From assembly GCF_024298905.1 (NCBI RefSeq), contig NZ_CP101154.1, forward strand, positions 2,914,001 through 2,978,000: 64,000 bases of DNA, in the 5' to 3' direction. A model generated the notes under the pieces. That model did no database searches. It was not told the origin of the DNA and worked only from the letters and a program-made list of their open reading frames with translations. How positions within the stretch are numbered: position 1 is the first letter of the stretch; each line of letters opens with the position of its first letter. The stretch comes from Natronomonas marina (GTDB taxonomy: Archaea; Halobacteriota; Halobacteria; Halobacteriales; Haloarculaceae). Made by a program: the position numbers and the translations under genes. Shown one piece after another: positions 1 to 64,000 of the stretch.

Positions 1-70
1 GGGTGGCCGACGGGGCCGCGGCGCTCTGTGAGATGTCCAGTACGGTGATCCCGTCCAGCGGTGCTTCCAT
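1..70 (-). CDS. Class III (CaiB/BaiF) CoA-transferase, N-terminal fragment
   Basis: Only the first 23 codons lie in the window. The reverse strand reads MEAPLDGITVLDISQSAAAP from the ATG at 70, and the gene runs off the left edge. The pattern L-x-G-I-x-V-L-D-I-S followed by an Ala/Pro-rich turn is the usual opening of family III CoA-transferases, which move CoA between acyl-CoA and free acids in the cytoplasm. It is divergent from the citryl-CoA-lyase-like gene at 273, across about 200 bases. A CoA-transferase next to a citrate-synthase-fold lyase would suit activation and cleavage of a hydroxy di- or tricarboxylate, but that is inference. The fragment is short, so the family call is moderate. 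Confidence 0.6.
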   Translation of the reverse strand, partial: MEAPLDGITVLDISQSAAAPSAT

Positions 71-272
71 CGCTCCTTTCGGGTACGGGCCGCTCTCGTA
101 TTAATCACCGGGGGCACTCGCCGGTACCGTTCGGAGAGGACCGCGAACGTGGAGCTTGTGACGCCGAAAGCGCGAGGGCGCTCGGTGCTCCGTCGTTTCG
201 ACGACCGCGTATCCGAACACCGCCGGGACGACGGGGCCCGATACTTATTAGACGGCGGGTCGTCCCGGCGGT

Positions 273-1031
273 ATGGGAAACCGATTCGAAACGGCCCTGT
301 CGAGTCACGACGAACGCTCGATATCGGTCCGCGAGAAGGACCTCTCGACGGAGGTCATGGGCGAGATGGAATTCACGGCGGCGCTGTACTACCTCTGGAC
401 CGGCGACGTCCCGACCGCCGGCGAACGGCGGCTCCTCGATGCGGTGTTGTCGTCGCTGATGGTACACGGGACGACGCCGTCGGCGATCGCGAGTCGGCTC
501 ACGGCCATGTCGGAGCCCGACGCCGTACAGGCGGCGATAGCGAGCGGTATCCTCGGCGTCGGCTCCCAGTTCATCGGGACGATGAAGAACTGCTCGGAGG
601 AGCTCCAGGCCGTCGTCAAGGCGGAAGACGGCGACGCCGCGATAACGGAGTTGGTGGCCGAGTACCAGCGGGACGGAACCCCGTTCCCGGGCATCGGACA
701 CCCGCACCTCGAACCGGTCGATCCGCGGGCGGAACGGCTGTTCGAACTGGCCGACACGGAGGGCGTCGCGGGGGATCACGTCGACGCCGTCCGGGACGTT
801 CGAGAGGCGTTCGAGAACGCCACCGGCGAGGCCCTGCCGATAAACGCGACCGGGGCCATCGCGGCCGTGACCTCGGACCTGGGGATGTCCCCGACGGCGG
901 CCCGGGGGCTCGCAGTGATCAGCCGGGCGACCGGCGTCACCGGGGAGGTCCTCGAAGAGCAGGAGAACCCGATGGCGGTCGACATCTGGCAGTACGTCGA
1001 CGGGAACACCGAACCCCCGGCCGACGGGTGA
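273..1031 (+). CDS. Citryl-CoA lyase-like protein (citrate synthase superfamily)
   Basis: 252 aa, the size of the short citryl-CoA-lyase branch rather than full citrate synthase (about 380 aa). The region around residues 139-160 (PGIGHPHLEPVDPRAERLF) matches the citrate synthase block with the active-site His (H143 or H145) and the D-P-R motif. Residues 190-215 match the N-x-x-G-A-I segment and the IS-R-A-T-G block. Two catalytic residues are not in the expected form: the usual L-H-G-G is S-Q-F-I-G (about 98-102), and the N-x-D segment reads N191-A-T193. Either the substrate is not citryl-CoA or the chemistry has changed. A TATA-like ATACTTATTA at 241-250 gives leaderless spacing to this ATG. 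The neighbour is a class III CoA-transferase on the opposite strand. Confidence 0.7.
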   Translation: MGNRFETALSSHDERSISVREKDLSTEVMGEMEFTAALYYLWTGDVPTAGERRLLDAVLSSLMVHGTTPSAIASRLTAMSEPDAVQAAIASGILGVGSQFIGTMKNCSEELQAVVKAEDGDAAITELVAEYQRDGTPFPGIGHPHLEPVDPRAERLFELADTEGVAGDHVDAVRDVREAFENATGEALPINATGAIAAVTSDLGMSPTAARGLAVISRATGVTGEVLEEQENPMAVDIWQYVDGNTEPPADG

Positions 1032-1058
1032 GCCTCCCGGAGCCGAAGCCGTCCGACC

Positions 1059-2252
1059 TCAGAGGCCGACTTCCGACGCGATAGTCTCCAGTTGGATCTC
1101 GGAGGTCCCCTCCGGGATGCGGAGCAGGCGAGCGTACCGGAACACCCGCTGGATCGGGTACTCGTAGCTCAGCCCGTTCGCCCCGAACACCTGCACCGCG
1201 TTGTCGGCCGCCTCGAACAGCTTCTCGGTCGCGTAGTACTTGGCGATGGCGCTCTGTTTGGCCGGGTCCTCGCCCTGGTCGACGCGCCAGGCAGTCTTCA
1301 ACACGAGGTTCTCCGCCGTCTCCTGCCAGGTAGCGATGTCGGCTATCATGCGGCGAACGTGCTGTCGCTTGCCGATGGGTTCGCCCCACGCCGTCCGCTG
1401 GGTGGCGTAGTCGACGACCTCCTCGAGGAGGTACGACATGAGGCCCGCACACCGGGCGGCTATCCGTAGCCGGCCCTCGTTGAGGAACCGCATCGCGTTG
1501 TAGAACCCCTCGCCCCGCTCGCCGATCAGGTGGGACTCCGGTACGCGACAGTTATCGAACTCGACTTCGGCCTGCATCCCGTCGTTGAACAGGGTCTGGT
1601 TGATGCGCTCGACCGAGAAGCCGGGGTTGTCCGTGTCGAACAGGAACGCCGACACGCGGTCCGGCCCCTCCTTTTCCGGATCGGTGACGGCGAACACCTG
1701 TCCGTAGTCGGCGTAGGGGCTGTTGGTTATCCACATCTTGGTGCCGTCGATGACCCACTCGTCGCCGTCCTTCTCGGCGGTCGTCGCCATGTCGAGGGCG
1801 TCCGATCCCGACGTGCTCTCCGTGAGAACGAAACACCCGCTCTTGCGGCCGGCGACCGCGGGAACGAGATACTCCTCTTTCAGCTCGTCGTCGAGTTCGA
1901 GCAACGTGGAGTGAGGGCCCGCCGCCCCCTCGATCACGTACATCTTCAGGCCGAGGCCCTTCGAGTAGAGGTGAAAGAGCACCCGAACCAGCTCTACCGC
2001 ACTCGCGCCGCCGCCACCGACCGACTCGGGCATATCGATCCCGTAGTATCCCGCCTCGCCCGACTTCCGTCTGACGGTGTCGATGGCGTCGACGACCTCG
2101 TCCTTGAGCCGGCCGTCGTCTCGCAGCCGCCTGAAATCCGGGACGAGGAGGTCACGGTGGGCCTCCTCTATGGGCTCTACCTCCTGTTCGAGAAAGGAGT
2201 CCAGTCCGTCCTTGATGAGTCGCACGTCGGTCGTCTGACTGAAGTCGACCAT
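1059..2252 (-). CDS. Acyl-CoA dehydrogenase
   Basis: 397 aa with the full acyl-CoA dehydrogenase layout: helical N-terminal domain (1-115), beta domain (about 120-225, with FVLTESTSGSDA and MWITNSPYADY) and helical C-terminal domain. The C-terminus has I-P-E-G-T-S-E-I-Q, so the Glu at the medium-chain catalytic position is present. It should oxidise an acyl-CoA to the 2-enoyl-CoA using FAD, passing electrons to an ETF. The ATG at 2252 is chosen because MVDFSQT aligns with family starts. It converges with the gene ending at 1031 and is divergent from the amidohydrolase at 2373. Substrate chain length or branching cannot be judged. Confidence 0.93.
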   Translation of the reverse strand: MVDFSQTTDVRLIKDGLDSFLEQEVEPIEEAHRDLLVPDFRRLRDDGRLKDEVVDAIDTVRRKSGEAGYYGIDMPESVGGGGASAVELVRVLFHLYSKGLGLKMYVIEGAAGPHSTLLELDDELKEEYLVPAVAGRKSGCFVLTESTSGSDALDMATTAEKDGDEWVIDGTKMWITNSPYADYGQVFAVTDPEKEGPDRVSAFLFDTDNPGFSVERINQTLFNDGMQAEVEFDNCRVPESHLIGERGEGFYNAMRFLNEGRLRIAARCAGLMSYLLEEVVDYATQRTAWGEPIGKRQHVRRMIADIATWQETAENLVLKTAWRVDQGEDPAKQSAIAKYYATEKLFEAADNAVQVFGANGLSYEYPIQRVFRYARLLRIPEGTSEIQLETIASEVGL

Positions 2253-2342
2253 GGGGCTCGAACACGCTAGACCGCCAAGTAGTTTGTTCCGATCGCGCGA
2301 TTTCGGCCGTCTCGCACGCGTGAATGGATGTTACCACAACCT

Positions 2343-2351
2343 CTAAATATT
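2343..2351 (+). promoter_or_regulatory. TATA-like box for the amidohydrolase at 2373
   Basis: CTAAATATT lies in an otherwise GC-rich gap, centred 26 bases before the ATG at 2373. This fits a haloarchaeal TATA box of a leaderless transcript and helps choose 2373 over the in-frame upstream start at 2328. Confidence 0.55.
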
Positions 2352-2372
2352 CCGCGCTCACTATTCCGTGGT

Positions 2373-3497
2373 ATGAGTTCCGTTGTCAAAGAGCCAAGTC
2401 CGGTCGAGGAGCATTACACGATCGACACGGACTTTCACCTCCAGATCGATCACGAACTGCTCTACGACTACGTCGAGGACGACTACCTGCGAAAGCGGCT
2501 GGAGTCCGACGGGACGCCGCCGATACCCTACATGGGCGGGAACCCGTTCTACAGCTGGGAGAGCCGGAAGTCGAAGGCGACGACGCAAGGCGCGGCAGTG
2601 ACGAAAGAGGAGATCTCGGGCGTGATGGACGACTGGGGGCTCGACATCGCCACGGTGAGCCCGCTTCCGAACACCTTCATGGCGAACGGCCGGTACCCGC
2701 GGATCCAGAAGGCCTGTATCCGGGCGTATCACGAGTACCTCCTCGACAGGGTCGTCGATCCCGAGGCGGGCATCTACGCGCTGGCGATCGCCAACGACTT
2801 CGACGCCGAGTGGACGGCCGAGGAACTCGACCGGATCGGCGCCGAGGACGGCATCGTCGGGGCGACGAACTGGGTGAACAACGATCCGCCGATGGGTCTC
2901 GCCGAGAACGACGCCATCTGGGACGTACTGGACGCGCGGGACATGCCGATCGTCTTCCACCAGGGGTCGGGCGGCGGCCGGTGGGACCCCTACGAGAAGC
3001 ACTACGAGTCGGCCGAACGGCTGATCTCCGGGCAGTTCTACCAGGTGTCGGGGAACATCATGAACATGATAATGACGGGCGTCTTCGACAAGTACCCCGA
3101 CCTCGATGTCCTGATCCAGGAACAGGGGACCGCCTGGATACCGTACATGGCGAACCACGCCGATCAGCTGTACGAGGAGTACTCCGAGGACGTCGCACTG
3201 ACCGAGCGGATGTACGCCGACCTCGAACAGCGGTCGCTGAAGCGGAACCCAAGCGAGTACCTCTACGACAACGTCTACGTGACGACACAGCCGATCGCGC
3301 TCCCCAGGCGGGGCGACCATGTCAAATCGGCCCTCGAGATCCGGCGGGCCAAGGAGATGTTCCTGTTCTCCACCGACTGGCCCCACTCGACGGTCGACAC
3401 GCCCGACTGGGTCAACCACTCCCAGATCGACGACGACCTCCGGGAGCACATCCTCCACAAGAACGCCCAGGAAGTCTTCGACTACACGGCAGCCTGA
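2373..3497 (+). CDS. ACMSD/decarboxylase-type amidohydrolase (PF04909-like), paralogue 1
   Basis: 374 aa TIM-barrel amidohydrolase of the ACMSD / gamma-resorcylate decarboxylase group. Visible ligand candidates are D20-x-H22 (TIDTDFHL) on the first strand, H196 (PIVFHQG) and D335 (FSTDWPH). Most amidohydrolases have H-x-H on strand 1 and the decarboxylase group has E-x-H, so D-x-H is unusual. The segment PDLDVLIQEQGTAWIPY replaces the common H-x-G-G by the E/Q-x-G-x-x-W-I-P form of one subfamily. Metal-dependent decarboxylation or hydrolysis of a carboxylate is expected; the substrate is unknown. It is followed after 21 bases by a Rieske protein and then by a second amidohydrolase, suggesting a functional trio. 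Confidence 0.85.
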   Translation: MSSVVKEPSPVEEHYTIDTDFHLQIDHELLYDYVEDDYLRKRLESDGTPPIPYMGGNPFYSWESRKSKATTQGAAVTKEEISGVMDDWGLDIATVSPLPNTFMANGRYPRIQKACIRAYHEYLLDRVVDPEAGIYALAIANDFDAEWTAEELDRIGAEDGIVGATNWVNNDPPMGLAENDAIWDVLDARDMPIVFHQGSGGGRWDPYEKHYESAERLISGQFYQVSGNIMNMIMTGVFDKYPDLDVLIQEQGTAWIPYMANHADQLYEEYSEDVALTERMYADLEQRSLKRNPSEYLYDNVYVTTQPIALPRRGDHVKSALEIRRAKEMFLFSTDWPHSTVDTPDWVNHSQIDDDLREHILHKNAQEVFDYTAA

Positions 3498-3518
3498 CTC
3501 TCTACACCTCGCATATAA

Positions 3519-3884
3519 ATGACGAAACACCAGATCGGAACGATCGACGAGTTCCCCGAGGGGAAAGCAACGCCCGTGAGCGTCGACGGTATTCAGCTCG
3601 CCATCTTCAACGTCGACGGAGAGCTGTACGCCATCGTCGACAACTGTCTCCACAAGAACCTGCCGCTCAGCAAGATCGGGGACGACGCGGTCAGCGACGA
3701 GAGCCTCTGTAGCAAGAAGGCGAGGTTCACGCTGGGCGAGATCGACGAGACGAACCTCACCGTCTCCTGCCCGTATCACTACATGGAGTGGAGCCTGGAG
3801 ACGGGCAAGAGCCCCGTCTTCGACTACCGGCTCCCGACGTACAACGTCACCATCGACGAAGACGACGTCTTCGTGACGCTGTAA
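3519..3884 (+). CDS. Small Rieske [2Fe-2S] ferredoxin-like protein
   Basis: 121 aa, a stand-alone Rieske domain. The cluster ligands are C43-L-H45 and C84-P-Y-H87, matching C-x-H and C-x-x-H. The spacer between the motifs is 38 residues, against about 15-20 in typical Rieske ferredoxins; the insert (about 51-80) is acidic and contains C64. There is no oxygenase catalytic domain, so this is an electron carrier or an accessory subunit. It starts 21 bases after the first amidohydrolase stop and precedes the second amidohydrolase by 100 bases. That implies a redox step, or structural partnership, with these metal enzymes, although amidohydrolases do not normally need one. Confidence 0.88.
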   Translation: MTKHQIGTIDEFPEGKATPVSVDGIQLAIFNVDGELYAIVDNCLHKNLPLSKIGDDAVSDESLCSKKARFTLGEIDETNLTVSCPYHYMEWSLETGKSPVFDYRLPTYNVTIDEDDVFVTL

Positions 3885-3984
3885 CGTCCGTCCCCGTTCG
3901 CTCCGGGGGCGCCGAACGCGTCGTTCTCGACATGTCATTCGTCGTTCAGAAACATTAAGGCCGAGTGCGGACAGTCCATACAGT

Positions 3985-5136
3985 ATGAGCACTACCGAAG
4001 AGGAGGGAGTTCGCTCCATCGGGACGTTCCAGGACGAACGCGTCGTCGACGCCGAGTTCCACGTTCCGATAACGGCACCCTCCGTCTACGAGTACGTCGA
4101 CGATCCGAAGGCACGGGAGTGGTTCGAGGAACTCGGTCCGCCGCTGCCCGCGACGAGCGGCTGGTGGGAACCGTACGCCAACGAGGAGATGGCCGGGTAC
4201 TCCTTCATGGAGGAACTGCTCAGCGTCCCGTCGGCCGAAGAGCGGATCACGAGCGAGGACGTCCGGGAGACGATGACGGAGCTGGGCCTCGACGCGGTGG
4301 TCGTGAACCCGCCCGACGACTTCCCGCTGGTGGACAGCCGGACACCCAAGATGATGAACCAGGTGGCCAGGGCGTACAACGATTACGTCCTCGACCGGAT
4401 CGTGGACCCCTCGGAGGGTATCTACGCCGCGATGATCCTTCCGTTCTGGGACCCGCCGTTCGCCGAAGCCGAGGTCGAGCGGATCGGGGCCGAAGAGGGG
4501 ATCGTCGCGGGCGTCAACTGGCTGACGCTGGACCGGCCGTTCGGCGTCATCGAGTACGACGGTGTTCTGGAGAAGCTCGCCGGGCACGACCTGCCGCTGT
4601 TGCTCCACCGGGGGCCGAGTTCGGAGTTCTACCATACGATGGACCGGAACCTCCAGACCTTCGTCGAGAACAAGATGACGACCGAGAACAAGACGATGCT
4701 CGGCGCCGTCATGAACATGATCTACACCGGGGTCTTCGACGCCCACACCGACCTCGAGGTGGTGATCCAGGGGTTCGGTGGCATGTGGATTCCCTTTGCG
4801 GCCGACCGTGGCGACGAGATCTACCAGGTGAACTCCGGGGACTACCAGCTGACCAACCGGATGTACGACGGCGAGTACGAGTACCTGCCGCGGCGCCCCA
4901 GCGAGTACGTCCACGACAACTTCTACGTGACCAACTGCTCGATCGGGCTGCCGCCGTCCGAGGAGATGCTGGAACACGCGCTGAAGGTGACCTACGCCGA
5001 CGAGACGTTCATGTACTCGACGAACTGGCCGGACGGGGAGGTCGACGGCGCGGAGTGGCTCGACCGTCCGGGCATCGACGAGGACACGCGGGCGGCGATC
5101 CTGCACGGCAACGCCGAGGACGTCTTCGGCATCTGA
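3985..5136 (+). CDS. ACMSD/decarboxylase-type amidohydrolase, paralogue 2
   Basis: 383 aa and clearly paralogous to the gene at 2373 (shared DRIVDP, GVFD, W-I-P and RRPSEY blocks). Strand 1 carries E24-x-H26 (VVDAEFHV), the metal-binding form known from gamma-resorcylate and 5-carboxyvanillate decarboxylases. H208 (LLLHRG) matches the next ligand. The position of the essential Asp is Asn347 (STNWPDG), whereas paralogue 1 keeps Asp. So this copy may be catalytically altered or act as a partner subunit. TATA-like AACATTAAGG at 3951-3960 gives about 30-base spacing to the ATG, so it can be transcribed independently of the Rieske gene. Decarboxylase-like activity is inference from the E-x-H motif. 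Confidence 0.85.
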   Translation: MSTTEEEGVRSIGTFQDERVVDAEFHVPITAPSVYEYVDDPKAREWFEELGPPLPATSGWWEPYANEEMAGYSFMEELLSVPSAEERITSEDVRETMTELGLDAVVVNPPDDFPLVDSRTPKMMNQVARAYNDYVLDRIVDPSEGIYAAMILPFWDPPFAEAEVERIGAEEGIVAGVNWLTLDRPFGVIEYDGVLEKLAGHDLPLLLHRGPSSEFYHTMDRNLQTFVENKMTTENKTMLGAVMNMIYTGVFDAHTDLEVVIQGFGGMWIPFAADRGDEIYQVNSGDYQLTNRMYDGEYEYLPRRPSEYVHDNFYVTNCSIGLPPSEEMLEHALKVTYADETFMYSTNWPDGEVDGAEWLDRPGIDEDTRAAILHGNAEDVFGI

Positions 5137-5165
5137 ACCGGTCCGCGTTCCGGCGCCGACGCCAC

Positions 5166-5172
5166 ATTTATG
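5166..5172 (+). promoter_or_regulatory. TATA-like box for the UGSC-family gene at 5196
   Basis: ATTTATG is centred 27 bases before the ATG at 5196 in a GC-rich context. The UGSC/partner pair therefore probably has its own leaderless promoter rather than depending only on the amidohydrolase transcript. Confidence 0.5.
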
Positions 5173-5195
5173 TGATCTCTGCGTGATTCCGTATC

Positions 5196-5837
5196 ATGGG
5201 TAAGAGTCAGAGCGAAACACGGCCGGGGGCCGGCGGGCAACTACTTGACCCACGCGGGCGCGTCGAAGTCGAGGAGAAGGGGCTGGCCCCCCGCCTGGAG
5301 TCACTCGAGGGAACGACGGTCGGACTGCTCGACAACGCCAAGCCGAACGCCGATCGCTTCCTCGACGCCGTCGGCGAGATGCTTGTCGACGAGTACGGTG
5401 TCGAGGCGGTCGAACGGGCGAGCAAACACGCCGCCGCCGTCTCCGGTGGGTCGCTGTTGCCCGAGTTGCGGGCCGAGTGTGACGCCGTCGTCAACGCCTA
5501 CGGCGACTGCGGATCGTGTACGTCGTGGTGTGTTCACGACAGCGCGACGCTGGAGTTACAGGGCGTCCCGACGGCCACGATCAACAGCGACGAGTTCGTC
5601 CGACTCGGACAGTCGGACGCGCGGGCGCTGGGGCTTCCGGGGCTGCCGCTCGTCACGGTCCCGCACCCGATGGGCGACGTCTCGCCGGACGTGGTTCGCA
5701 GCCGTGCCCGCGACACCATCGCCGAGATCGCCGCTGTCCTCACGACGTCCCGAACGGAACTCGACGACGAGTACCGGGGGAAGTTCCTCGGCGAGAACGA
5801 GGAACTCACCGACGAGGACCTCTACTGCCCGCTGTGA
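5196..5837 (+). CDS. UGSC-family protein, Cys form (CGSC), copy 1
   Basis: 213 aa. The segment YGDCGSCTSW places C105-G-S-C108 at the end of a predicted beta strand. The N-terminal block GLLDNAKPNADRFL is characteristic of the UGSC family, named for the Sec-Gly-Ser-Cys motif of its bacterial selenoprotein members. Here the Sec position is an ordinary TGC Cys codon. Cys replacing Sec implies C105 is a redox or nucleophilic centre; the reaction is not established to my knowledge. A further Cys (C112, two residues after the motif's TS) is not shared with copy 2. Its stop is 3 bases before the start of the ~350-aa partner gene, so the two are surely co-transcribed. A paralogous pair sits at 14965-16661. 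Confidence 0.82.
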   Translation: MGKSQSETRPGAGGQLLDPRGRVEVEEKGLAPRLESLEGTTVGLLDNAKPNADRFLDAVGEMLVDEYGVEAVERASKHAAAVSGGSLLPELRAECDAVVNAYGDCGSCTSWCVHDSATLELQGVPTATINSDEFVRLGQSDARALGLPGLPLVTVPHPMGDVSPDVVRSRARDTIAEIAAVLTTSRTELDDEYRGKFLGENEELTDEDLYCPL

Positions 5838-5840
5838 CAG

Positions 5841-6905
5841 ATGAGCGAGCGATCCGAACCCCTCGACGTCGAGGGTGACGTCGAGGAGGTTTACGAGCGG
5901 TTCTACGAGGAGGAGATGACCGACGGGCTCCCGATCATTCCGCCGTCCCGCGACCGGGTCGACCGGATGCTCGGGGCGACCGACCGCGAGCCGACCGAGA
6001 GCCTCGGGGAGGTCCCGCCGAAGTACGGGGCGGCCACGGTCGAGAAGGTCGCGGTCAACGCCGTGATGGCCGGCTGTAAGCCGGCCTACCTCCCCGTCGT
6101 GATCGCCGCGGTCGAGGCGATGCTACGGGAGGAGTTCAACCTCTACGGCATCAACACCACGACCCACCCCGTCGCGCCGCTGCTCGTCGTGAACGGGCCC
6201 ATCGTCGAGGAACTCAACCTCAACTACGGGTACAACGTCTTCGGGCCGGGATGGCGTGCGAACGCGACCATCGGGCGGGCACTCCGCCTCGTGTTGCTCA
6301 ACGTCGGCGGCGGCACGCCCGGAAAGATGGACCGTGCGACACACGGTCAGCCGGGGAAGTTCTCCTTCTGTATCGCCGAAAACGAGCGGAAGACTCCCTG
6401 GGCGCCGCTGCACGTCGAGCGTGGCTTCGACGAATCGACGTCGACCGTGACCGTCTTCGGGACGGAGGGGCCACACGAGGTCAACGACCACATCAGCCAG
6501 GACGGCGGGGGCGTGTTGAGCGTCATGGCCGACGTCCTCGCCACGGTCGGGAACAACAACGCGATCGGAACGAGAGGGGAACTCGTCTGTGTCTTCAGCC
6601 CCGAACACGCCGAGACCATCGCAAACGACGGGTTCTCGCGGGAGGACGTTCGGTGGTTCCTCTACGACTACGCCCGGAACCGCGTGGGGAAGATACGGGA
6701 CAACGGACCGGAGGGGCTCTACGACTGGGACACGATCGACATCTGGGAGAAGCGGTTCCACACTCCCGACGGCGACGCCCGTCTCCCGCTGGTGAAACGG
6801 CCCGAGGACATCACGGTTCTCGTGGCCGGGGGCGCGGGAAAGCACTCGATGGTGTTGCACTCCTTCGGCGAGACGACGTCGGTGACCGCGCCGATCGAAC
6901 GATAG
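5841..6905 (+). CDS. UGSC-associated protein of unknown function, copy 1
   Basis: 354 aa, no signal peptide, no membrane segment, and no domain I can name with confidence. Blocks conserved with the second copy at 15609 are: P-P-K-Y-G-x-A-T-V-E-K near the N-terminus; N-A-V-M-A-G-C-x-P; V-V-N-G-P-I-V-E-E-L; RANATIGRA; N-V-G-G; the HVERGFDEST-STVTVFG block; a C-I-A-E-N-E Cys site; and S-P-E-H-A followed by D-G-F/W. Two Cys (A-G-C and C-x-A-E-N-E) are kept in both copies and are candidates for metal or thiol chemistry. It follows the CGSC gene by 3 bases. The pairing recurs in this genome, so the two proteins probably form one enzyme or pathway step. Confidence 0.75.
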   Translation: MSERSEPLDVEGDVEEVYERFYEEEMTDGLPIIPPSRDRVDRMLGATDREPTESLGEVPPKYGAATVEKVAVNAVMAGCKPAYLPVVIAAVEAMLREEFNLYGINTTTHPVAPLLVVNGPIVEELNLNYGYNVFGPGWRANATIGRALRLVLLNVGGGTPGKMDRATHGQPGKFSFCIAENERKTPWAPLHVERGFDESTSTVTVFGTEGPHEVNDHISQDGGGVLSVMADVLATVGNNNAIGTRGELVCVFSPEHAETIANDGFSREDVRWFLYDYARNRVGKIRDNGPEGLYDWDTIDIWEKRFHTPDGDARLPLVKRPEDITVLVAGGAGKHSMVLHSFGETTSVTAPIER

Positions 6906-6931
6906 CGGTGACCGCGCCGATCGAACGAGGG
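6880..6931 (+). repeat. 26-base tandem duplication across the stop codon of the gene at 5841
   Basis: The unit at 6880-6905 (beginning CGGTGACCGCGCCGATCGAA and ending in the TAG stop) is repeated at 6906-6931, with the first 23 bases identical. The second copy is read only after the stop, so the protein is unaffected. It looks like a recent slippage or duplication event. Confidence 0.85.
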
Positions 6932-6964
6932 ACAGGTCCCCCGCGGGGCGTCCGGGGCTCGCGG

Positions 6965-7945
6965 CTATACGTGAATCGTCCGTCCGTTCTCGACGACCAG
7001 TTCCCCGTCGAGTTCCAGGTCGGCCTCACCGAGCATGACGTCGAAGTGGACGGGCGCCTCGACGGTGCCGCCGAGCACCGTGCTCTTCCCGATACCGAAG
7101 TGGACGTTGCCGTACCGGCAGTGGGCCGTGATGAAGTGGTCGTCGAACGCCGTCACCTCGGGGTTCATTCCGACGGCTAGCTGTGCCACGTTGTAGACGC
7201 CCGGGTCGTCGTACCCCTCCCAGACGCGCCGGAGCTTTTCGGCCACGACGCCCCCTTCGACGTCCGTGACGGCTCCGTCCTCGATTTCGAGGGTTATCGG
7301 CTCCGAAAGCGCGCCGATGTCGAAGTCGGGGATCGCCCCGTCGACGACGACCGTCCCCTCGGTCGTCCCCTCGACCGGAGCGACGTTCGCCTCCATCGCC
7401 CCCGGACCGCCGGCGCCTCCGGGCTCTCGGGCGAGTCCGTTGACCGCGTTTCCCTCCCGTCCCGAGAGCCCGACGTGGACCTCCGTTCCCTGGGGAGAGG
7501 TGACGGTCGCCGAGTCGGCTTCGGAGAAGCGGTCGGCCATCGCCTCGATCTTCGGCTGCATCGCCTCGAAATCCGCGTAGATCGCACCGTCGATCAGCTG
7601 TTCGGGGGCGAACTGCGTCATCATGATCCACCGCCGATCACTGTCGAGTCCGGCTTCGACGGCATCGGAGTGTGAGATCGACCGCGAAACGATCACGAAG
7701 ACGACGGTCGCCTCGTACATCGCCGCGGCGACCGAATCGGGCGGCTCGTTGCCCTCGTGTTCCCGCGGGTCCATGAGCGTCATGGTCACGTTCGCGTCGC
7801 GCTCCCTCGCTGCCGCAGCGATCCGTTCGGCGACCTCGGCAGCCTCCCAGTCGGTGACGATCACCACGTCCTCGTCCGGTTGTAGAGCCGCACTCTCCTC
7901 GACGATGGTGCGAGCCCCTCGCATCTCTCGAACGCTTTCGAACAT
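6965..7945 (-). CDS. M29 aminopeptidase / NicX-like metalloenzyme
   Basis: 326 aa, with the two-part layout of the M29 (thermophilic aminopeptidase) fold also used by 2,5-dihydroxypyridine dioxygenase (NicX). The C-terminal metal region is recognisable: G-N-V-H-F-G-I-G and, about 20 residues on, A-P-V-H-F-D, giving the His/His-x-Asp ligand set. The usual E-x-G-x-G-x-N-P motif reads A-Q-L-A-V-G-M-N-P, so one Glu ligand of M29 peptidases is Gln. That leans away from a standard dinuclear peptidase and would fit a mononuclear iron site as in NicX, but this is inference. It converges with the UGSC partner gene and is divergent from the peptide-binding lipoprotein, suggesting a role in processing imported substrate. 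Confidence 0.7.
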   Translation of the reverse strand: MFESVREMRGARTIVEESAALQPDEDVVIVTDWEAAEVAERIAAAARERDANVTMTLMDPREHEGNEPPDSVAAAMYEATVVFVIVSRSISHSDAVEAGLDSDRRWIMMTQFAPEQLIDGAIYADFEAMQPKIEAMADRFSEADSATVTSPQGTEVHVGLSGREGNAVNGLAREPGGAGGPGAMEANVAPVEGTTEGTVVVDGAIPDFDIGALSEPITLEIEDGAVTDVEGGVVAEKLRRVWEGYDDPGVYNVAQLAVGMNPEVTAFDDHFITAHCRYGNVHFGIGKSTVLGGTVEAPVHFDVMLGEADLELDGELVVENGRTIHV

Positions 7946-8112
7946 ACGAGCGTACGTCTCGCTGGACCGTACAAAAATCTACGTTCGGCCGTTCCCCGAA
8001 GCGCGTGACAGTCGCCTGTTATTTACCGACGGCGGCCGAGGCAGCGTTCTTCGGGGCGGTCTCGCGGCGGAAACCGGCCGCGACCTGTGGGATAGCGCGT
8101 ACTTTCGCCCCC

Positions 8113-8123
8113 TAATATTTAAG
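8113..8123 (+). promoter_or_regulatory. TATA-like box of the peptide ABC transporter operon
   Basis: TAATATTTAAG is centred about 31 bases upstream of the lipoprotein start at 8149. It is the only strong AT element in the divergent gap and probably drives all five transporter genes. Confidence 0.6.
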
Positions 8124-8148
8124 TAGTCAGAAGCTATCTTGCGAAGCA

Positions 8149-10047
8149 ATGGTCGGCAATGGCAAGCGATCCGTCGAGAGGCGTAGAGTTCTCCAGACCG
8201 TCGGTGCCGTCGGTGCCGTCGGGCTGGCAGGTTGCTCGTTCGGCAACGGCGACGGCAACGGCAATGGTAACGGCAACGGGAACGGCAACGGCAACGGGAA
8301 CGGCAACGGGAACGGCAACGGCAACGGTGAGGACACCGAACCGACGCCCGACGACGATGCCGAACGGGTACCCGTACTGGAGTTCTCCTACATGGGGAAC
8401 GCACCCAGGACGACGGAACTCGAGGCGGGAATCGACGTACTGGTGCAGGACCTCGAGAAGATAGGTGTCCGGGCGGAGACGAACCCGATGGACGGGCTGA
8501 CGTACGTCGTGGCGAACTCCAAGGACCAGCGCCACTACGACATCACCTACATGTACGGGAACCCCACGCCCGACCGCCTCGACCCCCTGCGCCAGCTGGA
8601 GCGGGAACACATCGAGCGTGCGGGTGCCGCCCCCGGAACGTCCACGAACAACTACACGGCCTGTGACGTGTCGGCGGCGATCGACGAGGCCAGGACGGCC
8701 ACCAGCCGCGAGGAGCTTCAGGAACACGTCACGGAGGCGATGCAGCTGCTGGCAGAGGACTACCAGCAGTGTGCGGCGACGAACGTCGTCGAACTCGGTG
8801 CAGTCCGCACCGACGCGGTCGAGCCGGGGACGGCGGGAGAGCTCGGCTACTCGCGGAACAACCCGCTGTTCTACATGACATCGTCGCCGACCAACGAGAA
8901 CAACGAGATCATCTCGGACTTCTCCCAGGAAGGGCTGAGTTCCAAGCGGGAGCTCATCGGCAGCCTGGGGATGGACACGACCGTGATGTACAACAATCTC
9001 GTCTTCTCCCCGCTGATAATGTACGACCCCGAGTCCCTCGAGCGGGTGAACGTGCTGGCCGACAGCTGGGAGACGTCCGACGAGGGCGACTCGTGGTCGG
9101 TCACCGTCACGCTCAAGGAGGGGCTGACCTTCCACAACGGCGACCCCATCACGGCGGAGGAAGTGAAGTTCACGTACGAACTGGTCAGGGACCTGAAGAC
9201 CCTGGTTCAGCAGTCGCGGGTCGAGTTCCAGTCCGCCGAGGTGGTCGACGACCTGACGGTCCGGTTCGACTTCGAGAGCCCGAACCTGACGTTTACGCTG
9301 GCGAGCATGGCTCAGTGGGGGATCCTTCACCCGGACACGTGGGAGGGCGCCCGGGACAACCCCGAGCAGTTCATCCCGGATACGGTCATCGGTTCCGGGC
9401 CGTTCGAGCTGGAGACCTTCGAGCCCAACAGTGCGGCCCGGCTGACGGGTCGTTCCGACGGGAACCACCCGCTTGCGACGCCGGATCACGACATCGTGTT
9501 CGTCCCGTTCAGCGACGACCAGACGAAGATTCAGGCGTTCACCGCCGGCGAAATAAACGTCTCGACCTCGATCCGTCCGGCGCTGCTCTCGCAGATCGAG
9601 TCCGACATGAACACCGACAACCTGGCCACGGCCACCCAGCAGGGCTGGACCGGCTACCAGATACGGTTACAACTGGCGGAGGCGCCGGGATTCTTCAAGG
9701 CGTTCCGGGAGGCAGTCGCGAAGGTGCCCAACCGACGGCTGATCAACGAACTGACCAACGGCGGGATGGGGAACGTCATCACGGAGGCGGCCGTCGGCGA
9801 GATGGTGCCGACCCACCCGTTCTTCCCCGACGACCTGCCCCACTTCACGGACGACCCGAGCGGCGACGTCGAGGGGGCGAGGGAAGCCCTCGCCGAGGGC
9901 GGGTTCAGCTGGGACGGCGACGGACGGCTCTACTACCCGTCGGGGGCCGACCTCGAGCCGAGATGGCCCGCAGAGTCGACGCCGGATCCGACGGAGTTCC
10001 CCTGCCTCGACGACGAAAGTGGCGAGTACATCGGGCAGTCCGGATAG
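8149..10047 (+). CDS. ABC transporter substrate-binding lipoprotein, peptide/nickel family (SBP_bac_5)
   Basis: 632 aa. The N-terminus has twin arginines (R11-R12), a hydrophobic stretch and the lipobox L26-A-G-C29, so it is exported folded by Tat and lipid-anchored. A Gly-Asn repeat linker (about 32-60) then leads to a family 5 extracellular solute-binding domain with the expected blocks (LADSWETSDEGDSW, L-K-E-G-L-T-F-H-N-G-D-P-I-T-A-E-E-V, A-R-L-T-G and others). It should capture a peptide or similar organic solute outside the cell and deliver it to the permeases encoded downstream (10109, 13168). The 61-base gap to the next gene suggests one operon. The real substrate is unknown. Confidence 0.92.
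   Translation: MVGNGKRSVERRRVLQTVGAVGAVGLAGCSFGNGDGNGNGNGNGNGNGNGNGNGNGNGNGEDTEPTPDDDAERVPVLEFSYMGNAPRTTELEAGIDVLVQDLEKIGVRAETNPMDGLTYVVANSKDQRHYDITYMYGNPTPDRLDPLRQLEREHIERAGAAPGTSTNNYTACDVSAAIDEARTATSREELQEHVTEAMQLLAEDYQQCAATNVVELGAVRTDAVEPGTAGELGYSRNNPLFYMTSSPTNENNEIISDFSQEGLSSKRELIGSLGMDTTVMYNNLVFSPLIMYDPESLERVNVLADSWETSDEGDSWSVTVTLKEGLTFHNGDPITAEEVKFTYELVRDLKTLVQQSRVEFQSAEVVDDLTVRFDFESPNLTFTLASMAQWGILHPDTWEGARDNPEQFIPDTVIGSGPFELETFEPNSAARLTGRSDGNHPLATPDHDIVFVPFSDDQTKIQAFTAGEINVSTSIRPALLSQIESDMNTDNLATATQQGWTGYQIRLQLAEAPGFFKAFREAVAKVPNRRLINELTNGGMGNVITEAAVGEMVPTHPFFPDDLPHFTDDPSGDVEGAREALAEGGFSWDGDGRLYYPSGADLEPRWPAESTPDPTEFPCLDDESGEYIGQSG
8242..8328 (+). repeat. In-frame Gly-Asn codon repeat (lipoprotein linker)
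   Basis: About 14 copies of GGC-AAC or close variants (GGT, GGG, GAC, AAT) encode a flexible G-N linker just after the lipidated Cys. The hexamer repeat is prone to slippage, so linker length may vary between strains. Confidence 0.9.
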
Positions 10048-10108
10048 GCCCCGAAGTGGATGGACGTCCTATCACTGATCACGACCCCGCGACCGCACTG
10101 ACCACCGC

Positions 10109-11068
10109 ATGAAAAGCAAGCTTCAAAATTCACGAGCAATCTCGACCGTCAGAGAGATGGACGTAGCTACGATTCGGGAGAGTTTCGTCGTCGAAAACAC
10201 CGTTTTCTTCTTCCGTGCGATCTGGAACGACCGACTGTCGCGGGTAGCGCTGCTCTGGCTCCTGTTCATACTGCTGCTCGCGGCCGTCGGACCGCAGTTC
10301 ACCGCCTACGAGTACGACGAACGGGTCTGGAGCGACGAGGGGGAACTCCTGCGAGGGGAGTCGCCCTCCCTCGAGCACCCCCTCGGGACGACCGACGGCG
10401 GGCGTGACATCCTGGCGAGGCTCGTCTTCGGCGCACAGCCGACGGTCCTGATCGGGTTCTTGGGAGGAACGACGATGATCACAATCGGGATGACAGTAGG
10501 CGTCACAGCGGCGTACGTGGGGGGGTACGTCGAGAACGTGTTGATGCGTCTGACCGACTTCTGGTACATCATCCCGTTCATCCCGTTCGCTATCGTGATC
10601 ATAACGCTGTTCGGGATCGGGTTCTGGTCGTCTATCCTCCTGATCGGACTGGTCCTGTGGCGGGGCAGTGCCCGGGTGTTACGGTCCCAGGTGCTGCAGA
10701 TCAAGGAACGGCCGTTCGTCGTCTCCGCGCGGGCGACGGGTGCCAGCACGCCCTACATCATATACAAACACATCCTGCCGAACATAGCGAGCATGATCGT
10801 CCTCTTCTTGGCGCTCGGGATGGGGACCTCGATCCTCGCCTACGCGGGGCTGGCGTTCCTCGGTGTATCGGACCCCTTCATTCCGGACTGGGGGGTGATG
10901 CTCCGTAACGCCCACCGATCGGGAGCGATGCGGTCGAACTGGTGGTGGGCGCTCGCGCCGGGGCTGTTCATATCGTTCACCGTCCTGTCGGTGTACATCA
11001 TCGGCCGGCGGTACGAGTCGATAGTCAGCGGCGAGATCGGAAGTTCGGAAATGGAGGGTATGCAATGA
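10109..11068 (+). CDS. ABC transporter permease, DppC/OppC type
   Basis: 319 aa. One N-terminal membrane helix (about 46-66) is followed by an extracytoplasmic loop with HPLGTTDGGRDILARL, the hallmark of DppC-type permeases, and five further helices. The cytoplasmic coupling loop SARATGASTPYIIYKHILPN matches the EAA motif that contacts the ATPases. It would form the channel with the DppB-type permease at 13168. The stop overlaps the start of the next gene by 4 bases (ATGA), indicating translational coupling. Confidence 0.93.
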   Translation: MKSKLQNSRAISTVREMDVATIRESFVVENTVFFFRAIWNDRLSRVALLWLLFILLLAAVGPQFTAYEYDERVWSDEGELLRGESPSLEHPLGTTDGGRDILARLVFGAQPTVLIGFLGGTTMITIGMTVGVTAAYVGGYVENVLMRLTDFWYIIPFIPFAIVIITLFGIGFWSSILLIGLVLWRGSARVLRSQVLQIKERPFVVSARATGASTPYIIYKHILPNIASMIVLFLALGMGTSILAYAGLAFLGVSDPFIPDWGVMLRNAHRSGAMRSNWWWALAPGLFISFTVLSVYIIGRRYESIVSGEIGSSEMEGMQ

Positions 11069-12117
11069 GCGAACCGTTGCTGGAAATCGAGGACGTGACG
11101 ATCAAGTACGGGACGACCGACGGGGACCTCACCGCGGTGTCCGACGCATCGCTGACGATCGAAACCGGCGAGTTCTTCGGACTCGTCGGTGAATCCGGCT
11201 GTGGGAAGACGACGCTCGCCCATTCGATCATCGGGGCACTCGACGAGAACGGCCGGGTCACGTCGGGCCGGATCAAATACCGCGGCGAGGAGATACAGTC
11301 GTTCTCGGAGCGACAGCTCAACGAGAAGATCAGGTGGAAGGAGGTGTCCTACATCCCACAGAACGCCCTCGACGGGCTCGATCCGTTACAGCGGATAAAG
11401 GAGAAAGCGTGGGAGATCGCCGACATCCACACGGACATGGGGAAAAGTGAGGCCATGGACCGGCTTCGGGAGCTTTTCACTATCCTGGGTCTCCAGGAAG
11501 ACCGGATCGCCGCGTATCCCCACGAGCTATCGGGCGGGATGCAGCAACGCGCGGTCATCGCGCTCGCGCTCCTCCTGGAGCCGAAGCTCATCATCGCCGA
11601 CGAGCCCACGACGGCGCTGGACGTGATCATGCAGGACCAGGTGTTCGAGTACCTGGAGGAGGTCCAAGACGAGTTCGACATCAGCATCGTCCTCATCACA
11701 CACGACATCAGCGTCGTGTTCGAAAGCTGCCACCGGATGGCGATTCTCCACGCCGGACAGGTGGCCGAAGTCGGAGGTACGACCGACGTGTACGACTCGC
11801 CGCTGCACCCCTATTCGATCATGTTACAGGACGCCTTCCCGGACATCCGGTACCCGAGTCAGGACCTGGGCGTCGTGGAGGGCTATCCCCCCGAACTCTA
11901 CGGTGACGTAAACAGCTGTACGTTCGCCGATCGGTGTCCGTGGGCGATAGAGGAGTGCCACGAAGCCGCACCCGCGCTGGAACCGACCGAGAGCGACCGG
12001 TCGAGCGACCACGTCGCCGCCTGCATTCGGAAGGACGAGGATCTGAACGCGGAGTACGCCCGCTCGAAGACGGCCGGCGACCGTGCCCAGGCAACCGAGG
12101 TGGACAACCGTGAGTGA
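11065..12117 (+). CDS. ABC transporter ATP-binding protein, DppD/OppD type
   Basis: 350 aa from the ATG that overlaps the permease stop. Walker A GESGCGKTT, signature LSGGMQQR, Walker B LIIADEPTTALD and the switch THD are all intact. The C-terminal oligopeptide-transport extension with C-T-F-A-D-R-C-P-W-A-I-E-E-C is present, as expected in this subfamily. It should power import together with the second ATPase at 12110. A longer in-frame reading upstream overlaps the permease and is not supported. Confidence 0.94.
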   Translation: MSEPLLEIEDVTIKYGTTDGDLTAVSDASLTIETGEFFGLVGESGCGKTTLAHSIIGALDENGRVTSGRIKYRGEEIQSFSERQLNEKIRWKEVSYIPQNALDGLDPLQRIKEKAWEIADIHTDMGKSEAMDRLRELFTILGLQEDRIAAYPHELSGGMQQRAVIALALLLEPKLIIADEPTTALDVIMQDQVFEYLEEVQDEFDISIVLITHDISVVFESCHRMAILHAGQVAEVGGTTDVYDSPLHPYSIMLQDAFPDIRYPSQDLGVVEGYPPELYGDVNSCTFADRCPWAIEECHEAAPALEPTESDRSSDHVAACIRKDEDLNAEYARSKTAGDRAQATEVDNRE

Positions 12118-13171
12118 TTCGACGCCCGTACTGGAGGCACGCGATCTGAGCGTTCACTTCTCTCAGAGCAAGAGCATCACCGAGATGATGATGACGCCCT
12201 TCAGGGACGAGGAGATGGTACGGGCGGTCGACGGGGTATCGATGGAGCTGGCCGAAAACGAGGTGACGGCGGTGATCGGCGAGTCCGGATGCGGCAAGAC
12301 CACGCTAGTGAAGGCGCTGATGGGGCTGCAGGACCCGACGGGCGGGGAGATACTGTACCAGGGGCGGGCCCTGTCCTCGTTCGACCGAAGCGACTGGAAG
12401 GATTTCCGAAGCAACGTACAGATCATCTTCCAGGACCCGTTCAACTCGCTGGACCCCAAGATGACCGTCGAGGAGACGTTGCGCGAACCGCTCTACATCC
12501 ACGGGTTCGAGGACCGGGATCGGCGGGTCCGTGAGACGCTCGAAACCGTCGAGCTATCGCCCCCCGAGAAGTTCCTCGACCAGCTCCCGCGGCAGCTGAG
12601 CGGGGGCGAAAAACAGCGCGTGGCGATCGCCCGGGCACTGATCTTGGAACCCGACATCCTGCTGGCCGACGAGCCGGTCTCGATGCTGGACGTCTCGACG
12701 CAGGCCGCGATCTTGAACCTCCTTTCCGAGCTGACCGACGAGTTCGGGGTCTCGATGGTGTACATCTCCCACGACCTCTCGACGGTCGGCCACATCTGTG
12801 ACCGAGTGAACGTGATGTATCTGGGGCGGATCGTCGAAAGCGCCCCGACAATCGACCTCGTCAATGACCCGAAACACCCCTACACGAAGGCGCTGCTCAA
12901 CGCGATTCCGATCCCCGACCCGCACACCGACCGCTCGAGAACGAGCATGGAAGGCTCCGCGCCGGATCCCATCGGACTGGGAGAGGGGTGCCGGTTCAGG
13001 GACCGGTGTCCCGAGCGGATGGACGTCTGCGAGAAGACGCCGGAGTTCGTCGAGGTCGGCGAGGAGCAGTACACGGCGTGTCACCTGCACTACGATCACG
13101 AAGCGCGGACGGACCACGAGACGACGGAGGACAGCGTGGCCCAGTCACCGGAGGTGAGTGAGACGCGATGA
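12110..13171 (+). CDS. ABC transporter ATP-binding protein, DppF/OppF type
   Basis: 353 aa from a GTG that overlaps the previous stop by 8 bases; an in-frame ATG at 12083 would add 9 residues. Walker A GESGCGKTT, signature LSGGEKQR, Walker B ILLADEPVSMLD and SHD are intact, with the Cys-rich C-terminal block C-R-F-R-D-R-C-P-x-x-M-D-V-C. It forms the ATPase pair with the preceding gene. The final ATG overlap with the DppB-type permease at 13168 keeps the operon tightly coupled. Confidence 0.93.
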   Translation: MSDSTPVLEARDLSVHFSQSKSITEMMMTPFRDEEMVRAVDGVSMELAENEVTAVIGESGCGKTTLVKALMGLQDPTGGEILYQGRALSSFDRSDWKDFRSNVQIIFQDPFNSLDPKMTVEETLREPLYIHGFEDRDRRVRETLETVELSPPEKFLDQLPRQLSGGEKQRVAIARALILEPDILLADEPVSMLDVSTQAAILNLLSELTDEFGVSMVYISHDLSTVGHICDRVNVMYLGRIVESAPTIDLVNDPKHPYTKALLNAIPIPDPHTDRSRTSMEGSAPDPIGLGEGCRFRDRCPERMDVCEKTPEFVEVGEEQYTACHLHYDHEARTDHETTEDSVAQSPEVSETR

Positions 13172-14154
13172 GCCGAACCCGATACTTCCTGGCCCGAACC
13201 GTGCAGACGATATTCCTGCTGTGGCTGGCCATGACCGTGTTGTTCGTCCTCTTCCGGATGATGCCGGGCGACTACGCGGACCTGATGCTGTGGCAAGGGG
13301 CCTCACCCGAGACGGTCGATCAGTTCCGGGAAGCGTGGGGGCTCAACGACCCCCTGTACGTCCAGTACTGGAACTACCTCACCAACTTCCTGACGCTGGA
13401 GTACGGGTTCTCCACGCAGAGTCAGCGGCCGGTCTGGGACGCCGTCAAACTCCGTATCTTCAACTCGTTTATCCTCATCGCGCCCGCGCTGACGGTGGCG
13501 TACGTCCTGGGGTCGGTCATCGGCGCGATCATGGGTAGCAACCGCGGTTCGAAGCTGGAAAAGTACGGCTTCATCCCGGCGCTCATGACCGGTACGTCGC
13601 CGATATTCTTCCTGGGCATCCTGGGCATCATCGTCTTCGCCGGGTGGTTCGATCTGCTCCCGACCTCCGGGATCCGGTCGCCGGGAACGACGTACCCGGA
13701 TTCGGCGCCCTGGTGGGCCCACTACGTGACGGGCGAGTTCGTCCGCCACTACATCCTGCCGTTCTCGGTGATCGTGATCAAGTACCTGTATCTCCCGCTG
13801 CTGATAATGCGGACGAGCAGCGTCGAAGTGCGGAACCAGGACTTCTTCTTCTACCACCGGGTCACCGGCGTCCCGGGCTGGAAGCGAACGAAGCACCTGG
13901 CGAAGCACGCGAGCCTGCCGGTCATCACGCTGTACCCGATCTCCCTCGCAGCGAGCATGGGAGGGCTGGTCCTGCTCGAGGTCGTCTTCAACTGGCCGGG
14001 GATGGGTCGTGCGCTGATTCAGGCGGTGCTGGCCCGGGACCTGCCGGTGATCCAGTTCGTGTTCTTCCTGATCGCCGCCTTCGTGATCATCGGCAACTAC
14101 CTCGTCGATATCATGTACGGGGTCATAGACCCCCGGGTGAGCGTCGAATCCTAG
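13168..14154 (+). CDS. ABC transporter permease, DppB/OppB type
   Basis: 328 aa with six predicted membrane helices. The N-terminal helix, the F-R-M-M-P-G-D-Y segment, the long external loop and the coupling loop (YHRVTGVPGWKRTKHLAKHA) followed by L-P-V-I-T-L match DppB-type permeases. It completes the transporter with the genes at 8149-12117. The order binding protein, C, D, F, B is a rearranged version of the common dppABCDF order. Confidence 0.93.
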   Translation: MSRTRYFLARTVQTIFLLWLAMTVLFVLFRMMPGDYADLMLWQGASPETVDQFREAWGLNDPLYVQYWNYLTNFLTLEYGFSTQSQRPVWDAVKLRIFNSFILIAPALTVAYVLGSVIGAIMGSNRGSKLEKYGFIPALMTGTSPIFFLGILGIIVFAGWFDLLPTSGIRSPGTTYPDSAPWWAHYVTGEFVRHYILPFSVIVIKYLYLPLLIMRTSSVEVRNQDFFFYHRVTGVPGWKRTKHLAKHASLPVITLYPISLAASMGGLVLLEVVFNWPGMGRALIQAVLARDLPVIQFVFFLIAAFVIIGNYLVDIMYGVIDPRVSVES

Positions 14155-14202
14155 GTCCGGCTCACCGACACATTCAATTCCAGGGCGGTCGTGCGAACCA
14201 CT

Positions 14203-14856
14203 ATGGAACGGTCAGAACTCGTAGACCGGCTTCTCGACGACGGCGTCCTGTCGGCGGACGGCGACGGGATTACCGTCACCGAGCCGTTCCGACGGGACTA
14301 CGAGGGGTACGTTTCGGCGGCGAGGAACGGTGGGTCGGACCCGTCGGCCGAACCGCTCGGTTCCGAACTCCCGGCCTCGCTTGCGGACGTCGCATCGAGC
14401 GACCCGGAGTTCGTGGCGTCCTTTCTCGCCCTGCGGGACAGGACCGAACTCGGTCACGAGGAACTCCTCCGGCTGGCGCCGGTCGTCGACCGGTTCACCG
14501 GACGACCGGAGCCATCGGACGCTCTCCCGGAGGGGTTCTTGCCCGTCGACTGCCAGCGCCTCCTGACCCTCGTCGAGCTGTATCGTCGAACGATCGTCTA
14601 CGCCTGGCGCGAGGACTGCCCCCCCTGTGACGCCATGAAGGAGTCACTGGAAGCCGTCGACATCCCGGATTCGGTCGCCCGACTCGCCGTGTACGGCCCG
14701 GACTGTGCGACCGTCCTCAGAGAGGAGTTCGACGCCGCAGTCGCCCCGACGACCCTGTACACGCTGAACGGCCGCGTCGAAGTCCGACACGTCGGACCAC
14801 AGGGCGAGAAGGCGCTCGAGACGGAACTACGGGAGTTCCTGAAGACCCCACGCTGA
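14203..14856 (+). CDS. Thioredoxin-fold protein with CPPC motif and extra N-terminal domain
   Basis: 217 aa. The C-terminal 100 residues form a thioredoxin domain: a strand (IVYAW), the redox motif C139-P-P-C142, and the cis-proline segment V-A-P-T-T-L-Y followed by the G-R-V-E strand. The first about 115 residues are an acidic helical region I cannot assign. CPPC is a thiol-disulfide motif, so it may reduce or oxidise the CGSC protein encoded immediately downstream, or shuttle thiols for the same pathway; this is inference from position. It lies between the transporter operon and the second UGSC module. The ATG at 14203 is preferred over an in-frame GTG at 14191. Confidence 0.75.
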   Translation: MERSELVDRLLDDGVLSADGDGITVTEPFRRDYEGYVSAARNGGSDPSAEPLGSELPASLADVASSDPEFVASFLALRDRTELGHEELLRLAPVVDRFTGRPEPSDALPEGFLPVDCQRLLTLVELYRRTIVYAWREDCPPCDAMKESLEAVDIPDSVARLAVYGPDCATVLREEFDAAVAPTTLYTLNGRVEVRHVGPQGEKALETELREFLKTPR

Positions 14857-14964
14857 CGGACCCGGCGCCCGAGAAACGTTTTAGGAACGACGTGCGGAGC
14901 AAGAATAAAAACGCTTACACGTTCCGATAGGTTTACTTCTTTGCGTACCGACCCCTTTGCTACT

Positions 14965-15612
14965 GTGGCACAGAAACACACACAGAAGACGCTGGACCCC
15001 ACGGGCGAACCGGACATCACCGAAATCGAGATGGCGGAACGTCCCAGCACGCTCGACGGGGTGCGAGTAACGCCGTACAGCAACGGGTTCCCGAACTCCG
15101 TCGAGTTCCTCGAGGCGCTCACCGACGCCCTCGGGGAACGGTTCTCGGAGGCCGAGTTCAACGACCTCGTGATGAAGCCGCAGGCGATCCGGCCGGGTTC
15201 ATACTGGGGAACCGTCGAGGAGAAAGTCGCACCCGTAAGCGACGTCGTGTTGATGGCGTACGGACACTGCGGGTCCTGTACGACGAACACGATCAAGGAC
15301 GTGGTCGCCCTCGAAGAGCGCGACATTCCCGCCGTCGCCTTCGTCACCGAGGAGTTCTACCCGCTCGGGGTCTTCGACGGCCACCACCTCGGGGCATCGG
15401 GGCTCGCAGTCGTCCCCATCGAACACCCCGTCGCCCAGATCGATCCCGAGACCGTGCCCGAACGCGTCACGGACGAACTCGTCGAGGACACGATATTCGC
15501 ACTGACCAACCCACCGGAGACGGTGCGGGCCGAGTTCGAGAGCCGGTACGAACTCGACGACTTCGCCGAGCGACCCAGCTACGATCGGTGTACTCTGGAC
15601 ATACTAGAATGA
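14965..15612 (+). CDS. UGSC-family protein, Cys form (CGSC), copy 2
   Basis: 215 aa from a GTG at 14965. An in-frame TTG lies 8 codons upstream, but the GTG sits about 31 bases after a TTTACTT element at 14931-14937 and keeps the conserved T-L-D-P-T-G start. C102-G-S-C105 in YGHCGSCTTN matches copy 1 (YGDCGSCTSW), and the following strand and I-P-A-V/T-A residues also align. The N-terminal N-A-K-P-N-A-D signature has drifted to PYSNGFPNSVEF, so this is a diverged paralogue, perhaps with a different substrate. The stop overlaps the start of its ~350-aa partner (ATGA). Redox or thiol chemistry at C102 is inferred from the Sec-containing relatives. Confidence 0.8.
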   Translation: MAQKHTQKTLDPTGEPDITEIEMAERPSTLDGVRVTPYSNGFPNSVEFLEALTDALGERFSEAEFNDLVMKPQAIRPGSYWGTVEEKVAPVSDVVLMAYGHCGSCTTNTIKDVVALEERDIPAVAFVTEEFYPLGVFDGHHLGASGLAVVPIEHPVAQIDPETVPERVTDELVEDTIFALTNPPETVRAEFESRYELDDFAERPSYDRCTLDILE

Positions 15613-16661
15613 GCGACACCGCGATAGACGGGTTGCCCGGCGTTTCGCCGACGCGCGAGCGGGTCGACGAGTTCCTCGAGTACACCGACCTCGCGCCCGA
15701 CCACTCGCTGGGGGCGATCCCGCCGAAGTTCGGGGAGGCGACGGTCGAGAAACTCGCGATCAACGCCGTCGTCGCCGGCTGTCAGCCGCGGTACTTCCCC
15801 CTGATCTTGGCGGCAGTCGAGGGGATGCTCCACGACGAGGAGGCGCTGCACAACATCCTCACCACGACGTTCCCGGGGTGGCCGGTCGTGATGATAAACG
15901 GGCCGGTCGTCGAGGAGTTGGAGGTGAACTACGGTCGCAACGCCCTGGGGCCGGGCTTTCAGTCCAACGCCACGATCGGGCGAGCGATCACCCTCATCTG
16001 CATGAACGTCGGGGGGGCGGTCCCGGGCGACACGGACGAGGCCACCTACGGCGGCCCACACAAGTACGGCCTCTGCTGGGCGGAGAACGAGAAGCGTAAC
16101 CCCTGGACCCCGCTGCATGTCGAGCGCGGCTTCGACGAGTCGACGTCGACGGTGACCGTCTTCGGCGCCGAGGTCGGCCCCAGACAGATCAACGACCACA
16201 TCTCGACGGACAGCGCGAGCATCCTCTCGACCTGTGCGAAGACGATGGCGACGGTCGGGACGAACATGATGTACCTGAGCCGGCTGGGCGAACCGCACCT
16301 GTCGCTCTGTCCCGAGCACGCGGACATGCTGGCCGCCGACGGCTGGGACAAGATCGACATCAAGCGGTACATCTACGACCAGGCCCGGGTGCCGAAATCC
16401 GAGTGGGAAGGCCGGGGGCTCCACCGACCCGATCCGGGCGACGTCGCGGCCTCGTGGCCGAAGCACTTCGACGTCGGACACCCCGACGGGCGGATCGGCA
16501 TGTGTCCGACGCCCGAGGACGTCATCGTGACCGTGACCGGTGGCGAAGGTCGGCACTCGTTTTTCTTCCCCGACTTCAGCCAGTGGCAGACGGAGACGGT
16601 CCCGATAACGCTCGAGGACGGAACGGCCGTCGAGTCCGTCGAGGAGTTCCGCAGCGCCTGA
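15609..16661 (+). CDS. UGSC-associated protein of unknown function, copy 2
   Basis: 350 aa, start overlapping the CGSC gene stop. It aligns over its whole length with the gene at 5841: P-P-K-F-G-E-A-T-V-E-K, N-A-V-V-A-G-C-Q-P, INGPVVEEL, SNATIGRA, N-V-G-G, C-W-A-E-N-E, HVERGFDEST, then P-E-H-A-D-M-L-A-A-D-G-W. It lacks the about 30-residue N-terminal lead of copy 1 and carries more Cys (including C-P-E-H-A and M-C-P-T-P). No known catalytic signature or cofactor motif was recognised. Tight coupling to a CGSC protein in both copies argues for a two-subunit enzyme. Confidence 0.75.
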   Translation: MSDTAIDGLPGVSPTRERVDEFLEYTDLAPDHSLGAIPPKFGEATVEKLAINAVVAGCQPRYFPLILAAVEGMLHDEEALHNILTTTFPGWPVVMINGPVVEELEVNYGRNALGPGFQSNATIGRAITLICMNVGGAVPGDTDEATYGGPHKYGLCWAENEKRNPWTPLHVERGFDESTSTVTVFGAEVGPRQINDHISTDSASILSTCAKTMATVGTNMMYLSRLGEPHLSLCPEHADMLAADGWDKIDIKRYIYDQARVPKSEWEGRGLHRPDPGDVAASWPKHFDVGHPDGRIGMCPTPEDVIVTVTGGEGRHSFFFPDFSQWQTETVPITLEDGTAVESVEEFRSA

Positions 16662-16664
16662 CGA

Positions 16665-17189
16665 TCACTCCATCGCCGACGCTACTTCCTCGAGAATCCG
16701 CTCGGCGGGGTCCTCCGCTACGACCCCCGAGACGGTCACGGTTCCCGCCCGCGTGACGAAGACGACGACATCCCGATCCGGGTACCGGTAGACGAGGGCG
16801 GCCCCGGATCGCTCCGGGAGGATCGCGTTCTCGCCGAGGCGCTCGTTGAGCGCGTCGAGATCGACCCCCCCGGACCGCTCCGCTACCCAGACCCGGTTGT
16901 CGATCGACAGGGGGTTCTTCGCGGCGATGTCCTCGTCGACGTTCCCCGAGAGAAACGCCAGTACGGCCTCGTTCGTCGCCTCGAGTTCCTCGTCGGATCC
17001 CGCGTTCCGGACCGAGTACTTCCCGGTCCGGTGGACGGTCACCACCGGCCCGTCGTCTGTGGTCCGGAGGCTCAGGCGTCCGGGGTGGCGGGTACAGTCG
17101 TACCGTCCCCGGGCCGCCCGCTCGATGCGATCCAGGTCGACGTACTGGTTCAGTCGACCGGACCCGACGACGTTCACGAGTCGCACCAT
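16665..17189 (-). CDS. Divergent TATA-binding-protein-like protein
   Basis: 174 aa in two tandem halves, each resembling a TBP repeat. The first half has V-N-V-V-G-S-G, Y-V-D-L-D-R-I-E, Y-x5-P-G-R-L-S-L-R, then T-G-K-Y-S-V-R-N-A-G-S-D-E-E-L. The second has S-I-D-N, V-D-L-D-A-L, a degenerate P-G equivalent, V-Y-R-Y-P and V-F-V-T-R-A-G-T-V-T-V-S-G. Length and layout match archaeal TBP (about 180 aa), but several DNA-contact positions are changed, so it may recognise altered promoters or not bind DNA as TBP does. Haloarchaea carry several TBPs. Its place beside the UGSC cluster (3-base convergent gap) suggests a cluster-specific basal factor, as inference. The fold call rests on pattern recognition only. 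Confidence 0.62.
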   Translation of the reverse strand: MVRLVNVVGSGRLNQYVDLDRIERAARGRYDCTRHPGRLSLRTTDDGPVVTVHRTGKYSVRNAGSDEELEATNEAVLAFLSGNVDEDIAAKNPLSIDNRVWVAERSGGVDLDALNERLGENAILPERSGAALVYRYPDRDVVVFVTRAGTVTVSGVVAEDPAERILEEVASAME

Positions 17190-17439
17190 GTGTCACCTGG
17201 TTTGCGGCCACGGATAAATTGGCGGGGGCCGCCGGCGACCGACGCCGTGCCGCACGGTCCGGCGTCGACGGGACCGCGACCCGGTCGGGCCGGTGGCGTC
17301 TCGAGGACCCCCATTTGACAGGGAATACCTCACGCATAACATATTTACTGTTGTCATGATTGTCGGTTGATACCCAGTCCCACGGTCGGCGATACGGAAA
17401 GGGAAGAGCCACCGACCGCTCGGTCGGTCGAAACGCGAG

Positions 17440-17829
17440 TTACTCGACGGCCGGGTGGAGCCGTCCGCGTCGATCCTCGTCGCTCGGGGTCTCCGGCAGT
17501 TCGAAGTCGTCCGGCACCTCGATGTCGATGTCCATCATGATGTTGCCCCGGGACTTGCCGTGGATGTCCATGTTCAGACTCCGACCGATGACGCCCCCGT
17601 CGAGCGCCTCGTGCATCACGAAGTTGATCGCGGAGATGCCGTCGAACGGGTACCGCTCGATCGGCCCGTCGACGAGCCCGTCGTAGGCCTCGGCCACCCG
17701 GTCGACGGTCAGTTCCTCCATCAGGAGCTCGTAGTCGTCGGTGCGGTAGGGAACGACGTGGACGTTGGAGATGTCGCCCTTGTCACCGCTCCGGGAGAAC
17801 GCGATCTCCTTGACCTTGATCGATCTCAT
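17440..17829 (-). CDS. AtuA-like small C-terminal-domain protein
   Basis: 129 aa, with the ATG at 17829, 2 bases after the AtuA stop. It has the signature F-S-R-S-G-D-K-G-D-I-S-N-V-H-V, then about 35 residues and an N-F-V-M-H-E-A-L-D-G-G-V block. In many bacteria this domain is fused to the C-terminus of AtuA (acyclic terpene utilisation); here it is a separate gene. It is cytoplasmic and its function is unknown beyond that association. A second pair of the same kind lies at 54513-56236. A longer reading frame upstream overlaps the AtuA gene and is rejected. Confidence 0.85.
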   Translation of the reverse strand: MRSIKVKEIAFSRSGDKGDISNVHVVPYRTDDYELLMEELTVDRVAEAYDGLVDGPIERYPFDGISAINFVMHEALDGGVIGRSLNMDIHGKSRGNIMMDIDIEVPDDFELPETPSDEDRRGRLHPAVE

Positions 17830-17831
17830 GG

Positions 17832-19220
17832 TTACATCGCCTCCGGTTCGGTCGCCGGGACGGGTACGATGTTGACGTCGGTCGAGACTGCCTCGGGGGA
17901 GACGAGGGTCGGATGGATAGTGAGGTTCGGGTTGACGTCCATGCCGACGCCGCCGGCCCCCGCACACGTCGGATAGATGTTCACGGCCGTCAGGTGAGCC
18001 AGGTCCTTCGCCGCCGCCTCGGTTTCGACCTTCGCCGCGACGCGGAGCCGGACCTCGTTGGGATCGCAGTCCGGTTCCCCTGCGGCGGGCCCGTGAACCG
18101 CGTCGACGCCGATGATGTCGAACCGCGTTTCGACGACCTCGTCGGCGTGTTCCCACGCCTCGAGTTTCGGTTTGAGCACCGTGTCCCGGACCACCTTCGC
18201 CTTCTCGTAGGAGTCCGGTCCGGCCCAGCTACCCTGGACGTCGGCGATGAAGCCGTTCTGGAACCCGACCAGCGCCTTCAGCGTGTCGGGCGCCGGCTCG
18301 CCGGCCGCCCCGGACACCCGGACCCGGTTCTCGTCGACCTGTTCCAGTTCGACCCCGCTCACGTCGAGCGTCAGCTCCGGCGTCTTGTACGCCGTCGGAT
18401 CGTGGACCTCGTAGCCGAGTTTGACGCCGAAGCTCAGCTCGTTTGCGACGCCCCCGGAGTCGGCGGGCTGGCTCACGACGGCCTCCCCGTTCGCTTCGAC
18501 CTCCGCGAGCGGTAGCCCGATGTCCCCGAGTCCCGGCACTTCGACGTACCCCGGCTGGTGGATGCTCGCGCCCGTCGCCGCGGCGCCACACTCCAGCAGG
18601 TGGGCGACGGTCGCGCCGTTGGCGAGCGTCTCCAGATCGTCCCCGTCCCACCCGAACTCGTGTATCATCGGCGCCAGGAACAGCGAGAGGTCAGTGAGAC
18701 GCCCCCCGATGACGACGTCGGCGCCCTGGGCGAGCGCGTCGACGATGGGCTCGGAGCCGATGTACGCGTGGGCCATCAGCGGCGACTCCTCGAACTGCAC
18801 CGACTCGCCGGTTACGGCGTGTTCCATATCGACCGCGTCGTCCTCGATCGCGTCGACGATGTCGTCGCCGGTTATCGTAGCTATCGTGAGATCGTCGTAT
18901 CCCAACTCCGCGGCAATCTCGGCGATCTTCTCCCCGGCTCCCTGCGTGTCCGCGGCGCCGAAACTGCCGATTATCGTGATGTCCTGGCGTACACACCGCG
19001 GGATCAGCGCCTCGAACCAGGGTTCGAGCCGGGGGTCGTATCCCGGGCCGGTCCCCGTGAGCATTCGCCGCCGTGCGTTTGCGAGCGTGCGCTCGGCCAA
19101 CCTGTCACAGCAGAGGTACTCGACGTCCCCGTCCTCGACGACCTTGATCGCGACGTCCTCCCGCTGGCCGTGTCCTGCGCTCCCACAGCCGATCCGCAAT
19201 GTCTTGCCACTGGTTCCCAT
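17832..19220 (-). CDS. AtuA family protein (acyclic terpene utilisation, DUF1446-type)
   Basis: 462 aa. The N-terminal G-C-G-S-A-G segment, the Y-L-C-C-D-R-L-A-E-R-T block, G-G-R-L-T-D-L-S-L-F-L-A-P and H-L-L-E-C-G-A-A-A-T-G-A are typical of AtuA proteins from terpene and branched-acid clusters. The biochemical role of AtuA is not settled. The gene is followed 2 bases later by the small AtuA-like partner. TATA-like CTATAAAC (reverse strand, 19246-19253) is about 30 bases ahead of the ATG. Divergent acyl-CoA dehydrogenase genes at 19401 and 20638 may act on the same acyl-CoA. Confidence 0.87.
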   Translation of the reverse strand: MGTSGKTLRIGCGSAGHGQREDVAIKVVEDGDVEYLCCDRLAERTLANARRRMLTGTGPGYDPRLEPWFEALIPRCVRQDITIIGSFGAADTQGAGEKIAEIAAELGYDDLTIATITGDDIVDAIEDDAVDMEHAVTGESVQFEESPLMAHAYIGSEPIVDALAQGADVVIGGRLTDLSLFLAPMIHEFGWDGDDLETLANGATVAHLLECGAAATGASIHQPGYVEVPGLGDIGLPLAEVEANGEAVVSQPADSGGVANELSFGVKLGYEVHDPTAYKTPELTLDVSGVELEQVDENRVRVSGAAGEPAPDTLKALVGFQNGFIADVQGSWAGPDSYEKAKVVRDTVLKPKLEAWEHADEVVETRFDIIGVDAVHGPAAGEPDCDPNEVRLRVAAKVETEAAAKDLAHLTAVNIYPTCAGAGGVGMDVNPNLTIHPTLVSPEAVSTDVNIVPVPATEPEAM

Positions 19221-19400
19221 GGTATCTTCGATTCTCTCCTCTCCACTATAAACGTTTGTGCTCAGGGGAGAGCGATCGAGATACCGCCCCCGGACGGTCC
19301 ACGGGCGACCTCGACGGGTCGGGTCGATCCACCGTTCCGGCGAGCCGTCCGGGGTTCACCGATCCAAAAGGTTAATTCGCGGGTCGCCCAATCGGTGACC

Positions 19401-20540
19401 ATGTTGGCTCTGGACGACGAGCAGGAAATGCTCGTGAGCGTGCTGGCGGACATCGCCGAACGGGAGTTCGCCGACCGGGCATTCACCTGGGAGGGGGAGT
19501 TCCCCTGGAAGAACGTTCGACTGCTCGCGGATCAGGGGCTGTTCGGCCTCAACATCGCCGAAGCGTACGGGGGCGGCGGCATGACGGAACTCGAGGCGAT
19601 TCTGGCCATCGAGACCGTCGGGACGGTGTGTCCCGACACCGCGAACGCACTGTACGGACAGACCATGGTCGCCCCCCGGGCGATCGAGATGTTCGGGACC
19701 GAAACGGCCAAAGAGGAGTACCTCCCGCCCGTCTGTAACGGGGAGTCGGTGATCGCTATCGCTATCAGCGAGCCCCACGCCGGCAGCGACGTCGGCTCGA
19801 TGAACACGCGGGTCGAGCGGACCGACGCTGGCCTGCGAATCACCGGCGAGAAGATCTGGGTCAGCTGGGTTCCCGACGCGGACGCGGCCGTCGTCTGGAC
19901 GCGCTTCCCCGACGACAACCTGGGCACCGTGGTCGTCGACCTCGACGCCGACGGGGTCGAGATCGGCGAACACTACACGAACATGGCCGGGGACACGCAG
20001 ACGCACTTCTTCATGGAGGACGTCCGTATCCCCGAGGAGAACGTACTCGTTCGGGGACGCGAGGCGTTCAAACAGCAGCTCAAGGCGCTCAACTGGGAGC
20101 GGGTCGGCAGTGCGGCGTACGCAAACGCGATGAGTCGGTGTGCGCTCGATCACGCCCTGGAGTACGCACAGGAGCGAGAACAGTTCGACCAGCGGATCGC
20201 CGACTTCCAGGGGCTACGCTGGAAGCTGGCGGACGCGGTCAAGGAACTCGAGGCGGCCAGGTCGCTCACCTACCGGGCCGCGATCGGTGCCCAATCGCAG
20301 AGCAGGGTCCCGGATCGGCTCACGGCGAACGTCGCAAAGCTCTACGCGAGCGAAACCGTAGAGCGAGTCGTCAGCGAGGCGCTACAGCTGTTCGGCGCGG
20401 CCGGGTACCAGCGCGAACACCCCCTGGAGTACCTCTACCGCCTCCAGCGCGGGCGCCGGATCGCCGCCGGGACGGACGAGATCACGAAGAACACCATCGC
20501 GGACGTGTTGCTCGACGAGGGCCTGCCGTCGATTGCGTGA
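19401..20540 (+). CDS. Acyl-CoA dehydrogenase
   Basis: 379 aa from the ATG at 19401, supported by GGTTAATT at 19370-19377 with leaderless spacing. The three ACAD domains are intact, including A-I-S-E-P-H-A-G-S-D-V and W-V-S-W-V-P-D-A. The medium-chain catalytic Glu position reads I-A-A-G-T-D-E-I instead of Y-E-G-T, so this enzyme either uses a Glu elsewhere, as long-chain and isovaleryl types do, or has a different base. FAD-dependent alpha,beta-dehydrogenation is expected. It is transcribed divergently from the AtuA pair and is followed by a second ACAD after 97 bases; the two could form a heteromer. Confidence 0.92.
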   Translation: MLALDDEQEMLVSVLADIAEREFADRAFTWEGEFPWKNVRLLADQGLFGLNIAEAYGGGGMTELEAILAIETVGTVCPDTANALYGQTMVAPRAIEMFGTETAKEEYLPPVCNGESVIAIAISEPHAGSDVGSMNTRVERTDAGLRITGEKIWVSWVPDADAAVVWTRFPDDNLGTVVVDLDADGVEIGEHYTNMAGDTQTHFFMEDVRIPEENVLVRGREAFKQQLKALNWERVGSAAYANAMSRCALDHALEYAQEREQFDQRIADFQGLRWKLADAVKELEAARSLTYRAAIGAQSQSRVPDRLTANVAKLYASETVERVVSEALQLFGAAGYQREHPLEYLYRLQRGRRIAAGTDEITKNTIADVLLDEGLPSIA

Positions 20541-20637
20541 TGCCAATCGAGCCCCGTCAGAACCGAGACGAAACCGGTAGTTCACCCGGAACACATACCA
20601 CGAATGACCCACCCGACCGCCAGGATACACGCCACGA

Positions 20638-21810
20638 ATGAACCGATCGACTAACGAGATCGCCGACGCCGTCCTCACCGACGAACAGCGAATGCTTCGG
20701 GACGAGACCCGCAGGTTCGTCGACGCCGAAGTGCTCCCGGAGGCCCGGGAGCGCGACCCCGAGCGGGAGACGATGTCGCGGGAACTCGTCGACGCGCTCG
20801 CCGAGATGGGGTTCTTCGGCATCCTGATCGACGAGGAGTACGACGGACTCGGGCTGGATCTGCGGGCGTACGCGGTCATCGCCGAGGAGCTCTCCCGGGG
20901 GTGGCTGAGCGTCGGCAGCATCATCGCCCGCGGACAGAGCCTCCCGGGGGCGACCCCGACCCAGCGCGAAAAGTACCTCCCGAGGATGGCGCGCGGCGAG
21001 GTGCTGAAGAGCATCGCTATAAGCGAGTCGGGCGCCGGGTCGGACGTCGCCAACATGCAGACCCGCGCCGAACGGGACGGCGACGAGTACGTCCTGAACG
21101 GCCAGAAGATGTGGACGACGTTCGCAAAGGGCTCGGATTTCATCCTGACGTACGCGGTGACCGATCCCGACGCGGAACCGGCACACCGGGGGATCTCCGG
21201 GTTCATCGTCGAGAAACCCCGGGGGACCTTCGACCGGGCGGGGTTGAGCGGCCAGGAGATCGACAAGATCGGGTACCACGGCTGGAAGACCTGGTCGGTG
21301 AACTTCGACGACGTCCGCGTCGACGCGGACAAGCTCGTCGGCGGCGAGGAGGGACAGGGGTTCTACCAGATCATGGAGTTCTTCGAGGAGGGGCGGGTCC
21401 ACACCGCGGCCCGGGCGGTCGGACTCGCTCGAGGTGCGCTGGAGGACTCGATCCAGTACGCACACGAGCGCGAGCAGTTCGACCAGTCGATCGACCGGTT
21501 CCAGGCGATCCGGTTCAAACTGGCCGAGATGGCGACGAAGACCGAGGCGGCCAGGGCGCTGACGCTCCTGGTGGCCGAGGCCGTCGAGGCCGGCGAGAAC
21601 GCGGCCGCGGAGGCCGCCATGGCAAAGCTGTTCGCCAGCGAGGTCGCCGAGTGGGTGACCAGCGAGGGGATCCAGGTCCACGGCGGCTACGGGTACACCA
21701 CCGACTTCGACGTCGAGCGATACTGGCGTGACGCTCGCCTCACGCGGATCTTCGAGGGCACGAGCGAGATCCAGAAACGCATCATCGCCGACGAACTGCT
21801 CCCGGAGTGA
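20638..21810 (+). CDS. Acyl-CoA dehydrogenase
   Basis: 390 aa, standard ACAD layout with A-I-S-E-S-G-A-G-S-D-V-A, K-M-W-T-T-F-A-K, G-W-K-T-W-S-V-N-F-D-D-V and the C-terminal R-I-F-E-G-T-S-E-I-Q-K, so the catalytic Glu is present. The best match by eye is the short/branched-chain group. It is probably co-transcribed with the ACAD at 19401. FAD is reduced and re-oxidised via an ETF. The substrate may be the acyl-CoA handled by the nearby AtuA pair, but there is no direct evidence. Confidence 0.93.
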   Translation: MNRSTNEIADAVLTDEQRMLRDETRRFVDAEVLPEARERDPERETMSRELVDALAEMGFFGILIDEEYDGLGLDLRAYAVIAEELSRGWLSVGSIIARGQSLPGATPTQREKYLPRMARGEVLKSIAISESGAGSDVANMQTRAERDGDEYVLNGQKMWTTFAKGSDFILTYAVTDPDAEPAHRGISGFIVEKPRGTFDRAGLSGQEIDKIGYHGWKTWSVNFDDVRVDADKLVGGEEGQGFYQIMEFFEEGRVHTAARAVGLARGALEDSIQYAHEREQFDQSIDRFQAIRFKLAEMATKTEAARALTLLVAEAVEAGENAAAEAAMAKLFASEVAEWVTSEGIQVHGGYGYTTDFDVERYWRDARLTRIFEGTSEIQKRIIADELLPE

Positions 21811-21841
21811 GAACGGCGCCCGCCCGCCGATCGCCTCCGCG

Positions 21842-22333
21842 TCAGGTTATGGCCTCGATTTCGGCTCTAACGGTCGATACCAGCGCGTCGAAGTCGGGGT
21901 TCTCGCCCTGCCGGACCCACCTGTAGGCGACCGTCCCGTTCTCGTCGACGACGAAGATACTCCGCCGGGCCACCTCGAGAGCCCCGCGCAGGCCCTCTCG
22001 AACGACGTCGTACTCGTGTATCACCCGGTGGTCCCAGTCGGAGAGCATCGGGAAGCCGAGATCGTGTTGCTCGATCCAGACGTTCTGTGCGAACGGGAGA
22101 TCGACGCTGACCCCGTACACCCGCGCGTTCAGGTCCTCGAACGCCGGCATGGCGTCCCGGAACGCGCACATCTCCTCGGTACACCCACCCGTGAACGCCG
22201 CGGGGTAGAACGCCAGGATGATCGGGCCATCTCCCACCTCCTCGGCAAGCGCGAACGTCTCGATGTCGTCGTAGGACGCCCCGCCGGCCAGTGGCAGGGT
22301 GAACTCGGGCGCCGTGGATCCTTCGGAAACCAT
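21842..22333 (-). CDS. Peroxiredoxin, Bcp/AhpC-TSA type
   Basis: 163 aa. The active-site loop A-F-T-G-G-C51-T-E-E-M-C56-A-F-R-D has the peroxidatic Cys and a second Cys five residues on, the arrangement of Bcp-type atypical 2-Cys peroxiredoxins. The R in V-A-R-R-S-I-F-V-V-D and the W-V-R near the C-terminus also fit. It reduces hydroperoxides in the cytoplasm using thioredoxin-like donors. It converges with the ACAD at 20638 and may protect against peroxide from flavin enzymes. Confidence 0.9.
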   Translation of the reverse strand: MVSEGSTAPEFTLPLAGGASYDDIETFALAEEVGDGPIILAFYPAAFTGGCTEEMCAFRDAMPAFEDLNARVYGVSVDLPFAQNVWIEQHDLGFPMLSDWDHRVIHEYDVVREGLRGALEVARRSIFVVDENGTVAYRWVRQGENPDFDALVSTVRAEIEAIT

Positions 22334-22448
22334 TACCTGTCGATGACTCTCACGACGGATGGCTGTTTCGGTCCGGGGGGTCCCAGCGATCCGTCGAACC
22401 GGTACCCCGGACGGCGCGACTGTGACGGGGCCGTCCGACCGGAACGTC

Positions 22449-23210
22449 TCACTCGATCAACGCCTTCACGATCCGGAGCTCCTCGGGTTCGGTGATCGCG
22501 TCGGACTTCAGGCAGGCGTGCATTACTCTGTGGGCGAGTTGTGGATCGTCGAGCGGTGTCTCGGCGTCGCTCCCCGCGTCCGAATCTTCCAGTTGCCGTT
22601 CGAGCGCTTCGATCCGGGCCGAAAGCTGTTCGACCATCGGTTCGCTGTTCCGCACGTCGGCGGTCGTTCCGTTCCTCACGTCCCGTGAACCGGCGGCGGA
22701 GGCGTCGAAGACCGCCGACGCCATCGCGTACCGGTCGTCCCAGTCGAACCCATCGATAGCGTTGACGCGGTTGCTCACGGTCGCCCTCGCCACGTCGAGA
22801 CGCTCCCCGATCTCCTTTTGAGTCGCCTCGGGGTTCCGGTAGATAGCCCGGAGCGTCTCCCACTGCTCGTCGGTGAGCGACGAGTGATCCGGGAGGTCCT
22901 CGTCCGGTTCGGGCGCCGGTGGTTCCGCTTCGGGCGGGTCGGATCGGTCGGTCGGGGTATCGGTCGAGTTCGTTTCGGGCGGATCGCCCGAGTTGTCAGC
23001 AAGGTCCGTGTCGGGCTGGTCGGACCGTCCCGTCGCCGGGTCGCCGTACTCCTCGAGGACCCGCTCTACGAGATCGACCGTCGCGCTCTGAACCTCCATA
23101 GCGATCGTCTCGAGCGATGCGTCCGGGTGCTCCGCGGCCACGTCCAGGATCTGCTTCTGTCGGACCGACCGCGGGATCGATCGACCGTTCTGTCTGTTTT
23201 CTACTGCCAT
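22449..23210 (-). CDS. Winged-helix/HTH regulator with acidic linker and coiled coil
   Basis: 253 aa. Residues about 12-55 form a small helical HTH-like segment (S-L-E-T-I-A-M-E-V), followed by an about 50-residue Pro/Asp/Glu-rich linker. A second HTH lies around 112-150 (A-T-Q-K-E-I-G-E-R-L-D-V-A-R-A-T-V-S-N-R-V-N), of the Lrp/MarR-like type. A heptad-like stretch (MVEQLSARIEALERQLED) near residue 200 suggests dimerisation. It probably controls neighbouring acyl-CoA genes; it lies 39 bases downstream of the ligase start region on the same strand. The effector is unknown. Confidence 0.7.
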   Translation of the reverse strand: MAVENRQNGRSIPRSVRQKQILDVAAEHPDASLETIAMEVQSATVDLVERVLEEYGDPATGRSDQPDTDLADNSGDPPETNSTDTPTDRSDPPEAEPPAPEPDEDLPDHSSLTDEQWETLRAIYRNPEATQKEIGERLDVARATVSNRVNAIDGFDWDDRYAMASAVFDASAAGSRDVRNGTTADVRNSEPMVEQLSARIEALERQLEDSDAGSDAETPLDDPQLAHRVMHACLKSDAITEPEELRIVKALIE

Positions 23211-23249
23211 GGTGAGTCCTGTCTTTCGTGTACGAGTGGCTGTGTGGCG

Positions 23250-24863
23250 CTACCGTTCCAGTTCGTATCCGGCTTCCTCTCGGTCCCAGGCGTCGTCGAC
23301 GCCCTCCTCCTTGAGCTTGTACTTTTCGACCCGTTCGGTCGCCGTCTTCGGGAAGTCGTCGACGAACCGGACGTACCGGGGGACCTTGAAGTACGCCAGG
23401 CGTTCCTCGCAGTGTTTCACGATGTCGAGCGGTTCGAGGTCGGCGCCGCTCTTTGGGATGATCGCTGCCGTGACCTCGTCTTCGCCCAGCTCGCTCGGGA
23501 CCCCGAACACCGCCGCCTCCTGAACGTCGGGGTGGCTCTCGATGGCGGCCTCGACCTCGAACGACGAGACGTTCTCGCCGCGTCTCCGGATCGCGTACGC
23601 CTTCCGGTCGACGAAGTAGAAGAAGCCGTCCTCGTCCTTCTTGCCGATGTCTCCCGTGTGGATCCAGAGGTTGCGGAAGGTTTCGGCCGTCTTCTCGGGC
23701 TTCTTGTAGTACTCCTGCATGACGGTGTTCGGCCGCGTGTTCCGAACGACGATCTCCCCCTCCTCGCCGGGCGGCAGCGGCCGGTCGTGTTCGTCGACGA
23801 TCTCGAGTTCGGTGTACGTGAGGGATTTGCCCACGCTGCCGATCCGTCGCTCGTCGGCCGGATTGATACACGCCGAAGTGCCGGTCTCCGTCAGGCCGTA
23901 CCCCTCCCGGAGGAAGACGTCGAACCGCTCCTCGAAGTCCTCGATTATGTCCGGCGGGGCCGCGGCGCCGATGCCGACTCGGGCCGGGTTGTCGGCGTCG
24001 TCCTCCCGCTCTTCCTGCTTGAAGAGGACGGGTATCATCGTCCCGATGTAGTTGAAGATCGTCGCGTCGTACTCCCGGATCTGGTCGAAGTACTCCGAGG
24101 CGCTGAACCACGTCTCCATGGCGAAGTCGGTTTCGGCCAGCAACGCCCCCATAACGGTCGTCTGCTGGGCGTTGACGTGGAAGAGGGGCAGGTGGGTGAA
24201 CAGCCTGTCGTCCTCGGTGATGGTCAGCATGTTGTTGCAGTACTCCCAGCCCGTGTTCACGTACGAGTAGTGCGGGAGCACGACGCCTTTCGGCATTCCG
24301 GTCGTGCCGCTCGTGTACAGGATGCACATCGGGTCGTCGGGCCCCAGCGAGACGTCCGGCGACGCGTCGGCGTCGCCGTCCAGAAGCGTGTCGAAGGAAC
24401 GATAGCCGTCTTCCCCGTCGGCACCGTCGCCCATCAGGTACTCCCGTTCGACGTTCTCGAGGTCGTCCCGGGCGGTCTCGTAGTTCTCGCGGGTCCCCTC
24501 CTCGAGGACGACCGTATCCGCATCCGAGTCGTTGATGTTGTACGCGAGGCCGTTGGCCTTGAGGCTCACGTTCAGCGGTACCAGGACGGCGCCCGCCTTG
24601 GCGATACCGAACCAGAGTGCCAGATAGTCCGGCGAGTTGTAGAGGAACGTACACACCTTGTCGCCCTTCTCGATACCGAGCCCCTGCAGTGACGCCGCTA
24701 TCGCGTTCGCCTTCGCGTCGATGTCCTCGTAACTGTACACCTCCTCTTTGAAGTGCATCAGTGGATCGTCGCCTTTCCTCGCGACTTTGTCCTCGATTAC
24801 GTCGGTTACCGTCTCGTATTCGTCGGGCGGGACTTCGGGTCCGGGTGGAGTTTCGATAGTCAT
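23250..24863 (-). CDS. AMP-forming acyl-CoA ligase (CaiC-like)
   Basis: 537 aa from the ATG at 24863 (MTIETPPG). The adenylation motif L-Y-T-S-G-T-T-G-M-P-K-G, G-Y-G-L-T-E-T-G, the hinge region and a conserved Lys-containing C-terminal lobe are present. The P-L-F-H-V-N-A-Q block resembles crotonobetaine/carnitine and medium-chain CoA ligases. It activates a carboxylic acid to acyl-CoA with ATP. Divergent from the IclR regulator at 25476 across a 612-base gap, which suggests control by that regulator. A reverse-strand TACAAATAAC at 24925-24934 implies a short 5' leader rather than a leaderless transcript. Confidence 0.92.
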   Translation of the reverse strand: MTIETPPGPEVPPDEYETVTDVIEDKVARKGDDPLMHFKEEVYSYEDIDAKANAIAASLQGLGIEKGDKVCTFLYNSPDYLALWFGIAKAGAVLVPLNVSLKANGLAYNINDSDADTVVLEEGTRENYETARDDLENVEREYLMGDGADGEDGYRSFDTLLDGDADASPDVSLGPDDPMCILYTSGTTGMPKGVVLPHYSYVNTGWEYCNNMLTITEDDRLFTHLPLFHVNAQQTTVMGALLAETDFAMETWFSASEYFDQIREYDATIFNYIGTMIPVLFKQEEREDDADNPARVGIGAAAPPDIIEDFEERFDVFLREGYGLTETGTSACINPADERRIGSVGKSLTYTELEIVDEHDRPLPPGEEGEIVVRNTRPNTVMQEYYKKPEKTAETFRNLWIHTGDIGKKDEDGFFYFVDRKAYAIRRRGENVSSFEVEAAIESHPDVQEAAVFGVPSELGEDEVTAAIIPKSGADLEPLDIVKHCEERLAYFKVPRYVRFVDDFPKTATERVEKYKLKEEGVDDAWDREEAGYELER

Positions 24864-25475
24864 TTGTATGGATGAGCCTGCCGGTGGCCGACCGCCAATT
24901 CGAGCAGAAGGTCTGCTGGAGAGTACAAATAACTTTCGCCGCCGGACCGGTGCCGCCGGCTCCGTGTCCGGTCGACGCCCCGGGATGCGTCCGTCGATCC
25001 CGACCCACCACCCGGAGGGTGGACAACCGCATCGGCGTTCGCTGCCGGCGAGCCGAGGGCTGCTCGGAGACGCCGACTCCCGCCCCATCCGCCGTACGCT
25101 ACGGTCGTCGAATGGATTGCGAATATCTCGGACGTCATCCCGGGCCCTTTCGAGGCGGTTCGTCGCCCTGTTCCGGGCGGGGGCCGGTCGGTCGACCCGT
25201 TCGTCGGGCGACGAATTCGCAGGACACAGTACGGATTTACTCCAGCCCCGGCAAAGTCATCCGAGAACCGTTCGTCGGTGGCGAACGGTGACGTGGCCGT
25301 CGAGTCCGAATCGACGAGTACGACGGCCCGTCGACGGACCGACGTTGCCATCGTATGGGGTGCCGGAGGGTCGAGACGGGGAAGGATATCGGACCGGTAC
25401 GCCGTTCACCAGGAGGGAACCGTCCGTTCGTCAGGGAGGAACTTTATATACACCCGAACCCACAGTACTGACAGC
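24864..25475. other. Gene-free divergent promoter region (612 bases)
   Basis: I see no convincing coding sequence here; open frames are Arg/Pro/Ser-rich and lack family features. It holds TACAAATAAC (24925-24934, reverse-strand promoter candidate for the ligase) and TTTATATA (25443-25450, promoter of the IclR gene). The length is unusual for this compact region, so operators or a small RNA may be present. Confidence 0.5.
25443..25450 (+). promoter_or_regulatory. TATA box for the IclR regulator
   Basis: TTTATATA, a near-consensus haloarchaeal TATA box centred 29 bases before the ATG at 25476. It supports this start and a leaderless mRNA. Confidence 0.7.
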
Positions 25476-26246
25476 ATGGGCAATGAGAGTCCCGACAGGG
25501 ACGCAGTGAAATCCGTCGAGACCACGTTTGCCGTTATCAACGCGCTGTACGAACTCGATGGGGCCGGCGTCTCGGCGGTCGCAACGGAACTGGACATGGC
25601 CAAGAGCACGATCCACAAGCACCTCCGGACGCTGACGGACGCGGAGTACGTCGTTCGTGAAGGCGATCAGTATCACGTCGGTCTGCAGTTCCTCGAGCTG
25701 GGGGAGTTCGCCCGGACGAGAAAGGAGGGGTACACGATAAGTCGGGCCAAAGTAAAGGAACTCGCAGAGGAAACCCAGGAACGGGCCCAGTTCATCGTCG
25801 AAGAGCACGGCCGCGGCGTCTATCTGTACCGGGAAGTCGGCGAGCGAGCGGTCCACACCGATCCCGGCATCGGCAAGCGGATCCCGCTGCACTCGACGGC
25901 GGCCGGAAAGGCAATCCTCGCCAACCTGCCCGAAGCGCGGGCCGAAGAAATCGTCGAAACCCGAGGCCTCGAAGCCGTCACCGAGAACACCATCACCGAA
26001 AGGGGGGAGCTATTCTCCGAACTCGCTACCATCCGAGAACGGGGATACGCGTTCAACCTCGAGGAGAACGTCCCCGGCCTCCACGCGGTCGGGGTCGCGG
26101 TTACGCCCAACGGGACGGACGTCTGTGGCGCCTTGAGCGTTTCCGGGCCGAGCCACCGCCTGCGAGACGACCTCCTCCGGACCGAAATCCCGAGACGGCT
26201 CCTCGGGACGGTCAACGAACTCGAACTGAATCTCAAGTACTCGTGA
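25476..26246 (+). CDS. IclR-family transcriptional regulator
   Basis: 256 aa. The N-terminal winged helix (about 10-75) contains V-A-T-E-L-D-M-A-K-S-T-I-H-K-H-L-R-T-L, and the effector-binding domain (about 85-250) has R-I-P-L-H-S-T-A-A-G-K-A-I-L-A and A-L-S-V-S-G-P, both typical of IclR. Such proteins sense small carboxylates or aromatics and repress or activate catabolic genes. The divergent CaiC-like ligase is the most likely target; the IclR gene is otherwise isolated, with a long gene-poor stretch downstream. Confidence 0.93.
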   Translation: MGNESPDRDAVKSVETTFAVINALYELDGAGVSAVATELDMAKSTIHKHLRTLTDAEYVVREGDQYHVGLQFLELGEFARTRKEGYTISRAKVKELAEETQERAQFIVEEHGRGVYLYREVGERAVHTDPGIGKRIPLHSTAAGKAILANLPEARAEEIVETRGLEAVTENTITERGELFSELATIRERGYAFNLEENVPGLHAVGVAVTPNGTDVCGALSVSGPSHRLRDDLLRTEIPRRLLGTVNELELNLKYS

Positions 26247-27032
26247 ACCGGGTCGACCGTCCTCGCCGACTTCTCGTTCGCTTCGCTCACGGATATCCTG
26301 GCGAGTCGGTCCCCGCCCGTGTCCCGGCCGTTCACCGACCGAACGTCGGGCCACCGGGAGCGTGTGTTCCCCAGTGACGAACGATCGAACGAGGGATACG
26401 AAGCCGAATCGCGGCGCTGTCGCCGGGGACTTCGATTCGAAAATACCGAATCGAAGGAGATACCCATATATCGGCGAGCGTCCGCGTGTCCGAGAGGCGA
26501 CCCGAATTCCGCCAGACGGCGATCGATTCGTACCGTAGATCGGACACGGTCGCCAACGCTTTCGGCCGACAATAACAATAATAATTCTGTTATGCTGAAG
26601 CGAATGCGGGAATATCATCATCGTTTAGTTGAGTCCGGAGGGAATCAAACGATGAGGTGCTCAGGTTCATCCGGTCATTCCGAAATTGCCGTTTCCGGGC
26701 GTTTCCGCGCCGAAATAGATGGTTTCGGACCGGAGTGCTCGTCGATCGTCCGACCATATCGAATCGTATCCGCGGGCGAGGGGAGTACGATCGACGTACA
26801 GCAGGAACGGCCTGCGGCTTTAACGACGACTTAACGGCCCGCACGCTTCGTGTACATCGACCCGGCCGGAGATCCAGATTTTTCCGTTATAGTCGGAATA
26901 TCTTGGTAGATATTATTTTTTAATTGGTAATATTTCTCACGGTAAAACGAACGCGTCCATCGACAGGGCTCGGCCCCCGAGTTGGTCGTCCCGCTACTCC
27001 GTGTTGGCCGCCCCGGGACGGAATACGGTCGA
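26247..27032. other. Gene-poor, AT-rich stretch (786 bases)
   Basis: No open frame here has a recognisable family pattern or the acidic composition of neighbouring genes. Base composition falls markedly from about 26560, with AT runs at 26570-26600 and 26897-26938. A perfect inverted repeat AATATCT-TGGT-AGATATT sits at 26899-26916. It may be a decayed gene, an integration scar or a regulatory region between the IclR gene and the convergent crotonase operon. Confidence 0.5.
26899..26916. repeat. Perfect 7-bp inverted repeat with 4-base spacer
   Basis: AATATCT TGGT AGATATT in an AT-rich background. It could be an operator or a weak hairpin; it is not placed as a promoter for either flanking gene. 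Confidence 0.6.
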
Positions 27033-27824
27033 CTACTCGCCCGCGAACTGCGGTTCTTCGCCGGCGAGATACGCCTCGAAGCCCCGGCCGTAGTCGTCCG
27101 TGTTGAACGCCGCAGCGAGGGCGTCGAGTTCGGACGAGAGCTGCTCCTCGAGGCTCCGTTCGAAGCTCCGAGTGAGCAGCCCGCTGAGCGCGTCGAGAGC
27201 CACCGTCGGTCCCGACGCGATGTCGGTGGCGAGCGACGTCAGGCGAGTCTCGAACTCCTCGTCCGGCACGACCTCGGCTGCCAGTCCCATGTCGACGGCC
27301 TGTTCTGGATCGATGGGTTCGTTGAGCAACACGATTTTCTTGGCGCGTTGCAGCCCCACCCGTCTGGGCAGGAAGTACGTCGCCGCCGCGTCGCCGGTCA
27401 ACCCCAGTTGCGGGTACGCGTACTCCAGACGCGCCGCCGAACTCACGACCGTCAGGTCCCCGAGCAGGGAGAAACTGAACCCGGCACCGGCGGCGACGCC
27501 GTTGACACCGACGATCACCGGGGCGGACGCCTGGTGCAGCTGTACGATCGCCTCGTGTGCGATCGCCGTGATCCGTCGGATGAGCACCGCGTCGTCGGCC
27601 GTCCCTTCCAGCATACCGACGTCCGCACCGGCACAGAACGCGTCGCCGCTGCCGGTCAGCACGATACAGCGAACGTCGGCTTCCGCCAGGTAAGACGACA
27701 CGTCGAGCAACTCCTCGGCCAACTCGGCGTTGAGCGCGTTGTACTCCGAGGTGCTGTCCATCGTTATTCTGGCGACGCCGTCCGCCCGATCCAGAATCAG
27801 GTTGTCGTACGTTGGTGTGGACAT
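27033..27824 (-). CDS. Enoyl-CoA hydratase/isomerase family protein
   Basis: 263 aa crotonase fold. The oxyanion-hole segment F-C-A-G-A-D-V-G-M-L and V-N-G-V-A-A-G-A-G-F-S are intact. The position of the first catalytic Glu reads Y-P-Q-L-G-L-T-G-D (Gln), with the rest typical of PaaG-like or isomerase-type members rather than classical hydratases. It acts on an enoyl-CoA in beta-oxidation or ring-product breakdown. TATA-like ACTAAAAGC at 27849-27857 (reverse strand) is about 29 bases ahead of the ATG. It lies downstream of the SDR and ligase genes on the same strand but has its own promoter. Confidence 0.9.
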   Translation of the reverse strand: MSTPTYDNLILDRADGVARITMDSTSEYNALNAELAEELLDVSSYLAEADVRCIVLTGSGDAFCAGADVGMLEGTADDAVLIRRITAIAHEAIVQLHQASAPVIVGVNGVAAGAGFSFSLLGDLTVVSSAARLEYAYPQLGLTGDAAATYFLPRRVGLQRAKKIVLLNEPIDPEQAVDMGLAAEVVPDEEFETRLTSLATDIASGPTVALDALSGLLTRSFERSLEEQLSSELDALAAAFNTDDYGRGFEAYLAGEEPQFAGE

Positions 27825-27959
27825 ACGGCAGTGAATTGCCCCAATACCACTAAAAGCTATTCCGGTGTGAGGGAACGAACGCCGACGACTGTGGTGTTTT
27901 GTTCGTCGACGTTATCGTTCCACGTTTCGTTCCCGTTCGAACGGTCCACGGGGCGGGAA

Positions 27960-28763
27960 CTATTCGGCCATCCAGCGGTACGGCGTGCCGACCTCGTGGT
28001 CCTCCTCCATCTGGGGGACGCCCCGGACGAACATGTTCTCGCCGATGATGTACGAGGAGGCGGGGCTGGCGAGGAACTGGGTGAGATCGGCCACTTCCTC
28101 GCTCTTGCCGACGCGGCGGCGAACCTCCGAGCGGTCGATCTCCTCGGCCGAGAACCCCATCTGGTCCTCGACGCCGGGCGTGGCGACGATCCCCGGCGAG
28201 ATGCAGTTGATCCGGATGTCGTACGCCGACCACTCGTAGGCCAGCGAACGGGTGAGGTTGATGACGCCCGCCTTGGCGGCGCCGTAGTGGGTCATCAGCG
28301 GCGAGCCCCGTTCGCCGGCGACCGACGAGAAGTTTATCACCGACCCGCCCCCGTCGTCGCGCATGTACTCGCCGGCCACTTGCGTGCAGTGGTAGGTCCC
28401 GTGGAGGTTGATGTCGACGATGGTCTTCCAGCCGTTCTCGCTGATGTCCTCGAACGGGGCGACGAAGGACGCGCCGGCGTTGTTCACGAGCGTGTCCAGT
28501 CCGCCGAACTCCTCGACGGTCGTCTCGACGAGCGCCTCGACGGCCTCGCGGTCGCGGATGTCGCACTCGACCGCGACTGCTCGCCCACCACCGTCGGTCT
28601 CGTTGATCCCGTCGGCGACGGGGCCGACGTTGTCCAGTTCCCGCGAGCAGACCACCACGTCGGCGCCTTCGTCGGCGAACTGTTCCGCGATTAGCTTTCC
28701 GATCCCTTGCGATGCACCCGTTATTATCGCCGTCTGGCCGTCTATGTCGAATCTTTCGTTCAT
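27960..28763 (-). CDS. Short-chain dehydrogenase/reductase (SDR)
   Basis: 267 aa. Cofactor motif T-G-A-S-Q-G-I-G, N-N-A-G, the catalytic Ser in F-S-S-V and Y-G-A-A-K are all present, so it is an active classical SDR. C-terminal residues V-R-G-V-P-Q-M-E-E are non-standard. It probably interconverts a hydroxy- and ketoacyl-CoA, or another alcohol and ketone, with NAD(P). It follows the ligase at 28845 on the same strand after 81 bases. Confidence 0.92.
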   Translation of the reverse strand: MNERFDIDGQTAIITGASQGIGKLIAEQFADEGADVVVCSRELDNVGPVADGINETDGGGRAVAVECDIRDREAVEALVETTVEEFGGLDTLVNNAGASFVAPFEDISENGWKTIVDINLHGTYHCTQVAGEYMRDDGGGSVINFSSVAGERGSPLMTHYGAAKAGVINLTRSLAYEWSAYDIRINCISPGIVATPGVEDQMGFSAEEIDRSEVRRRVGKSEEVADLTQFLASPASSYIIGENMFVRGVPQMEEDHEVGTPYRWMAE

Positions 28764-28844
28764 CGTTGATCGTGTGTCGATTGTTGGTAGTCGTACGAAC
28801 CGCGCTCGTCGGACGACGGGACCTGCTCCCGTCAGTCCGGGAGG

Positions 28845-30518
28845 TCAGCCCTCGATTCCCTCGCGTTCCCGGAGGTCCGTCCGTCGGAGCTTCCCCGTGC
28901 TGGTCCGCGGGAGTTCGTCGACGAACTCGAGTTCTCGCGGGTACTCGTAGGCTGCCAGCCCGTCCTTGACGTACGACTGGAGGTCCTTCCGGAGCCCCTC
29001 GGACGGCTCGTACCCGTCGAGAAGCACGACGAACGCCTTCGGGACCTCGCTCCGTTCCTCGTGGGGGACGCCGATGACGCCGGCGTCCGCGACCGCCTCG
29101 TGTCCGCCGAGGTAGTCCTCGACCTCGTCGGGGCCGATCCGGTACCCCGAGGAGATGATCACGTCGTCCTTGCGGCTCTTGAACTGGAAGTAGCCGTCCT
29201 CGTCGCGGAACCCGAGGTCCTCGGTTATCAGCCAGCCGTCCTTGACCTTCCCCGCGGTCTTGTCGGGTTTCTTCCAGTACTCCTTGAAGCAGACGGGATC
29301 GTCCCCGTAGCGGACGGCGATCTCCCCGATTTCACCCGTGTCGACCGTCGGTTCGGCCGTCTCGGGGTCGACGATCCGGATCTCGTGGCCGGGCGCCGGA
29401 AGTCCCAGCGTCTCGGGGCGGTTCTCCTTGAGGCTCGGGAAGTTCCCGAGCAGCATGTTCGCTTCCGTCTGGCCGTAGCTCTGTATGATGACGTCGCCGA
29501 AGACCTCGACGGCCCACTCCCAGGCGCTCTGGTCGAGCGCCTCCCCGCCGGTCGGGATAGTCCGGATACTCGAGAGGTCGAACCGTTCCTCGGCATCGGG
29601 GACCTGGGCCATCATCCGGAGTATCGTGTTCGGGAGGATGTTCACCGACACGTCGTACTCCTCTATGAGTTCGAACTCCACTTCCGGATCGAACTCGCCG
29701 TGGTAGCCCACCACCGGCCGTCCGTAGTAGAGGGCGGGCATTACCAGTGCGAACAGCGACCCGAGCCACGACCACTCGGTCGGGATTCTGAAGACATCGT
29801 CTTCGTGGAGTTCGAGGTTACAGAACCCCGCGCTGAACAGCGGCAAGTGTCCGAGGAGGAGTTCGTGCGTGTGCACGACGCCCTTCGGATCTCCCGTCGT
29901 TCCCGAGGTGTAGATGATTAGCGCGTTGTCGGTGGCTTCGGTCTCGACGGTCTCGAAGTCGGTGGAAGCGCCCTCCATCGCCTCGGTCAACGATATCTCG
30001 TCGCCGGCCGGCTCGATCCCGCTCGTGACGAAGACGTCCTGCAGGTCGTCGACGTCGTCGCGGACCGTCCGGAGCGTTTCGATGTTTCCGGGGCCCGTGA
30101 CGTAGGCTTTCGCGCCGGAGTCCTCGAGCCGGTACTGGAGGCCGTCCGGCCCGAACCGGGCGCTCAGGGGAACCACGACCGCACCCAGTTTCTGGATGGC
30201 GACGTGGGTCACCAGTACCTCCGGTGTCGGGGACCCGTCGACGCCGACCCGGTCGCCCCGACCGACGCCCCGGTCCGAGAGGAGGTTCGCAAGCTGATTG
30301 GCCTCCGTCTGGAGCCTGGAGAACGTGTACGTCGTCTGATTGCCCGCGGCGTCCTCGAAGTACGCCGCATCCCGCTCGCCGTCCGAGTCCGCCCACCGGT
30401 CACAGGCCCACTCCGCCATATTGAACTGGTCCGGTATCACCCACTCGAACTCCCCGTAAAGCTGCTCGTAGCTGTCCCACTCCTGCTCGTGGAGATCGTA
30501 GTTCGGCAGTTCTTGCAT
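28845..30518 (-). CDS. AMP-forming acyl-CoA ligase (haloarchaeal ~556-aa paralogue family)
   Basis: 557 aa. Motifs Y-T-S-G-T-T-G-D-P-K-G, Y-G-Q-T-E, the Y-G-D-D-P segment, the hinge G-W-L-I-T-E-D-L-G and the C-terminal catalytic Lys region R-T-S-T-G-K-L-R-R are all present. It shares the N-terminal L-H-E-x-E-W-x-x-Y-E-x-L-Y block with the ligases at 40039 and 60136. It activates an unknown acid for the SDR/crotonase genes alongside, and uptake could be by the TRAP system directly downstream. A reverse-strand TTTACACTTTT near 30545 is a promoter candidate. Confidence 0.92.
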   Translation of the reverse strand: MQELPNYDLHEQEWDSYEQLYGEFEWVIPDQFNMAEWACDRWADSDGERDAAYFEDAAGNQTTYTFSRLQTEANQLANLLSDRGVGRGDRVGVDGSPTPEVLVTHVAIQKLGAVVVPLSARFGPDGLQYRLEDSGAKAYVTGPGNIETLRTVRDDVDDLQDVFVTSGIEPAGDEISLTEAMEGASTDFETVETEATDNALIIYTSGTTGDPKGVVHTHELLLGHLPLFSAGFCNLELHEDDVFRIPTEWSWLGSLFALVMPALYYGRPVVGYHGEFDPEVEFELIEEYDVSVNILPNTILRMMAQVPDAEERFDLSSIRTIPTGGEALDQSAWEWAVEVFGDVIIQSYGQTEANMLLGNFPSLKENRPETLGLPAPGHEIRIVDPETAEPTVDTGEIGEIAVRYGDDPVCFKEYWKKPDKTAGKVKDGWLITEDLGFRDEDGYFQFKSRKDDVIISSGYRIGPDEVEDYLGGHEAVADAGVIGVPHEERSEVPKAFVVLLDGYEPSEGLRKDLQSYVKDGLAAYEYPRELEFVDELPRTSTGKLRRTDLREREGIEG

Positions 30519-30661
30519 GGACGTTCAGGTCCGAAGAGTGGGGACTTTACACTTTTGATAAATTTCTGTCACTTCGTGAGTCCGGAACGGTACGGGGATG
30601 GAGAGTACCGATGTGCGGTCGGGAAGAACGCCGACGCCCCACAGCACCCGAAAAGCCGGTA

Positions 30662-31957
30662 TCACCCGGCCAGGTTCGGGAGGAAAAGCGTCAGTTCGGG
30701 CACGAAGATCAGGAGTGCGAGCACGATGATGTCGGCGACGATGAACCGGAGCGCCCCGCGGAACCCGACGTCGACGTCGACGTTCATCGGCCCCGTGGCG
30801 ATGTAGACGTTCAGGCCCAGCGGCGGCGTCACCAGTCCGATCTCGATGGTCTTGGCGATCAGGATGCCGAACCAGATCGGATCGAACCCCAGGGAGGTCG
30901 CGAGGGGAAAGGTGATGGGCAGCGTCAACAGGAGGATCGCCAGCTGGTCCATCATCGTCCCCAGGGCGATGTAGATCACGAGGACGAACATCAGGATGCC
31001 GAGCGGCCCGATGGGCAGCGACGTGACGAAGTCGATGATCGCCGGCGTGACGCCGGTGACGGTCAGGTATCTGGCGAAGAACACCGCACCGATGATGATC
31101 ATGAAGATCATCGTGGTCGTCTCCGCCGTACGCTGGAGGGCCTTGACGGTTCCCTCGAACCGCATCCCGAAGACGACCACCGCCACGACGAACGTCCCGA
31201 ACGCGCCGAGCGCACCGGCCTCTGTCGGCGTGACGACGCCGAGATAGAGGCCGCCGATCACCAGCAGGACGATCATCAGCGCGGGCCAGATCGTCAGCAA
31301 CGATCGGAACCGCTCGGGCCAGGAGTACTTGACTGTCCCGCCACCGATTACGTCCGGCTCCCGGAGCCCCCAGGCGTAGATGACGGCGACGTAGCTCCCG
31401 ATCGTCAGCAGTCCCGGGACGATCCCCCCGATGAACAGCGCGCTGATCGACGTCTCGGTCTGGATGCCGTAGATTATCAGCCCGAGGCTCGGAGGGATCA
31501 TCACGGCGAAGGTGCCGGCCGCGCTGACGGTACCGAAGGAGAGCCGGTCGTCGTACCCGAACCTGCGCATCTCGGGGACCGCGATCTTCGACATCGTGGC
31601 CGCCGTCGCCGTGCTCGACCCCGAGAGCGCGGCGAGCCCGCCGCTTGCGAGGGTGGTCGTGATCGCGACCCCGCCGGGGATGTTCCCGAACCACTTGTGG
31701 GCCGCCTCGTAGATCACCTCGGTCAGGTCGCTCTCGTTGAGGAACTCCGCCATCAGGATGAACATCGGCACCGTCGCCAGGAGGAAGAACGCCACGTTGC
31801 TGTAGGGCACTGTCAACATCAGCCCCGCCATCCTGTCGACCCCCAGCGTCATGGCGAGGCCGACGACGCCGGCGATGGACAGCGAGAACGCCACGGGCAC
31901 GCCGAGGAGTATCAGCGCCACCAGCAGAACCGACGGCAGGACCAGTTCGACTACCAT
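30662..31957 (-). CDS. TRAP transporter large permease (DctM type)
   Basis: 431 aa, extremely hydrophobic, about 12 membrane segments. It carries the DctM hallmarks V-P-V-A-F-S-L, G-G-L-A-A-L-S-G-S-S-T-A-T-A-A-T, P-P-S-L, and T-P-P-L-G-L-N near the C-terminus. It couples Na+ or H+ entry to uptake of the ligand delivered by the DctP protein. Its start overlaps the DctQ stop by 7 bases. Gene order P-Q-M on the minus strand is the normal TRAP order. Confidence 0.95.
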   Translation of the reverse strand: MVVELVLPSVLLVALILLGVPVAFSLSIAGVVGLAMTLGVDRMAGLMLTVPYSNVAFFLLATVPMFILMAEFLNESDLTEVIYEAAHKWFGNIPGGVAITTTLASGGLAALSGSSTATAATMSKIAVPEMRRFGYDDRLSFGTVSAAGTFAVMIPPSLGLIIYGIQTETSISALFIGGIVPGLLTIGSYVAVIYAWGLREPDVIGGGTVKYSWPERFRSLLTIWPALMIVLLVIGGLYLGVVTPTEAGALGAFGTFVVAVVVFGMRFEGTVKALQRTAETTTMIFMIIIGAVFFARYLTVTGVTPAIIDFVTSLPIGPLGILMFVLVIYIALGTMMDQLAILLLTLPITFPLATSLGFDPIWFGILIAKTIEIGLVTPPLGLNVYIATGPMNVDVDVGFRGALRFIVADIIVLALLIFVPELTLFLPNLAG

Positions 31958-32808
31958 TCGTCCCCTCCGTCGGTCGCCCGACCGTCGTCTTCGTCCTCGT
32001 CTCCGGTACGCGACGCCTCCGGGGTGGTATCGGCCTCGTCGGACGCGTCCCCGGCGTCCGAACTCCCGGTCGCGGATCCCCCGTCGGCCCCGCCCCGGTC
32101 GTCCGTGGCGGCGTCGCCTCGCTCCGGGGGCTCGTCGGCGTCACCGGCCTCCCCCCCGATGGCCTCCTGTACGTTCTCGATAACGCCGGTCCCGTCGACG
32201 GTCTGGAAGGGGACGTCCGACTCCACCTCCTCTTGGGTCGCCCCCGAACCGTCTCCCCCGGTGACCAGCGTTCGGAGGTCCGATCCGATCTGGATCGTCA
32301 GCCGCAGGCAAAACAGCGCGAACCCGACGGACATGACCGCCCACGAGAGGTACGTCGGGAAGTTGATCACGCCGGTCGTGACCTCTCCCGCGAGGTACCC
32401 CTCCCAGGACCGGACGGCGGCGAGTTGGGAGATCCACCCGAAGATGACGAGCGTCGCCAGCAGGGAGACGATCCGGATCACCCTGTTCGAGCGGTCCCCG
32501 AACCGCGTCGAGACGATGTTGACGTCGACGTTGCCCTCGTTCTTCTGGAGGTACGAGGCCGTGAGGAACACCGCGATCGGCATGAAGAACAGCTCGGTCG
32601 ACCTGTAGATCCCCGAGAATGGGTTGTCGAACAGATACCGGCTGACGGCGTTGGCGGTGATGGTCACCATCATGAGAAACAGCGCGACCAGTGCGAGGTA
32701 GTTGAACCCCTGCTCGATCCCGCTGGAGATCCGTTCGATGCCGTCGGCCGCGGTGTCCAGGTAGCCCCCCGGCTCGTCGCCCGCTTCCTCGACCGTTTCA
32801 CCGGACAT
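31951..32808 (-). CDS. TRAP transporter small permease (DctQ type) with long acidic tail
   Basis: 285 aa. The first about 175 residues form a four-helix DctQ membrane subunit (N-Y-L-A-L-V-A-L-F-L-M-M-V helix, then F-F-M-P-I-A-V-F-L). The last about 105 residues are a low-complexity Asp/Glu/Gly/Ser/Thr tail ending D-G-G-D-E-W, not needed for the family fold (typical length 160-190 aa). The tail is probably disordered and salt-adapted; its role is unknown. It sits between DctP and DctM in one operon. Confidence 0.9.
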   Translation of the reverse strand: MSGETVEEAGDEPGGYLDTAADGIERISSGIEQGFNYLALVALFLMMVTITANAVSRYLFDNPFSGIYRSTELFFMPIAVFLTASYLQKNEGNVDVNIVSTRFGDRSNRVIRIVSLLATLVIFGWISQLAAVRSWEGYLAGEVTTGVINFPTYLSWAVMSVGFALFCLRLTIQIGSDLRTLVTGGDGSGATQEEVESDVPFQTVDGTGVIENVQEAIGGEAGDADEPPERGDAATDDRGGADGGSATGSSDAGDASDEADTTPEASRTGDEDEDDGRATDGGDEW

Positions 32809-32965
32809 TGTGCTCGTTTCCAGTCATAGTTCTCCGTTCATCGTGGGATTCTGATGAAGTGCGTGCGTTGCTGTGAGTCGGGCGGTCGCGTCGCTGTACT
32901 CGCAAACGGCGGTCACGCGGGAGTTCGAGCCGCGGGTCCTCTCGGGCGTCTCGTCTCCCGGAGGC

Positions 32966-34099
32966 TCACGAACGGACCGAGTCGATCTCGGACTGCCAGG
33001 CGTCGACGAGGTCCTGACCCGGGAGGCCCCTGTCGCTCATCTGGGAGGTCCAGGAGTCTACCGACTCCGTCATCCGGTCGCTCCAGCGGGCGTACTCCTC
33101 GTCCGGGACCTCGTACAGCTCCACGCCCTGTTCCTCGAAGTCAGAGCGCAGGTCCGAGACCATGCTGTCGAAGGCCGCACCCGCCTCGGCGGAGGCTTCG
33201 GCGCCGGCTTCGAGCATCGCGTCCTGTACGTCGCCCGGGACGGACTGGAAGGTGTCCTCGCTGGTGGTCCACAGCCCGACCCAGCTGGCCAGGTTCACGT
33301 TGGTGCTGGCGTAGTTGGCGAACGGTACCAGCGAGTACGCGGTCACGCTGGGTTCCGCGATAGCGGTCCCGTCGATGGTCCCCCGGTCCCAGCTCGTGTT
33401 GATCTCCGGAGCCTGGATCTCGACGGGGGTCCCGCCGAGCGCCTCGATGGTGATCGACATGATCCCGCCCGGAGAACGGACGTTGACGCCCTCCCAGTCC
33501 TCCAGTTGTACGACTTTCGGCTCCGTCGTCACGATCTGGTAGGGCGCCTCCAGACTCAGGTTCACTACCCGGATGTCCTGCTCGCTGTACTCGTTCTCGT
33601 GGAGCTGGTTCTGCGAGAGGTTCCAGTACGCCTCACAGCCGACTTCGGCCTCGAAGAAAGTGTCGGGGAGTTCCCCGACCCCGGACAGCGGGATCTGATC
33701 GGAGAGGTACGCCGGGCTCACGAGGCTGATGTCGGCGGTCCCCTGCTTGATGAGCGAGAGCATGTCACCGGGGCTGCCGAGCTGTCCCCCCGGTTTCTCG
33801 TCGAAGGTGACCTCCGAGTCCGCCTTCGACTGCACCTTCTCCATCCACGGTAGCAGCGCCTCCTGGCGGATGTGGTGTGACTCCGGCAGGAAGTGAGCGA
33901 CCGTCAGTTCCGTGCTTCCGCCCCCGCCTCCATTGCCGTTGCCGTTCCCGCCACCGTTTCCGTTGCCGTTCCCGCCGCCGTTGCCGTTCCCGCCGAGACA
34001 ACCGGCGATACCCGTCATGCCGACGGCCCCGAGGGCACCGGCCGACTTCACGATCGATCGCCTATCGCTCAAGACGTGTTGCTTGCCATCTCCTGCCAT
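32966..34099 (-). CDS. TRAP transporter substrate-binding lipoprotein (DctP type)
   Basis: 377 aa. R13-R14 and the hydrophobic run lead to the lipobox I-A-G-C34, so it is Tat-exported and lipid-anchored, followed by a Gly/Asn linker (about 36-62). The domain T-V-A-H-F-L-P-E-S-H-H, P-G-G-Q-L-G-S-P-G-D-M, W-E-G-V-N-V-R-S-P-G-G and G-T-A-I-A-E-P match DctP, including the Arg that binds carboxylate ligands. It should collect an organic acid outside the cell for DctQM. Reverse-strand GGTACTTATCAC at 34123-34134 is the promoter candidate. Confidence 0.94.
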   Translation of the reverse strand: MAGDGKQHVLSDRRSIVKSAGALGAVGMTGIAGCLGGNGNGGGNGNGNGGGNGNGNGGGGGSTELTVAHFLPESHHIRQEALLPWMEKVQSKADSEVTFDEKPGGQLGSPGDMLSLIKQGTADISLVSPAYLSDQIPLSGVGELPDTFFEAEVGCEAYWNLSQNQLHENEYSEQDIRVVNLSLEAPYQIVTTEPKVVQLEDWEGVNVRSPGGIMSITIEALGGTPVEIQAPEINTSWDRGTIDGTAIAEPSVTAYSLVPFANYASTNVNLASWVGLWTTSEDTFQSVPGDVQDAMLEAGAEASAEAGAAFDSMVSDLRSDFEEQGVELYEVPDEEYARWSDRMTESVDSWTSQMSDRGLPGQDLVDAWQSEIDSVRS

Positions 34100-34346
34100 A
34101 CCCGCGAATGCGAGGCGAGGTACTTATCACTTCCGGGAGCCTCGTCGAACGGTTACGGTACCGGAGCACGGAGAAACGTCGTGGTGGACGGGTCCACCGA
34201 TTCGGGGGACGCCGTCCAGTAGAGGTGGTCCTCGGTGCCGTGGCGGTGGTGGCGCCGTCGCTGTTCGAGCGTCCGCCCTCGGATTTCTCGACTGGTACGA
34301 CGTGTTCGGCGGGTTCCTCGGCGGACGGGGGTAGGTCATGAACAAA

Positions 34347-34357
34347 CCTAATATACT
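34347..34357 (+). promoter_or_regulatory. TATA-like box for the ACAD10/11-like operon
   Basis: CCTAATATACT, centred 32 bases before the ATG at 34384. It is the only AT-rich element just upstream and probably serves both the dehydrogenase and the kinase gene. Confidence 0.55.
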
Positions 34358-34383
34358 GGGGAATCCAGTGGTTCGGGAAGCAC

Positions 34384-35619
34384 ATGATCGAGTACACGGA
34401 TCCGGAACGCGGCGAGGAGATGGCAGCGCGGACGGGCGAGTTCATGGACGAGGTCGTCATCCCGGCCGAACGCGAGTTGCCGGGCGGCGAGCCGGTATCG
34501 GACGCGAAGGTACAGGAACTGCAGGAGCGAGCCAGGGAGTACGACGTCTACGGCCCCCACCTCCCCGAGGAGTACGGTGGGCACGGGCTCGACTTCCGCT
34601 CGATGCTCCCCGTCTTCGAGCAGGCGGGGCGGAGCCTGCTGGGGCCGCCGGCCATGCGTGTCAACGCACCCGACGAGGGGAACATGCACCTGCTGGAGTT
34701 GGCCGGCACGGACGAACAGAAGGAACGGTGGCTCCGTCCGCTCGCCGAGGCGGAGATACGGTCGGCGTTCTCGATGACCGAGCCGACCGACGGCGGGGGC
34801 GCCGACCCGAAGATGATCAAGACGACCGCCGAGAAGGACGGCGACGAGTGGGTCATCGACGGCCACAAGTGGTGGACCAGCCAGGCAACCGAGGCGAGCC
34901 TGCTGATCGTCATGGCCCGGACCGACCCCGACGCCCACCCCTACAGCGGCACCTCGATGTTCCTCGTCGACCCCGACCAGGCCGGCGTCGACATCGTGCG
35001 GAACATCCCACACATGGGCGATTCGGTCCTTCCGATGACCCACGCGGAGGTCCGCTACGACGGCGTCCGCGTCCCGGAAGATGCCGTGCTGGGCGAGTTG
35101 AACGAGGGCTTTACGCTCGCCCAGCAACGCCTGGGCCCGGCGCGGCTGACCCACTGTATGCGGTACTCCGGGATGTGCGAGCGGGCGCTGAACGTCGCCA
35201 AGGCGTACATGGCCGAACGGGAGGCCTTCGGCGAGCGCGTGGCCGACAAGCAGGCGCCGCGCTACGACATCGCCGACGCGGAGATGCAGCTGTACGCCGT
35301 CCGGTCGATGGTCCGCCACGCCGCCCGCCGGATCGCCGCCGGCGAGCAGGCCCGCGTCGAGACCGCCTCCTGCAAGGTCTTCGGTGCCAACGTCTTCCAG
35401 GACGTCGTCGACACCGCGCTCCAGGTGTGCGGCGGCCACGGCATCGGCAAGGACCTCCCGATCGCGGACTTCTACGAGAACGTCCGCGTGCTCCGCATCG
35501 CCGACGGCCCCGACGAGGTCCACAAACGGACCGTCGCCCGCGCCGCCTTCGAGGAGATCGTCGACGCCGAAGTCGAGGACATTCCCCGGTTCGGCGACCC
35601 GAAACGACCGGGAGAGTGA
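34384..35619 (+). CDS. ACAD10/11-like acyl-CoA dehydrogenase
   Basis: 411 aa. It has the ACAD fold (S-M-T-E-P, K-W-W-T-S-Q-A), but the C-terminal signature is R-I-A-D-G-P-D-E-V-H rather than Y-E-G-T-x-x-I-Q. This D-G-P-D-E-V-H form is characteristic of ACAD10/ACAD11 and of LvaC-like enzymes that process 4-phospho-acyl-CoAs made by an APH-fold kinase. The adjoining gene at 35621 encodes just such a kinase, one base after this stop, so the pair mirrors the fused human proteins in split form. Expected role: with the kinase, convert 4-hydroxyacyl-CoA via a phosphorylated intermediate to a 3-hydroxy- or 2-enoyl-CoA. Substrate assignment is inference from family. Confidence 0.88.
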   Translation: MIEYTDPERGEEMAARTGEFMDEVVIPAERELPGGEPVSDAKVQELQERAREYDVYGPHLPEEYGGHGLDFRSMLPVFEQAGRSLLGPPAMRVNAPDEGNMHLLELAGTDEQKERWLRPLAEAEIRSAFSMTEPTDGGGADPKMIKTTAEKDGDEWVIDGHKWWTSQATEASLLIVMARTDPDAHPYSGTSMFLVDPDQAGVDIVRNIPHMGDSVLPMTHAEVRYDGVRVPEDAVLGELNEGFTLAQQRLGPARLTHCMRYSGMCERALNVAKAYMAEREAFGERVADKQAPRYDIADAEMQLYAVRSMVRHAARRIAAGEQARVETASCKVFGANVFQDVVDTALQVCGGHGIGKDLPIADFYENVRVLRIADGPDEVHKRTVARAAFEEIVDAEVEDIPRFGDPKRPGE

Positions 35620-35620
35620 G

Positions 35621-36700
35621 ATGACCGGCGACGAACCCGTCGACGGGAGCTACCTCGACCGGCTCGTCGACCGGGACCGCCTCGAGACGTACCTCGAGTC
35701 GGTGTTCGGCCCGGCGGACGCCTTCGAGGTGGAACACCTCGGCGAGGGCCACTCGAACGAGACCCTGCGGATCACATGGGGGCAAGAGGAGTTCGCCCTC
35801 CGCCGACCGCCGCCGGGCGAGACGGCGGACACCGCACACGACGTCCTCCGGGAGTACCGGGTTATCGACGCCCTGCAGGGCGAACTCCCGGTTCCGCCGA
35901 CGGTCGAGAGCTGTGACGACCACTCCGTCGTCGGCAGCGACTTCTACATCACCGAACTCCTCGAGGGCGACGTCATCCGCGAGACCGAACCCGAACGGTT
36001 CGCGGCGCCGGCGCACCGACGCCGGATCGGCGAGGAACTGATCGACACGCTCACCGAGATCCATACCGTCGACTACGAGGCGGTCGGGCTGGGCGATTTC
36101 GGACGGCCCGAGGGGTACCTCGAACGGCAGGTCGACCGGATGACGAAGCAGATCGAGTGGGCGACCGAACGCACCGAACGGGAACGGACGGTTCCCGAAC
36201 TCGAGGAGGTCGGCCGGTGGCTGTCCGCGAACGTTCCCGACTCCCCGACGCACACGCTGGTTCACGGCGACTACAAGCTCGACAACGTCATGTTCGGCCC
36301 GGGAACGCCGCCGGAACTGGTGGCGGCCTTCGACTGGGAACTCAGCACGCTCGGCGATCCGCTGGCGGATCTGGGCTGGCTGTTCGTCTTCTGGCGCGAC
36401 GAGGCCGACCCCGATCCGGCCATCCCGGAGGTCGTTCCGTCGTTCACCGAACACGAGGGGTATCCGACCCGGGGCGAACTCGTCGACCGCTACGAGGAGC
36501 GGACCGGCATCGCCTTCGAAAACCAGGCGTTCTACCGGACGTTCGCCCTCTACAAGGTCGCGGCGGCGTGTGAGATGTTCTACGCCAGATACCTCGAGGG
36601 CGACAGCGACGACTCGCTGTATGCGGTCATGGACGAGCGCGTCCCGGCGGTGGCAAAGCGGGCCCTCGAGGCGACCGACGAGAGCGGGTGGTCGAGCTAG
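35621..36700 (+). CDS. APH-fold kinase, ACAD10/11-N or LvaA-like
   Basis: 359 aa. Kinase motifs: L-G-E-G-H-S-N-E-T glycine-rich region, H-G-D-Y-K-L-D-N catalytic loop (Brenner motif) and the metal-binding F-D-W-E-L-S-T-L-G-D-P-L-A-D-L. This sub-pattern (D-W-E-x-x-x-x-G-D-P-x-x-D-L) is that of acyl-CoA-associated phosphotransferases rather than antibiotic kinases. It probably phosphorylates the 4-hydroxyl of a hydroxyacyl-CoA for the dehydrogenase at 34384. The stop of that gene and this ATG are 1 base apart, so expression is coupled. A similar kinase lies at 56871. Confidence 0.88.
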   Translation: MTGDEPVDGSYLDRLVDRDRLETYLESVFGPADAFEVEHLGEGHSNETLRITWGQEEFALRRPPPGETADTAHDVLREYRVIDALQGELPVPPTVESCDDHSVVGSDFYITELLEGDVIRETEPERFAAPAHRRRIGEELIDTLTEIHTVDYEAVGLGDFGRPEGYLERQVDRMTKQIEWATERTERERTVPELEEVGRWLSANVPDSPTHTLVHGDYKLDNVMFGPGTPPELVAAFDWELSTLGDPLADLGWLFVFWRDEADPDPAIPEVVPSFTEHEGYPTRGELVDRYEERTGIAFENQAFYRTFALYKVAAACEMFYARYLEGDSDDSLYAVMDERVPAVAKRALEATDESGWSS

Positions 36701-36704
36701 GCGT

Positions 36705-38681
36705 CTATCGCTCCCAGCGCGGCGTGTCGTCTTCGAGGAACGCCGCCAACCCGTGTCGTCCCTCCTCGGTCTGGATCAGCGCCGTGAGTTCGCTCACGGC
36801 GTAGGCGAGCCACGCGTCGAACAGCTCGTTCTCCATGCCGACCCAGGTGTCCTTGATGGTCTCGATCGACTGCGGCGCCGCGGCCGTCGTCGACCGGGCC
36901 AGTTCCCTGGCGACGTCTTCGGCCTGTCCGTCGTCGACCGCGTAGTTGACCAGCCCGATGTCCGCGGCCTCGCTGGCCGACAGCAGATCGCCCGTCATGG
37001 CCAGTTCCATGATCTCCTTCTTGCTTGCGGTCGTGATGCCGTACGTGAGCCAGGCCGGCGGAATGGCACCGATCGTGGCCTCGGGCTGGCCGAACCGGCT
37101 CCCGTCGGCGGCGACGCCGAGGTCACACAGCAGCACCATCTCGCACCCGGCGCCGGTCGCGATGCCGTCGACGAGCGCGATCGTCGGTTTGGGGTGGGCC
37201 CGCAGCGTCTCGATCGTCGGGAGGGCGACCTCGTCGAAGTAGGTCGAGCCCTCGTCGGCGGTCTCCCAGCCCTGCATCTCGGCGATGTCATCGCCGGCCG
37301 AGAAGGTGTTGCCCGCACCCCTGATGATGGTCGCCCGCACGTCGTCGTCCTCGGCGGCGTGTTCGAGCGCCGCCCGGAGGCCCAGCCAGCTCGTCTCGTC
37401 CATCGCGTTCAGCTTCGACGGCCGGTTCAGCGTGATGATCGCCGCGAAGTCCCGTCGTTCGTACGTGATCGTGTCGAACGTCTCCGATTCGAACTCGTGG
37501 TCGTAGAACCCCTCGCCGGCCTTCAGACCGAGGCGCCCGTCCTCGACCATCCGCTCCAGCATCGGATGGGGCTCGTACTGGTCCCATCCGGTCCGCTCGT
37601 GGAGCTCCTCGAGCGTCTCGACGATCCGGTCGATGCCGTACTCGTCGGCGAACTCGAGGAGCCCTCGCGGCCAGTTCATCCCGATCTGCATGGCCGTGTC
37701 GATGTCCTCCCGCGTGGTCACGTCGTTGTCGATGAGCCAGGCGGCCTCGTTCGTGGCGCTCGCCATCATGTACAGCGGGTTGAACTCGAAGCGCCGCTCG
37801 CGGGGGATCGACACCCGCGAGTACTCGCCCGGTTCGGGGTACTCGTAGAAGCCCTCGCCCGTCTTCATGCCGTGTTTGCCCGCGTCGACCAGTTCCTCTA
37901 AGACGTCGGGAACGTTGACCGAAACGCCGTGATCGCGCATCTCGCGCGCCGCCAGGAGGAACATGTCGAGGCCGCTGAAGTCGAGTATCTCGAACGGCCC
38001 CATCGGGAACCCGAGGCGCCTGACGGAGGCGTCGATCGCCTTCGGCTCCTGCTCGCCCTCGTCGACGCGCCGGAGTGCCTCGCTCCAGAACGCGTAGTTG
38101 ATCCGGTTCAGGACGAACCCGGGGACGTCCTTCTCGACGAGGACCGGCGTCTTCTCCAGCCGTTCGGCGAACCGCTCGGCGAACTCGAAGATCCGATCGC
38201 TCGTCTCCTCGCCGCGGATCACCTCGACGATCGGCATCAGCTGGACGGGGTTCGAGAAGTGCATCCCGACGACCGACTCGGGACGGTCGGTCGCCTCGGC
38301 GATCTCGGTGATCGGGAGCGTACTGGTGTTGGTCGCAAGCACCGCCTCCTCGGGCATGACGTCGTCGGCATCCGAGAACACCTCCTCCTTGAGGTCGAGA
38401 TTCTCCGGCACGGCCTCGATCATCACGTCGGCGTCGGCGAGTCCGGCCCGCCGGTCGGTCGTCGTCTCGATCCGATCGAGGACCGCGTCGGTGTCCTCGA
38501 CGCCCATCTGTCCGAGGCTCCCCTCGATCTTCTCGACTGCGTTCTCGAGGACCTCCTCCTCGACGTCGACGATGGTGGTCTCCAGTCCGGCCACGGCAGA
38601 CACCTGTGCGATGCCGTGTCCCATCGTTCCCGCACCGATCACCGTGACTCTCCGTACGTCGTCCGCCTCTGGCACGCTCAT
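36705..38681 (-). CDS. 3-hydroxyacyl-CoA dehydrogenase / enoyl-CoA hydratase fusion
   Basis: 658 aa. Residues 1-about 390 are a 3-hydroxyacyl-CoA dehydrogenase: V-I-G-A-G-T-M-G-H-G-I-A for NAD, the G-M-H-F-S-N-P-V substrate segment with catalytic His, then duplicated C-terminal domains. Residues about 400-658 are a crotonase domain with F-S-A-G-D-D-I-A-E-M and G-Q-P-E-A-T-I-G-A. This dehydrogenase-first order is opposite to bacterial FadB and is the haloarchaeal type. It carries out hydration and oxidation in beta-oxidation. It converges with the ACAD10/11-like pair and could take their product. Reverse-strand GAATATTTAAAT at 38707-38718 is a strong TATA box with 31-base spacing. Confidence 0.95.
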   Translation of the reverse strand: MSVPEADDVRRVTVIGAGTMGHGIAQVSAVAGLETTIVDVEEEVLENAVEKIEGSLGQMGVEDTDAVLDRIETTTDRRAGLADADVMIEAVPENLDLKEEVFSDADDVMPEEAVLATNTSTLPITEIAEATDRPESVVGMHFSNPVQLMPIVEVIRGEETSDRIFEFAERFAERLEKTPVLVEKDVPGFVLNRINYAFWSEALRRVDEGEQEPKAIDASVRRLGFPMGPFEILDFSGLDMFLLAAREMRDHGVSVNVPDVLEELVDAGKHGMKTGEGFYEYPEPGEYSRVSIPRERRFEFNPLYMMASATNEAAWLIDNDVTTREDIDTAMQIGMNWPRGLLEFADEYGIDRIVETLEELHERTGWDQYEPHPMLERMVEDGRLGLKAGEGFYDHEFESETFDTITYERRDFAAIITLNRPSKLNAMDETSWLGLRAALEHAAEDDDVRATIIRGAGNTFSAGDDIAEMQGWETADEGSTYFDEVALPTIETLRAHPKPTIALVDGIATGAGCEMVLLCDLGVAADGSRFGQPEATIGAIPPAWLTYGITTASKKEIMELAMTGDLLSASEAADIGLVNYAVDDGQAEDVARELARSTTAAAPQSIETIKDTWVGMENELFDAWLAYAVSELTALIQTEEGRHGLAAFLEDDTPRWER

Positions 38682-38988
38682 ATTATCGCTTGTATCGTGT
38701 GGTGTCGAATATTTAAATCCAGGTGCCGAGAGCGCCCCGGTTCACGGCCGACCGGACGCGCTCCCCGATAGGGAGTCGGCCGACGTAATCGGCCGCGTGC
38801 GCTGCCGTCCGGCGGACCGCGTGCGCCGTCCAACGAGGACCGTCGGGGTCCCTCGAGCGGAGTACCCCCTCTCTTTTTGTGCCCGGTAAGCGTACACGGC
38901 GCACGATGGTTCACGGAGACGGTGGTACTGGCTTCGACTGGCAGTGTGCGGTCCCGGACGTCCCGTCCGGTTCCGAGGTAGCGCACCG
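38682..38988. other. Divergent intergenic region (307 bases)
   Basis: It contains the TATA box of the fusion gene (GAATATTTAAAT, 38707-38718, reverse strand) and otherwise GC-rich sequence with no supported gene. No clear TATA element was found near the start at 38989. Confidence 0.5.
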
Positions 38989-39996
38989 ATGACGGGCGAC
39001 GTCGACCGCGAACTCCTGTTGCACGTTCGCGCCCACGACTCGATGGAGTCGGTGCTCCAGCAGATGAGTCGGGCGGAGGAGTTGGACTATCGACGCGTCT
39101 CGATGGGGGAGGCGACGGGGTGGAACCGCGTCGGACTGCTCGCGGTCGGGGCCGAGCGGACCGACGAGATCGGCCTCACGAACGACGTGTTCTCCCCGTA
39201 CTCCCGCTCGCCCGCGTTGCTCGGCCAGACGGCTGCCATGCTCCAGCAGCTGAGCGACGGCCGCTACCGGCTCGGTCTCGGGACGAGTTCGCCAGCGCTC
39301 GTCGAGAACTGGCACGGGCTGTCGTTCGACCGGCCCCTCAGGCGGTTGCGCGAGACGATCGAGATCGTCCGGCGAGTGACCACGGGCGAACGCGTCAGCT
39401 ACGACGGCGAGATCTTCGAACTCGAGGGGCTCCAGCTCGAAGACCCCGCACCGGAGACCGCGCCACCGATCGACGTGGCCACGATCGGCCCGAAGACCGT
39501 CGAGCTGGTCGGTCGGTTCGCCGACGGCTGGGTGCCGCAGATGTTCACCCCCGACGGGCTCCGCGATCGGCTGGAGGACCTCGAACGCGGCAGTGACCTG
39601 GGGGACCGCGACCCCGATGCGGTCCGGACGAGCTTCATCCTCCGGTGCTGTGCGATGGAGGACGGAGAGCGGGCACGGGAGATCGCACGAAACCACCTGG
39701 CGTTCGTCATCGGAGCCTACGGCCCCTACTACAGGAAGTCGATCGAACGGCAGGGGTACGGCGACGTCACGGCGGAGCTACAGGAGCGCTGGGAGCGCGG
39801 CGAACGGGACCGGATGACCGACGCGCTGCCCGACGCCCTGCTGGACGAACTCGTGGCCGCCGGGACGCCGGCGGAGGTCAGAGAGAAGTACGCCGAGTTC
39901 GCCGCCATCGACGGCATCGACGCCGTCCGGGTCGGGTTCTTCGACGGACAGTCGGTCGAGAACCAACTCGAGACGATGGCGGCACTCGCCGAGTAG
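38989..39996 (+). CDS. LLM-class F420-dependent oxidoreductase
   Basis: 335 aa luciferase-like TIM barrel. Key segments: S-M-G-E-A-T-G-W-N-R, G-L-T-N-D-V-F-S-P-Y-S-R-S-P, the G-R-Y-R-L-G-L-G-T-S-S phosphate-binding loop and F-A-D-G-W-V-P. The pattern matches the haloarchaeal NP1902A-type group of F420 enzymes. Hydride transfer via F420 to or from an unknown substrate is expected. The ATG at 38989 is taken; an in-frame start at 38944 adds 15 Arg/Pro-rich residues that do not look native. It converges with the ligase at 40039. Confidence 0.88.
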   Translation: MTGDVDRELLLHVRAHDSMESVLQQMSRAEELDYRRVSMGEATGWNRVGLLAVGAERTDEIGLTNDVFSPYSRSPALLGQTAAMLQQLSDGRYRLGLGTSSPALVENWHGLSFDRPLRRLRETIEIVRRVTTGERVSYDGEIFELEGLQLEDPAPETAPPIDVATIGPKTVELVGRFADGWVPQMFTPDGLRDRLEDLERGSDLGDRDPDAVRTSFILRCCAMEDGERAREIARNHLAFVIGAYGPYYRKSIERQGYGDVTAELQERWERGERDRMTDALPDALLDELVAAGTPAEVREKYAEFAAIDGIDAVRVGFFDGQSVENQLETMAALAE

Positions 39997-40038
39997 CGGA
40001 CGACGACCCCCGCCGTCTCACCCGGAGACGACCGGGAG

Positions 40039-41706
40039 CTAGTCCAAGATCCCCTCGCGCTCCCGGAGGTCGCGTCGCCGGACCTTGTCGGTGACGGTCT
40101 TGGGTAACTCGTCGATGAACTCGATCTCCCGCGGGTACTCGTACATCGCGAGAGCGTCCTTGACGTAGGCTCGCAGCTGGTCTTTCAGTTCCTCGGACGG
40201 TTCGTACCCGTTCTGGAGGACGACGAAGGCCTTCGGGACCTCGCCCCGTTCCTCGTCGGGAACGCCGATCACGCCGGCGTTGGCGACGGCCTCGTGGTCC
40301 GCGAGGCTCTCTTCGATCTCCGTCGGCCCGATCCGGTAGCCCGCGGAGATGATGACGTCGTCCTTGCGGCTGTGGAACGAGTAGTAGCCGTCCTCGTCCT
40401 TGATGCCGAGGTCGCCGGTCAGCACCCACCCGTCGCGGATCTTCGCCTCGGTCTTGTCCGGCTTGTTCCAGTACTCCTTCAGACAGACGGGGTCGCCCTC
40501 GTACTTCGCGGCGAACTCGCCGATCTCGCCGGGGGCGACAGTCTCGGCGGGGTCGTGCTGGTCGGCCAGCCGGACCTCGTGGCCCGGCATCGCCCGCCCG
40601 ATCTTCCCGATCGGAACGTCCATCAGCGCCTCACAGGAGCCGACCAGCAGATTCGCCTCCGTCTGGCCGTAGGCTTCGTTGAGCGCGGCGCCGCCGAACC
40701 GCTCGTCGACCCAGTCGACGATGTCGGCACCGACCGCTTCGCCGCCCGTAGCGATGACCCGCACCGACTCCGCCGAGTGCGATTCCGCCCCCGAGGCCCG
40801 CATCATCCGGAGCGCCGTCGGCGGCGCGAAGTAGCTCGTCACGTCGTACTTCTCGATCAGCTCGAAAGCCTTCACGGGGTCGAACTCGCCGCCGTTGTAG
40901 GCCACCTGCGGCTGCCCGTAGAACATCGCCGGGAACACGTAGTCGAAGACGAGGATCCACGCCCACTCCGCCGGCGAGAAGAACACGTCCTGTTCGGTGA
41001 GCTCCATATTGCACCACACCAGAAGGAACGTCGGGAGGTGGCCCAGCACCACCCGGTGGCCGTGTCGCGTCCCCTTCGGATCGCCCGTGGTCCCGCTCGT
41101 GTAGACGATTATCAGGTCGTCGTCGGGGCCGGTTCTGACGTTGTCGAACGCCGGCGAACTCCCCTCCAGTGCGTCCGAAAGCCCGATTTCGTCGTTCTGC
41201 GGATCCACGTCCCCGACGACGAGCGTGGTTTCCAGCGCGTCGAGCGAGTCCGTCCCCCGACGGTACGAGTCGACGTTGGCCTCCCCGACGAGACACGCCT
41301 TCGCCCCCGAGTCGCCGAGCCGGTACTCGATGGCGTCGGGGCCGAAGCGCGTGCTCAGCGGCACCGACACCGCACCCATCTTCCAGGCGGCGACGTGAGC
41401 GACGATCGTCTCGGGCCGCTGTGGCAGGTTGATCCCGATCCGGTCGCCGCGCTCTACGCCCCTGCTCTCGAGGTAGTTGGCGAGCCTGTTGGCCCGCTCG
41501 TTGATCTCCCCGAAGGTGTAGGCCCGCTCCGTCCCCGCATCGTCCTCGAAGAACAGCGCGACGCGGTCCTCGTCGTCGGCCCACCGATCACAGATGTAAT
41601 CGGCCACGTTCAGCGTCTCGGGGACCTCCCACTCGAACGCCTCGTAGAGGTCCTCGTAACTGGCCCACTCCTCCTCGTGGAAGTAGTAACTCTCGAGTCG
41701 ATCCAT
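40039..41706 (-). CDS. AMP-forming acyl-CoA ligase (~556-aa family)
   Basis: 555 aa from the ATG at 41706 (MDRLESYYFHEEEW). Motifs Y-T-S-G-T-T-G-D-P-K-G-T, Y-G-Q-T-E-A-N, Y-E-G-D-P, G-W-V-L-T-G-D-L-G and the C-terminal K-T-V-T-D-K-V-R-R with the catalytic Lys are all present. It is very close to the ligase at 60136 and is the likely parent, or sister, of the truncated copy at 47526. TTAACCGTTTCGACC at 41733-41747 (read on the plus strand) covers the promoter, with identical sequence and spacing at the truncated copy. It is divergent from the crotonase at 41908. Confidence 0.93.
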   Translation of the reverse strand: MDRLESYYFHEEEWASYEDLYEAFEWEVPETLNVADYICDRWADDEDRVALFFEDDAGTERAYTFGEINERANRLANYLESRGVERGDRIGINLPQRPETIVAHVAAWKMGAVSVPLSTRFGPDAIEYRLGDSGAKACLVGEANVDSYRRGTDSLDALETTLVVGDVDPQNDEIGLSDALEGSSPAFDNVRTGPDDDLIIVYTSGTTGDPKGTRHGHRVVLGHLPTFLLVWCNMELTEQDVFFSPAEWAWILVFDYVFPAMFYGQPQVAYNGGEFDPVKAFELIEKYDVTSYFAPPTALRMMRASGAESHSAESVRVIATGGEAVGADIVDWVDERFGGAALNEAYGQTEANLLVGSCEALMDVPIGKIGRAMPGHEVRLADQHDPAETVAPGEIGEFAAKYEGDPVCLKEYWNKPDKTEAKIRDGWVLTGDLGIKDEDGYYSFHSRKDDVIISAGYRIGPTEIEESLADHEAVANAGVIGVPDEERGEVPKAFVVLQNGYEPSEELKDQLRAYVKDALAMYEYPREIEFIDELPKTVTDKVRRRDLREREGILD

Positions 41707-41731
41707 ACCGAGACAGGTGCGCACGCTGCCG

Positions 41732-41739
41732 CTTAACCG
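41732..41739 (-). promoter_or_regulatory. Promoter element of the ligase, duplicated at 47879
   Basis: CTTAACCG (plus strand) reads CGGTTAAG toward the ligase and is about 27-32 bases from its ATG. The 15-base block at 41733-41747 recurs exactly at 47879-47893 in front of the ligase remnant. Confidence 0.55.
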
Positions 41740-41907
41740 TTTCGACCGTCCTGGGCGACCGGCGGTCGCGTTTCCGGTCGGGTTCGACCGTCCGGGTGGG
41801 GTCGCATCGGTCGTTGCATCGGGACGAACGGGACGGGAAGTACCGTGGGGCCCGGACGGGCGTCCGGTCGACAGTAGACTTTTTATCGAGCCCGGAGTTG
41901 TCCGTGC

Positions 41908-42705
41908 ATGGCTCGTTCCGACAGCTACGAGGAGTGGGCGGTTTCGGTGAGCGACCACGGGATCGCGTCCGTGGAGTTACGGCACGAGAAGGACGCCATC
42001 GACGAGCGCGGGATGGTGGAGTTCCACGAGATGCTCGGACGGCTCCCCCACCGGGATGACGTGGAGGTCATCCTCCTCACCGGCGGATCGTCGGCGTTCT
42101 GTGTCGGCCTCGATATAGCGACGTTCGTCGACATCTTCGACGCGACGGAAGGCGACGAGGTCGAACGACAGCGCCGGATTCGGGAGTTGATCCACCGGTT
42201 CCACGGGGCGATCCTCGAGATGGCCACCGTCGGCTGTCCCGTGATCGCTGCGGTGAACGGGTTCGCAGCGGGCGGCGGGTTCAGCATCGCGCTGGCCTCC
42301 GACCAGATAATCGCCTCGGCCGACGCCGAGTTCACGCACGCCTACACCGACATCGGCGCGTCCTCCGACGGCGGGAGCACCTACTTCCTGCCCCGGCTCG
42401 TCGGACTCCAGAAGGCCAAGGAGCTGGTCTTCACGCCACAGCCGCTCTCCGCCGACCGGATGGCCGAGCTGGGCGTCGTAAACCAGGTCGTCGAGGAGGA
42501 CTTCGAAGAAACCGTCCGGGAACGCGCCCGGACGCTCGCGGATCGGCCGACGGAGGCCATCGCCCGCAGCAAGCGGCTACTCAACGGGAGCCTCGACGCG
42601 ACGCTCGAAGGACAGCTCGAGCGGGAACGCGAGGATATGGCCGAGATCGTGCTGACCGAGGAGTTCGAGCGCCGCGTCCGCGGGTTCGTACGCGGCGAGG
42701 AATAG
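41908..42705 (+). CDS. Enoyl-CoA hydratase/isomerase family protein
   Basis: 265 aa crotonase fold. It has the oxyanion segment F-C-V-G-L-D-I-A-T-F and V-N-G-F-A-A-G-G-G-F-S. The first catalytic Glu position is Asp in T-H-A-Y-T-D-I-G-A-S-S-D-G-G, as in dienoyl-CoA isomerase-like or PaaG/PaaB-type members. It is similar to the crotonase at 27033 (shared T-Y-F-L-P-R-x-V-G-L-Q). TTTTTATCG near 41879-41887 may be the TATA element. It precedes a PaaI-type thioesterase on the same strand, with a divergent ligase upstream: a small acyl-CoA unit. Confidence 0.9.
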   Translation: MARSDSYEEWAVSVSDHGIASVELRHEKDAIDERGMVEFHEMLGRLPHRDDVEVILLTGGSSAFCVGLDIATFVDIFDATEGDEVERQRRIRELIHRFHGAILEMATVGCPVIAAVNGFAAGGGFSIALASDQIIASADAEFTHAYTDIGASSDGGSTYFLPRLVGLQKAKELVFTPQPLSADRMAELGVVNQVVEEDFEETVRERARTLADRPTEAIARSKRLLNGSLDATLEGQLEREREDMAEIVLTEEFERRVRGFVRGEE

Positions 42706-42811
42706 CGGCGAGGAGTAACGGTCCCGGTCCGACCGATAGACGGCCGCGAATCGGGGGACGGATGCCGGAACGCACGCAATCTTTAATTGTCGCATCGTCC
42801 ACTGTCCCGAC

Positions 42812-43228
42812 ATGGCCGACGACGAGACGCCGATGGATCCGGACCCGTTCGCCGACCTGCTGGGGATGCGAATCGTGGAGATGGAGGACGGGTACGCGAG
42901 GGGGGTCCTGCCGATGCGTCCGGCGCTGTCGTCGTCGCCGGACACCACGGTCGCACACGGCGGAGTGCCGTACGCCCTCGCCGACCACACGGGCGGTGCG
43001 GCTGCCGTGTCGGTCGACGGCTGGCCGACCCCGACGATCGACATGAGAATCGACTACCTCCGGCCGGTGACCGACGACCTCGAGGCCGTCGCCGAAATCG
43101 CCCGGATGGGCAAGAACGTCGCAACCGTGGACGTCGAACTCTCGACGGGGAGCGACGGGACGGTGGCCGTCGGACGGGGAGTCTACAAGGTTGGGGGGCG
43201 CGAAGAGAGCGCCTGGTCCGGCGAGTAG
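42812..43228 (+). CDS. PaaI-type hotdog thioesterase
   Basis: 138 aa hotdog fold with V-A-H-G-G-V-P-Y-A-L-A-D-H-T-G-G (the HGG site and an acidic residue downstream) and I-D-Y-L-R-P-V. It should hydrolyse an acyl-CoA, as a proofreading or overflow step. CTTTAATTG at about 42781-42789 is a TATA candidate with about 27-base spacing. It converges with the PaaK-like gene. Confidence 0.92.
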   Translation: MADDETPMDPDPFADLLGMRIVEMEDGYARGVLPMRPALSSSPDTTVAHGGVPYALADHTGGAAAVSVDGWPTPTIDMRIDYLRPVTDDLEAVAEIARMGKNVATVDVELSTGSDGTVAVGRGVYKVGGREESAWSGE

Positions 43229-43249
43229 TACCCTGCAGTTTCGGGAACG

Positions 43250-44443
43250 TCAGTACCGCTCGTCGACCGTCCCGGTCTCGCCCTCAAGGTCGTCGACGAT
43301 CTCGAGGTCGTCAAGGGAGACCAGCAACCGTTCGGCGATCGCTTCCTGCAACCGGTCGACGGGAACCTCGGGGGTCCCCTCACAGACGAGACGCAGGTGA
43401 TCGGTCGATTCCGGCCGGGAGACCTCGATCCGGTACTCGCCCGACAGCCCGTCGGTTCCGGCCAGCACCGTCTCGATACTGCCCGGATATATCTTGACGC
43501 CCTTGACCTTGATCCGGTCGTCGGTCCTGCCGATGACGCCCTGCGGGAGTGTCAAAGACGCCCCGCAGGTCGAACACGTCTCGGTTCGAAGCTCCGCGAG
43601 GTCGCCCGTCCGGTATCGGACCAGCGGCGATCCCCGCTTGTTGACGTGCGTGACGACGAGTTCGCCGCGCTCCCCCGGCGGGAGTACCTCCTCGGTGTCG
43701 GGGTCGATGACCTCGACGACGGCGTTCTCGGAGACGACGTGCAGGCCGTTCTCGCCGCGGCACTCGACGGCGACCGGGGCGACGCGACGGGTGGCGAAGT
43801 AATCGACGGCGGTCTCACAGTCGAGGGCGTCCTTGACGTCCGCTCGAAGCCCCGGTACCGAGGTGAACGGTTCGCCGCCGCCGACGAACGTGTCGACCGA
43901 CGCCCCGTTGGCGCCGATCTTCAGCGCGTAGCTCGGGTTCCCCACGAGTACGTCCACGTCGTACTCGTCGATGACGGCCGCGGCTTGCTCGGAGTCCCCC
44001 GGCCCGATGGGGATGACCTCCGCGCCGACCGCTTCGAGTCCCCTGTGGAGGAGGATGCCGGTCCCGAACAGGTGGTAGCCGAACGTGTTCAGAACCCGGT
44101 CGCCGGGGCCGATCCCGATCCGTTCGAAGACGCGTTCGTGGACCCCGGTCTGGTAGTCGAGGTCCTCGGCCGCATCGAACACCGGAAAGAGGTCGTCCCC
44201 GACCGGCGTAAACGAGAGCATGACCCCGTCCGGCGCCACCGATCCCTCGGGGCCGTGTGCTTCGCGGTCGCGGAGGAACTCCTCGGCGGTGGTGTAGGGG
44301 ATCGAGCGGAACGCCTCCCAGGAGTCGACCGCACCGGGCTCGACGCCCGCCTCCTCGAAGAGATCCGCATAGAGGTCGTACTCGGCGACGCGCTCCAGCT
44401 GTCGGCGTACCGATTCGAGAGTCTCGGTGGAGTACAGCGACAT
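43250..44443 (-). CDS. Phenylacetate-CoA ligase-like (PaaK-family) AMP-forming ligase
   Basis: 397 aa, shorter than typical PaaK (about 430). It has the PaaK opening S-I-P-Y-T-T-A-E-E-F, a G-x-x-G dimer/nucleotide region, and the C-terminal R-Y-R-T-G-D-L-A-E-L and G-R-T-D-D-R-I-K-V-K-G-V-K-I-Y-P. A Cys pair (C-S-T-C) precedes that segment, as in several aryl-CoA ligases. The ATP-binding S-S-G-T-T-G motif is degenerate (S-F-T-P-V-G-D-D). Thus nucleotide use should be tested. An aromatic or short acid is a plausible substrate. CACAAAAAGC at 44467-44476 is a reverse-strand TATA candidate. Confidence 0.85.
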   Translation of the reverse strand: MSLYSTETLESVRRQLERVAEYDLYADLFEEAGVEPGAVDSWEAFRSIPYTTAEEFLRDREAHGPEGSVAPDGVMLSFTPVGDDLFPVFDAAEDLDYQTGVHERVFERIGIGPGDRVLNTFGYHLFGTGILLHRGLEAVGAEVIPIGPGDSEQAAAVIDEYDVDVLVGNPSYALKIGANGASVDTFVGGGEPFTSVPGLRADVKDALDCETAVDYFATRRVAPVAVECRGENGLHVVSENAVVEVIDPDTEEVLPPGERGELVVTHVNKRGSPLVRYRTGDLAELRTETCSTCGASLTLPQGVIGRTDDRIKVKGVKIYPGSIETVLAGTDGLSGEYRIEVSRPESTDHLRLVCEGTPEVPVDRLQEAIAERLLVSLDDLEIVDDLEGETGTVDERY

Positions 44444-44506
44444 ACCGCAACCTGACGCGGGAAAGCACAAAAAGCTATGCCGCCGCCGTGACCGAAAGCG
44501 AGCGGG

Positions 44507-45676
44507 TCAGTACGACTTGGGGAGCCCCAGTTCCTCCTCGGCGACGTGGTTCAGGATCATCTCCTCGCTCACGGGAGCGATGCGCAGATGGCGGACGTAG
44601 GAGGTCATCGCCGCGACGCCCATCTCCCGACTCAGGCTCATCCCGCCGAAGGTGGTCGTCGCCGCTTCGCAGGCCTCCCACCCGCTTTTCGCACAGAGGA
44701 AGTTCCCGATGTTCGAGGCGGCGCCGGCCGGTTCGCCGTTGTCGTAGAGCCACGCTGCCTTGGTATTCATCAGTCTCGACGCCTGTAGCTCGGCGTGGGC
44801 TTCGGCGAGTTTGTGCTGGATGCCCTGGTGGCTGCCGATCGGGGCGTCGAAGACCTCGCGTTCGTTCGCGTACTCGGCGGCCTTCTCGATCGCGTATCGG
44901 CCCGTCCCGGCGGCACACGCCGCCGTCGTGATCCGCTCCGTGTTGAGAGTATCGAATATTTGATGGAACCCCTCGTGCTCGTCGCCGACCATGTCGTCCT
45001 CGTGGACGCGGACGCCGTCGAGGTGGAGGTTGTACGTCCTGTCGGGGAAGTACCCGTCCAGCGGGATGTTCTCGTACTCGACGTTCGGGTCATCCGGGTC
45101 GACGAGGAAGATCGAGAACCCGTGGCTCGGCCGTTCGGCCTCCTCCGGGGGGACCGTCCTCGCAAGAAGGGTGATCCGCTCGGCCTCCGCGGCACCGGAA
45201 CACCAGGTCTTCTGTCCGTCGATGACGTACTCGTCGCCGTCCCGCTCGGCGGTCGTCGAGATACTCGTCGTGTTCAACCCCGAGTCGGGCTCGGTCACGC
45301 CGAGCGCCCACCGGGCGTCGCCGGACGCCAGCTGCGGGAGCCACCGCTCTTTCTGTGCTTCGGTCCCGTGTGCGGCGAGCGTCTCCCCGCCGAACAGCGG
45401 CGAAAGGACGAACTGGATCGTTATCGGCCAGCCCCCGTTGGCGCCGACCTCCTCGATCACCATTGCGAGTTCCTGCATTCCCATCCCCTGGCCGCCGTAC
45501 TCCTCGGGGATCGCAACGCCAAGCCACCCGTGTTCGCCGAGGTCCTGCCACACCTCGGTCGGGTAGCTGTCGCTCGCCCGGATCTCCGCCCAGTAGGACT
45601 CGTCGTACTTCTCCATCAGGTCCTGAATCGAAGAACGGATCATCCGCTCGATCTCTGAGTCACTGAAATCGACCAT
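44507..45676 (-). CDS. Acyl-CoA dehydrogenase
   Basis: 389 aa from the ATG at 45676. It contains the ACAD domains, with V-T-E-P-D-S-G-L-N-T-T and K-T-W-C-S-G-A-A. The C-terminal site reads R-I-A-P-V-S-E-E-M-I, so the usual Glu of Y-E-G-T is not in place; this R-I-A-P-V-S-E-E form is known from citronellyl-CoA/AtuD-like and related actinobacterial ACADs. Reverse-strand TCATAAAG at 45701-45708 gives a good TATA spacing. It may work with the AtuA/carboxylase region further on, by inference. Confidence 0.9.
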   Translation of the reverse strand: MVDFSDSEIERMIRSSIQDLMEKYDESYWAEIRASDSYPTEVWQDLGEHGWLGVAIPEEYGGQGMGMQELAMVIEEVGANGGWPITIQFVLSPLFGGETLAAHGTEAQKERWLPQLASGDARWALGVTEPDSGLNTTSISTTAERDGDEYVIDGQKTWCSGAAEAERITLLARTVPPEEAERPSHGFSIFLVDPDDPNVEYENIPLDGYFPDRTYNLHLDGVRVHEDDMVGDEHEGFHQIFDTLNTERITTAACAAGTGRYAIEKAAEYANEREVFDAPIGSHQGIQHKLAEAHAELQASRLMNTKAAWLYDNGEPAGAASNIGNFLCAKSGWEACEAATTTFGGMSLSREMGVAAMTSYVRHLRIAPVSEEMILNHVAEEELGLPKSY

Positions 45677-45800
45677 ATCCAGCGGATGGGCTCGTGCGCT
45701 CATAAAGCCTTGTATCGCCGAAGTACGAACGCTGGACCGTGTTTCGGTCGCGGCACCGCCGGGGGAAGAGTATTTGATTCTCGCCCGTCTTGGGTTCGAT

Positions 45801-45989
45801 ATGTTCGACGAGACAAAGCCGGCGGCGCCCGGTGCCGACCGGGACCGTCGAAGCGGGAAGACGCTCGACCCACTCCCGGCGACCGGCACTCCGGCCGTGG
45901 CCGTCGGGACCGACACGACGTTCGCAGAGCGCGCACGGTTCGGAGCGAACCCCGACGGCCTCTACCGAGGAGGGTCGAGACCGACATGA
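45801..45989 (+). CDS. Small hypothetical protein overlapping the B12-binding gene
   Basis: 62 aa, acidic-to-neutral with many Asp/Thr/Arg, no recognisable domain. Support for reality: TATTTGATT at 45771-45779 lies about 28 bases before its ATG, and its TGA stop overlaps the ATG of the B12-binding gene (ATGA). It might be a translational leader, or the truncated remnant of a larger gene. I do not recognise it as the N-terminus of methylmalonyl-CoA mutase. Confidence 0.45.
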   Translation: MFDETKPAAPGADRDRRSGKTLDPLPATGTPAVAVGTDTTFAERARFGANPDGLYRGGSRPT

Positions 45990-46399
45990 GTTCGAACGAA
46001 CAGCGGACCATCAGGTGTCTGGTAGGGAAGGTCGGCCTCGACGGCCACGACCGGGGCGCTCACGTCATCGCGCGGGCGTTCCGGGACGCCGGGTTCGAGG
46101 TCATCTACTCGGGGTTGCACAACTCCCCCGAGGAGGTCGTCCAGGCCGCCGTCCAGGAGGACGTCGACGTCTTCGGCATCTCCATCCTCTCGGGGGCCCA
46201 CGACACGCTCGTCCCCAAGATCATCGACGGGCTGAAGGAGTACGACGCCTTCGAGGACACGCTCGTGCTCGTCGGCGGCATCATTCCCGACGGGGACCGC
46301 GAGGAACTGTACGCCGCAGGCGTCGACGAGATATTCGGTCCCGGCGTCTCGATGCAGGAGACCATCGACTACGTCCGTAACAACGCCCCGCAGCGATAG
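45986..46399 (+). CDS. Methylmalonyl-CoA mutase-type B12-binding subunit
   Basis: 137 aa stand-alone cobalamin-binding domain. D19-G-H21-D-R-G24 is the base-off His motif, followed by S-G-A-H-D-T-L-V and G-G-I-I-P-D-G-D. It matches the small subunit of the heteromeric mutase that converts methylmalonyl-CoA to succinyl-CoA. No catalytic large subunit is found in this window, so the partner must be elsewhere or the domain serves another mutase, such as an acyl-CoA carbon-skeleton isomerase. The PCC-like carboxylase genes at 48498/50322 would supply methylmalonyl-CoA. Confidence 0.9.
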   Translation: MSSNEQRTIRCLVGKVGLDGHDRGAHVIARAFRDAGFEVIYSGLHNSPEEVVQAAVQEDVDVFGISILSGAHDTLVPKIIDGLKEYDAFEDTLVLVGGIIPDGDREELYAAGVDEIFGPGVSMQETIDYVRNNAPQR

Positions 46400-46479
46400 G
46401 GGTCGTCGATCGCTCCGGCGCTGCGGCGTCCCGCCGGCAGCCGCAATCGGGGCCGGCGAGATCCCGGGGCGTCCGTCTT

Positions 46480-47523
46480 TCAGCCGCCGTCGGGGGCTCG
46501 TTCGATACCGACGGTGCCGTCACAGACCGGGTCGCCGTCCCGTTCGGCGACCGTCGCGTCGATCGTGACCCTGCCGTCCTCGACGGCGGCCACGCTGCCG
46601 TCGACGACCAGACACTCGCCGGCGACGGCCGACCCCAGGAGCCGCATCGAGCGGTCGACGACGCGCCACTCCGGGCCCGCCCAGTCGGTCGCGAGACGAT
46701 CGAACAGCCCGTGGAGGCCGATGGCGTTCAAGAATATCGTCTCGTTGCCCTGCCTGCGAGCGTATTCGGGGTCGTAGAGCCCCGGAAGGACGAACTCGCG
46801 GGTAGCCGCAACGTTCCGGATGACGCGTTCGTACGGGACGGGGAACTCGAAGGACGCGACCGAATCGCCGACGGCCACCTCCTCGGGGCTGCGGCTTCGG
46901 TACCGCTCGCCCGACGGCGACTCCGAGGCCGACTCGACGCTCCGTCGCCCTCTCGCGTACGGCGCTTCGCCGCCGACGGAGCCTTCGGGCTGCTCGTAGC
47001 GGAAGATCGTCGACGTGCTCTCGGCGATCCGGTCGCCGCTGCCGTCGTGAAACGTCGCTTCGCTCGTGACGAAGTGACCGATCCCGAGGCCGGTCTCCTT
47101 CTCTTCGCTGACGTCGAGGATGGTCCCCTGCCAGTTGAGTCGGTCGCCGACGACCATCGGCCGCTGGAACGTCGTCTCGGACTCGATGAAGAGCAGCATG
47201 TCCTTCTCCGCCGGCAGCGGGACGTCGAGACCGTAGATGGGCGTGGGGTGATCGTCGTCCGTCGGCGTCCACAGCGGCGGCATTTTCCAGGTGAGCAACA
47301 TCCCCGGAGGGGCCGGCATCCCTCCCCACGTCCGCTCGGCGAACCCCTCGTCCCAGTAGCAGGGGTTTCCGTCCTCGAGGACCGACGCGTAGAGCCGGAT
47401 CATCGGAGCGTTGATCGGTTCGTTTGCGAACCGCGTCTCGCTCGTCCGGCCGATCCAGTCGGCGGCCTCGTCGGCGGGACCGACGGGAAGGTCGAGTCCG
47501 GGACCCGCCGTCTCGTTCGTCAT
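46480..47523 (-). CDS. MaoC-type dehydratase with N-terminal FAS1-like domain
   Basis: 347 aa from the ATG at 47523. The N-terminal half (about 20-170) is a FAS1-type dehydratase hotdog (M-I-R-L-Y-A-S-V-L-E-D-G-N-P, G-G-M-P-A-P-P-G-M), and the C-terminal half is a second hotdog with L-N-A-I-G-L-H-G-L. This layout is seen in mesaconyl-CoA hydratase and (R)-hydratase-like enzymes. It hydrates or dehydrates an acyl-CoA. It begins 2 bases after the stop of the truncated ligase copy (47526), so it seems to be read from that copy's promoter. Confidence 0.83.
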   Translation of the reverse strand: MTNETAGPGLDLPVGPADEAADWIGRTSETRFANEPINAPMIRLYASVLEDGNPCYWDEGFAERTWGGMPAPPGMLLTWKMPPLWTPTDDDHPTPIYGLDVPLPAEKDMLLFIESETTFQRPMVVGDRLNWQGTILDVSEEKETGLGIGHFVTSEATFHDGSGDRIAESTSTIFRYEQPEGSVGGEAPYARGRRSVESASESPSGERYRSRSPEEVAVGDSVASFEFPVPYERVIRNVAATREFVLPGLYDPEYARRQGNETIFLNAIGLHGLFDRLATDWAGPEWRVVDRSMRLLGSAVAGECLVVDGSVAAVEDGRVTIDATVAERDGDPVCDGTVGIERAPDGG

Positions 47524-47525
47524 CG

Positions 47526-47852
47526 CTATCGACCTCTCCACCGCGTGGGGGCGTTCTTCGGGGCGCGGCCGCCGAGGAGACACGCCTTCGCCTCCGAGTC
47601 GCCGAGCCAACACTCGAAGGAGTTGGCGAGCCTGTTGGCCCGCTCGTTGATCGCCCCGAACGTGCAGGTCCGCTCCGTCCCCGCATCGTCCTCGGAGAAC
47701 ACTGCGACGCGGCCCGCCTCGTCGGCCCACCGATCACAGACGTAATCGGCCACGTTCAGCGTCTCGGGAACCACCCACTCGAACGCATCGTAGAGGTCCT
47801 CGCACATCCCCCAGTCCTCCTCGTGGAAGTAGCAGGTATCGAGCCGATCCAT
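47526..47852 (-). pseudogene. Truncated, internally deleted acyl-CoA ligase remnant
   Basis: The frame opens MDRLDTCYFHEEDW and follows the ligase at 40039 closely to residue 80 (R-A-N-R-L-A-N). It then skips 47 residues in frame, resumes at C-W-L-G-D-S-E-A-K-A-C (parent residues 128-138), and ends after 108 aa in unrelated sequence. It therefore lacks the whole ATP-binding and C-terminal domains. Several Tyr/Ser-to-Cys changes suggest relaxed selection. Its promoter block (47879-47893) is identical to that of the parent, and the frame leads directly into the MaoC-type gene, so it may persist as a leader. Confidence 0.88.
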
Positions 47853-47875
47853 AGTGGGTAGTGCTATCACACTAC

Positions 47876-47885
47876 CAATTAACCG
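47876..47885 (-). promoter_or_regulatory. Promoter element kept at the ligase remnant
   Basis: CAATTAACCG (plus strand). The block TTAACCGTTTCGACC starts 27 bases beyond the ATG here, exactly as at 41733 before the intact ligase. It probably drives the remnant plus the MaoC-type gene. Confidence 0.55.
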
Positions 47886-47932
47886 TTTCGACCACCGGCT
47901 ACACGTCAGGAAACGAGTTCGAGGCATCCGAA

Positions 47933-47945
47933 AATATAAATATTT
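47933..47945 (+). promoter_or_regulatory. TATA box for the UspA gene
   Basis: AATATAAATATTT, a strong AT element centred 28 bases ahead of the ATG at 47967. Confidence 0.65.
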
Positions 47946-47966
47946 CGCCTGTTACCGAATAACACG

Positions 47967-48392
47967 ATGGACGACATACTCCTGGCAGTCGATGGGAACG
48001 AGGGCACCGAAACCGCGATCGAACGCGGCATCAGCCTTGCCGACCAGTACGGGGCGAACCTCCACATCCTCTACGTCGTCGACACTGGCGCCGTGCCGGC
48101 GCTGGCCGATTCCGCAGCGGTCATAGAGAAGCTACAGAACAGGGGCGACGATGCGCTGGAAGACGCCGTCGAACGGGCGGAACGAGCGGGCCTGGACACG
48201 ATCGAAACGAACGTGGAGCACGACCGTCCGTCCGAAGGAATCCTGGAATACGCCGAGGAGAACGACGTCGACCTGATCGTCATGGGGACCCGTGGCCGGG
48301 CGGGACTCGAGCGACGACTGCTCGGTAGCGTCTCGGATCGGGTCGTTCGTCTCGCCGAAATCCCGGTGCTCACCGTACCGGATCGAGAGTAG
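47967..48392 (+). CDS. Universal stress protein (UspA family)
   Basis: 141 aa single Usp domain: M-D-D-I-L-L-A-V-D-G at the start and the ATP-binding G-x2-G-x9-G-S pattern in V-M-G-T-R-G-R-A-G-L-E-R-R-L-L-G-S-V-S, ending P-V-L-T-V-P. It is an ATP-binding Usp type and probably acts as a dimer in stress or energy signalling. It stands between the MaoC-type gene and the convergent carboxylase gene. Confidence 0.95.
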   Translation: MDDILLAVDGNEGTETAIERGISLADQYGANLHILYVVDTGAVPALADSAAVIEKLQNRGDDALEDAVERAERAGLDTIETNVEHDRPSEGILEYAEENDVDLIVMGTRGRAGLERRLLGSVSDRVVRLAEIPVLTVPDRE

Positions 48393-48497
48393 TCCCGCCT
48401 CACATCCCGGCTCCGCCGAGCGGAACCGCGACGGGAAGGTAAGACCGGGCGCCAGGACGGACTCCAGTCGAGGACGGGATAGTCGTCCAGATCGGGA

Positions 48498-50207
48498 TCA
48501 GAACAGCATCGCGCCGTGTTTCCGGCCCGGACGGTACTTTTCCTTCCCGTCGTACACTTCCAGCCGGTTTGCGACCTCCGCCCGGAGGTCGCGGGGCGGG
48601 ACGAGTTCGTCGACGACCATCTCGGAGGCGAGTTTGTGGATGTCGATGTCCTCGCGGTACTCCTCGCGGAGTTCCTGTTCGCGCTGTTTTCGCTTTTCGG
48701 GGTCGTCGATGTCGGAGAGTTTGTTCGCGTACACGGCGTTGACCGCCGCCTTCGGACCCATCACGGCGATTTCGGCGCTCGGGAACGCCAGCGTCGCGTC
48801 GGTATCGAAGGCGGGGCCGGCCATCGCGTAGGTCGCCGCTCCGTAGGCTTTCCGGACGAATACAGCCACCTTGGGGACGGTCGCACACGAGGTCGCAAAG
48901 ATGAGCTTCCGCCCCTTCTGCAGGATCGCGTCGCGTTCGACCTCCTCGCCGACCATGTAGCCGGGCGAATCACAGAGGTACAGCAGCGGGATGTTGTAGG
49001 CGTCACACTGCCAGACGAATCCCGCGGCTTTCTCGCTGGAGTCGGGGTATATCGCTCCCGCCCTGACGGCGGGCTGGTTGGCGACGATGCCGACCGTCCG
49101 CCCGTTGATCCGTGCCAGCGCCGTTATCATCTCGGAGGCGAACTCGGGTTTGAGCTCGAGATACGAGCCCTCGTCGACGACCCGGTCGATCAACTCCGTG
49201 ACGTCGTACCCCTCGTTCGGATCGTTCGGAACGACGGTGTCTATCTCCCGGGGGTCGCCCGCGGGCGGGGTCGCCTGCCTTCGGTCGGGTCGCTCCGTGT
49301 AGTTCTGGGGCAGGTAATCGAGCAGCCGGTGGACGGCGTTGTTGGCCTCCGCTTCGTCGTCGACGACGAGGTCGACGCTCCCCGTGTTGCGGGCGTGCAT
49401 CTCGGGACCACCGAGCTCTTCGATCGTGGTTTCGGCGCCCGTCACCATCTCGACCATCCGCGGGCTCGCGATCGCCATCGCGCTGATGTCCCGGACCATG
49501 ATGAGGTAGTCGCTGAAGACCGGCTGGTAGGCCGTCCCCGCGAAGTTCGGCCCGTACATGACCGCGATCTGTGGCACGCGACCGGACATGACACACTGGT
49601 TGTAGAACTGCTTGCCGCCGTGGTACCGGTTCGCATAGAAGGTCGACTGGACGTCGATCCGGCCCCCGCTGGAGTCGATGAGGTAGATGATCGGGGCCTC
49701 GGTCTCGATCGCCTGTTCCTGGATGCGGATGAGCTTCTCGAGGGACTTGTCCGCGAAGGTGCCGGCCTTGACCGTGTAGTCGTTGGCGGCGAAGAAGGCC
49801 TTCCGGCCGTCGATCATCCCCGCGCCCGTCACGATCGCATCGCCCGCGAGGTTCTCCTCGGCCTCGTACTGGGCGAACGTGCCGTCCTCGAAGAGGATCT
49901 CGTCGAACATCCGGTCGATCCGCTCTCTGACGAACAGCTTGCCGATCCGTTCGAGCTTCTCGTGGCCCCGCTCGGGACCGCCCTGGAGGATATCCTCTAT
50001 CTCGTCGATGACGGCCTGCTCGCGCTCGGTCGCTGCCCCTCCCTCGAAGTCCCGTCTCGGGAGGCCGATCCGGTCTTCGGTCGTGACGACGCTTCCGTCG
50101 GACTCCTCGACGAGTCGGACGCTCGCGCCGAAGTGCTTTGCGAGGGCCGCCGCTATCGCATCCCGTTCCTGGTCGGTGGTGTCGCCGAACGCGCCGGAGA
50201 CTTCCAT
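48498..50207 (-). CDS. Acyl-CoA carboxylase carboxyltransferase subunit
   Basis: 569 aa from the ATG at 50207 (MEVSGAFG). It has the two crotonase-like halves of biotin-dependent carboxyltransferases: I-Y-L-I-D-S-S-G-G-R, E-L-G-G-P-E-M-H in the N half, and A-G-A-I-Y-P-D-S-S-E-K-A, V-A-V-F-V-R-K-A-Y-G-A-A-T-Y-A-M in the C half. The C-terminal R-K-H-G-A resembles the K-K-H-G end of propionyl/acetyl-CoA carboxylases; methylcrotonyl- or geranyl-CoA carboxylase is an alternative given nearby AtuA-type genes. It transfers CO2 from carboxybiotin to acyl-CoA. Divergent from the biotin carboxylase gene at 50322. Confidence 0.92.
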   Translation of the reverse strand: MEVSGAFGDTTDQERDAIAAALAKHFGASVRLVEESDGSVVTTEDRIGLPRRDFEGGAATEREQAVIDEIEDILQGGPERGHEKLERIGKLFVRERIDRMFDEILFEDGTFAQYEAEENLAGDAIVTGAGMIDGRKAFFAANDYTVKAGTFADKSLEKLIRIQEQAIETEAPIIYLIDSSGGRIDVQSTFYANRYHGGKQFYNQCVMSGRVPQIAVMYGPNFAGTAYQPVFSDYLIMVRDISAMAIASPRMVEMVTGAETTIEELGGPEMHARNTGSVDLVVDDEAEANNAVHRLLDYLPQNYTERPDRRQATPPAGDPREIDTVVPNDPNEGYDVTELIDRVVDEGSYLELKPEFASEMITALARINGRTVGIVANQPAVRAGAIYPDSSEKAAGFVWQCDAYNIPLLYLCDSPGYMVGEEVERDAILQKGRKLIFATSCATVPKVAVFVRKAYGAATYAMAGPAFDTDATLAFPSAEIAVMGPKAAVNAVYANKLSDIDDPEKRKQREQELREEYREDIDIHKLASEMVVDELVPPRDLRAEVANRLEVYDGKEKYRPGRKHGAMLF

Positions 50208-50321
50208 GGTTGACACAGTGCGTTCCGGGGTAAATAACCTACCGTCGGATCGATCCGGGGACCGACCGAGCCGTCGGGTGGAAGGACAAGTATAACAACC
50301 CCGCAAATCGATTGTTGGCTC

Positions 50322-52181
<1,860 letters not shown>

Positions 52182-52266
52182 GCGTCCCGCTGTCGGCGTG
52201 ACGGCGGCAGCGCCGCCCGAAGTTGACCGAAGCTTTATGACGATATTGGATGAAAGAGCGTACTAT

Positions 52267-52353
52267 ATGCGACGGACAGCAGCGACCCGGCGGAGCCGCA
52301 AAGCCGACCTGACTGCCGGCAGCGAACCGGATCACGGAACGGGGGACCGCTGA
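52267..52353 (+). CDS. Possible 28-codon leader ORF before the SDR gene
   Basis: ATG at 52267 to TGA at 52351-52353, encoding an Arg-rich 28-aa peptide (six R, atypical for this proteome). CTTTATGA at about 52232-52239 is a TATA candidate about 31 bases ahead. The stop is 2 bases before the SDR ATG. It may be a leader or merely the transcribed 5' region; I would not claim a protein. Confidence 0.2.
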   Translation: MRRTAATRRSRKADLTAGSEPDHGTGDR

Positions 52354-52355
52354 CC

Positions 52356-53138
52356 ATGGCCGGAAACGACGAGCAGTTCCTCGGCGAGACGGTCGTCATC
52401 ACCGGAAGTAGCCGGGGGATCGGGCGCGCCACGGCCATCGAGTTCGGGAGCCGTGGTGCGGACGTCGTCGTCAACTACCGCTCGAACGAGGCGGCCGCCG
52501 CCGAAGTCGTCGAAGAGATCGAGGCGGTGCACCCGGAGGCGACGGCGACCGCCGTGCAGGCGGACCTCTCGCGGACCGACGGCGTCGACGCGCTGTTCGA
52601 CGCCGTCGACGAGGAGTTCGGACGCATCGACGTCTTCGTCCACAACGCTGCGGTGACCGCGTTCAAGCCGCTCGCCGACGTCTCCAGAGAGGAGATCGAC
52701 CTGACGTTCGACCTCAGCGTGCACGGGTTCGTTCTCTCGGTCCAGCGGGCGGTCGAACTCATGGACGAGGGTGGACGGATCGTCTCGATCTCGGGGATCG
52801 ACGCCACCTACGCGATGCCGGGACACGGACTCCTCGGTGCCGCCAAGGCCGCACTCGAGGAGCTCACGAAGTACGTCGCCGCCGAGCACGGCGAGGACGG
52901 GATCCGGGCGAACTCGATAAACGTCGGGGTCTCCCGGACCGACTCCTCGGAGTACTACGCCACCACCTCGGAGGACGCCCAGGAGTTCATGGACATGCTC
53001 GTAGACCAGACGCCGCTCGGTGAGATCACGCCGCCGGAATCGATAGCGACGGCGGTCACGATGCTCTGCAGCGAGGACAGCCACGACGTCAGCGGACAGG
53101 TTCTCCACGTCGACAGCGGTCTCACGGCGCGGCTGTGA
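52356..53138 (+). CDS. FabL-like SDR lacking the catalytic Tyr
   Basis: 260 aa SDR with the cofactor motif T-G-S-S-R-G-I-G, H-N-A-A and the C-terminal S-G-Q-V-L-H-V-D-S-G. The active-site stretch reads G-H-G-L-L-G-A-A-K-A-A-L-E-E-L-T-K-Y. It aligns with the Y-x6-K form of enoyl-ACP reductase FabL (N-Y-T-T-V-G-V-S-K), but the Tyr is His. There is no Y-x3-K either. So it may reduce an enoyl-CoA by another acid or be non-catalytic. It follows the carboxylase subunit and a possible leader ORF. Confidence 0.85.
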   Translation: MAGNDEQFLGETVVITGSSRGIGRATAIEFGSRGADVVVNYRSNEAAAAEVVEEIEAVHPEATATAVQADLSRTDGVDALFDAVDEEFGRIDVFVHNAAVTAFKPLADVSREEIDLTFDLSVHGFVLSVQRAVELMDEGGRIVSISGIDATYAMPGHGLLGAAKAALEELTKYVAAEHGEDGIRANSINVGVSRTDSSEYYATTSEDAQEFMDMLVDQTPLGEITPPESIATAVTMLCSEDSHDVSGQVLHVDSGLTARL

Positions 53139-53154
53139 ACCCACGGCCTCGGCC

Positions 53155-53550
53155 CTATCCGGGCCGGTAGGCGCGACCCCGAAACGTCGCCACCCGGCCT
53201 CCGCTCTCCTCGGAGACCACGACCTCGTACTCCCCGGTTCGACCCGAGACGTGCGTCTCCCGTGCGGTCGCGGTGAGCACGGTGCCGGTATCGACCTCGG
53301 AGAGATAGGAGACGTTCGCCTCCATGGCGACCGCCGTCTCCCCGTGGGAGTTAGAGGCCGCCGCGAACGCCGCATCGGCCAGCGAGTAGATCGCTCCCCC
53401 GTGGGGCATCCCGTAGAAGTTCGTCAACGCCGGGGTCACCTCCAGACGCGTCGTGGCGACGCCGGCCTCGAGATCGACGAGTTCGATCCCGAGCAGCTCG
53501 CAGTACGGATCGTCCTCGATTCGGCGCCGTATCGCTTCGATGTCGGTCAC
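53155..53550 (-). CDS. PaaI-type hotdog thioesterase
   Basis: 131 aa from a GTG at 53550; a TTG at 53577 would add 9 residues. G-M-P-H-G-G-A-I-Y-S-L-A-D-A-A-F is the PaaI active-site stretch, and N-V-S-Y-L follows in the central strand. It hydrolyses acyl-CoAs, perhaps recovering CoA from dead-end intermediates of this cluster. It converges with the SDR gene and is divergent from the crotonase at 53735. Confidence 0.88.
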   Translation of the reverse strand: MTDIEAIRRRIEDDPYCELLGIELVDLEAGVATTRLEVTPALTNFYGMPHGGAIYSLADAAFAAASNSHGETAVAMEANVSYLSEVDTGTVLTATARETHVSGRTGEYEVVVSEESGGRVATFRGRAYRPG

Positions 53551-53702
53551 GTCACCCAGCACGCGCTTCAGCAGCAAATGTCTACTGGGCGGGGGCGGGG
53601 GATTCGGCGGGACGGGGCCGACCGGAGCGACTCGAGATCGCCGACTCGTCAGCGGACGGCGCCTCGGGTGTCCCTCGGTCGCCCGGAAACTTGCTCCCGA
53701 AT

Positions 53703-53709
53703 GTTTATG
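53703..53709 (+). promoter_or_regulatory. TATA-like box for the crotonase at 53735
   Basis: GTTTATG is centred 29 bases ahead of the ATG at 53735, supporting this start over the longer in-frame reading. Confidence 0.5.
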
Positions 53710-53734
53710 GAGAGTCTACGGAAACGATACTTCG

Positions 53735-54508
53735 ATGGCATACGACGCGATCCAGTACGACGTCAGCGAGAACGTCGCGGAGGTAACCTTCGATCAGCCG
53801 GACAAACGGAACGCGCTGAGCCAGGCGCTGATCGCCGACACGATCGACGCGCTCGACCGCGCCGCGGACGACGACGAGGTCCGGGTGGTGCTGTTGACCG
53901 GGGAGGACCCCGCCTTCTGCTCGGGCGGCGACCTCGAGGAGTTCCAGGAGATGCGGGAGCAGTCGCCGGTCGAACTCCTCGAAGAGGCCTCGACGGACCT
54001 CCTCAAGCGACTCGCCGAGTACAGGAAGCCGATCGTGGCGGGCGTCAACGGGGACGCCGTCGGCGGCGGGACGGGCATCGTCGCCGGCTGCCACCTCTCG
54101 TACGCCGACCCGGATGCAAGCTTCGGGACCGTCGAGATCCGCATCGGGATGTTCCCGTTCGCCATCCTCCCGCTGTTGCGCGATCGGCTCGGCGACGGGC
54201 GGGCGCTCGAGCTGGCGCTGACGGGGGAGCTCATCTCCGCAGAACGGGCCGCCGAGATCGGGCTGGTGACCGAGGTCGCGGAGAACCCCACCGACCGGGC
54301 GCGGGAGGTCGCCCGACAGGTCGCGTCTTTCAGCCCGCTCACCCTCCGGGTCGGGATGCGGTCGTTCCGCGAGACGGAGGACATGAACACGACGAAGGCG
54401 ATCGACGCGATGAGCGCCTACCGCGCCCCGATCTACAAGAGCCGGGATCTCGAGGAGGGCGCCACGGCGTTCCTCGAGGACCGGGAGCCGGAGTGGGAGG
54501 GCTACTGA
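53735..54508 (+). CDS. Enoyl-CoA hydratase/isomerase family protein
   Basis: 257 aa. Oxyanion segment F-C-S-G-G-D-L-E-E-F and V-N-G-D-A-V-G-G-G-T are typical crotonase; F-G-T-V-E-I-R-I-G-M-F keeps a Glu at the first catalytic position. In Atu/Liu-type clusters a crotonase hydrates the carboxylated enoyl-CoA, so it could follow the carboxylase at 48498/50322; this is inference. It converges with the AtuA pair (4 bases between stops). Confidence 0.9.
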   Translation: MAYDAIQYDVSENVAEVTFDQPDKRNALSQALIADTIDALDRAADDDEVRVVLLTGEDPAFCSGGDLEEFQEMREQSPVELLEEASTDLLKRLAEYRKPIVAGVNGDAVGGGTGIVAGCHLSYADPDASFGTVEIRIGMFPFAILPLLRDRLGDGRALELALTGELISAERAAEIGLVTEVAENPTDRAREVARQVASFSPLTLRVGMRSFRETEDMNTTKAIDAMSAYRAPIYKSRDLEEGATAFLEDREPEWEGY

Positions 54509-54512
54509 CCGG

Positions 54513-54848
54513 TCACTCGGGGACGTCTTCCGACGGCAGGTCGGCGTCGATCTCCATCCGGAGGATCGCGCCGCTGTAGGTCTTGCCGAGGTGATCGAGC
54601 TGTAGCGAACTCATCCCGCCGCCCCCGAGCGCCTCCTCGAGGACGAAGTTGAAGCCGTGGATGTTCGGCATCTCGTAGCGAGTGACCGCACCGTCACACA
54701 GCTCGTCGAAGTGGTCGGCGACCCGTTCCTCGGTCACCTCCTCCCGTATCACCTCGTAGTAGGCGGGGTCGCGGGCGAGGACGCCGACGTTCGAGACGTT
54801 CCCCTTGTCGCCGGAGCGAGCGTGGGCGATCTCCCGGAGCAGGACCAT
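54513..54848 (-). CDS. AtuA-like small C-terminal-domain protein, second copy
   Basis: 111 aa from the ATG at 54848. It carries A-R-S-G-D-K-G-N-V-S-N-V-G-V and the block H-G-F-N-F-V-L-E-E-A-L-G-G-G, matching the protein at 17440. It starts 2 bases after the stop of the long AtuA gene, giving a coupled pair. The domain is often fused to AtuA in bacteria. Function unknown. Confidence 0.85.
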   Translation of the reverse strand: MVLLREIAHARSGDKGNVSNVGVLARDPAYYEVIREEVTEERVADHFDELCDGAVTRYEMPNIHGFNFVLEEALGGGGMSSLQLDHLGKTYSGAILRMEIDADLPSEDVPE

Positions 54849-54850
54849 GG

Positions 54851-56236
54851 TCAGTCGTCCGCCTCCACGGAGAGTTCGGGGGCCGTCGTGTCGACCGTGA
54901 CGGTCGGGGAGACGTCGCTCTTCGGGACCGTACACGGCCAGAAGGCGAGCACGTCTTTCGGCTTCGGTCGCCCGGCTTCGACGGGTGCCCACGTCGGCGG
55001 TCCGCCGGTGCCGATCGCCATGGCCTGCTTGCCGAACTCGTAGATCGGACCCTTCTCGTCGGACTTCACGGCCATCCGGAGGACGATCTCGTTGGGGTCG
55101 GCCGGCTCCGGTGCGATGCCGGGATGGGCGCCGTCGTAGCCGACGAAGTCGGCCTCGATTTCGAGGTCAGAACCGGGATCGACCCCGGCCCGTTCGAGAC
55201 GCCGTTCGATTATCTCCTCGGCCTTGCGGGCCTTCTCGAGGGCCTCCGGCCACGAGTAGAGGACCAGCAACTGCGCCTTGTACCCGTCCGTGTAGAGGGC
55301 GGTTACCTTCAGCGAATCCGGCGGTTCAGCCCCGGAACAGCCCGTGACCGCGACGCGATCCTCGCCGACCTGTTCGAGCGAGAGCGACGTGAAGTCGACG
55401 GTGACGTCCGGCAACTGGTAGGCGTTCGGGTCCTTGATCTCGTAGACGAGCTGTTCTTTGACCGTCTCGGTCGTCACCATCCCGCCGGTATCGTCGGGTT
55501 TCGTGACGACGAACTCGCCGTCGGGCTCGAACTCGGCTATCGGGAACCCCATCCGGTCGAAGTCCACCTCCTGCCAGTCGGTGAAGACCCCGCCCGTCGC
55601 CTGCACCCCACACTCGAGGATGTGTCCCGCGACCGCTCCGCTGGCCAGTCGGTTGATATCGTCGGGCTCCCAGCCGAACTCGTGGACGAGCGGCGCCATC
55701 ACCAGCGCCGCGTCGACGCATCGCCCGGTGACGAGGAGGTCCGGGTCGGCCTCGAGGGCCTCCACGAGCGGGAACGCCCCGAGGTACGCGTTCGCCGAGA
55801 CCAGATCGCCCTCGATGGTCTCGAAGGACTCGCCGGTGTCCATGTTCTCGAAAGAGACACCCTGCCGGCGGAGGTCCGGCACCCGGTCGTAGATGTCGTC
55901 CCCGGAGACCGCGGCGACGGTCACCGGCTCGTCGACTGACTCGGCGACCTCGAAGACCGCATCGCGGCACGCCTCCGGGTTCACGCCGCCGGCGTTCGCC
56001 AAAAGCGTCACGTCGTCCTCGACGAGCCGTTCCAGCGAATCGGCGACGTGGTCCGGGAAGTCGCGGGCGTACCCCAGCGAGTCGTCCTCGTCGTACTGCC
56101 GTTTGAGGATCGCCATCGTCGTCTCCGCGAGGTAGTCCATCGCCACGTAGTCGAGCGAGGGCGGGTTCTCGAGCAGCCGCTCCAAGGCCTGCGGATCGTC
56201 GCCCCAGTACCCGGACGCGTAGCCTATGCGAACCAT
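54851..56236 (-). CDS. AtuA family protein, second copy
   Basis: 461 aa from the ATG at 56236 (MVRIGYASGYWGDD). The blocks Y-V-A-M-D-Y-L-A-E-T-T-M-A, N-A-G-G-V-N-P, T-G-R-C-V-D-A-A-L-V-M-A-P and H-I-L-E-C-G-V-Q-A-T-G-G are typical of AtuA. It differs clearly from the copy at 17832, so the two pairs are not a recent duplication. Its neighbours (acyl-CoA carboxylase subunits, crotonase, SDR) reproduce much of an acyclic-terpene or leucine type gene set. The chemical role of AtuA remains unsettled. Confidence 0.87.
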   Translation of the reverse strand: MVRIGYASGYWGDDPQALERLLENPPSLDYVAMDYLAETTMAILKRQYDEDDSLGYARDFPDHVADSLERLVEDDVTLLANAGGVNPEACRDAVFEVAESVDEPVTVAAVSGDDIYDRVPDLRRQGVSFENMDTGESFETIEGDLVSANAYLGAFPLVEALEADPDLLVTGRCVDAALVMAPLVHEFGWEPDDINRLASGAVAGHILECGVQATGGVFTDWQEVDFDRMGFPIAEFEPDGEFVVTKPDDTGGMVTTETVKEQLVYEIKDPNAYQLPDVTVDFTSLSLEQVGEDRVAVTGCSGAEPPDSLKVTALYTDGYKAQLLVLYSWPEALEKARKAEEIIERRLERAGVDPGSDLEIEADFVGYDGAHPGIAPEPADPNEIVLRMAVKSDEKGPIYEFGKQAMAIGTGGPPTWAPVEAGRPKPKDVLAFWPCTVPKSDVSPTVTVDTTAPELSVEADD

Positions 56237-56392
56237 TACCGGCGAGGTTCGAGACACAGCGTAATAATGGTTGGGTCGGGGCGAATGGCGGGACTGCGCC
56301 GCCGTCGGCCGACCGAGGGGCGGTGTCGGGCACCCGCGAGACGGGCGCCCTGGGAAACCTATAAGGCGTTCTCGGCGCAGTATCGTGACGGG

Positions 56393-56854
56393 ATGCCATA
56401 CGTTCCACCGTCGACCGTCCTCGGTCGGCTCTCGGAGTTCACCGCCGACACGGTCGTCGACGCCATCGGCGAGGAGTCGACGTTCGTCCGCGCTCAGGTC
56501 GGGTCGATGTCGAGTACGCTCGGGTTCCTCGCGCGCGAGGTCGAGCACCGCGACGAGTCGATCCTCGAACGGCGCCGGGCGCTGCTCGACGCGCTCGACG
56601 AACTCGAAGGGGTCGGCGGGGCGGCCGCCGACGCCTTCGTGGCCGACCAGCGCGAACGGGTCGAGGCGGTCGAGCCCGTCATCGGGAACGCCGACGATGT
56701 CGAGACCGCCGTCCGGGAGACGCTCGGCGAACTGCAGCGCGCCGTCGACGACGGGACCTTCGGGGCGGAGACGCCGGAGGCGCGGGCCCGCCTCTACGAG
56801 CTGTTCGAGCACCGCGTCGAGAGCCAACTCCACGTTCTGGGTCGAACGGAGTAG
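56393..56854 (+). CDS. Helical hypothetical protein
   Basis: 153 aa, acidic and almost entirely alpha-helical by composition, with heptad-like runs (A-R-E-V-E-H-R-D-E-S-I-L-E-R-R-R-A-L-L-D-A-L-D-E). No signal peptide or membrane segment, and no family recognised. CCTATAAGG at 56358-56366 gives a TATA box about 31 bases ahead of the ATG. It lies divergent from the AtuA pair and converges with the APH-type kinase, so a role with one of them is possible. Confidence 0.65.
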   Translation: MPYVPPSTVLGRLSEFTADTVVDAIGEESTFVRAQVGSMSSTLGFLAREVEHRDESILERRRALLDALDELEGVGGAAADAFVADQRERVEAVEPVIGNADDVETAVRETLGELQRAVDDGTFGAETPEARARLYELFEHRVESQLHVLGRTE

Positions 56855-56870
56855 TCGCTCGGGGTGGCGT

Positions 56871-57914
56871 TCAGGCGGTCTCGACGTGGTTCCGAAGTAT
56901 TTCGAGGAGGTCCTCGAGGAGTCCGGGGATCGGGTACTGGAGCCACACCTGCCGGACGTCGTCGCTCTCGCCGCGGTCGTACCGGTCGACCCCGGTGAGC
57001 AGGATGGTGATCATCACGAAGATGGCGAACGCCTGCCAGTACTCGACGGCGTAGCGGTCGACCGTCCGCCCGGTCAGCTCCTCGTACCGGTCGTAGTACC
57101 ACTCCCGGTCGGCGACGGCACAGACCAGTTCCGTCGGTTCGTCGATCAGCTTCCCCGCCAGATACGGCATACTCGAGTAGCCGAGGTCGTACATCGGGTC
57201 CCCGAGTCGGGCCATCTCCCAGTCCAGAAGCGCCGTTATCTCCCCGTCGTCGATGAGCATGTTGCCGATGCGGAAGTCGCCGTGAACGACGGTGAGTTCG
57301 TCGATTTCGGGAGGATTCTCCCGGAACCACCGGATCGCCTCGTCGACGATCGGCTCCGAACGGAGGTCGTGGCTTTCGTACTTGCCGACCCAGCGGTCGA
57401 GTTCCCGCTCGACGACGCCGTCGACGCCAGGGTTCTCCATGAACGGGACGTCCTCCGGTGACATCGAGTGGACCTCCGCGGCGGCGTCGACGAACCCCTC
57501 GGGGAGCCCGTTGCGTGTCTCCCAGGCGTCCTCGAGCATCGCCCGGTCGGAGCCGCGCCACGTATTCGGCGCCTCCCCGGAGACGTGATCGACGACGAAG
57601 AACGGCGCCCCGATGACGTCCGGGTCGGCCTCGTACCAGTGCGTCCGCGGAACGGGAGCGTCCGTCTCCTGGGCCGCGTCCATGACCCGGTACTCCTTCT
57701 CGAGGTCGGTGTCGAGCACGCCGCCCTCGGCCTCCGACCGCAGGACGAACCGGTTCGTGGTCTCCCCCTCGTCGTCCCACGTCGCGGTAAAGGAGTAGGT
57801 GTTCCGGGACCACCCCTCGGGGTGTTTGACCAGGTCGCGTACGGCCACCGTCTCGGTTCCGAACCGTCCGACCAGATACTCCTCGAGGGCGTCCGTCGTC
57901 ACGGGCTCGGTCAT
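56871..57914 (-). CDS. APH-fold kinase, ACAD10/11-N or LvaA-like, second copy
   Basis: 347 aa from the ATG at 57914. H-G-D-F-R-I-G-N is the catalytic loop and L-L-D-W-E-M-A-R-L-G-D-P-M-Y-D-L the metal site, the same acyl-CoA-associated form as at 35621. Unlike that copy, no ACAD gene adjoins it here; it stands next to the helical protein and the AtuA pair. Possible role: phosphorylation of a hydroxyacyl-CoA. An upstream in-frame ATG at 58010 adds an Arg-rich leader and is not favoured. Confidence 0.85.
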   Translation of the reverse strand: MTEPVTTDALEEYLVGRFGTETVAVRDLVKHPEGWSRNTYSFTATWDDEGETTNRFVLRSEAEGGVLDTDLEKEYRVMDAAQETDAPVPRTHWYEADPDVIGAPFFVVDHVSGEAPNTWRGSDRAMLEDAWETRNGLPEGFVDAAAEVHSMSPEDVPFMENPGVDGVVERELDRWVGKYESHDLRSEPIVDEAIRWFRENPPEIDELTVVHGDFRIGNMLIDDGEITALLDWEMARLGDPMYDLGYSSMPYLAGKLIDEPTELVCAVADREWYYDRYEELTGRTVDRYAVEYWQAFAIFVMITILLTGVDRYDRGESDDVRQVWLQYPIPGLLEDLLEILRNHVETA

Positions 57915-58216
57915 GGATCGCCCCCGAAACGTCCGCCGTCGGTACGCGTTGCGGGCTCGAAGCCTGCCATACCGGCGGTTCGCCGGCGCGGATATTAGTA
58001 GTTTGCCCACGCAGGTAAGCGGCGTTTACCCACCGCGGGATGTGCCGTATCGCGTTCCGAGACCCCGTGCTGTAATCGAACGCTTCGACAATATTACTCC
58101 AAATAAAATCAAAAATTTACCTCCATTCGGATTTCTAACCGACGTAGCTGTACAAACCCTACACAACCAACCCATGGTTTTAATACGTATGATATTGAGG
58201 TCCGTCATGGGCTAGC
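57915..58216. other. AT-rich upstream region of the symporter genes
   Basis: No gene supported. From about 58085 the sequence becomes AT-rich, with AATAAAATCAAAAATTTA around 58104-58121 and GTTTTAATAC at 58177-58186. These are promoter candidates for the small membrane gene at 58217; the second lies 31-40 bases ahead of it. Confidence 0.5.
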
Positions 58217-58372
58217 ATGGCAGTATCAGGAATACCAACACTGACGGTCGCAACGTACGCCGCGATCATCCTGCTGTTCATCGTTTCGGCACTGTACGTC
58301 GGATGGCAGTTCGAGCCGCTCCCGGCCGAGGAAATTCAGGCGATGGTGGACGAGGGTGATCGCAATGATTGA
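58217..58372 (+). CDS. 51-aa single-helix membrane partner of the SSS symporter
   Basis: 51 aa. Residues about 8-29 form one hydrophobic helix (T-Y-A-A-I-I-L-L-F-I-V-S-A-L-Y-V-G-W), followed by an acidic cytoplasmic-type tail (F-E-P-L-P-A-E-E-I). Its stop overlaps the start of the sodium:solute symporter, so the two are translationally coupled. Small membrane partners accompany several SSS transporters and may help assembly or transport; a regulatory role is inference. The TATA-like GTTTTAATAC upstream supports it as the first gene of the operon. Confidence 0.8.
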   Translation: MAVSGIPTLTVATYAAIILLFIVSALYVGWQFEPLPAEEIQAMVDEGDRND

Positions 58373-59960
58373 ACGGATCCCGCTGCAGACGTGGGGGCAG
58401 GAGTTGCCGATCGACTTCTCGTCGAACGCGGCCATCGCGCTGTTCGTCGTGTTCTCGCTCGTGATGATCGGGATCGGACTGTACGCCTCGCGTTCGCAGG
58501 ACAGTGAGGAGGACTACTACGCCGCCGGTCGTGGCGCCGGACTGTGGGTCATCGCGCTGTCGGCGTTCGCGTCCATCCAGAGCGGGTGGGGACTGGTCGG
58601 GACCCCGGGCACGTACCACCTGCTCGGGCTGGAACCGCTCGTCTGGTTCACGTTCGCGCCCTTCGGGATGGTGCTGGGGTACTTCCTCCTGGCGCGGAAG
58701 ATGCGGGTGCTGGGCGAGGTGAAAAACGCCATGACTGCCCCGGACGCCGTCTACCACCGGTTCAAGGACGAACGGGCGCGGCTGCTGGCCGCCACCGCCG
58801 TCTTCCTGGGCGTCATCGGCTACCTGGCCGCCCAGTACGCGGCGCTGGGCGTCATCGGCTCGCTGATCCTGCCGGTCGGGTTCTTCGAGGCGCTGCTGAT
58901 AAGCTTCATCGTGGTCGGGCTGTACACCGTCCTCGGCGGCATCCTGGCGGCCATCTGGTCGGACGCAGTGCAGGGCGCGATGATGGCGCTGGCGGGGCTG
59001 TTCACCGGCTGGTACCTGTTCACCAACTATCCGGGCGGCCTCGGTGGGGCGATGGGAACGCTCTCCGCGGAGGCACCCCAGCTCCTGCAGCTGAAGCTGC
59101 TGGGTGCCGGCGGTGTCGCGCCCATCGGGCTCAGCCTCTCGGTGATCATCATCATGTTCACGATTCCGGCGCTGCCGCACCTCATCACGCGGTTCTACAT
59201 GACCCGGACCGTCGGCGCGCTCAAGTGGGGCGCGCTGATCACCGGCGGCGCGTACCTGGTGACGACGCTGATCTGGTGGACTGGCCCGGTCATGCGGGCG
59301 GCCGTCATCGACGGCTCCATCCAGGTGCCCAACCCCGACACCGCGATGCCGCTGGCGCTCATCAACTTCGCGCCGCCGTTCATCGCGGCGTTCGTCCTCG
59401 TGGCGGTCATCGCGGCCGTGATGTCGACGAGCAACGCCTTCCTGAACCTCGGTGCGGCCTCGATCATGCACGACGTCGTCAGCGAGTACATGGGCAAGGA
59501 CCTCACCGACGACCAGGAGGTCCTGTACGGACGGATCACGACGGCGGCCGTGCTCGTCGGCGCGTTCGCGCTGGCGGCCGGCTCCGGCTCGCTGGTGTTC
59601 GTCCTCGGCGCTGCTGGCTGGGGCATCTTCGTGAGCGTGCTCCTGCCCGGCATCGTCTTCGGCTACAACTGGAAGGGCGCCACGACCGAGGGGCTGCTCG
59701 CCGGCGGGAGCACCGCCCTCGTGTTGACGCTCGTGTTGGCGTACGGCGGCCAGTTCGGCCTCCTGACCCTGCCGATGGGCTTCCTGGGCGGACAGGTCGC
59801 TACCGTCGCCGGCGTCGTCGTGTTCATCGCCGTCTCGCTCGTGACCTCCTCGAACACCTACGAGGACCTCGACAGGGAGACACAGATCGCTATGGACACG
59901 CCGAAACTCGGCGACGGGTCGTCCTCGACGCAGCCGGAGGGCGTTCCGAGCGACGACTGA
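58365..59960 (+). CDS. Sodium:solute symporter (SSS family)
   Basis: 531 aa from the ATG at 58365, overlapping the small gene; a GTG at 58356 is an alternative. About 13 membrane segments are expected. It has G-I-G-L-Y-A-S, D-Y-Y-A-A-G-R-G, the P-H-L-I-T-R-F-Y-M Na+/substrate segment and S-T-S-N-A-F-L-N typical of SSS. It couples Na+ entry to uptake of a carboxylate or similar solute. The ligase at 60136 converges with it and may activate the imported acid. Confidence 0.93.
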   Translation: MIERIPLQTWGQELPIDFSSNAAIALFVVFSLVMIGIGLYASRSQDSEEDYYAAGRGAGLWVIALSAFASIQSGWGLVGTPGTYHLLGLEPLVWFTFAPFGMVLGYFLLARKMRVLGEVKNAMTAPDAVYHRFKDERARLLAATAVFLGVIGYLAAQYAALGVIGSLILPVGFFEALLISFIVVGLYTVLGGILAAIWSDAVQGAMMALAGLFTGWYLFTNYPGGLGGAMGTLSAEAPQLLQLKLLGAGGVAPIGLSLSVIIIMFTIPALPHLITRFYMTRTVGALKWGALITGGAYLVTTLIWWTGPVMRAAVIDGSIQVPNPDTAMPLALINFAPPFIAAFVLVAVIAAVMSTSNAFLNLGAASIMHDVVSEYMGKDLTDDQEVLYGRITTAAVLVGAFALAAGSGSLVFVLGAAGWGIFVSVLLPGIVFGYNWKGATTEGLLAGGSTALVLTLVLAYGGQFGLLTLPMGFLGGQVATVAGVVVFIAVSLVTSSNTYEDLDRETQIAMDTPKLGDGSSSTQPEGVPSDD

Positions 59961-60028
59961 GGGCGCGAGCGGTCCGGCTTTCGCGGGTTTTTCGCACGAT
60001 CCGAGACCATCACGGTAGCGCCCCGCCT

Positions 60029-60050
60029 CCCCCGTCGAGGACGGCGGGGG
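60029..60050. terminator. 9-bp GC hairpin between convergent genes
   Basis: CCCCCGTCG-AGGA-CGGCGGGGG folds as a 9-bp stem (one G-T pair) with a tetraloop, between the symporter stop and the ligase stop. It has no T-tract. It could assist 3' end formation of convergent transcripts. Similar GC hairpins flank the ends of haloarchaeal IS200/IS605-type elements, so a remnant of such an element is an alternative. Confidence 0.4.
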
Positions 60051-60135
60051 CTTCAGTGGTAGCGATCAGCGAAAACGACGACCGCCTCGCGTTAGTGCCC
60101 GACACAAAACGACGACCGCCGACGACCGCCTGCCG

Positions 60136-61806
60136 TCAGTCGTCCAGTCCTTCCCGCTCGCGGAGGTCCTTGCGTCGGACCTTGTCGGTGACGGTCTTCG
60201 GGAGTTCGTCGATGAACTCGAGTTCGCGGGGGTACTCGTACATCGCCAGATTGTCCTTCACGTACTGTTTGAGTTCGCCTTTCAGTTCCTCGGTCGGCTC
60301 GTCGTCGCCCGCGAGGACGACGAAGGCCTTGGGTACCTCGCCGCGCTCGTCGTCGGGGACGCCGATGACGCCGGCGTTGGCCACGGCGGGGTGGTCGGCC
60401 AGCGACTCCTCGATTTCGCTGGGGCCGACGCGATAGCCGGCGGTGAGGATCACGTCGTCCTTGCGGCTGTGGAACGAGTAGTAGCCGTCCTCGTCCTTCA
60501 CGCCGAGGTCGCCGGTCAGCACCCACCCGTCGCGGATCTTCGCCTCGGTCTTGTCCGGCTTGTTCCAGTACTCCTTGAAACAGACGGGGTCGCCCTCGTA
60601 CTTCGCGGCGAACTCGCCGACCTCGCCGGGGGCGACCGTCTCGGAGGGGTCGTGCTGGTCGGCCAGCCTGACCTCGTGGCCGGGGAACTCGACGCCGATC
60701 TTCCCGATCGGGACGTCCATCAGCGCCTCACAGGAGCCGACCAGCAGGTTCGCCTCCGTCTGGCCGTACACCTCGTTCAGTACCGCTCCCTCGAACCGCT
60801 CGTCGACCCACTCGACGATGTCGACGCCGACGGGCTCGCCGCCGGTCGGCACGACCCGGACGGTCTCGGCGTCGTACGTCTCGACGCCGGCGGCCCGCAT
60901 CATCCGCAGCGCCGTCGGCGGTGCGAAGTAGCTCGTCACGTCGTAGCGGTCGATCAGCTCGAATGCCGCCTCGGGGTCGAACTCGCCACCGTCGTAGGCC
61001 ACCTGCGGCAGCCCGTAGAACATCGTCGGGAACACGTAGTCGAACACGAGGACCCAGGCCCACTCGGCCGGCGAGAAGAACACGTCGTCGTCGTTCAGCT
61101 CCAGGTTACACCAGGCGGTGAGATACGACGGCAGGTGGCCGAGCAGCACGCGGTGGGCGTGCCGGACGCCCTTCGGTGCCCCCGTGGTCCCGCTCGTGTA
61201 GACGATGATCAGGTCGTCCTCGGCGGCGGTGGTCGCGTTCTCGAAATCGGCCGACTCCTCCTCGATGGCCTCCCAGAAATCCGTCTCGTCGTCCGCCACC
61301 TCGACGTCGCCGACGGTCAGCGTCGTATCGAGGTCGGACAGCGAGTCCTTCATCTGCCGGTAGGGGCCGATGTTCGAGGCGTCGATGACGGCCGCCTTGG
61401 CCCCCGAATCGCCGAGGCGGTACTCCAGGGCGTCCGGCCCGAACCGCGTACTCAGCGGCACCGAGACGGCGCCGAGCTTCCAGGCCGCGATGTGTGCCAT
61501 CAGCGTCTCGGGTCGCTGCGGCAGGTTCACCCCGATGCGGTCGCCGCGCTCGATGCCCTGTGCGGCGAGGTAGTTCGCCAGGCGGTTGGCCTCGTCGCGG
61601 ATGTCCGCGAACGTGTACGACTCGGCCGTGTCCGCGTCGTCCTCGAAGTACAGCGCCGTCCGCTCCTCGTCGGCGTCGGCCCACCGGTCGCAGACGTAGT
61701 CGGCGGCGTTGAACTCCTCGGGGACCTGCCACTCGAAGGAGTCGTACAGGTCCTGATAGTCGTCCCATTCCTCCTCGTGGAAGTAGTACGCCTCTAAACG
61801 CTCCAT
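60136..61806 (-). CDS. AMP-forming acyl-CoA ligase (~556-aa family)
   Basis: 556 aa from the ATG at 61806 (MERLEAYYFHEEEW). Y-T-S-G-T-T-G-A-P-K-G, Y-G-Q-T-E-A-N, Y-E-G-D-P, G-W-V-L-T-G-D-L-G and the Lys in K-T-V-T-D-K-V-R-R are intact. It is highly similar to the ligase at 40039, also at DNA level over long blocks, so the two arose by fairly recent duplication. Reverse-strand AAATAAAATTA at 61830-61840 is the TATA candidate. It may activate what the adjacent symporter imports. Confidence 0.93.
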   Translation of the reverse strand: MERLEAYYFHEEEWDDYQDLYDSFEWQVPEEFNAADYVCDRWADADEERTALYFEDDADTAESYTFADIRDEANRLANYLAAQGIERGDRIGVNLPQRPETLMAHIAAWKLGAVSVPLSTRFGPDALEYRLGDSGAKAAVIDASNIGPYRQMKDSLSDLDTTLTVGDVEVADDETDFWEAIEEESADFENATTAAEDDLIIVYTSGTTGAPKGVRHAHRVLLGHLPSYLTAWCNLELNDDDVFFSPAEWAWVLVFDYVFPTMFYGLPQVAYDGGEFDPEAAFELIDRYDVTSYFAPPTALRMMRAAGVETYDAETVRVVPTGGEPVGVDIVEWVDERFEGAVLNEVYGQTEANLLVGSCEALMDVPIGKIGVEFPGHEVRLADQHDPSETVAPGEVGEFAAKYEGDPVCFKEYWNKPDKTEAKIRDGWVLTGDLGVKDEDGYYSFHSRKDDVILTAGYRVGPSEIEESLADHPAVANAGVIGVPDDERGEVPKAFVVLAGDDEPTEELKGELKQYVKDNLAMYEYPRELEFIDELPKTVTDKVRRKDLREREGLDD

Positions 61807-61859
61807 GTGAAACAGACTACACGGGTTCAAATAAAATTATGCCCCCGCACTCGCGTCTT

Positions 61860-62333
61860 TCAGTCCCACTCCAGTTCCGACCGACGACGGATCAAGAGTG
61901 TCAGCACGCACTCGAATATCGTCGTGTCGTCCTCGGTGACGACGGTCATTGCCATGTCGATCATGCCGACGTCCTCGCGGCTGATGTCGTGGATGTCGAC
62001 GACCTCGAGTTCGACGTGAATCGTCTCGTCGATCGGCAGCGGGTTCACGAACGAGACGTCGTCCATCGAGGCGAGGCCGCCGGAGGTACGCTCGAGGAAG
62101 CCACACCGGAACATCAGCCCGATCGCGATGGAGAACGTCAACGGACCGTGGGCGATCCGCTGACCGAAGGCCGACTCGCGGGCGTACTCGGCGTTGGTGT
62201 GGAACTCGGTCCAGTCTCCCGACAGCATCGACTGCATCACGACGTCGGACTCGGTGATCGTTCGGCCGGGGCTGACGAACGTCTGTCCGACCTCGTAGTC
62301 CTCGAAGGCGTGCGGCTCGTAGCTGTACGGCAT
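61860..62333 (-). CDS. MaoC-type (R)-hydratase-like protein
   Basis: 157 aa single hotdog domain. The hydratase motif S-G-D-W-T-E-F-H-T-N has the catalytic Asp and His, and G-Q-R-I-A-H-G-P-L-T-F closes the site. It hydrates 2-enoyl-CoA to (R)-3-hydroxyacyl-CoA or dehydrates the reverse. The ATG at 62333 (MPYSYEP) matches family starts. It lies upstream of the ligase at 60136 on the same strand but is separated by that gene's own promoter. Confidence 0.88.
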   Translation of the reverse strand: MPYSYEPHAFEDYEVGQTFVSPGRTITESDVVMQSMLSGDWTEFHTNAEYARESAFGQRIAHGPLTFSIAIGLMFRCGFLERTSGGLASMDDVSFVNPLPIDETIHVELEVVDIHDISREDVGMIDMAMTVVTEDDTTIFECVLTLLIRRRSELEWD

Positions 62334-62463
62334 GAATGCGGGATCGGACGGCTGATAGCGTATTGAAACTGTGGGTCGAGCGGTGTTCCGATCCCCACTT
62401 GTCGGTATCCGGATGGAGTGTGACCGGTATTTCGACGCCCCGAGGAGCGACCGACGCCGGGGG

Positions 62464-62919
62464 TTACGTCTCGGCGACGATGTCGGCCCAGCCCTCGTGG
62501 TAGTCGGCGAGGTAGTTGAACTCCGTGAGGACCTCGGCGAAGCGCCACTCCCCGTCGACGCGACGGTACGTGTCGTCGTACCGGCCCTGAATCCACCCCG
62601 CACTCCCGTCCGCGAACGTGCACGGGACCTCGACGTACCACTGGCCGGTCGCCGTGTCCCCGTCGATGTCGATCACCGGGTTGTGGAGCATGTGGACGAG
62701 GAAGGGGTGTTCGGAACCGACGATCTCCTCGGCGAAGCGCCGGACCGACGCCCGGCCGTCGAACGTCCCGACGGGGCCGAAGTCGAGGTGGGCATCCTCG
62801 GTGAAGAGCGCCGCGAAGCCGTCCCAGTCGCGGTCGTCGGCCCGATAGCAGTACTCGTGTCGGAGTTCGGCGATGGCGATCCTGTCTTCGATCCTCGCGA
62901 GTCGGTCTTCCAGTGCCAT
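62464..62919 (-). CDS. SnoaL/NTF2-like protein
   Basis: 151 aa. R-I-E-D-R-I-A-I-A-E-L-R-H-E-Y-C-Y-R-A-D-D-R-D-W is the usual opening of SnoaL-like (SnoaL_4) domains, followed by the F-T-E-D-A-H-L-D-F segment and C-terminal strands with W-Y-V-E-V and Y-D-D-T-Y. Such proteins form a cone-shaped pocket and act as isomerases, dehydratases or binding proteins for cyclic or polyketide-like compounds. No catalytic residue can be named with certainty. It lies between an SDR and a MaoC gene. Confidence 0.87.
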   Translation of the reverse strand: MALEDRLARIEDRIAIAELRHEYCYRADDRDWDGFAALFTEDAHLDFGPVGTFDGRASVRRFAEEIVGSEHPFLVHMLHNPVIDIDGDTATGQWYVEVPCTFADGSAGWIQGRYDDTYRRVDGEWRFAEVLTEFNYLADYHEGWADIVAET

Positions 62920-63047
62920 GTTGGCACGGACGGCGAGACGGGTCTTAAACCGTCGGTCCGTGGGCGGTAGCGAGACGACGGCGCCCGGATCGCCGATTTG
63001 CGGTGGCTCGCGGCGGGTCGCCTTCGGCCGCGAACGCCCCGGCGGAA

Positions 63048-63818
63048 TCAGGAGGTACGGTAGCCGCCGTCGACGACGAGGTTCTGCCCGGTGACGAAAC
63101 TCGCCCCGTCGCTGGCAAGAAAGAGAACGGCGTCGGCGACCTCTCGTGGTTCGCCGACCCGGCCCATCGGCGCCGCCTCCATGCTGTACTGGATCGTTCC
63201 ATCGTGGGTGTCCCTGCGGAGCATCGGCGTGTCGATGAAGCCCGGCGAGACGGCGTTGACGCGGATCCCCTCGCCGGCGTAATCGCGGGCGATCTGTCTC
63301 GTCATCGCGACGACGCCGCCCTTCGCGGCGCTGTACGAACAGCTGTTCGGTGCCCCGACGACGCCGAAGACGCTCGCCACGTTGACGATGGCCCCGCCGG
63401 TGTCCTCGGCCGTCATGCGCTCGACGCCGGCCAGACAGCCGTGGTAGACGCCGGTGAGGTTGACCGAGAGCGCCGCCGACCAGTTCTCCGGGGTGGTCTC
63501 GGTCAGCGCGTACGACTCCGCACGACCCGCGTTGTTCACGACGACGTCGATCCCGCCGGTCAGTTCGACGGCCCGGTCGACCGCCGCTCGAACCGCCTCG
63601 AGGTCGGTGACGTCGGTCTCGACGTACGCCGCGGTCCCGCCGCGGTCCTCGATCAGTTCGTCGGTCGGCACCTCCCCCGCACGCGGTTCCCGACGGAGGT
63701 CGGCGTTCACCACGGCCGCCCCGCGGTCGGCCGCCCGGAGCGCAATCTCGCGTCCGACTCCCGAACTCCCGCCCGTTACCAGTACCGTCTTCCCGTCGAA
63801 CCCGGTGGTCTCCTGCAT
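63048..63818 (-). CDS. Short-chain dehydrogenase/reductase (SDR)
   Basis: 256 aa classical SDR. T-G-G-S-S-G-V-G, N-N-A-G, the catalytic Ser in N-V-A-S and Y-S-A-A-K are intact; P-G-F-I-D-T-P-M follows. The Asp at the end of strand 2 (V-V-N-A-D-L) suggests NAD(H) preference. It probably oxidises a secondary alcohol in the same route as the SnoaL-like and MaoC-type genes. Reverse-strand GAGAAAAAACCTT at 63838-63850 is the TATA candidate, with about 27-base spacing. Confidence 0.92.
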   Translation of the reverse strand: MQETTGFDGKTVLVTGGSSGVGREIALRAADRGAAVVNADLRREPRAGEVPTDELIEDRGGTAAYVETDVTDLEAVRAAVDRAVELTGGIDVVVNNAGRAESYALTETTPENWSAALSVNLTGVYHGCLAGVERMTAEDTGGAIVNVASVFGVVGAPNSCSYSAAKGGVVAMTRQIARDYAGEGIRVNAVSPGFIDTPMLRRDTHDGTIQYSMEAAPMGRVGEPREVADAVLFLASDGASFVTGQNLVVDGGYRTS

Positions 63819-64000
63819 GCCCGCTGGTCGCCGGTCGGGAGAAAAAACCTTCCGGCGGTCGGCGCGCGACCGGGCCGATCGGTCGTCGACCGATCCGCGA
63901 GTGGACCGCCGACGCCGGGCGACCGGAGCGGTGACGGCCGGCGGGGCGGGGCGGTCACCATCAGATCGGTCGAGCGAAGACGTATGGCCGGCGTTCGACA

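Follow-up and report, generated by a model that had tools for sequence, protein, structure and literature searches.

A probable Rieske-fed amidohydrolase-related dinuclear oxygenase with a degenerate paralogous partner in Natronomonas marina

The window analysed here is a 64,000-nucleotide stretch of the Natronomonas marina genome (contig NZ_CP101154.1, positions 2,914,001 to 2,978,000). It is haloarchaeal, has a GC content of about 65% and lies in a chromosome-sized contig of 3.85 Mb. Five consecutive genes on the forward strand, given below in window coordinates, make up the locus. A Pfam search assigned the two large proteins, P0001 (2373–3497, 374 aa; 2e-19) and P0003 (3985–5136, 383 aa; 3.5e-14), to the family PF04909, and the protein encoded between them, P0002 (3519–3884), to the Rieske [2Fe-2S] family PF00355 (1.1e-12). 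The fourth gene (5196–5837) encodes a UGSC family protein in its Cys form, CGSC (PF24696, 5e-56; NF041046, 149 bits for a cut-off of 125), and is a possible downstream member of the operon. Its partner P0005 (5841–6905) has no named family or solved relative, and recurs beside UGSC genes. The intergenic gaps are, in order, 21, 100, 59 and 3 bases. The five genes may be read as a single transcript, which has to stay conditional because the 100-base gap before P0003 has room for a separate promoter.

The neighbouring genes encode a citryl-CoA lyase, acyl-CoA dehydrogenases, a peptide-type ABC transporter, a NicX-like protein and AtuA, a setting that would point to the catabolism of an imported acid. 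A relative of 2,5-dihydroxypyridine 5,6-dioxygenase (PDB 7cn3, 1e-17) is encoded at 6965–7945, convergent with the operon. A gene pair for AtuA and an AtuA-ferredoxin-like domain (17,440–19,220) adjoins the acyl-CoA dehydrogenase genes. The same catabolic region contains a short additional TATA-binding-protein-like gene (16,665–17,189, 174 aa) with one matched PF00352 stretch. No reductase gene was found within the operon, the single PF00175 match of the genome being elsewhere.

Both large proteins were closest, by sequence and by fold, to the amidohydrolase-related dinuclear oxygenases (AROs), whose members include AibH2, SfbO and PtmU3. These enzymes, a class recognised only recently, use O2, bind two metals and have a Rieske ferredoxin neighbour (PMC7782822, PMC10401708, PMC10811679). 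The best matches of P0001 among solved structures were the ARO 8sm7 and AibH2 (6m1w_B). A profile built from P0001, P0003 and their relatives matched 8sm7 with 186 bits, 8sm9 with 149, AibH2 with 144, SfbO with 126 and PtmU3 with 64. The AlphaFold2 model of P0003 (pLDDT 82.8, pTM 0.87), searched against the PDB, retrieved only AROs or AibH1 at ranks 1 to 20, with decarboxylases appearing only afterwards. The original prediction had drawn an analogy to aromatic decarboxylases. Gamma-resorcylate and 5-carboxyvanillate decarboxylases (PDB 4QRO and 4ICM) do belong to the same superfamily, share the barrel and have the E-x-H form of P0003; they are, however, non-redox enzymes with one Mn or Zn, and the comparison with them gave only 95 and 75 bits with the same profile. 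In gamma-resorcylate decarboxylase the general acid is an Asp after strand 8, Asp287 (PMC8187880). P0003 has N347 at this catalytic position, and P0001 has D335, yet alongside a full set of dinuclear ligands. The decarboxylase reading was rejected on the lower profile scores, the fold ranking and the missing catalytic Asp of P0003.

The metal ligands of AibH2 are D25, H27, H211, E265, D337 and H340 (PMC7782822). All six are intact in P0001, as they are in nearly all of its haloarchaeal relatives: D20-x-H22 (2430–2438) aligned with D25/H27, H196 (2958–2960) with H211, E250 (3120–3122) with E265, and D335-W-P-H338 (3375–3386) with D337/H340. P0001 therefore combines the PF04909 fold, scored above the cut-off, with the six ligands and the adjacent Rieske gene of an ARO catalytic subunit. 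One residue may count against its being an ARO-type monooxygenase. An acidic second-shell residue, which is D342 in AibH2 (not a metal ligand) and E313 in PtmU3, goes with the dinuclear members of the family (PMC7782822), and its loss lowered the activity of AibH2 (PMC10401708). The corresponding residue is T340 in P0001, although nearly every member of its haloarchaeal clade shares this Thr. Two residues further on, the Asp D342 of P0001 is kept and might stand in for it.

The situation of P0003 was very different. At the six positions it has E24, H26, H208, G263, N347 and D350, so that four of the six are changed (D20 to E24, E250 to G263, D335 to N347 and H338 to D350, from P0001 to P0003). 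The first change lies in E24-x-H26 (4054–4062), H208 (4606–4608) is retained, G263 (4771–4773) replaces the ligand Glu, and N347-W-P-D350 (5023–5034) replaces the ligands Asp and His. In an alignment of 30 relatives, 54 columns were at least 95% invariant, comprising the 6 ligands and 48 others. P0003 retains 42 of the 48 non-ligand columns but only two of the six ligands (Fisher p = 0.008), a pattern of loss that, on this alignment, is not due to chance; P0001 retains 39 of the 48 and all six ligands. Several of the further losses in P0003 fall in nearby motif residues (Q306, P307 and T340 in the numbering of P0001). A dinuclear site in P0003 thus appears very unlikely, and E24, H26, H208 and N347 could hold a single metal. 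The original prediction had correctly placed the genes and named the residues D20-x-H22, H196 and D335 of P0001 and E24-x-H26, H208 and N347 of P0003. It had also assigned one changed ligand to each protein, a count that does not hold against the ARO family, where P0001 has none changed and P0003 four; the positions of E250 and H338 had been overlooked. Its suggestion of an unusual metal is plausible for P0001, as Mn/Fe or Fe2.

The Rieske protein, which had been thought not to be a known partner of this family, turned out to be expected, since AROs have a Rieske ferredoxin neighbour and it is their best-known partner. The Rieske ferredoxin AibG serves AibH1H2 (PMC7782822), and Rieske adjacency was used for the discovery of the ARO enzyme class (PMC10811679). 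The gene for P0002 adjoins that of P0001 and contains the cluster ligands C43-x-H45 and C84-x2-H87 (3645–3779), separated by a 38-residue loop. ARO-adjacent Rieske proteins usually have a long loop, mostly of 32–34 residues. A scan of genome contigs recovered 29 haloarchaeal loci of the P0001/P0003 clade, in which a Rieske gene directly follows 30 of the 31 intact ARO genes.

None of these 29 loci showed the two-paralogue arrangement, and no UGSC or P0005 homologue was present in the flanking DNA examined. No close orthologue was found for P0001 (best about 42% identity) or P0003 (best 35–39%); for P0003 the search covered 195 genomes of the order, 20 of the genus, and plasmids, and its outcome counts against the explanation preferred below. 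A second ARO of the same genome (G000:C1:3322422-3323423; locus L196, 7086–8625) is a canonical single-subunit enzyme and is accompanied by a separate Rieske gene. In the tree, P0001 and P0003 formed a sister pair within the intact clade (support 100/97, and 100/94 in a second tree), and it is therefore most likely that P0003 arose by local duplication of the catalytic gene and lost its site.

Degenerate copies close to an intact ARO and a Rieske gene also occur in two or more further lineages of haloarchaeal AROs. In a second lineage (G115, G289 and G333), the order is ARO, Rieske, degenerate ARO, and the ligand positions of the degenerate copy read DQKGDH, with 73–75% protein identity across the three species. 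In G437 the degenerate copy reads GQQNDH and is divergently placed, again in the vicinity of an intact ARO and a Rieske gene. Intact/degenerate pairs with a Rieske gene and with the states DQKGDH and GQQNDH were located at L189, L236, L237 and L193, the first three having the Rieske gene in the middle. The catalytic and degenerate subtrees of G115, G289, G333 and G437 match, as expected for co-inherited subunits. A third pair, from G008 and G174, consists of HGGL/CHHGGY copies that lie in the neighbourhood of intact AROs but do not share an operon with them. Forcing P0003 and the DQKGDH/GQQNDH copies into a single origin cost 115 log-likelihood units (AU p = 9e-9), and grouping P0003 with AibH1 instead of P0001 was also rejected (AU p = 3.4e-6). 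The tested groupings were chosen after the tree was seen, and the rejection involving AibH1 is the weaker of the two because that sequence is partial and long-branched. The fewest changes on the tree that account for the degenerate copies are three. From these topology tests, the degenerate ARO partner most likely arose more than once.

Two UGSC genes are present in the window, and a P0005-like gene comes after each of them (5196–6905 and 14,965–16,661); the two P0005-like proteins are 49% identical. They gave no relative in Pfam, NCBIfam or the PDB, and a structure model of P0005 from a two-sequence alignment reached a pLDDT of 34, too low to be of use. In many genomes the UGSC-P0005 pair is present with no ARO, accompanied elsewhere by DUF6282, CoA-transferase or thioredoxin-reductase genes. 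A thioredoxin reductase gene adjoins or lies near the pair in Roseovarius and Variovorax, and selB is a few genes from a P0005 homologue in Paracoccus. A resemblance of UGSC to the glycine-reductase protein GrdB was considered and rejected, Pfam giving no support for it even at E = 10. The pair is a putative thiol/selenol redox module. On the Natrinema zhouii plasmid NZ_CP084884.1 (L228, 8357–12,415), genes for UGSC, a P0005 homologue, DUF6282, an intact ARO and a Rieske protein are contiguous. This ARO-Rieske pair belongs to another ARO clade, and the two modules came together there independently. The link between AROs and the UGSC-P0005 module is no more than suggestive.

The closest known system is the 2-aminoisobutyrate hydroxylase AibH1H2-AibG-AibF of Rhodococcus wratislaviensis (PMC7782822, PMC10401708). 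It also has two PF04909 paralogues, of which one is dinuclear and catalytic and the other not, a Rieske ferredoxin gene, the same six catalytic ligands and transport genes nearby. In the Natronomonas locus the Rieske gene is situated between the subunit genes, no AibF homologue is present in the operon, and T340 of P0001 replaces D342 of AibH2. AibH1H2 is an alpha2 alpha'2 heterotetramer. AibH1 binds one metal and retains D24, H26, H201, E255 and D328. P0003 is likewise a PF04909 paralogue whose gene accompanies that of the catalytic subunit, but against this Asp, His, His, Glu, Asp site it presents E24, H26, H208, G263 and N347, that is, two unchanged residues (H26 and H208) and one conservative change. 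It is far more degraded than AibH1 and of separate origin, being sister to P0001. SfbO and the related single-subunit AROs (PDB 8SM6-8SM9; PMC10811679) are dinuclear PF04909 oxygenases with an adjacent Rieske gene and the closest solved structures to P0001; the parts of their description available to us mention no degenerate partner subunit. PtmU3 (PDB 6OMP) is, like P0001, a PF04909 protein, a more distant diiron hydroxylase without an auxiliary mononuclear partner (PMC10401708).

We consider it probable that P0001 and P0003, together with the Rieske protein, constitute a Rieske-fed haloarchaeal monooxygenase of the ARO kind, in which a degenerate partner assists the catalytic subunit. In this model, the (beta/alpha)8 subunit P0001 would hold two metals, Mn/Fe or Fe2, through its six ligands. 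A reductase for NAD(P)H or ferredoxin, encoded elsewhere, would reduce the Rieske ferredoxin, the presumed electron donor in a role like that of AibG, which would pass electrons to the dinuclear site; the reduced metals would then bind O2, and a small catabolic substrate would be hydroxylated at a C-H bond. Having lost the site and kept the fold, P0003 would be an obligate non-catalytic partner, as AibH1 is in its heterotetramer (PMC7782822, PMC10401708), and would shape or stabilise P0001 inside a heteromer. The ligand loop of AibH2 contacts AibH1 in AibH1H2 (PMC12141560). The best reading is thus the one, already offered by the original prediction, in which one copy is structural and the other catalytic. 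Several points count against this model: most haloarchaeal AROs do without a partner gene, so that P0003 could do something else; P0003 has its own upstream gap of 100 bp with a possible promoter; and the operon contains no reductase gene.

Such another role would be that of a separate mononuclear enzyme, P0001 and the Rieske protein being a complete ARO and P0003 catalysing another step of the pathway, for example a decarboxylation, hydration or hydrolysis, at a site made of E24, H26, H208, N347 and perhaps D350 or E352. The haloarchaeal relatives are nearly all single-subunit systems, P0003 could still bind one metal, and its E-x-H and His fit the ligands Glu8, His10 and His164 of gamma-resorcylate decarboxylase (PMC8187880). 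We nevertheless regard this as rather unlikely, given that N347 sits where decarboxylases have their general acid and that P0003 maintains the ARO scaffold residues and an ARO-like fold. Degenerate AROs elsewhere, moreover, lost other ligands (DQKGDH, GQQNDH), and such differing losses are more in keeping with lost function than with a new active site common to these proteins.

Simple decay of P0003 as a functionless duplicate could explain the four missing ligands and the failure to find orthologues in the sampled genomes. It is very improbable with a 383-aa frame that is intact, a third-position GC of 0.919 (0.904 for P0001), more of the other invariant residues kept than in P0001, losses that cluster at the ligands, and comparable degenerate partners conserved over three species of another lineage. 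Slightly less credible still is a reading of P0001 as an ordinary amidohydrolase or decarboxylase with a mononuclear site and the Rieske gene as a chance neighbour. Many PF04909 members are indeed non-redox (PMC10811679), but the six dinuclear ligands, the ARO top matches and the recurrent Rieske adjacency among the intact relatives stand against it.

The predicted oxygenase is of a known kind, and what is new is its degenerate partner. It is possible, though we hold this only tentatively and would not favour it as it stands, that haloarchaeal AROs were repeatedly duplicated to give active heteromers pairing a catalytic ARO with a dead one, here joined with a UGSC thiol (or selenol) protein module in one pathway; the dead copy would have lost the dinuclear site and possibly any metal altogether. 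In the founding Mn/Fe hydroxylase, mutation of the metal site of AibH1 gave insoluble protein (PMC10401708). P0003, in which most of the AibH1-type ligands are already lost, could show whether the metal of the partner matters or only its surface. The case has separate parallels in other haloarchaea, and two-subunit AROs would thereby be extended to the archaea.

Follow-up and report, generated by a model that had tools for sequence, protein, structure and literature searches.

Gene Organization of the Locus

The window analyzed here, a stretch of 64,000 nucleotides from the haloarchaeon Natronomonas marina, contains two adjacent genes on the forward strand which encode an acyl-CoA dehydrogenase (ACAD) and an APH-fold kinase. 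The ACAD reading frame (34384-35619, 411 aa) ends with a TGA stop codon and is followed by a single G at position 35620 and by the ATG of the kinase gene (start at 35621, 359 aa, end at 36700), which confirms the spacing of one base given in the first-pass annotation. Both genes are intact and exhibit GC3 values of 0.92 and 0.89, corresponding to coding composition. The features of the locus are as follows:

27960-28763, reverse strand: SDR oxidoreductase, candidate LvaD-like 4-oxoacyl-CoA reductase (Pfam)
28845-30518, reverse strand: AMP-forming acyl-CoA ligase, candidate activating enzyme (Pfam; NCBIfam below cut-off)
30662-31957, reverse strand: TRAP transporter DctM (Pfam)
31951-32808, reverse strand: TRAP transporter DctQ (Pfam)
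32966-34099, reverse strand: TRAP solute-binding protein DctP, candidate organic-acid importer (Pfam, NCBIfam)
34100-34383, no strand: intergenic region between the divergent SDR-ligase-TRAP block (reverse) and the ACAD-kinase pair (forward) (sequence)
34384-35619, forward strand: ACAD10/11-LvaC-type acyl-CoA dehydrogenase, predicted to eliminate phosphate from 4-phosphoacyl-CoA (Pfam, PDB matches, tree)
35128-35163, forward strand: RLGPARLTHCMR, residues 249-260, equivalents of ACAD11 R626, R631, H634, C635, M636, and R637 (alignment)
35503-35523, forward strand: DGPDEVH, residues 374-380, with D374 equivalent to the catalytic base D753 of ACAD11 (alignment)
35621-36700, forward strand: APH-fold kinase of LvaA / ACAD10-11 type, predicted 4-hydroxyacyl-CoA kinase (Pfam, PDB, tree)
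36263-36286, forward strand: HGDYKLDN, residues 215-222, with catalytic D217 and N222 (ACAD11 D220 and N225) (alignment)
36705-38681, reverse strand: 3-hydroxyacyl-CoA dehydrogenase / enoyl-CoA hydratase fusion, expected to catalyze the next beta-oxidation steps (Pfam)
38944-39996, forward strand: F420-dependent LLM oxidoreductase, TIGR04024 (NCBIfam above cut-off)

An AT-rich stretch, aacaaacctaatatactgg, is located at 34341-34359, 25-43 bases before the ACAD start. A scan of 34100-34383 returned no sigma-70-type site and would not be expected to find an archaeal promoter. Two AtuA genes were observed among the many acyl-CoA genes that surround the pair.

The ACAD contains the N-terminal, middle, and C-terminal acyl-CoA dehydrogenase domains of Pfam (C-terminal domain at 4.5e-39) and the kinase the APH domain (2.2e-44). 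In comparisons with PDB, the ACAD matched 4hr3 and ACAD11 best (ACAD11 at 2.1e-63), and the kinase matched 9o56, 3dxp, and ACAD11 (the latter at 3.4e-44). With these sequence matches to solved ACAD11 structures, the folds of both proteins can be considered settled. No listed NCBIfam family matched either gene above its cut-off, and the kinase yielded only weak matches, to thiamine kinase and APH(3').

Active Site Residues and Phylogeny

In mouse ACAD11, residues R626, R631, H634, R637, and D753 act on 4-phosphoacyl-CoA; D753 is the catalytic base at a position occupied by Glu in ordinary ACADs, and non-conservative changes of R626, H634, and R637 ablate this step (PMC12440821). The phosphate-binding residues R626, H634, and R637 (HCMR motif) are matched by R249, H257, and R260 of the window ACAD, all situated in RLGPARLTHCMR. 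All five equivalents were found in 87 of 88 aligned ACAD rows (65 distinct sequences), and the catalytic Asp is constant in these 87. The single exception is a mis-cut segment from a second ACAD-kinase pair of the genome, whose real gene carries RLAPARVTHCMR and, like the window gene, DGPDEVH. The ACAD signature DGPDEVH and the kinase motif HGDYKLDN named in the first-pass annotation are both present, the former not being the usual form: DGA occurs in 85 of the 88 rows and DGP in two, both representing the window gene, with the mis-cut segment as the last.

None of the 17 other ACADs of the genome possesses all five residues, and R626, H634, and the catalytic Asp are each absent from all 17, with 14 exhibiting Glu at the D753-equivalent position. 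The R637 equivalent is not unique to the family, as Arg is found there in six of these 17 proteins. In a phylogenetic tree, 40 phosphoacyl-type rows, including ACAD11 and bacterial ACADs chosen by their HxxR motif, were separated from 18 other ACADs with 100/100 support.

The six kinase residues checked were constant in 98 of 98 rows, which represent 97 regions plus one repeat of the window kinase (P0002). For the CoA-contacting residues R86 and R176 of ACAD11, the latter is matched by R169, located outside the HGDYKLDN stretch, and a constant R77 beside the alpha-C Glu, a possible match to R86, counts to position 84, not 86. The haloarchaeal kinases form one group adjoining five bacterial kinases, in whose loci no HCMR/HAMR-type ACAD was found. 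The link between kinase and ACAD appears looser in bacteria, where an HxxR-motif ACAD was present within 5 kb in 21 of 69 kinase loci, some of these loci being short.

Distribution and Genomic Context in the Class

A search for the pair in related genomes, proposed in the first-pass annotation, covered 242 genomes of the class. Relatives of the ACAD (E<=1e-100) and strong relatives of the kinase (E<=1.5e-76) were identified in one and the same set of 124, and neither gene in the remaining 118. The same pattern was observed within 10 genera containing both carriers and non-carriers. Since both genes match ACAD11 in PDB and mark the same genomes, the pairing is not attributed to chance. The substrates of APH-fold kinases are very varied, and together with the weak NCBIfam matches this would accommodate a kinase acting on some other hydroxyl compound and an ordinary dehydrogenase placed nearby by accident. 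Such a scenario is highly improbable in view of the shared distribution, of the homology of each gene to one half of ACAD11, and of the R626, H634, and catalytic Asp equivalents that set this ACAD apart from the 17 others.

The usual layout in relatives is a divergent kinase/ACAD arrangement, and the tandem order of the window looks derived. In many genomes the two genes are non-adjacent; in a listing of 150 matches each for kinase and ACAD, 62 pairs lie within 600 bp, in 56 genomes. Several neighbors recur in the 94 kinase-centered regions, counts for which include the window: the SDR family in 56 (0 of 20 controls), relatives of the dehydrogenase/hydratase in 41 (0 of 20), and the LLM oxidoreductase, a frequent neighbor of the module, in 32 (1 of 20). 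Relatives of the window ligase above 250 bits are rare, being found in three of 94 regions including that of the window itself. At the genome level, the SDR family is present in 113 of the 124 pair carriers (absent from 11) and also in 23 of the 118 genomes without the pair, which rules out an SDR tied solely to it.

Additional Pairs and the Cluster of Haloferax mediterranei

The N. marina genome carries three ACAD-kinase pairs with differing neighbors. Only the third, at 2093-2096 kb, shows the usual divergent layout, and both an SDR and the genome's sole member of a HAD family described below are located nearby. It is therefore conceivable that the third pair represents the working module and the window pair a decaying or idle extra copy. 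This is unlikely, however, as the window genes are intact, retain their active-site residues and coding GC3, and lie in tandem one base apart beside an SDR, a ligase, and a transporter of their own. The differing neighbors of the three pairs and the position of the window pair amid many acyl-CoA genes suggest specialized paralogues.

In Haloferax mediterranei ATCC 33500, a compact cluster is located on plasmid pHME132 (E6P09_RS18905 to RS18930). Its kinase, ACAD, and SDR are 62, 65, and 71.5% identical to those of the window and share their motifs, except for DGA instead of DGP; kinase and ACAD of this cluster carry the accessions WP_004060557 and WP_004060558. In contrast to the window, kinase and ACAD are divergent, a HAD gene is located between ACAD and SDR, and TRAP genes are absent from the stretch examined; the ligases (31-33% identity) and the dehydrogenase/hydratase (38%) are more distant from their window counterparts. 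At the level of the organism, growth of H. mediterranei on levulinate, at 0.097 per hour in mineral medium, has been reported (PMC12455835).

A HAD-Family Protein Associated With the Pair

The HAD-family protein was found in 87 genomes, all of which carry the pair, and is absent from 37 of the 124 carriers; this confinement to pair-carrying genomes is a new finding. Its gene is often located directly upstream of the kinase gene, though not beside the window pair. A direct search identified it in 46 of 94 kinase-centered regions, compared to which the 31 of 94 obtained by gene clustering with a composition filter are an undercount. The motif D-x-G-G, in which only the first Asp of DxD is kept, is found in 42 of 44 aligned rows; some genes are represented twice, and the two rows without the motif are stray segments.

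Three archaeal HADs scored 40.6, 32.7, and 32.8 bits against TIGR02247 (cut-off 125.4), the family to which we take the HAD domain of ACAD10 to belong. As they fall far below this cut-off, they are not considered orthologues of that domain, an assignment that was rejected. They score higher on TIGR02253 than on TIGR02247, remaining below both cut-offs. The DxD motif of the ACAD10 HAD domain is likewise reduced to its first Asp (PMC11342911). In one kinase locus from Actinomycetota, a TIGR02247-like HAD (117.8 bits against the cut-off of 125.4) overlaps the kinase reading frame. A motif search placed such HADs at up to 4 kb from the kinase in only four of 79 loci, three of them haloarchaeal, and HADs are therefore not a general feature of the bacterial loci.

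The HAD upstream of the kinase in many relatives probably restrains the kinase or removes the phosphate again. This reading is held less firmly and cannot be transferred directly to the window pair. More tentatively, 4-hydroxyacyl-CoA kinases may recurrently have a phosphatase-fold partner that restrains or reverses phosphorylation, in the form of a fused HAD (ACAD10), a HAD from another subfamily encoded by its own gene (many haloarchaea), or a histidine phosphatase (several bacteria). Under this reading, haloarchaea might have recruited their HAD convergently as a brake dedicated to this pathway.

Proposed Route and Its Substrates

We consider the window pair to be, with a probability of roughly 85%, a split archaeal system of 4-hydroxyacyl-CoA kinase and phosphate-eliminating ACAD, corresponding to LvaA and LvaC and to the ACAD10/11 system. 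The split ACAD10/11-type reading of the first-pass annotation thereby agrees, at the level of sequence, with the active-site residues, the family trees, the gene co-occurrence, and neighbors fitting an lva-type pathway. In this model, an acid would be imported, perhaps via the TRAP transporter, and joined to CoA by the ligase, after which the SDR would reduce the 4-keto group, if the acid carries one, to give 4-hydroxyacyl-CoA. The kinase would phosphorylate the 4-hydroxyl group with ATP. The FAD enzyme would then hold the 4-phosphate by R249, H257, and R260 and, with D374 as the base, eliminate it with internal cycling of the FAD, yielding 2-enoyl-CoA without net oxidation. This product would be fed into beta-oxidation by the 3-hydroxyacyl-CoA dehydrogenase/hydratase.

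The window SDR, ligase, TRAP importer, and dehydrogenase/hydratase fit the needs of a levulinate-type route, and we infer as candidate substrates a levulinate-like C5 acid, gamma-hydroxybutyrate, or a longer 4-hydroxy acid. There is a nearly even prospect that the same chemistry serves substrates other than levulinate, such as medium- or long-chain 4-hydroxy acids, gamma-hydroxybutyrate, or hydroxylated terpenoid or aromatic side-chain acids. This would be in line with the action of ACAD11 on longer and of ACAD10 on shorter chains (PMC12440821), with the different neighbors of the three pairs, and with the many acyl-CoA genes of the window, the two AtuA genes included. An SDR adjoining the pair, however, would suit a 4-keto acid, and the compact cluster of H. 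mediterranei occurs in an organism with reported growth on levulinate. Of the catabolic role initially proposed, 4-hydroxy acid degradation is thus retained as the best sequence-based interpretation, while lactone degradation found no specific support beside the window pair.

Titles and abstract openings of the papers listed yielded no published report of archaeal genes for the 4-hydroxyacid phosphoryl route. If the proposed assignment is correct, roughly half of the genomes sampled from the class (124 of 242) would hold the two key enzymes of this route for 4-hydroxy or 4-keto acids, and genes annotated as acyl-CoA dehydrogenase, phosphotransferase, and glucose 1-dehydrogenase would gain a function. 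The use of levulinate by H. mediterranei would thereby receive a genetic explanation, and the chemistry of levulinate and polyhydroxyalkanoates a supply of salt-tolerant enzymes. Through the HAD link, the question posed by the HAD domain of ACAD10 can be tested in an archaeon in which the parts are separate genes, and if the HAD indeed acts as a brake, haloarchaea would provide a simple system for learning the role of this domain.

Comparison With Known Systems

Bacterial genes of the route have been described from Proteobacteria (PMC6692424). The lva operon of Pseudomonas putida encodes the kinase LvaA, LvaB, the ACAD LvaC, the SDR LvaD, and the ligase LvaE. Compared by gene description, it resembles the window in that kinase and ACAD are encoded separately and have genes for an SDR and a CoA ligase close by. 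Unlike the operon, the window contains a TRAP importer, and no LvaB-like gene separates the pair or immediately follows it. LvaB is required by P. putida for growth on levulinate (PMC6692424); no such helper was found at the window pair, which encloses no gene and is followed by the next one after five bases.

The clusters of P. citronellolis and Thermus type (kinase, histidine phosphatase, ACAD, and SDR) likewise combine kinase, ACAD, and SDR with a phosphatase-fold protein. In these bacteria it is a histidine phosphatase, whereas the kinase of many haloarchaea has a HAD protein in its vicinity. In Thermus, a DUF6285 gene adjoins the kinase gene; DUF6285 was found in none of 97 genomes of the class, and a relative of the Thermus protein lies within 5 kb in one of 69 bacterial kinase loci. 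An identification of DUF6285 with LvaB was considered and dropped.

In mammals, 4-hydroxy fatty acids are phosphorylated by ACAD10 and ACAD11, which subsequently remove the phosphate and so open the chain to oxidation. This role was assigned in papers from 2024 and 2025, with ACAD11 serving longer and ACAD10 shorter chains (PMC12440821). The mammalian proteins and the haloarchaeal pair share both catalytic halves as well as the residues named above for phosphate binding and catalysis. In ACAD10, the HAD domain precedes the kinase domain, the same order as in the HAD-kinase genes of many haloarchaea. The mammalian enzymes are fused, whereas the archaeal pair consists of separate genes, with the ACAD first and the HAD absent in the window.

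Active-Site Residues and Phylogeny

The pair under study is encoded in a 4.0 Mb genome by two genes on the + strand:

34384-35619, + strand: acyl-CoA dehydrogenase (ACAD) gene, Pfam acyl-CoA dehydrogenase domains
35621-36700, + strand: kinase gene, Pfam APH

A single base lies between the ACAD stop and the kinase start, and these coordinates bear out the one-base spacing noted in the first-pass annotation.

The best PDB relatives of the window ACAD are 4hr3 and the ACAD11 entries 8v3u, 8v3v and 2wbi. In mouse ACAD11, R626, H634 and R637 are thought, from modeling, to bind the 4-phosphate beside the catalytic D753; their non-conservative substitution abolishes the ACAD step, and R637K impairs it only partially (accessible text of PMC12440821). 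Alignment places R249, R254, H257, R260 and D374 of the window ACAD at R626, R631, H634, R637 and D753, respectively. The family alignment has 88 rows (query, 1; kinase-centered regions, 58; ACAD loci, 29) and 65 distinct sequences, and all five residues are kept in 87 of the rows, the exception being a mis-cut segment from the second pair of the window genome, whose real sequence has the motifs. Among 17 other ACADs of this genome, taken as a control, R626, H634 and the catalytic Asp were each found in none and the usual Glu replaced the Asp in 14, while R631 was present in all 17, as expected, and Arg at 637 in six. In a 58-row tree, a phosphoacyl-type group of 40 rows, which includes mouse ACAD11 and bacterial ACADs picked for the HxxR motif, was separated from 18 other ACADs at 100/100. 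The 22 haloarchaeal rows formed one group (100/100), and the sister of the window ACAD is the second copy in its own genome (100/98). The residues and the tree split support the match of the ACAD signature to ACAD10/11.

Among solved structures, the kinase is nearest to 9o56, 3dxp and ACAD11. Its catalytic D217 and N222 are constant in 98 kinase rows (97 from regions, with the window kinase entered a second time). The alpha-C Glu, the Arg preceding it, R169 and the Asp of DWE were likewise invariant. A quick tree of 65 kinase rows united the 33 haloarchaeal rows (support 100), neighbored by five bacterial kinases (joint group, support 97) that are, by name, from two Actinomycetota, two Chloroflexota and one unplaced organism. 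Mouse ACAD11 and 3dxp fell together outside this group, though the branch is weakly supported (77) and the root is arbitrary.

A second, different APH-fold kinase with HGD and DWE motifs (56871-58010, - strand) adjoins a gene of the AtuA (acyclic terpene utilization) family (54851-56833, - strand), a pairing that might represent another CoA-ester kinase system. A further family member is present in the window:

17832-19220, - strand: AtuA-family gene

Distribution and Arrangement of the Pair

The search of related genomes proposed in the first-pass annotation recovered the pair in 124 of 242 genomes of the class, with ACAD relatives at E<=1e-100 and kinase relatives at E<=1.5e-76 in the same 124. 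The genomes are referred to here as haloarchaeal after their named relatives at this level of similarity, which are haloarchaea. Ten genera in the match listings mix carriers and non-carriers, the two genes always being present or absent together. In five of the remaining 118 genomes (G012, G023, G067, G127 and G175) the ACAD is lacking and the sole kinase relative is distant (7.8e-41 to 2.8e-48); this relative may belong to another kinase family. Across 294 genomes of the phylum, an ACAD at E<=1e-65 occurred in 22, all within the taxonomic order of the window genome.

In the listed matches, 150 for the kinase and 150 for the ACAD, at least 62 pairs have their two genes within 600 bp of each other, in at least 56 genomes; 58 of these 62 are divergent, two convergent and two tandem. 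The two tandem pairs, that of the window and another at 2847-2850 kb, both belong to the window genome, and therefore the tandem order of the window pair looks derived. A third pair of this genome, at 2093-2096 kb, is divergent. The second tandem pair (G000:C1:2847767-2850101; loci L010 and L126) is 77% identical to the window pair in its ACAD and only about 60% in its kinase, so that either the kinase changed faster or the two halves have different histories.

Gene Neighborhood

One kinase-centered region of about 20 kb (four were shorter) was sampled from each of 94 of the 124 pair-bearing genomes, the window included, 80 of them in order of kinase score, and compared at fixed bit thresholds with 20 arbitrary regions from 19 genomes. 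An SDR was found in 56, an ACAD in 55, the HAD-family protein (hereafter HAD) in 46 and a 3-hydroxyacyl-CoA dehydrogenase/hydratase in 41 of the 94 regions, each in 0/20 controls; an F420 LLM enzyme occurred in 32 (1/20 controls) and a window-type ligase in only three (0/20). The SDR is not exclusive to pair carriers (113/124 genomes with and 23/118 without the pair). Where SDR and HAD were both present (39 regions), they always lay on opposite strands and within 3 kb. The window holds an SDR (27960-28763), a ligase, a TRAP transporter encoded by three genes and a dehydrogenase/hydratase; a HAD of the haloarchaeal family was sought there and is absent. A piece at 47572-47893 resembles the ligase gene 40039-41958 (85.5% DNA identity over 283 bases) and is perhaps a gene remnant.

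Two other recurrent genes were classed by eye. An alpha/beta hydrolase-like gene (cluster 10) lies near the kinase in 19/94 genomes (0/20 controls). It may encode a lactonase, in which case it would be relevant to the proposed lactone catabolism. A small HTH regulator-like gene (cluster 3) lies near the module in 44/94 genomes (0/20 controls); annotated examples near the module are a winged HTH gene in Haloferax mediterranei and an Lrp/AsnC gene in Haladaptatus salinisoli, and the window itself contains an IclR-type gene (25278-26246). Three genomes (loci L123, L130 and L135) share more small recurrent genes (clusters 18 and 20) in these regions.

Plasmid pHME132 of H. mediterranei ATCC 33500, which we take to be the same strain as DSM 1411, carries the cluster 3-hydroxyacyl-CoA dehydrogenase - kinase / ACAD - HAD - SDR; a CoA ligase gene lies a short distance off, beyond a few other genes. 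Identity to the window is 65% for the ACAD, 62% for the kinase, 72% for the SDR and 38% for the dehydrogenase/hydratase. Levulinic acid in mineral medium is reported to support growth of H. mediterranei DSM 1411 at rates of up to 0.097 per hour, with no gene named for it in the accessible text (PMC12455835).

The HAD Partner

The HAD was first met upstream of kinases in some loci. At E<=1e-36 it is present in 87 of the 242 genomes, all among the 124 pair carriers, of which 37 are without it; ten further genomes give only weak matches (about 1e-16), which are probably other HADs. Sixty-nine of the 87 HADs have a listed kinase or ACAD no more than 20 kb away (44 of them no more than 300 bp), and the other 18 are farther off or on another contig. 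Within 1 kb of listed kinases it is upstream on the same strand (31/31), and within 1 kb of listed ACADs on the opposite strand (16/16). The single HAD of the window genome, at 2099 kb, is separated by 3.4 kb from the third pair.

In 42 of 44 aligned rows, motif I of the HAD retains just the first Asp of DxD and reads D-x-G-G; the two remaining rows are stray segments. The HAD domain of ACAD10 likewise keeps only the first Asp and has negligible phosphatase activity, and kinase activity rises when that Asp is changed (accessible text of PMC11342911). The archaeal HAD is closer to TIGR02253 than to TIGR02247. Because it reaches neither cut-off, its likeness to the ACAD10 domain is taken as functional, without placing it in the same subfamily.

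Comparison With Known Systems

Among named genomes, the best 80 places of a scan, which is not a census, gave 79 loci (10 haloarchaeal, 69 bacterial). An HxxR-motif ACAD lies within 5 kb of the kinase in 21 of these 69 bacterial loci, several of them short, and no HCMR/HAMR-type ACAD was found in the loci of the five nearest bacterial kinases. Therefore, the tight pairing of haloarchaea is not general in bacteria. For bacteria, searching by motif turned up 15 histidine phosphatase candidates, in 15/79 loci, each on the strand of the kinase and within 2.5 kb of it; all seven put to Pfam are His_Phos_1. The P. citronellolis cluster includes a histidine phosphatase (accessible text of PMC6692424), as does that of Thermus thermophilus pTT27. 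In the latter (strain HB8, locus L319, 6200-10101), SDR, ACAD, kinase, DUF6285 and histidine phosphatase are consecutive; the ACAD has RLDPARLTHCMR and lacks DGxDEVH, and the kinase loop is HGDFRVGN.

In ACAD10/11, the kinase half yields 4-phosphoacyl-CoA, from which the ACAD half releases phosphate to give 2-enoyl-CoA, FAD being thought to be reduced and re-oxidized within the cycle (accessible parts of PMC12440821 and PMC11342911). The residues tested for this chemistry are present in the window pair; we infer the substrate, the use of the neighboring genes and the role of the HAD. The P. putida lva genes are the subject of the accessible text of PMC6692424, which cites Rand et al. (2017) for the presence of lvaABCD relatives in Alpha-, Beta- and Gammaproteobacteria. 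None of the papers listed by searches of the open literature reports these genes from archaea. The window pair is a fresh example of an already known kinase and ACAD type; the haloarchaeal module with a HAD partner of its own is a novel version of it.
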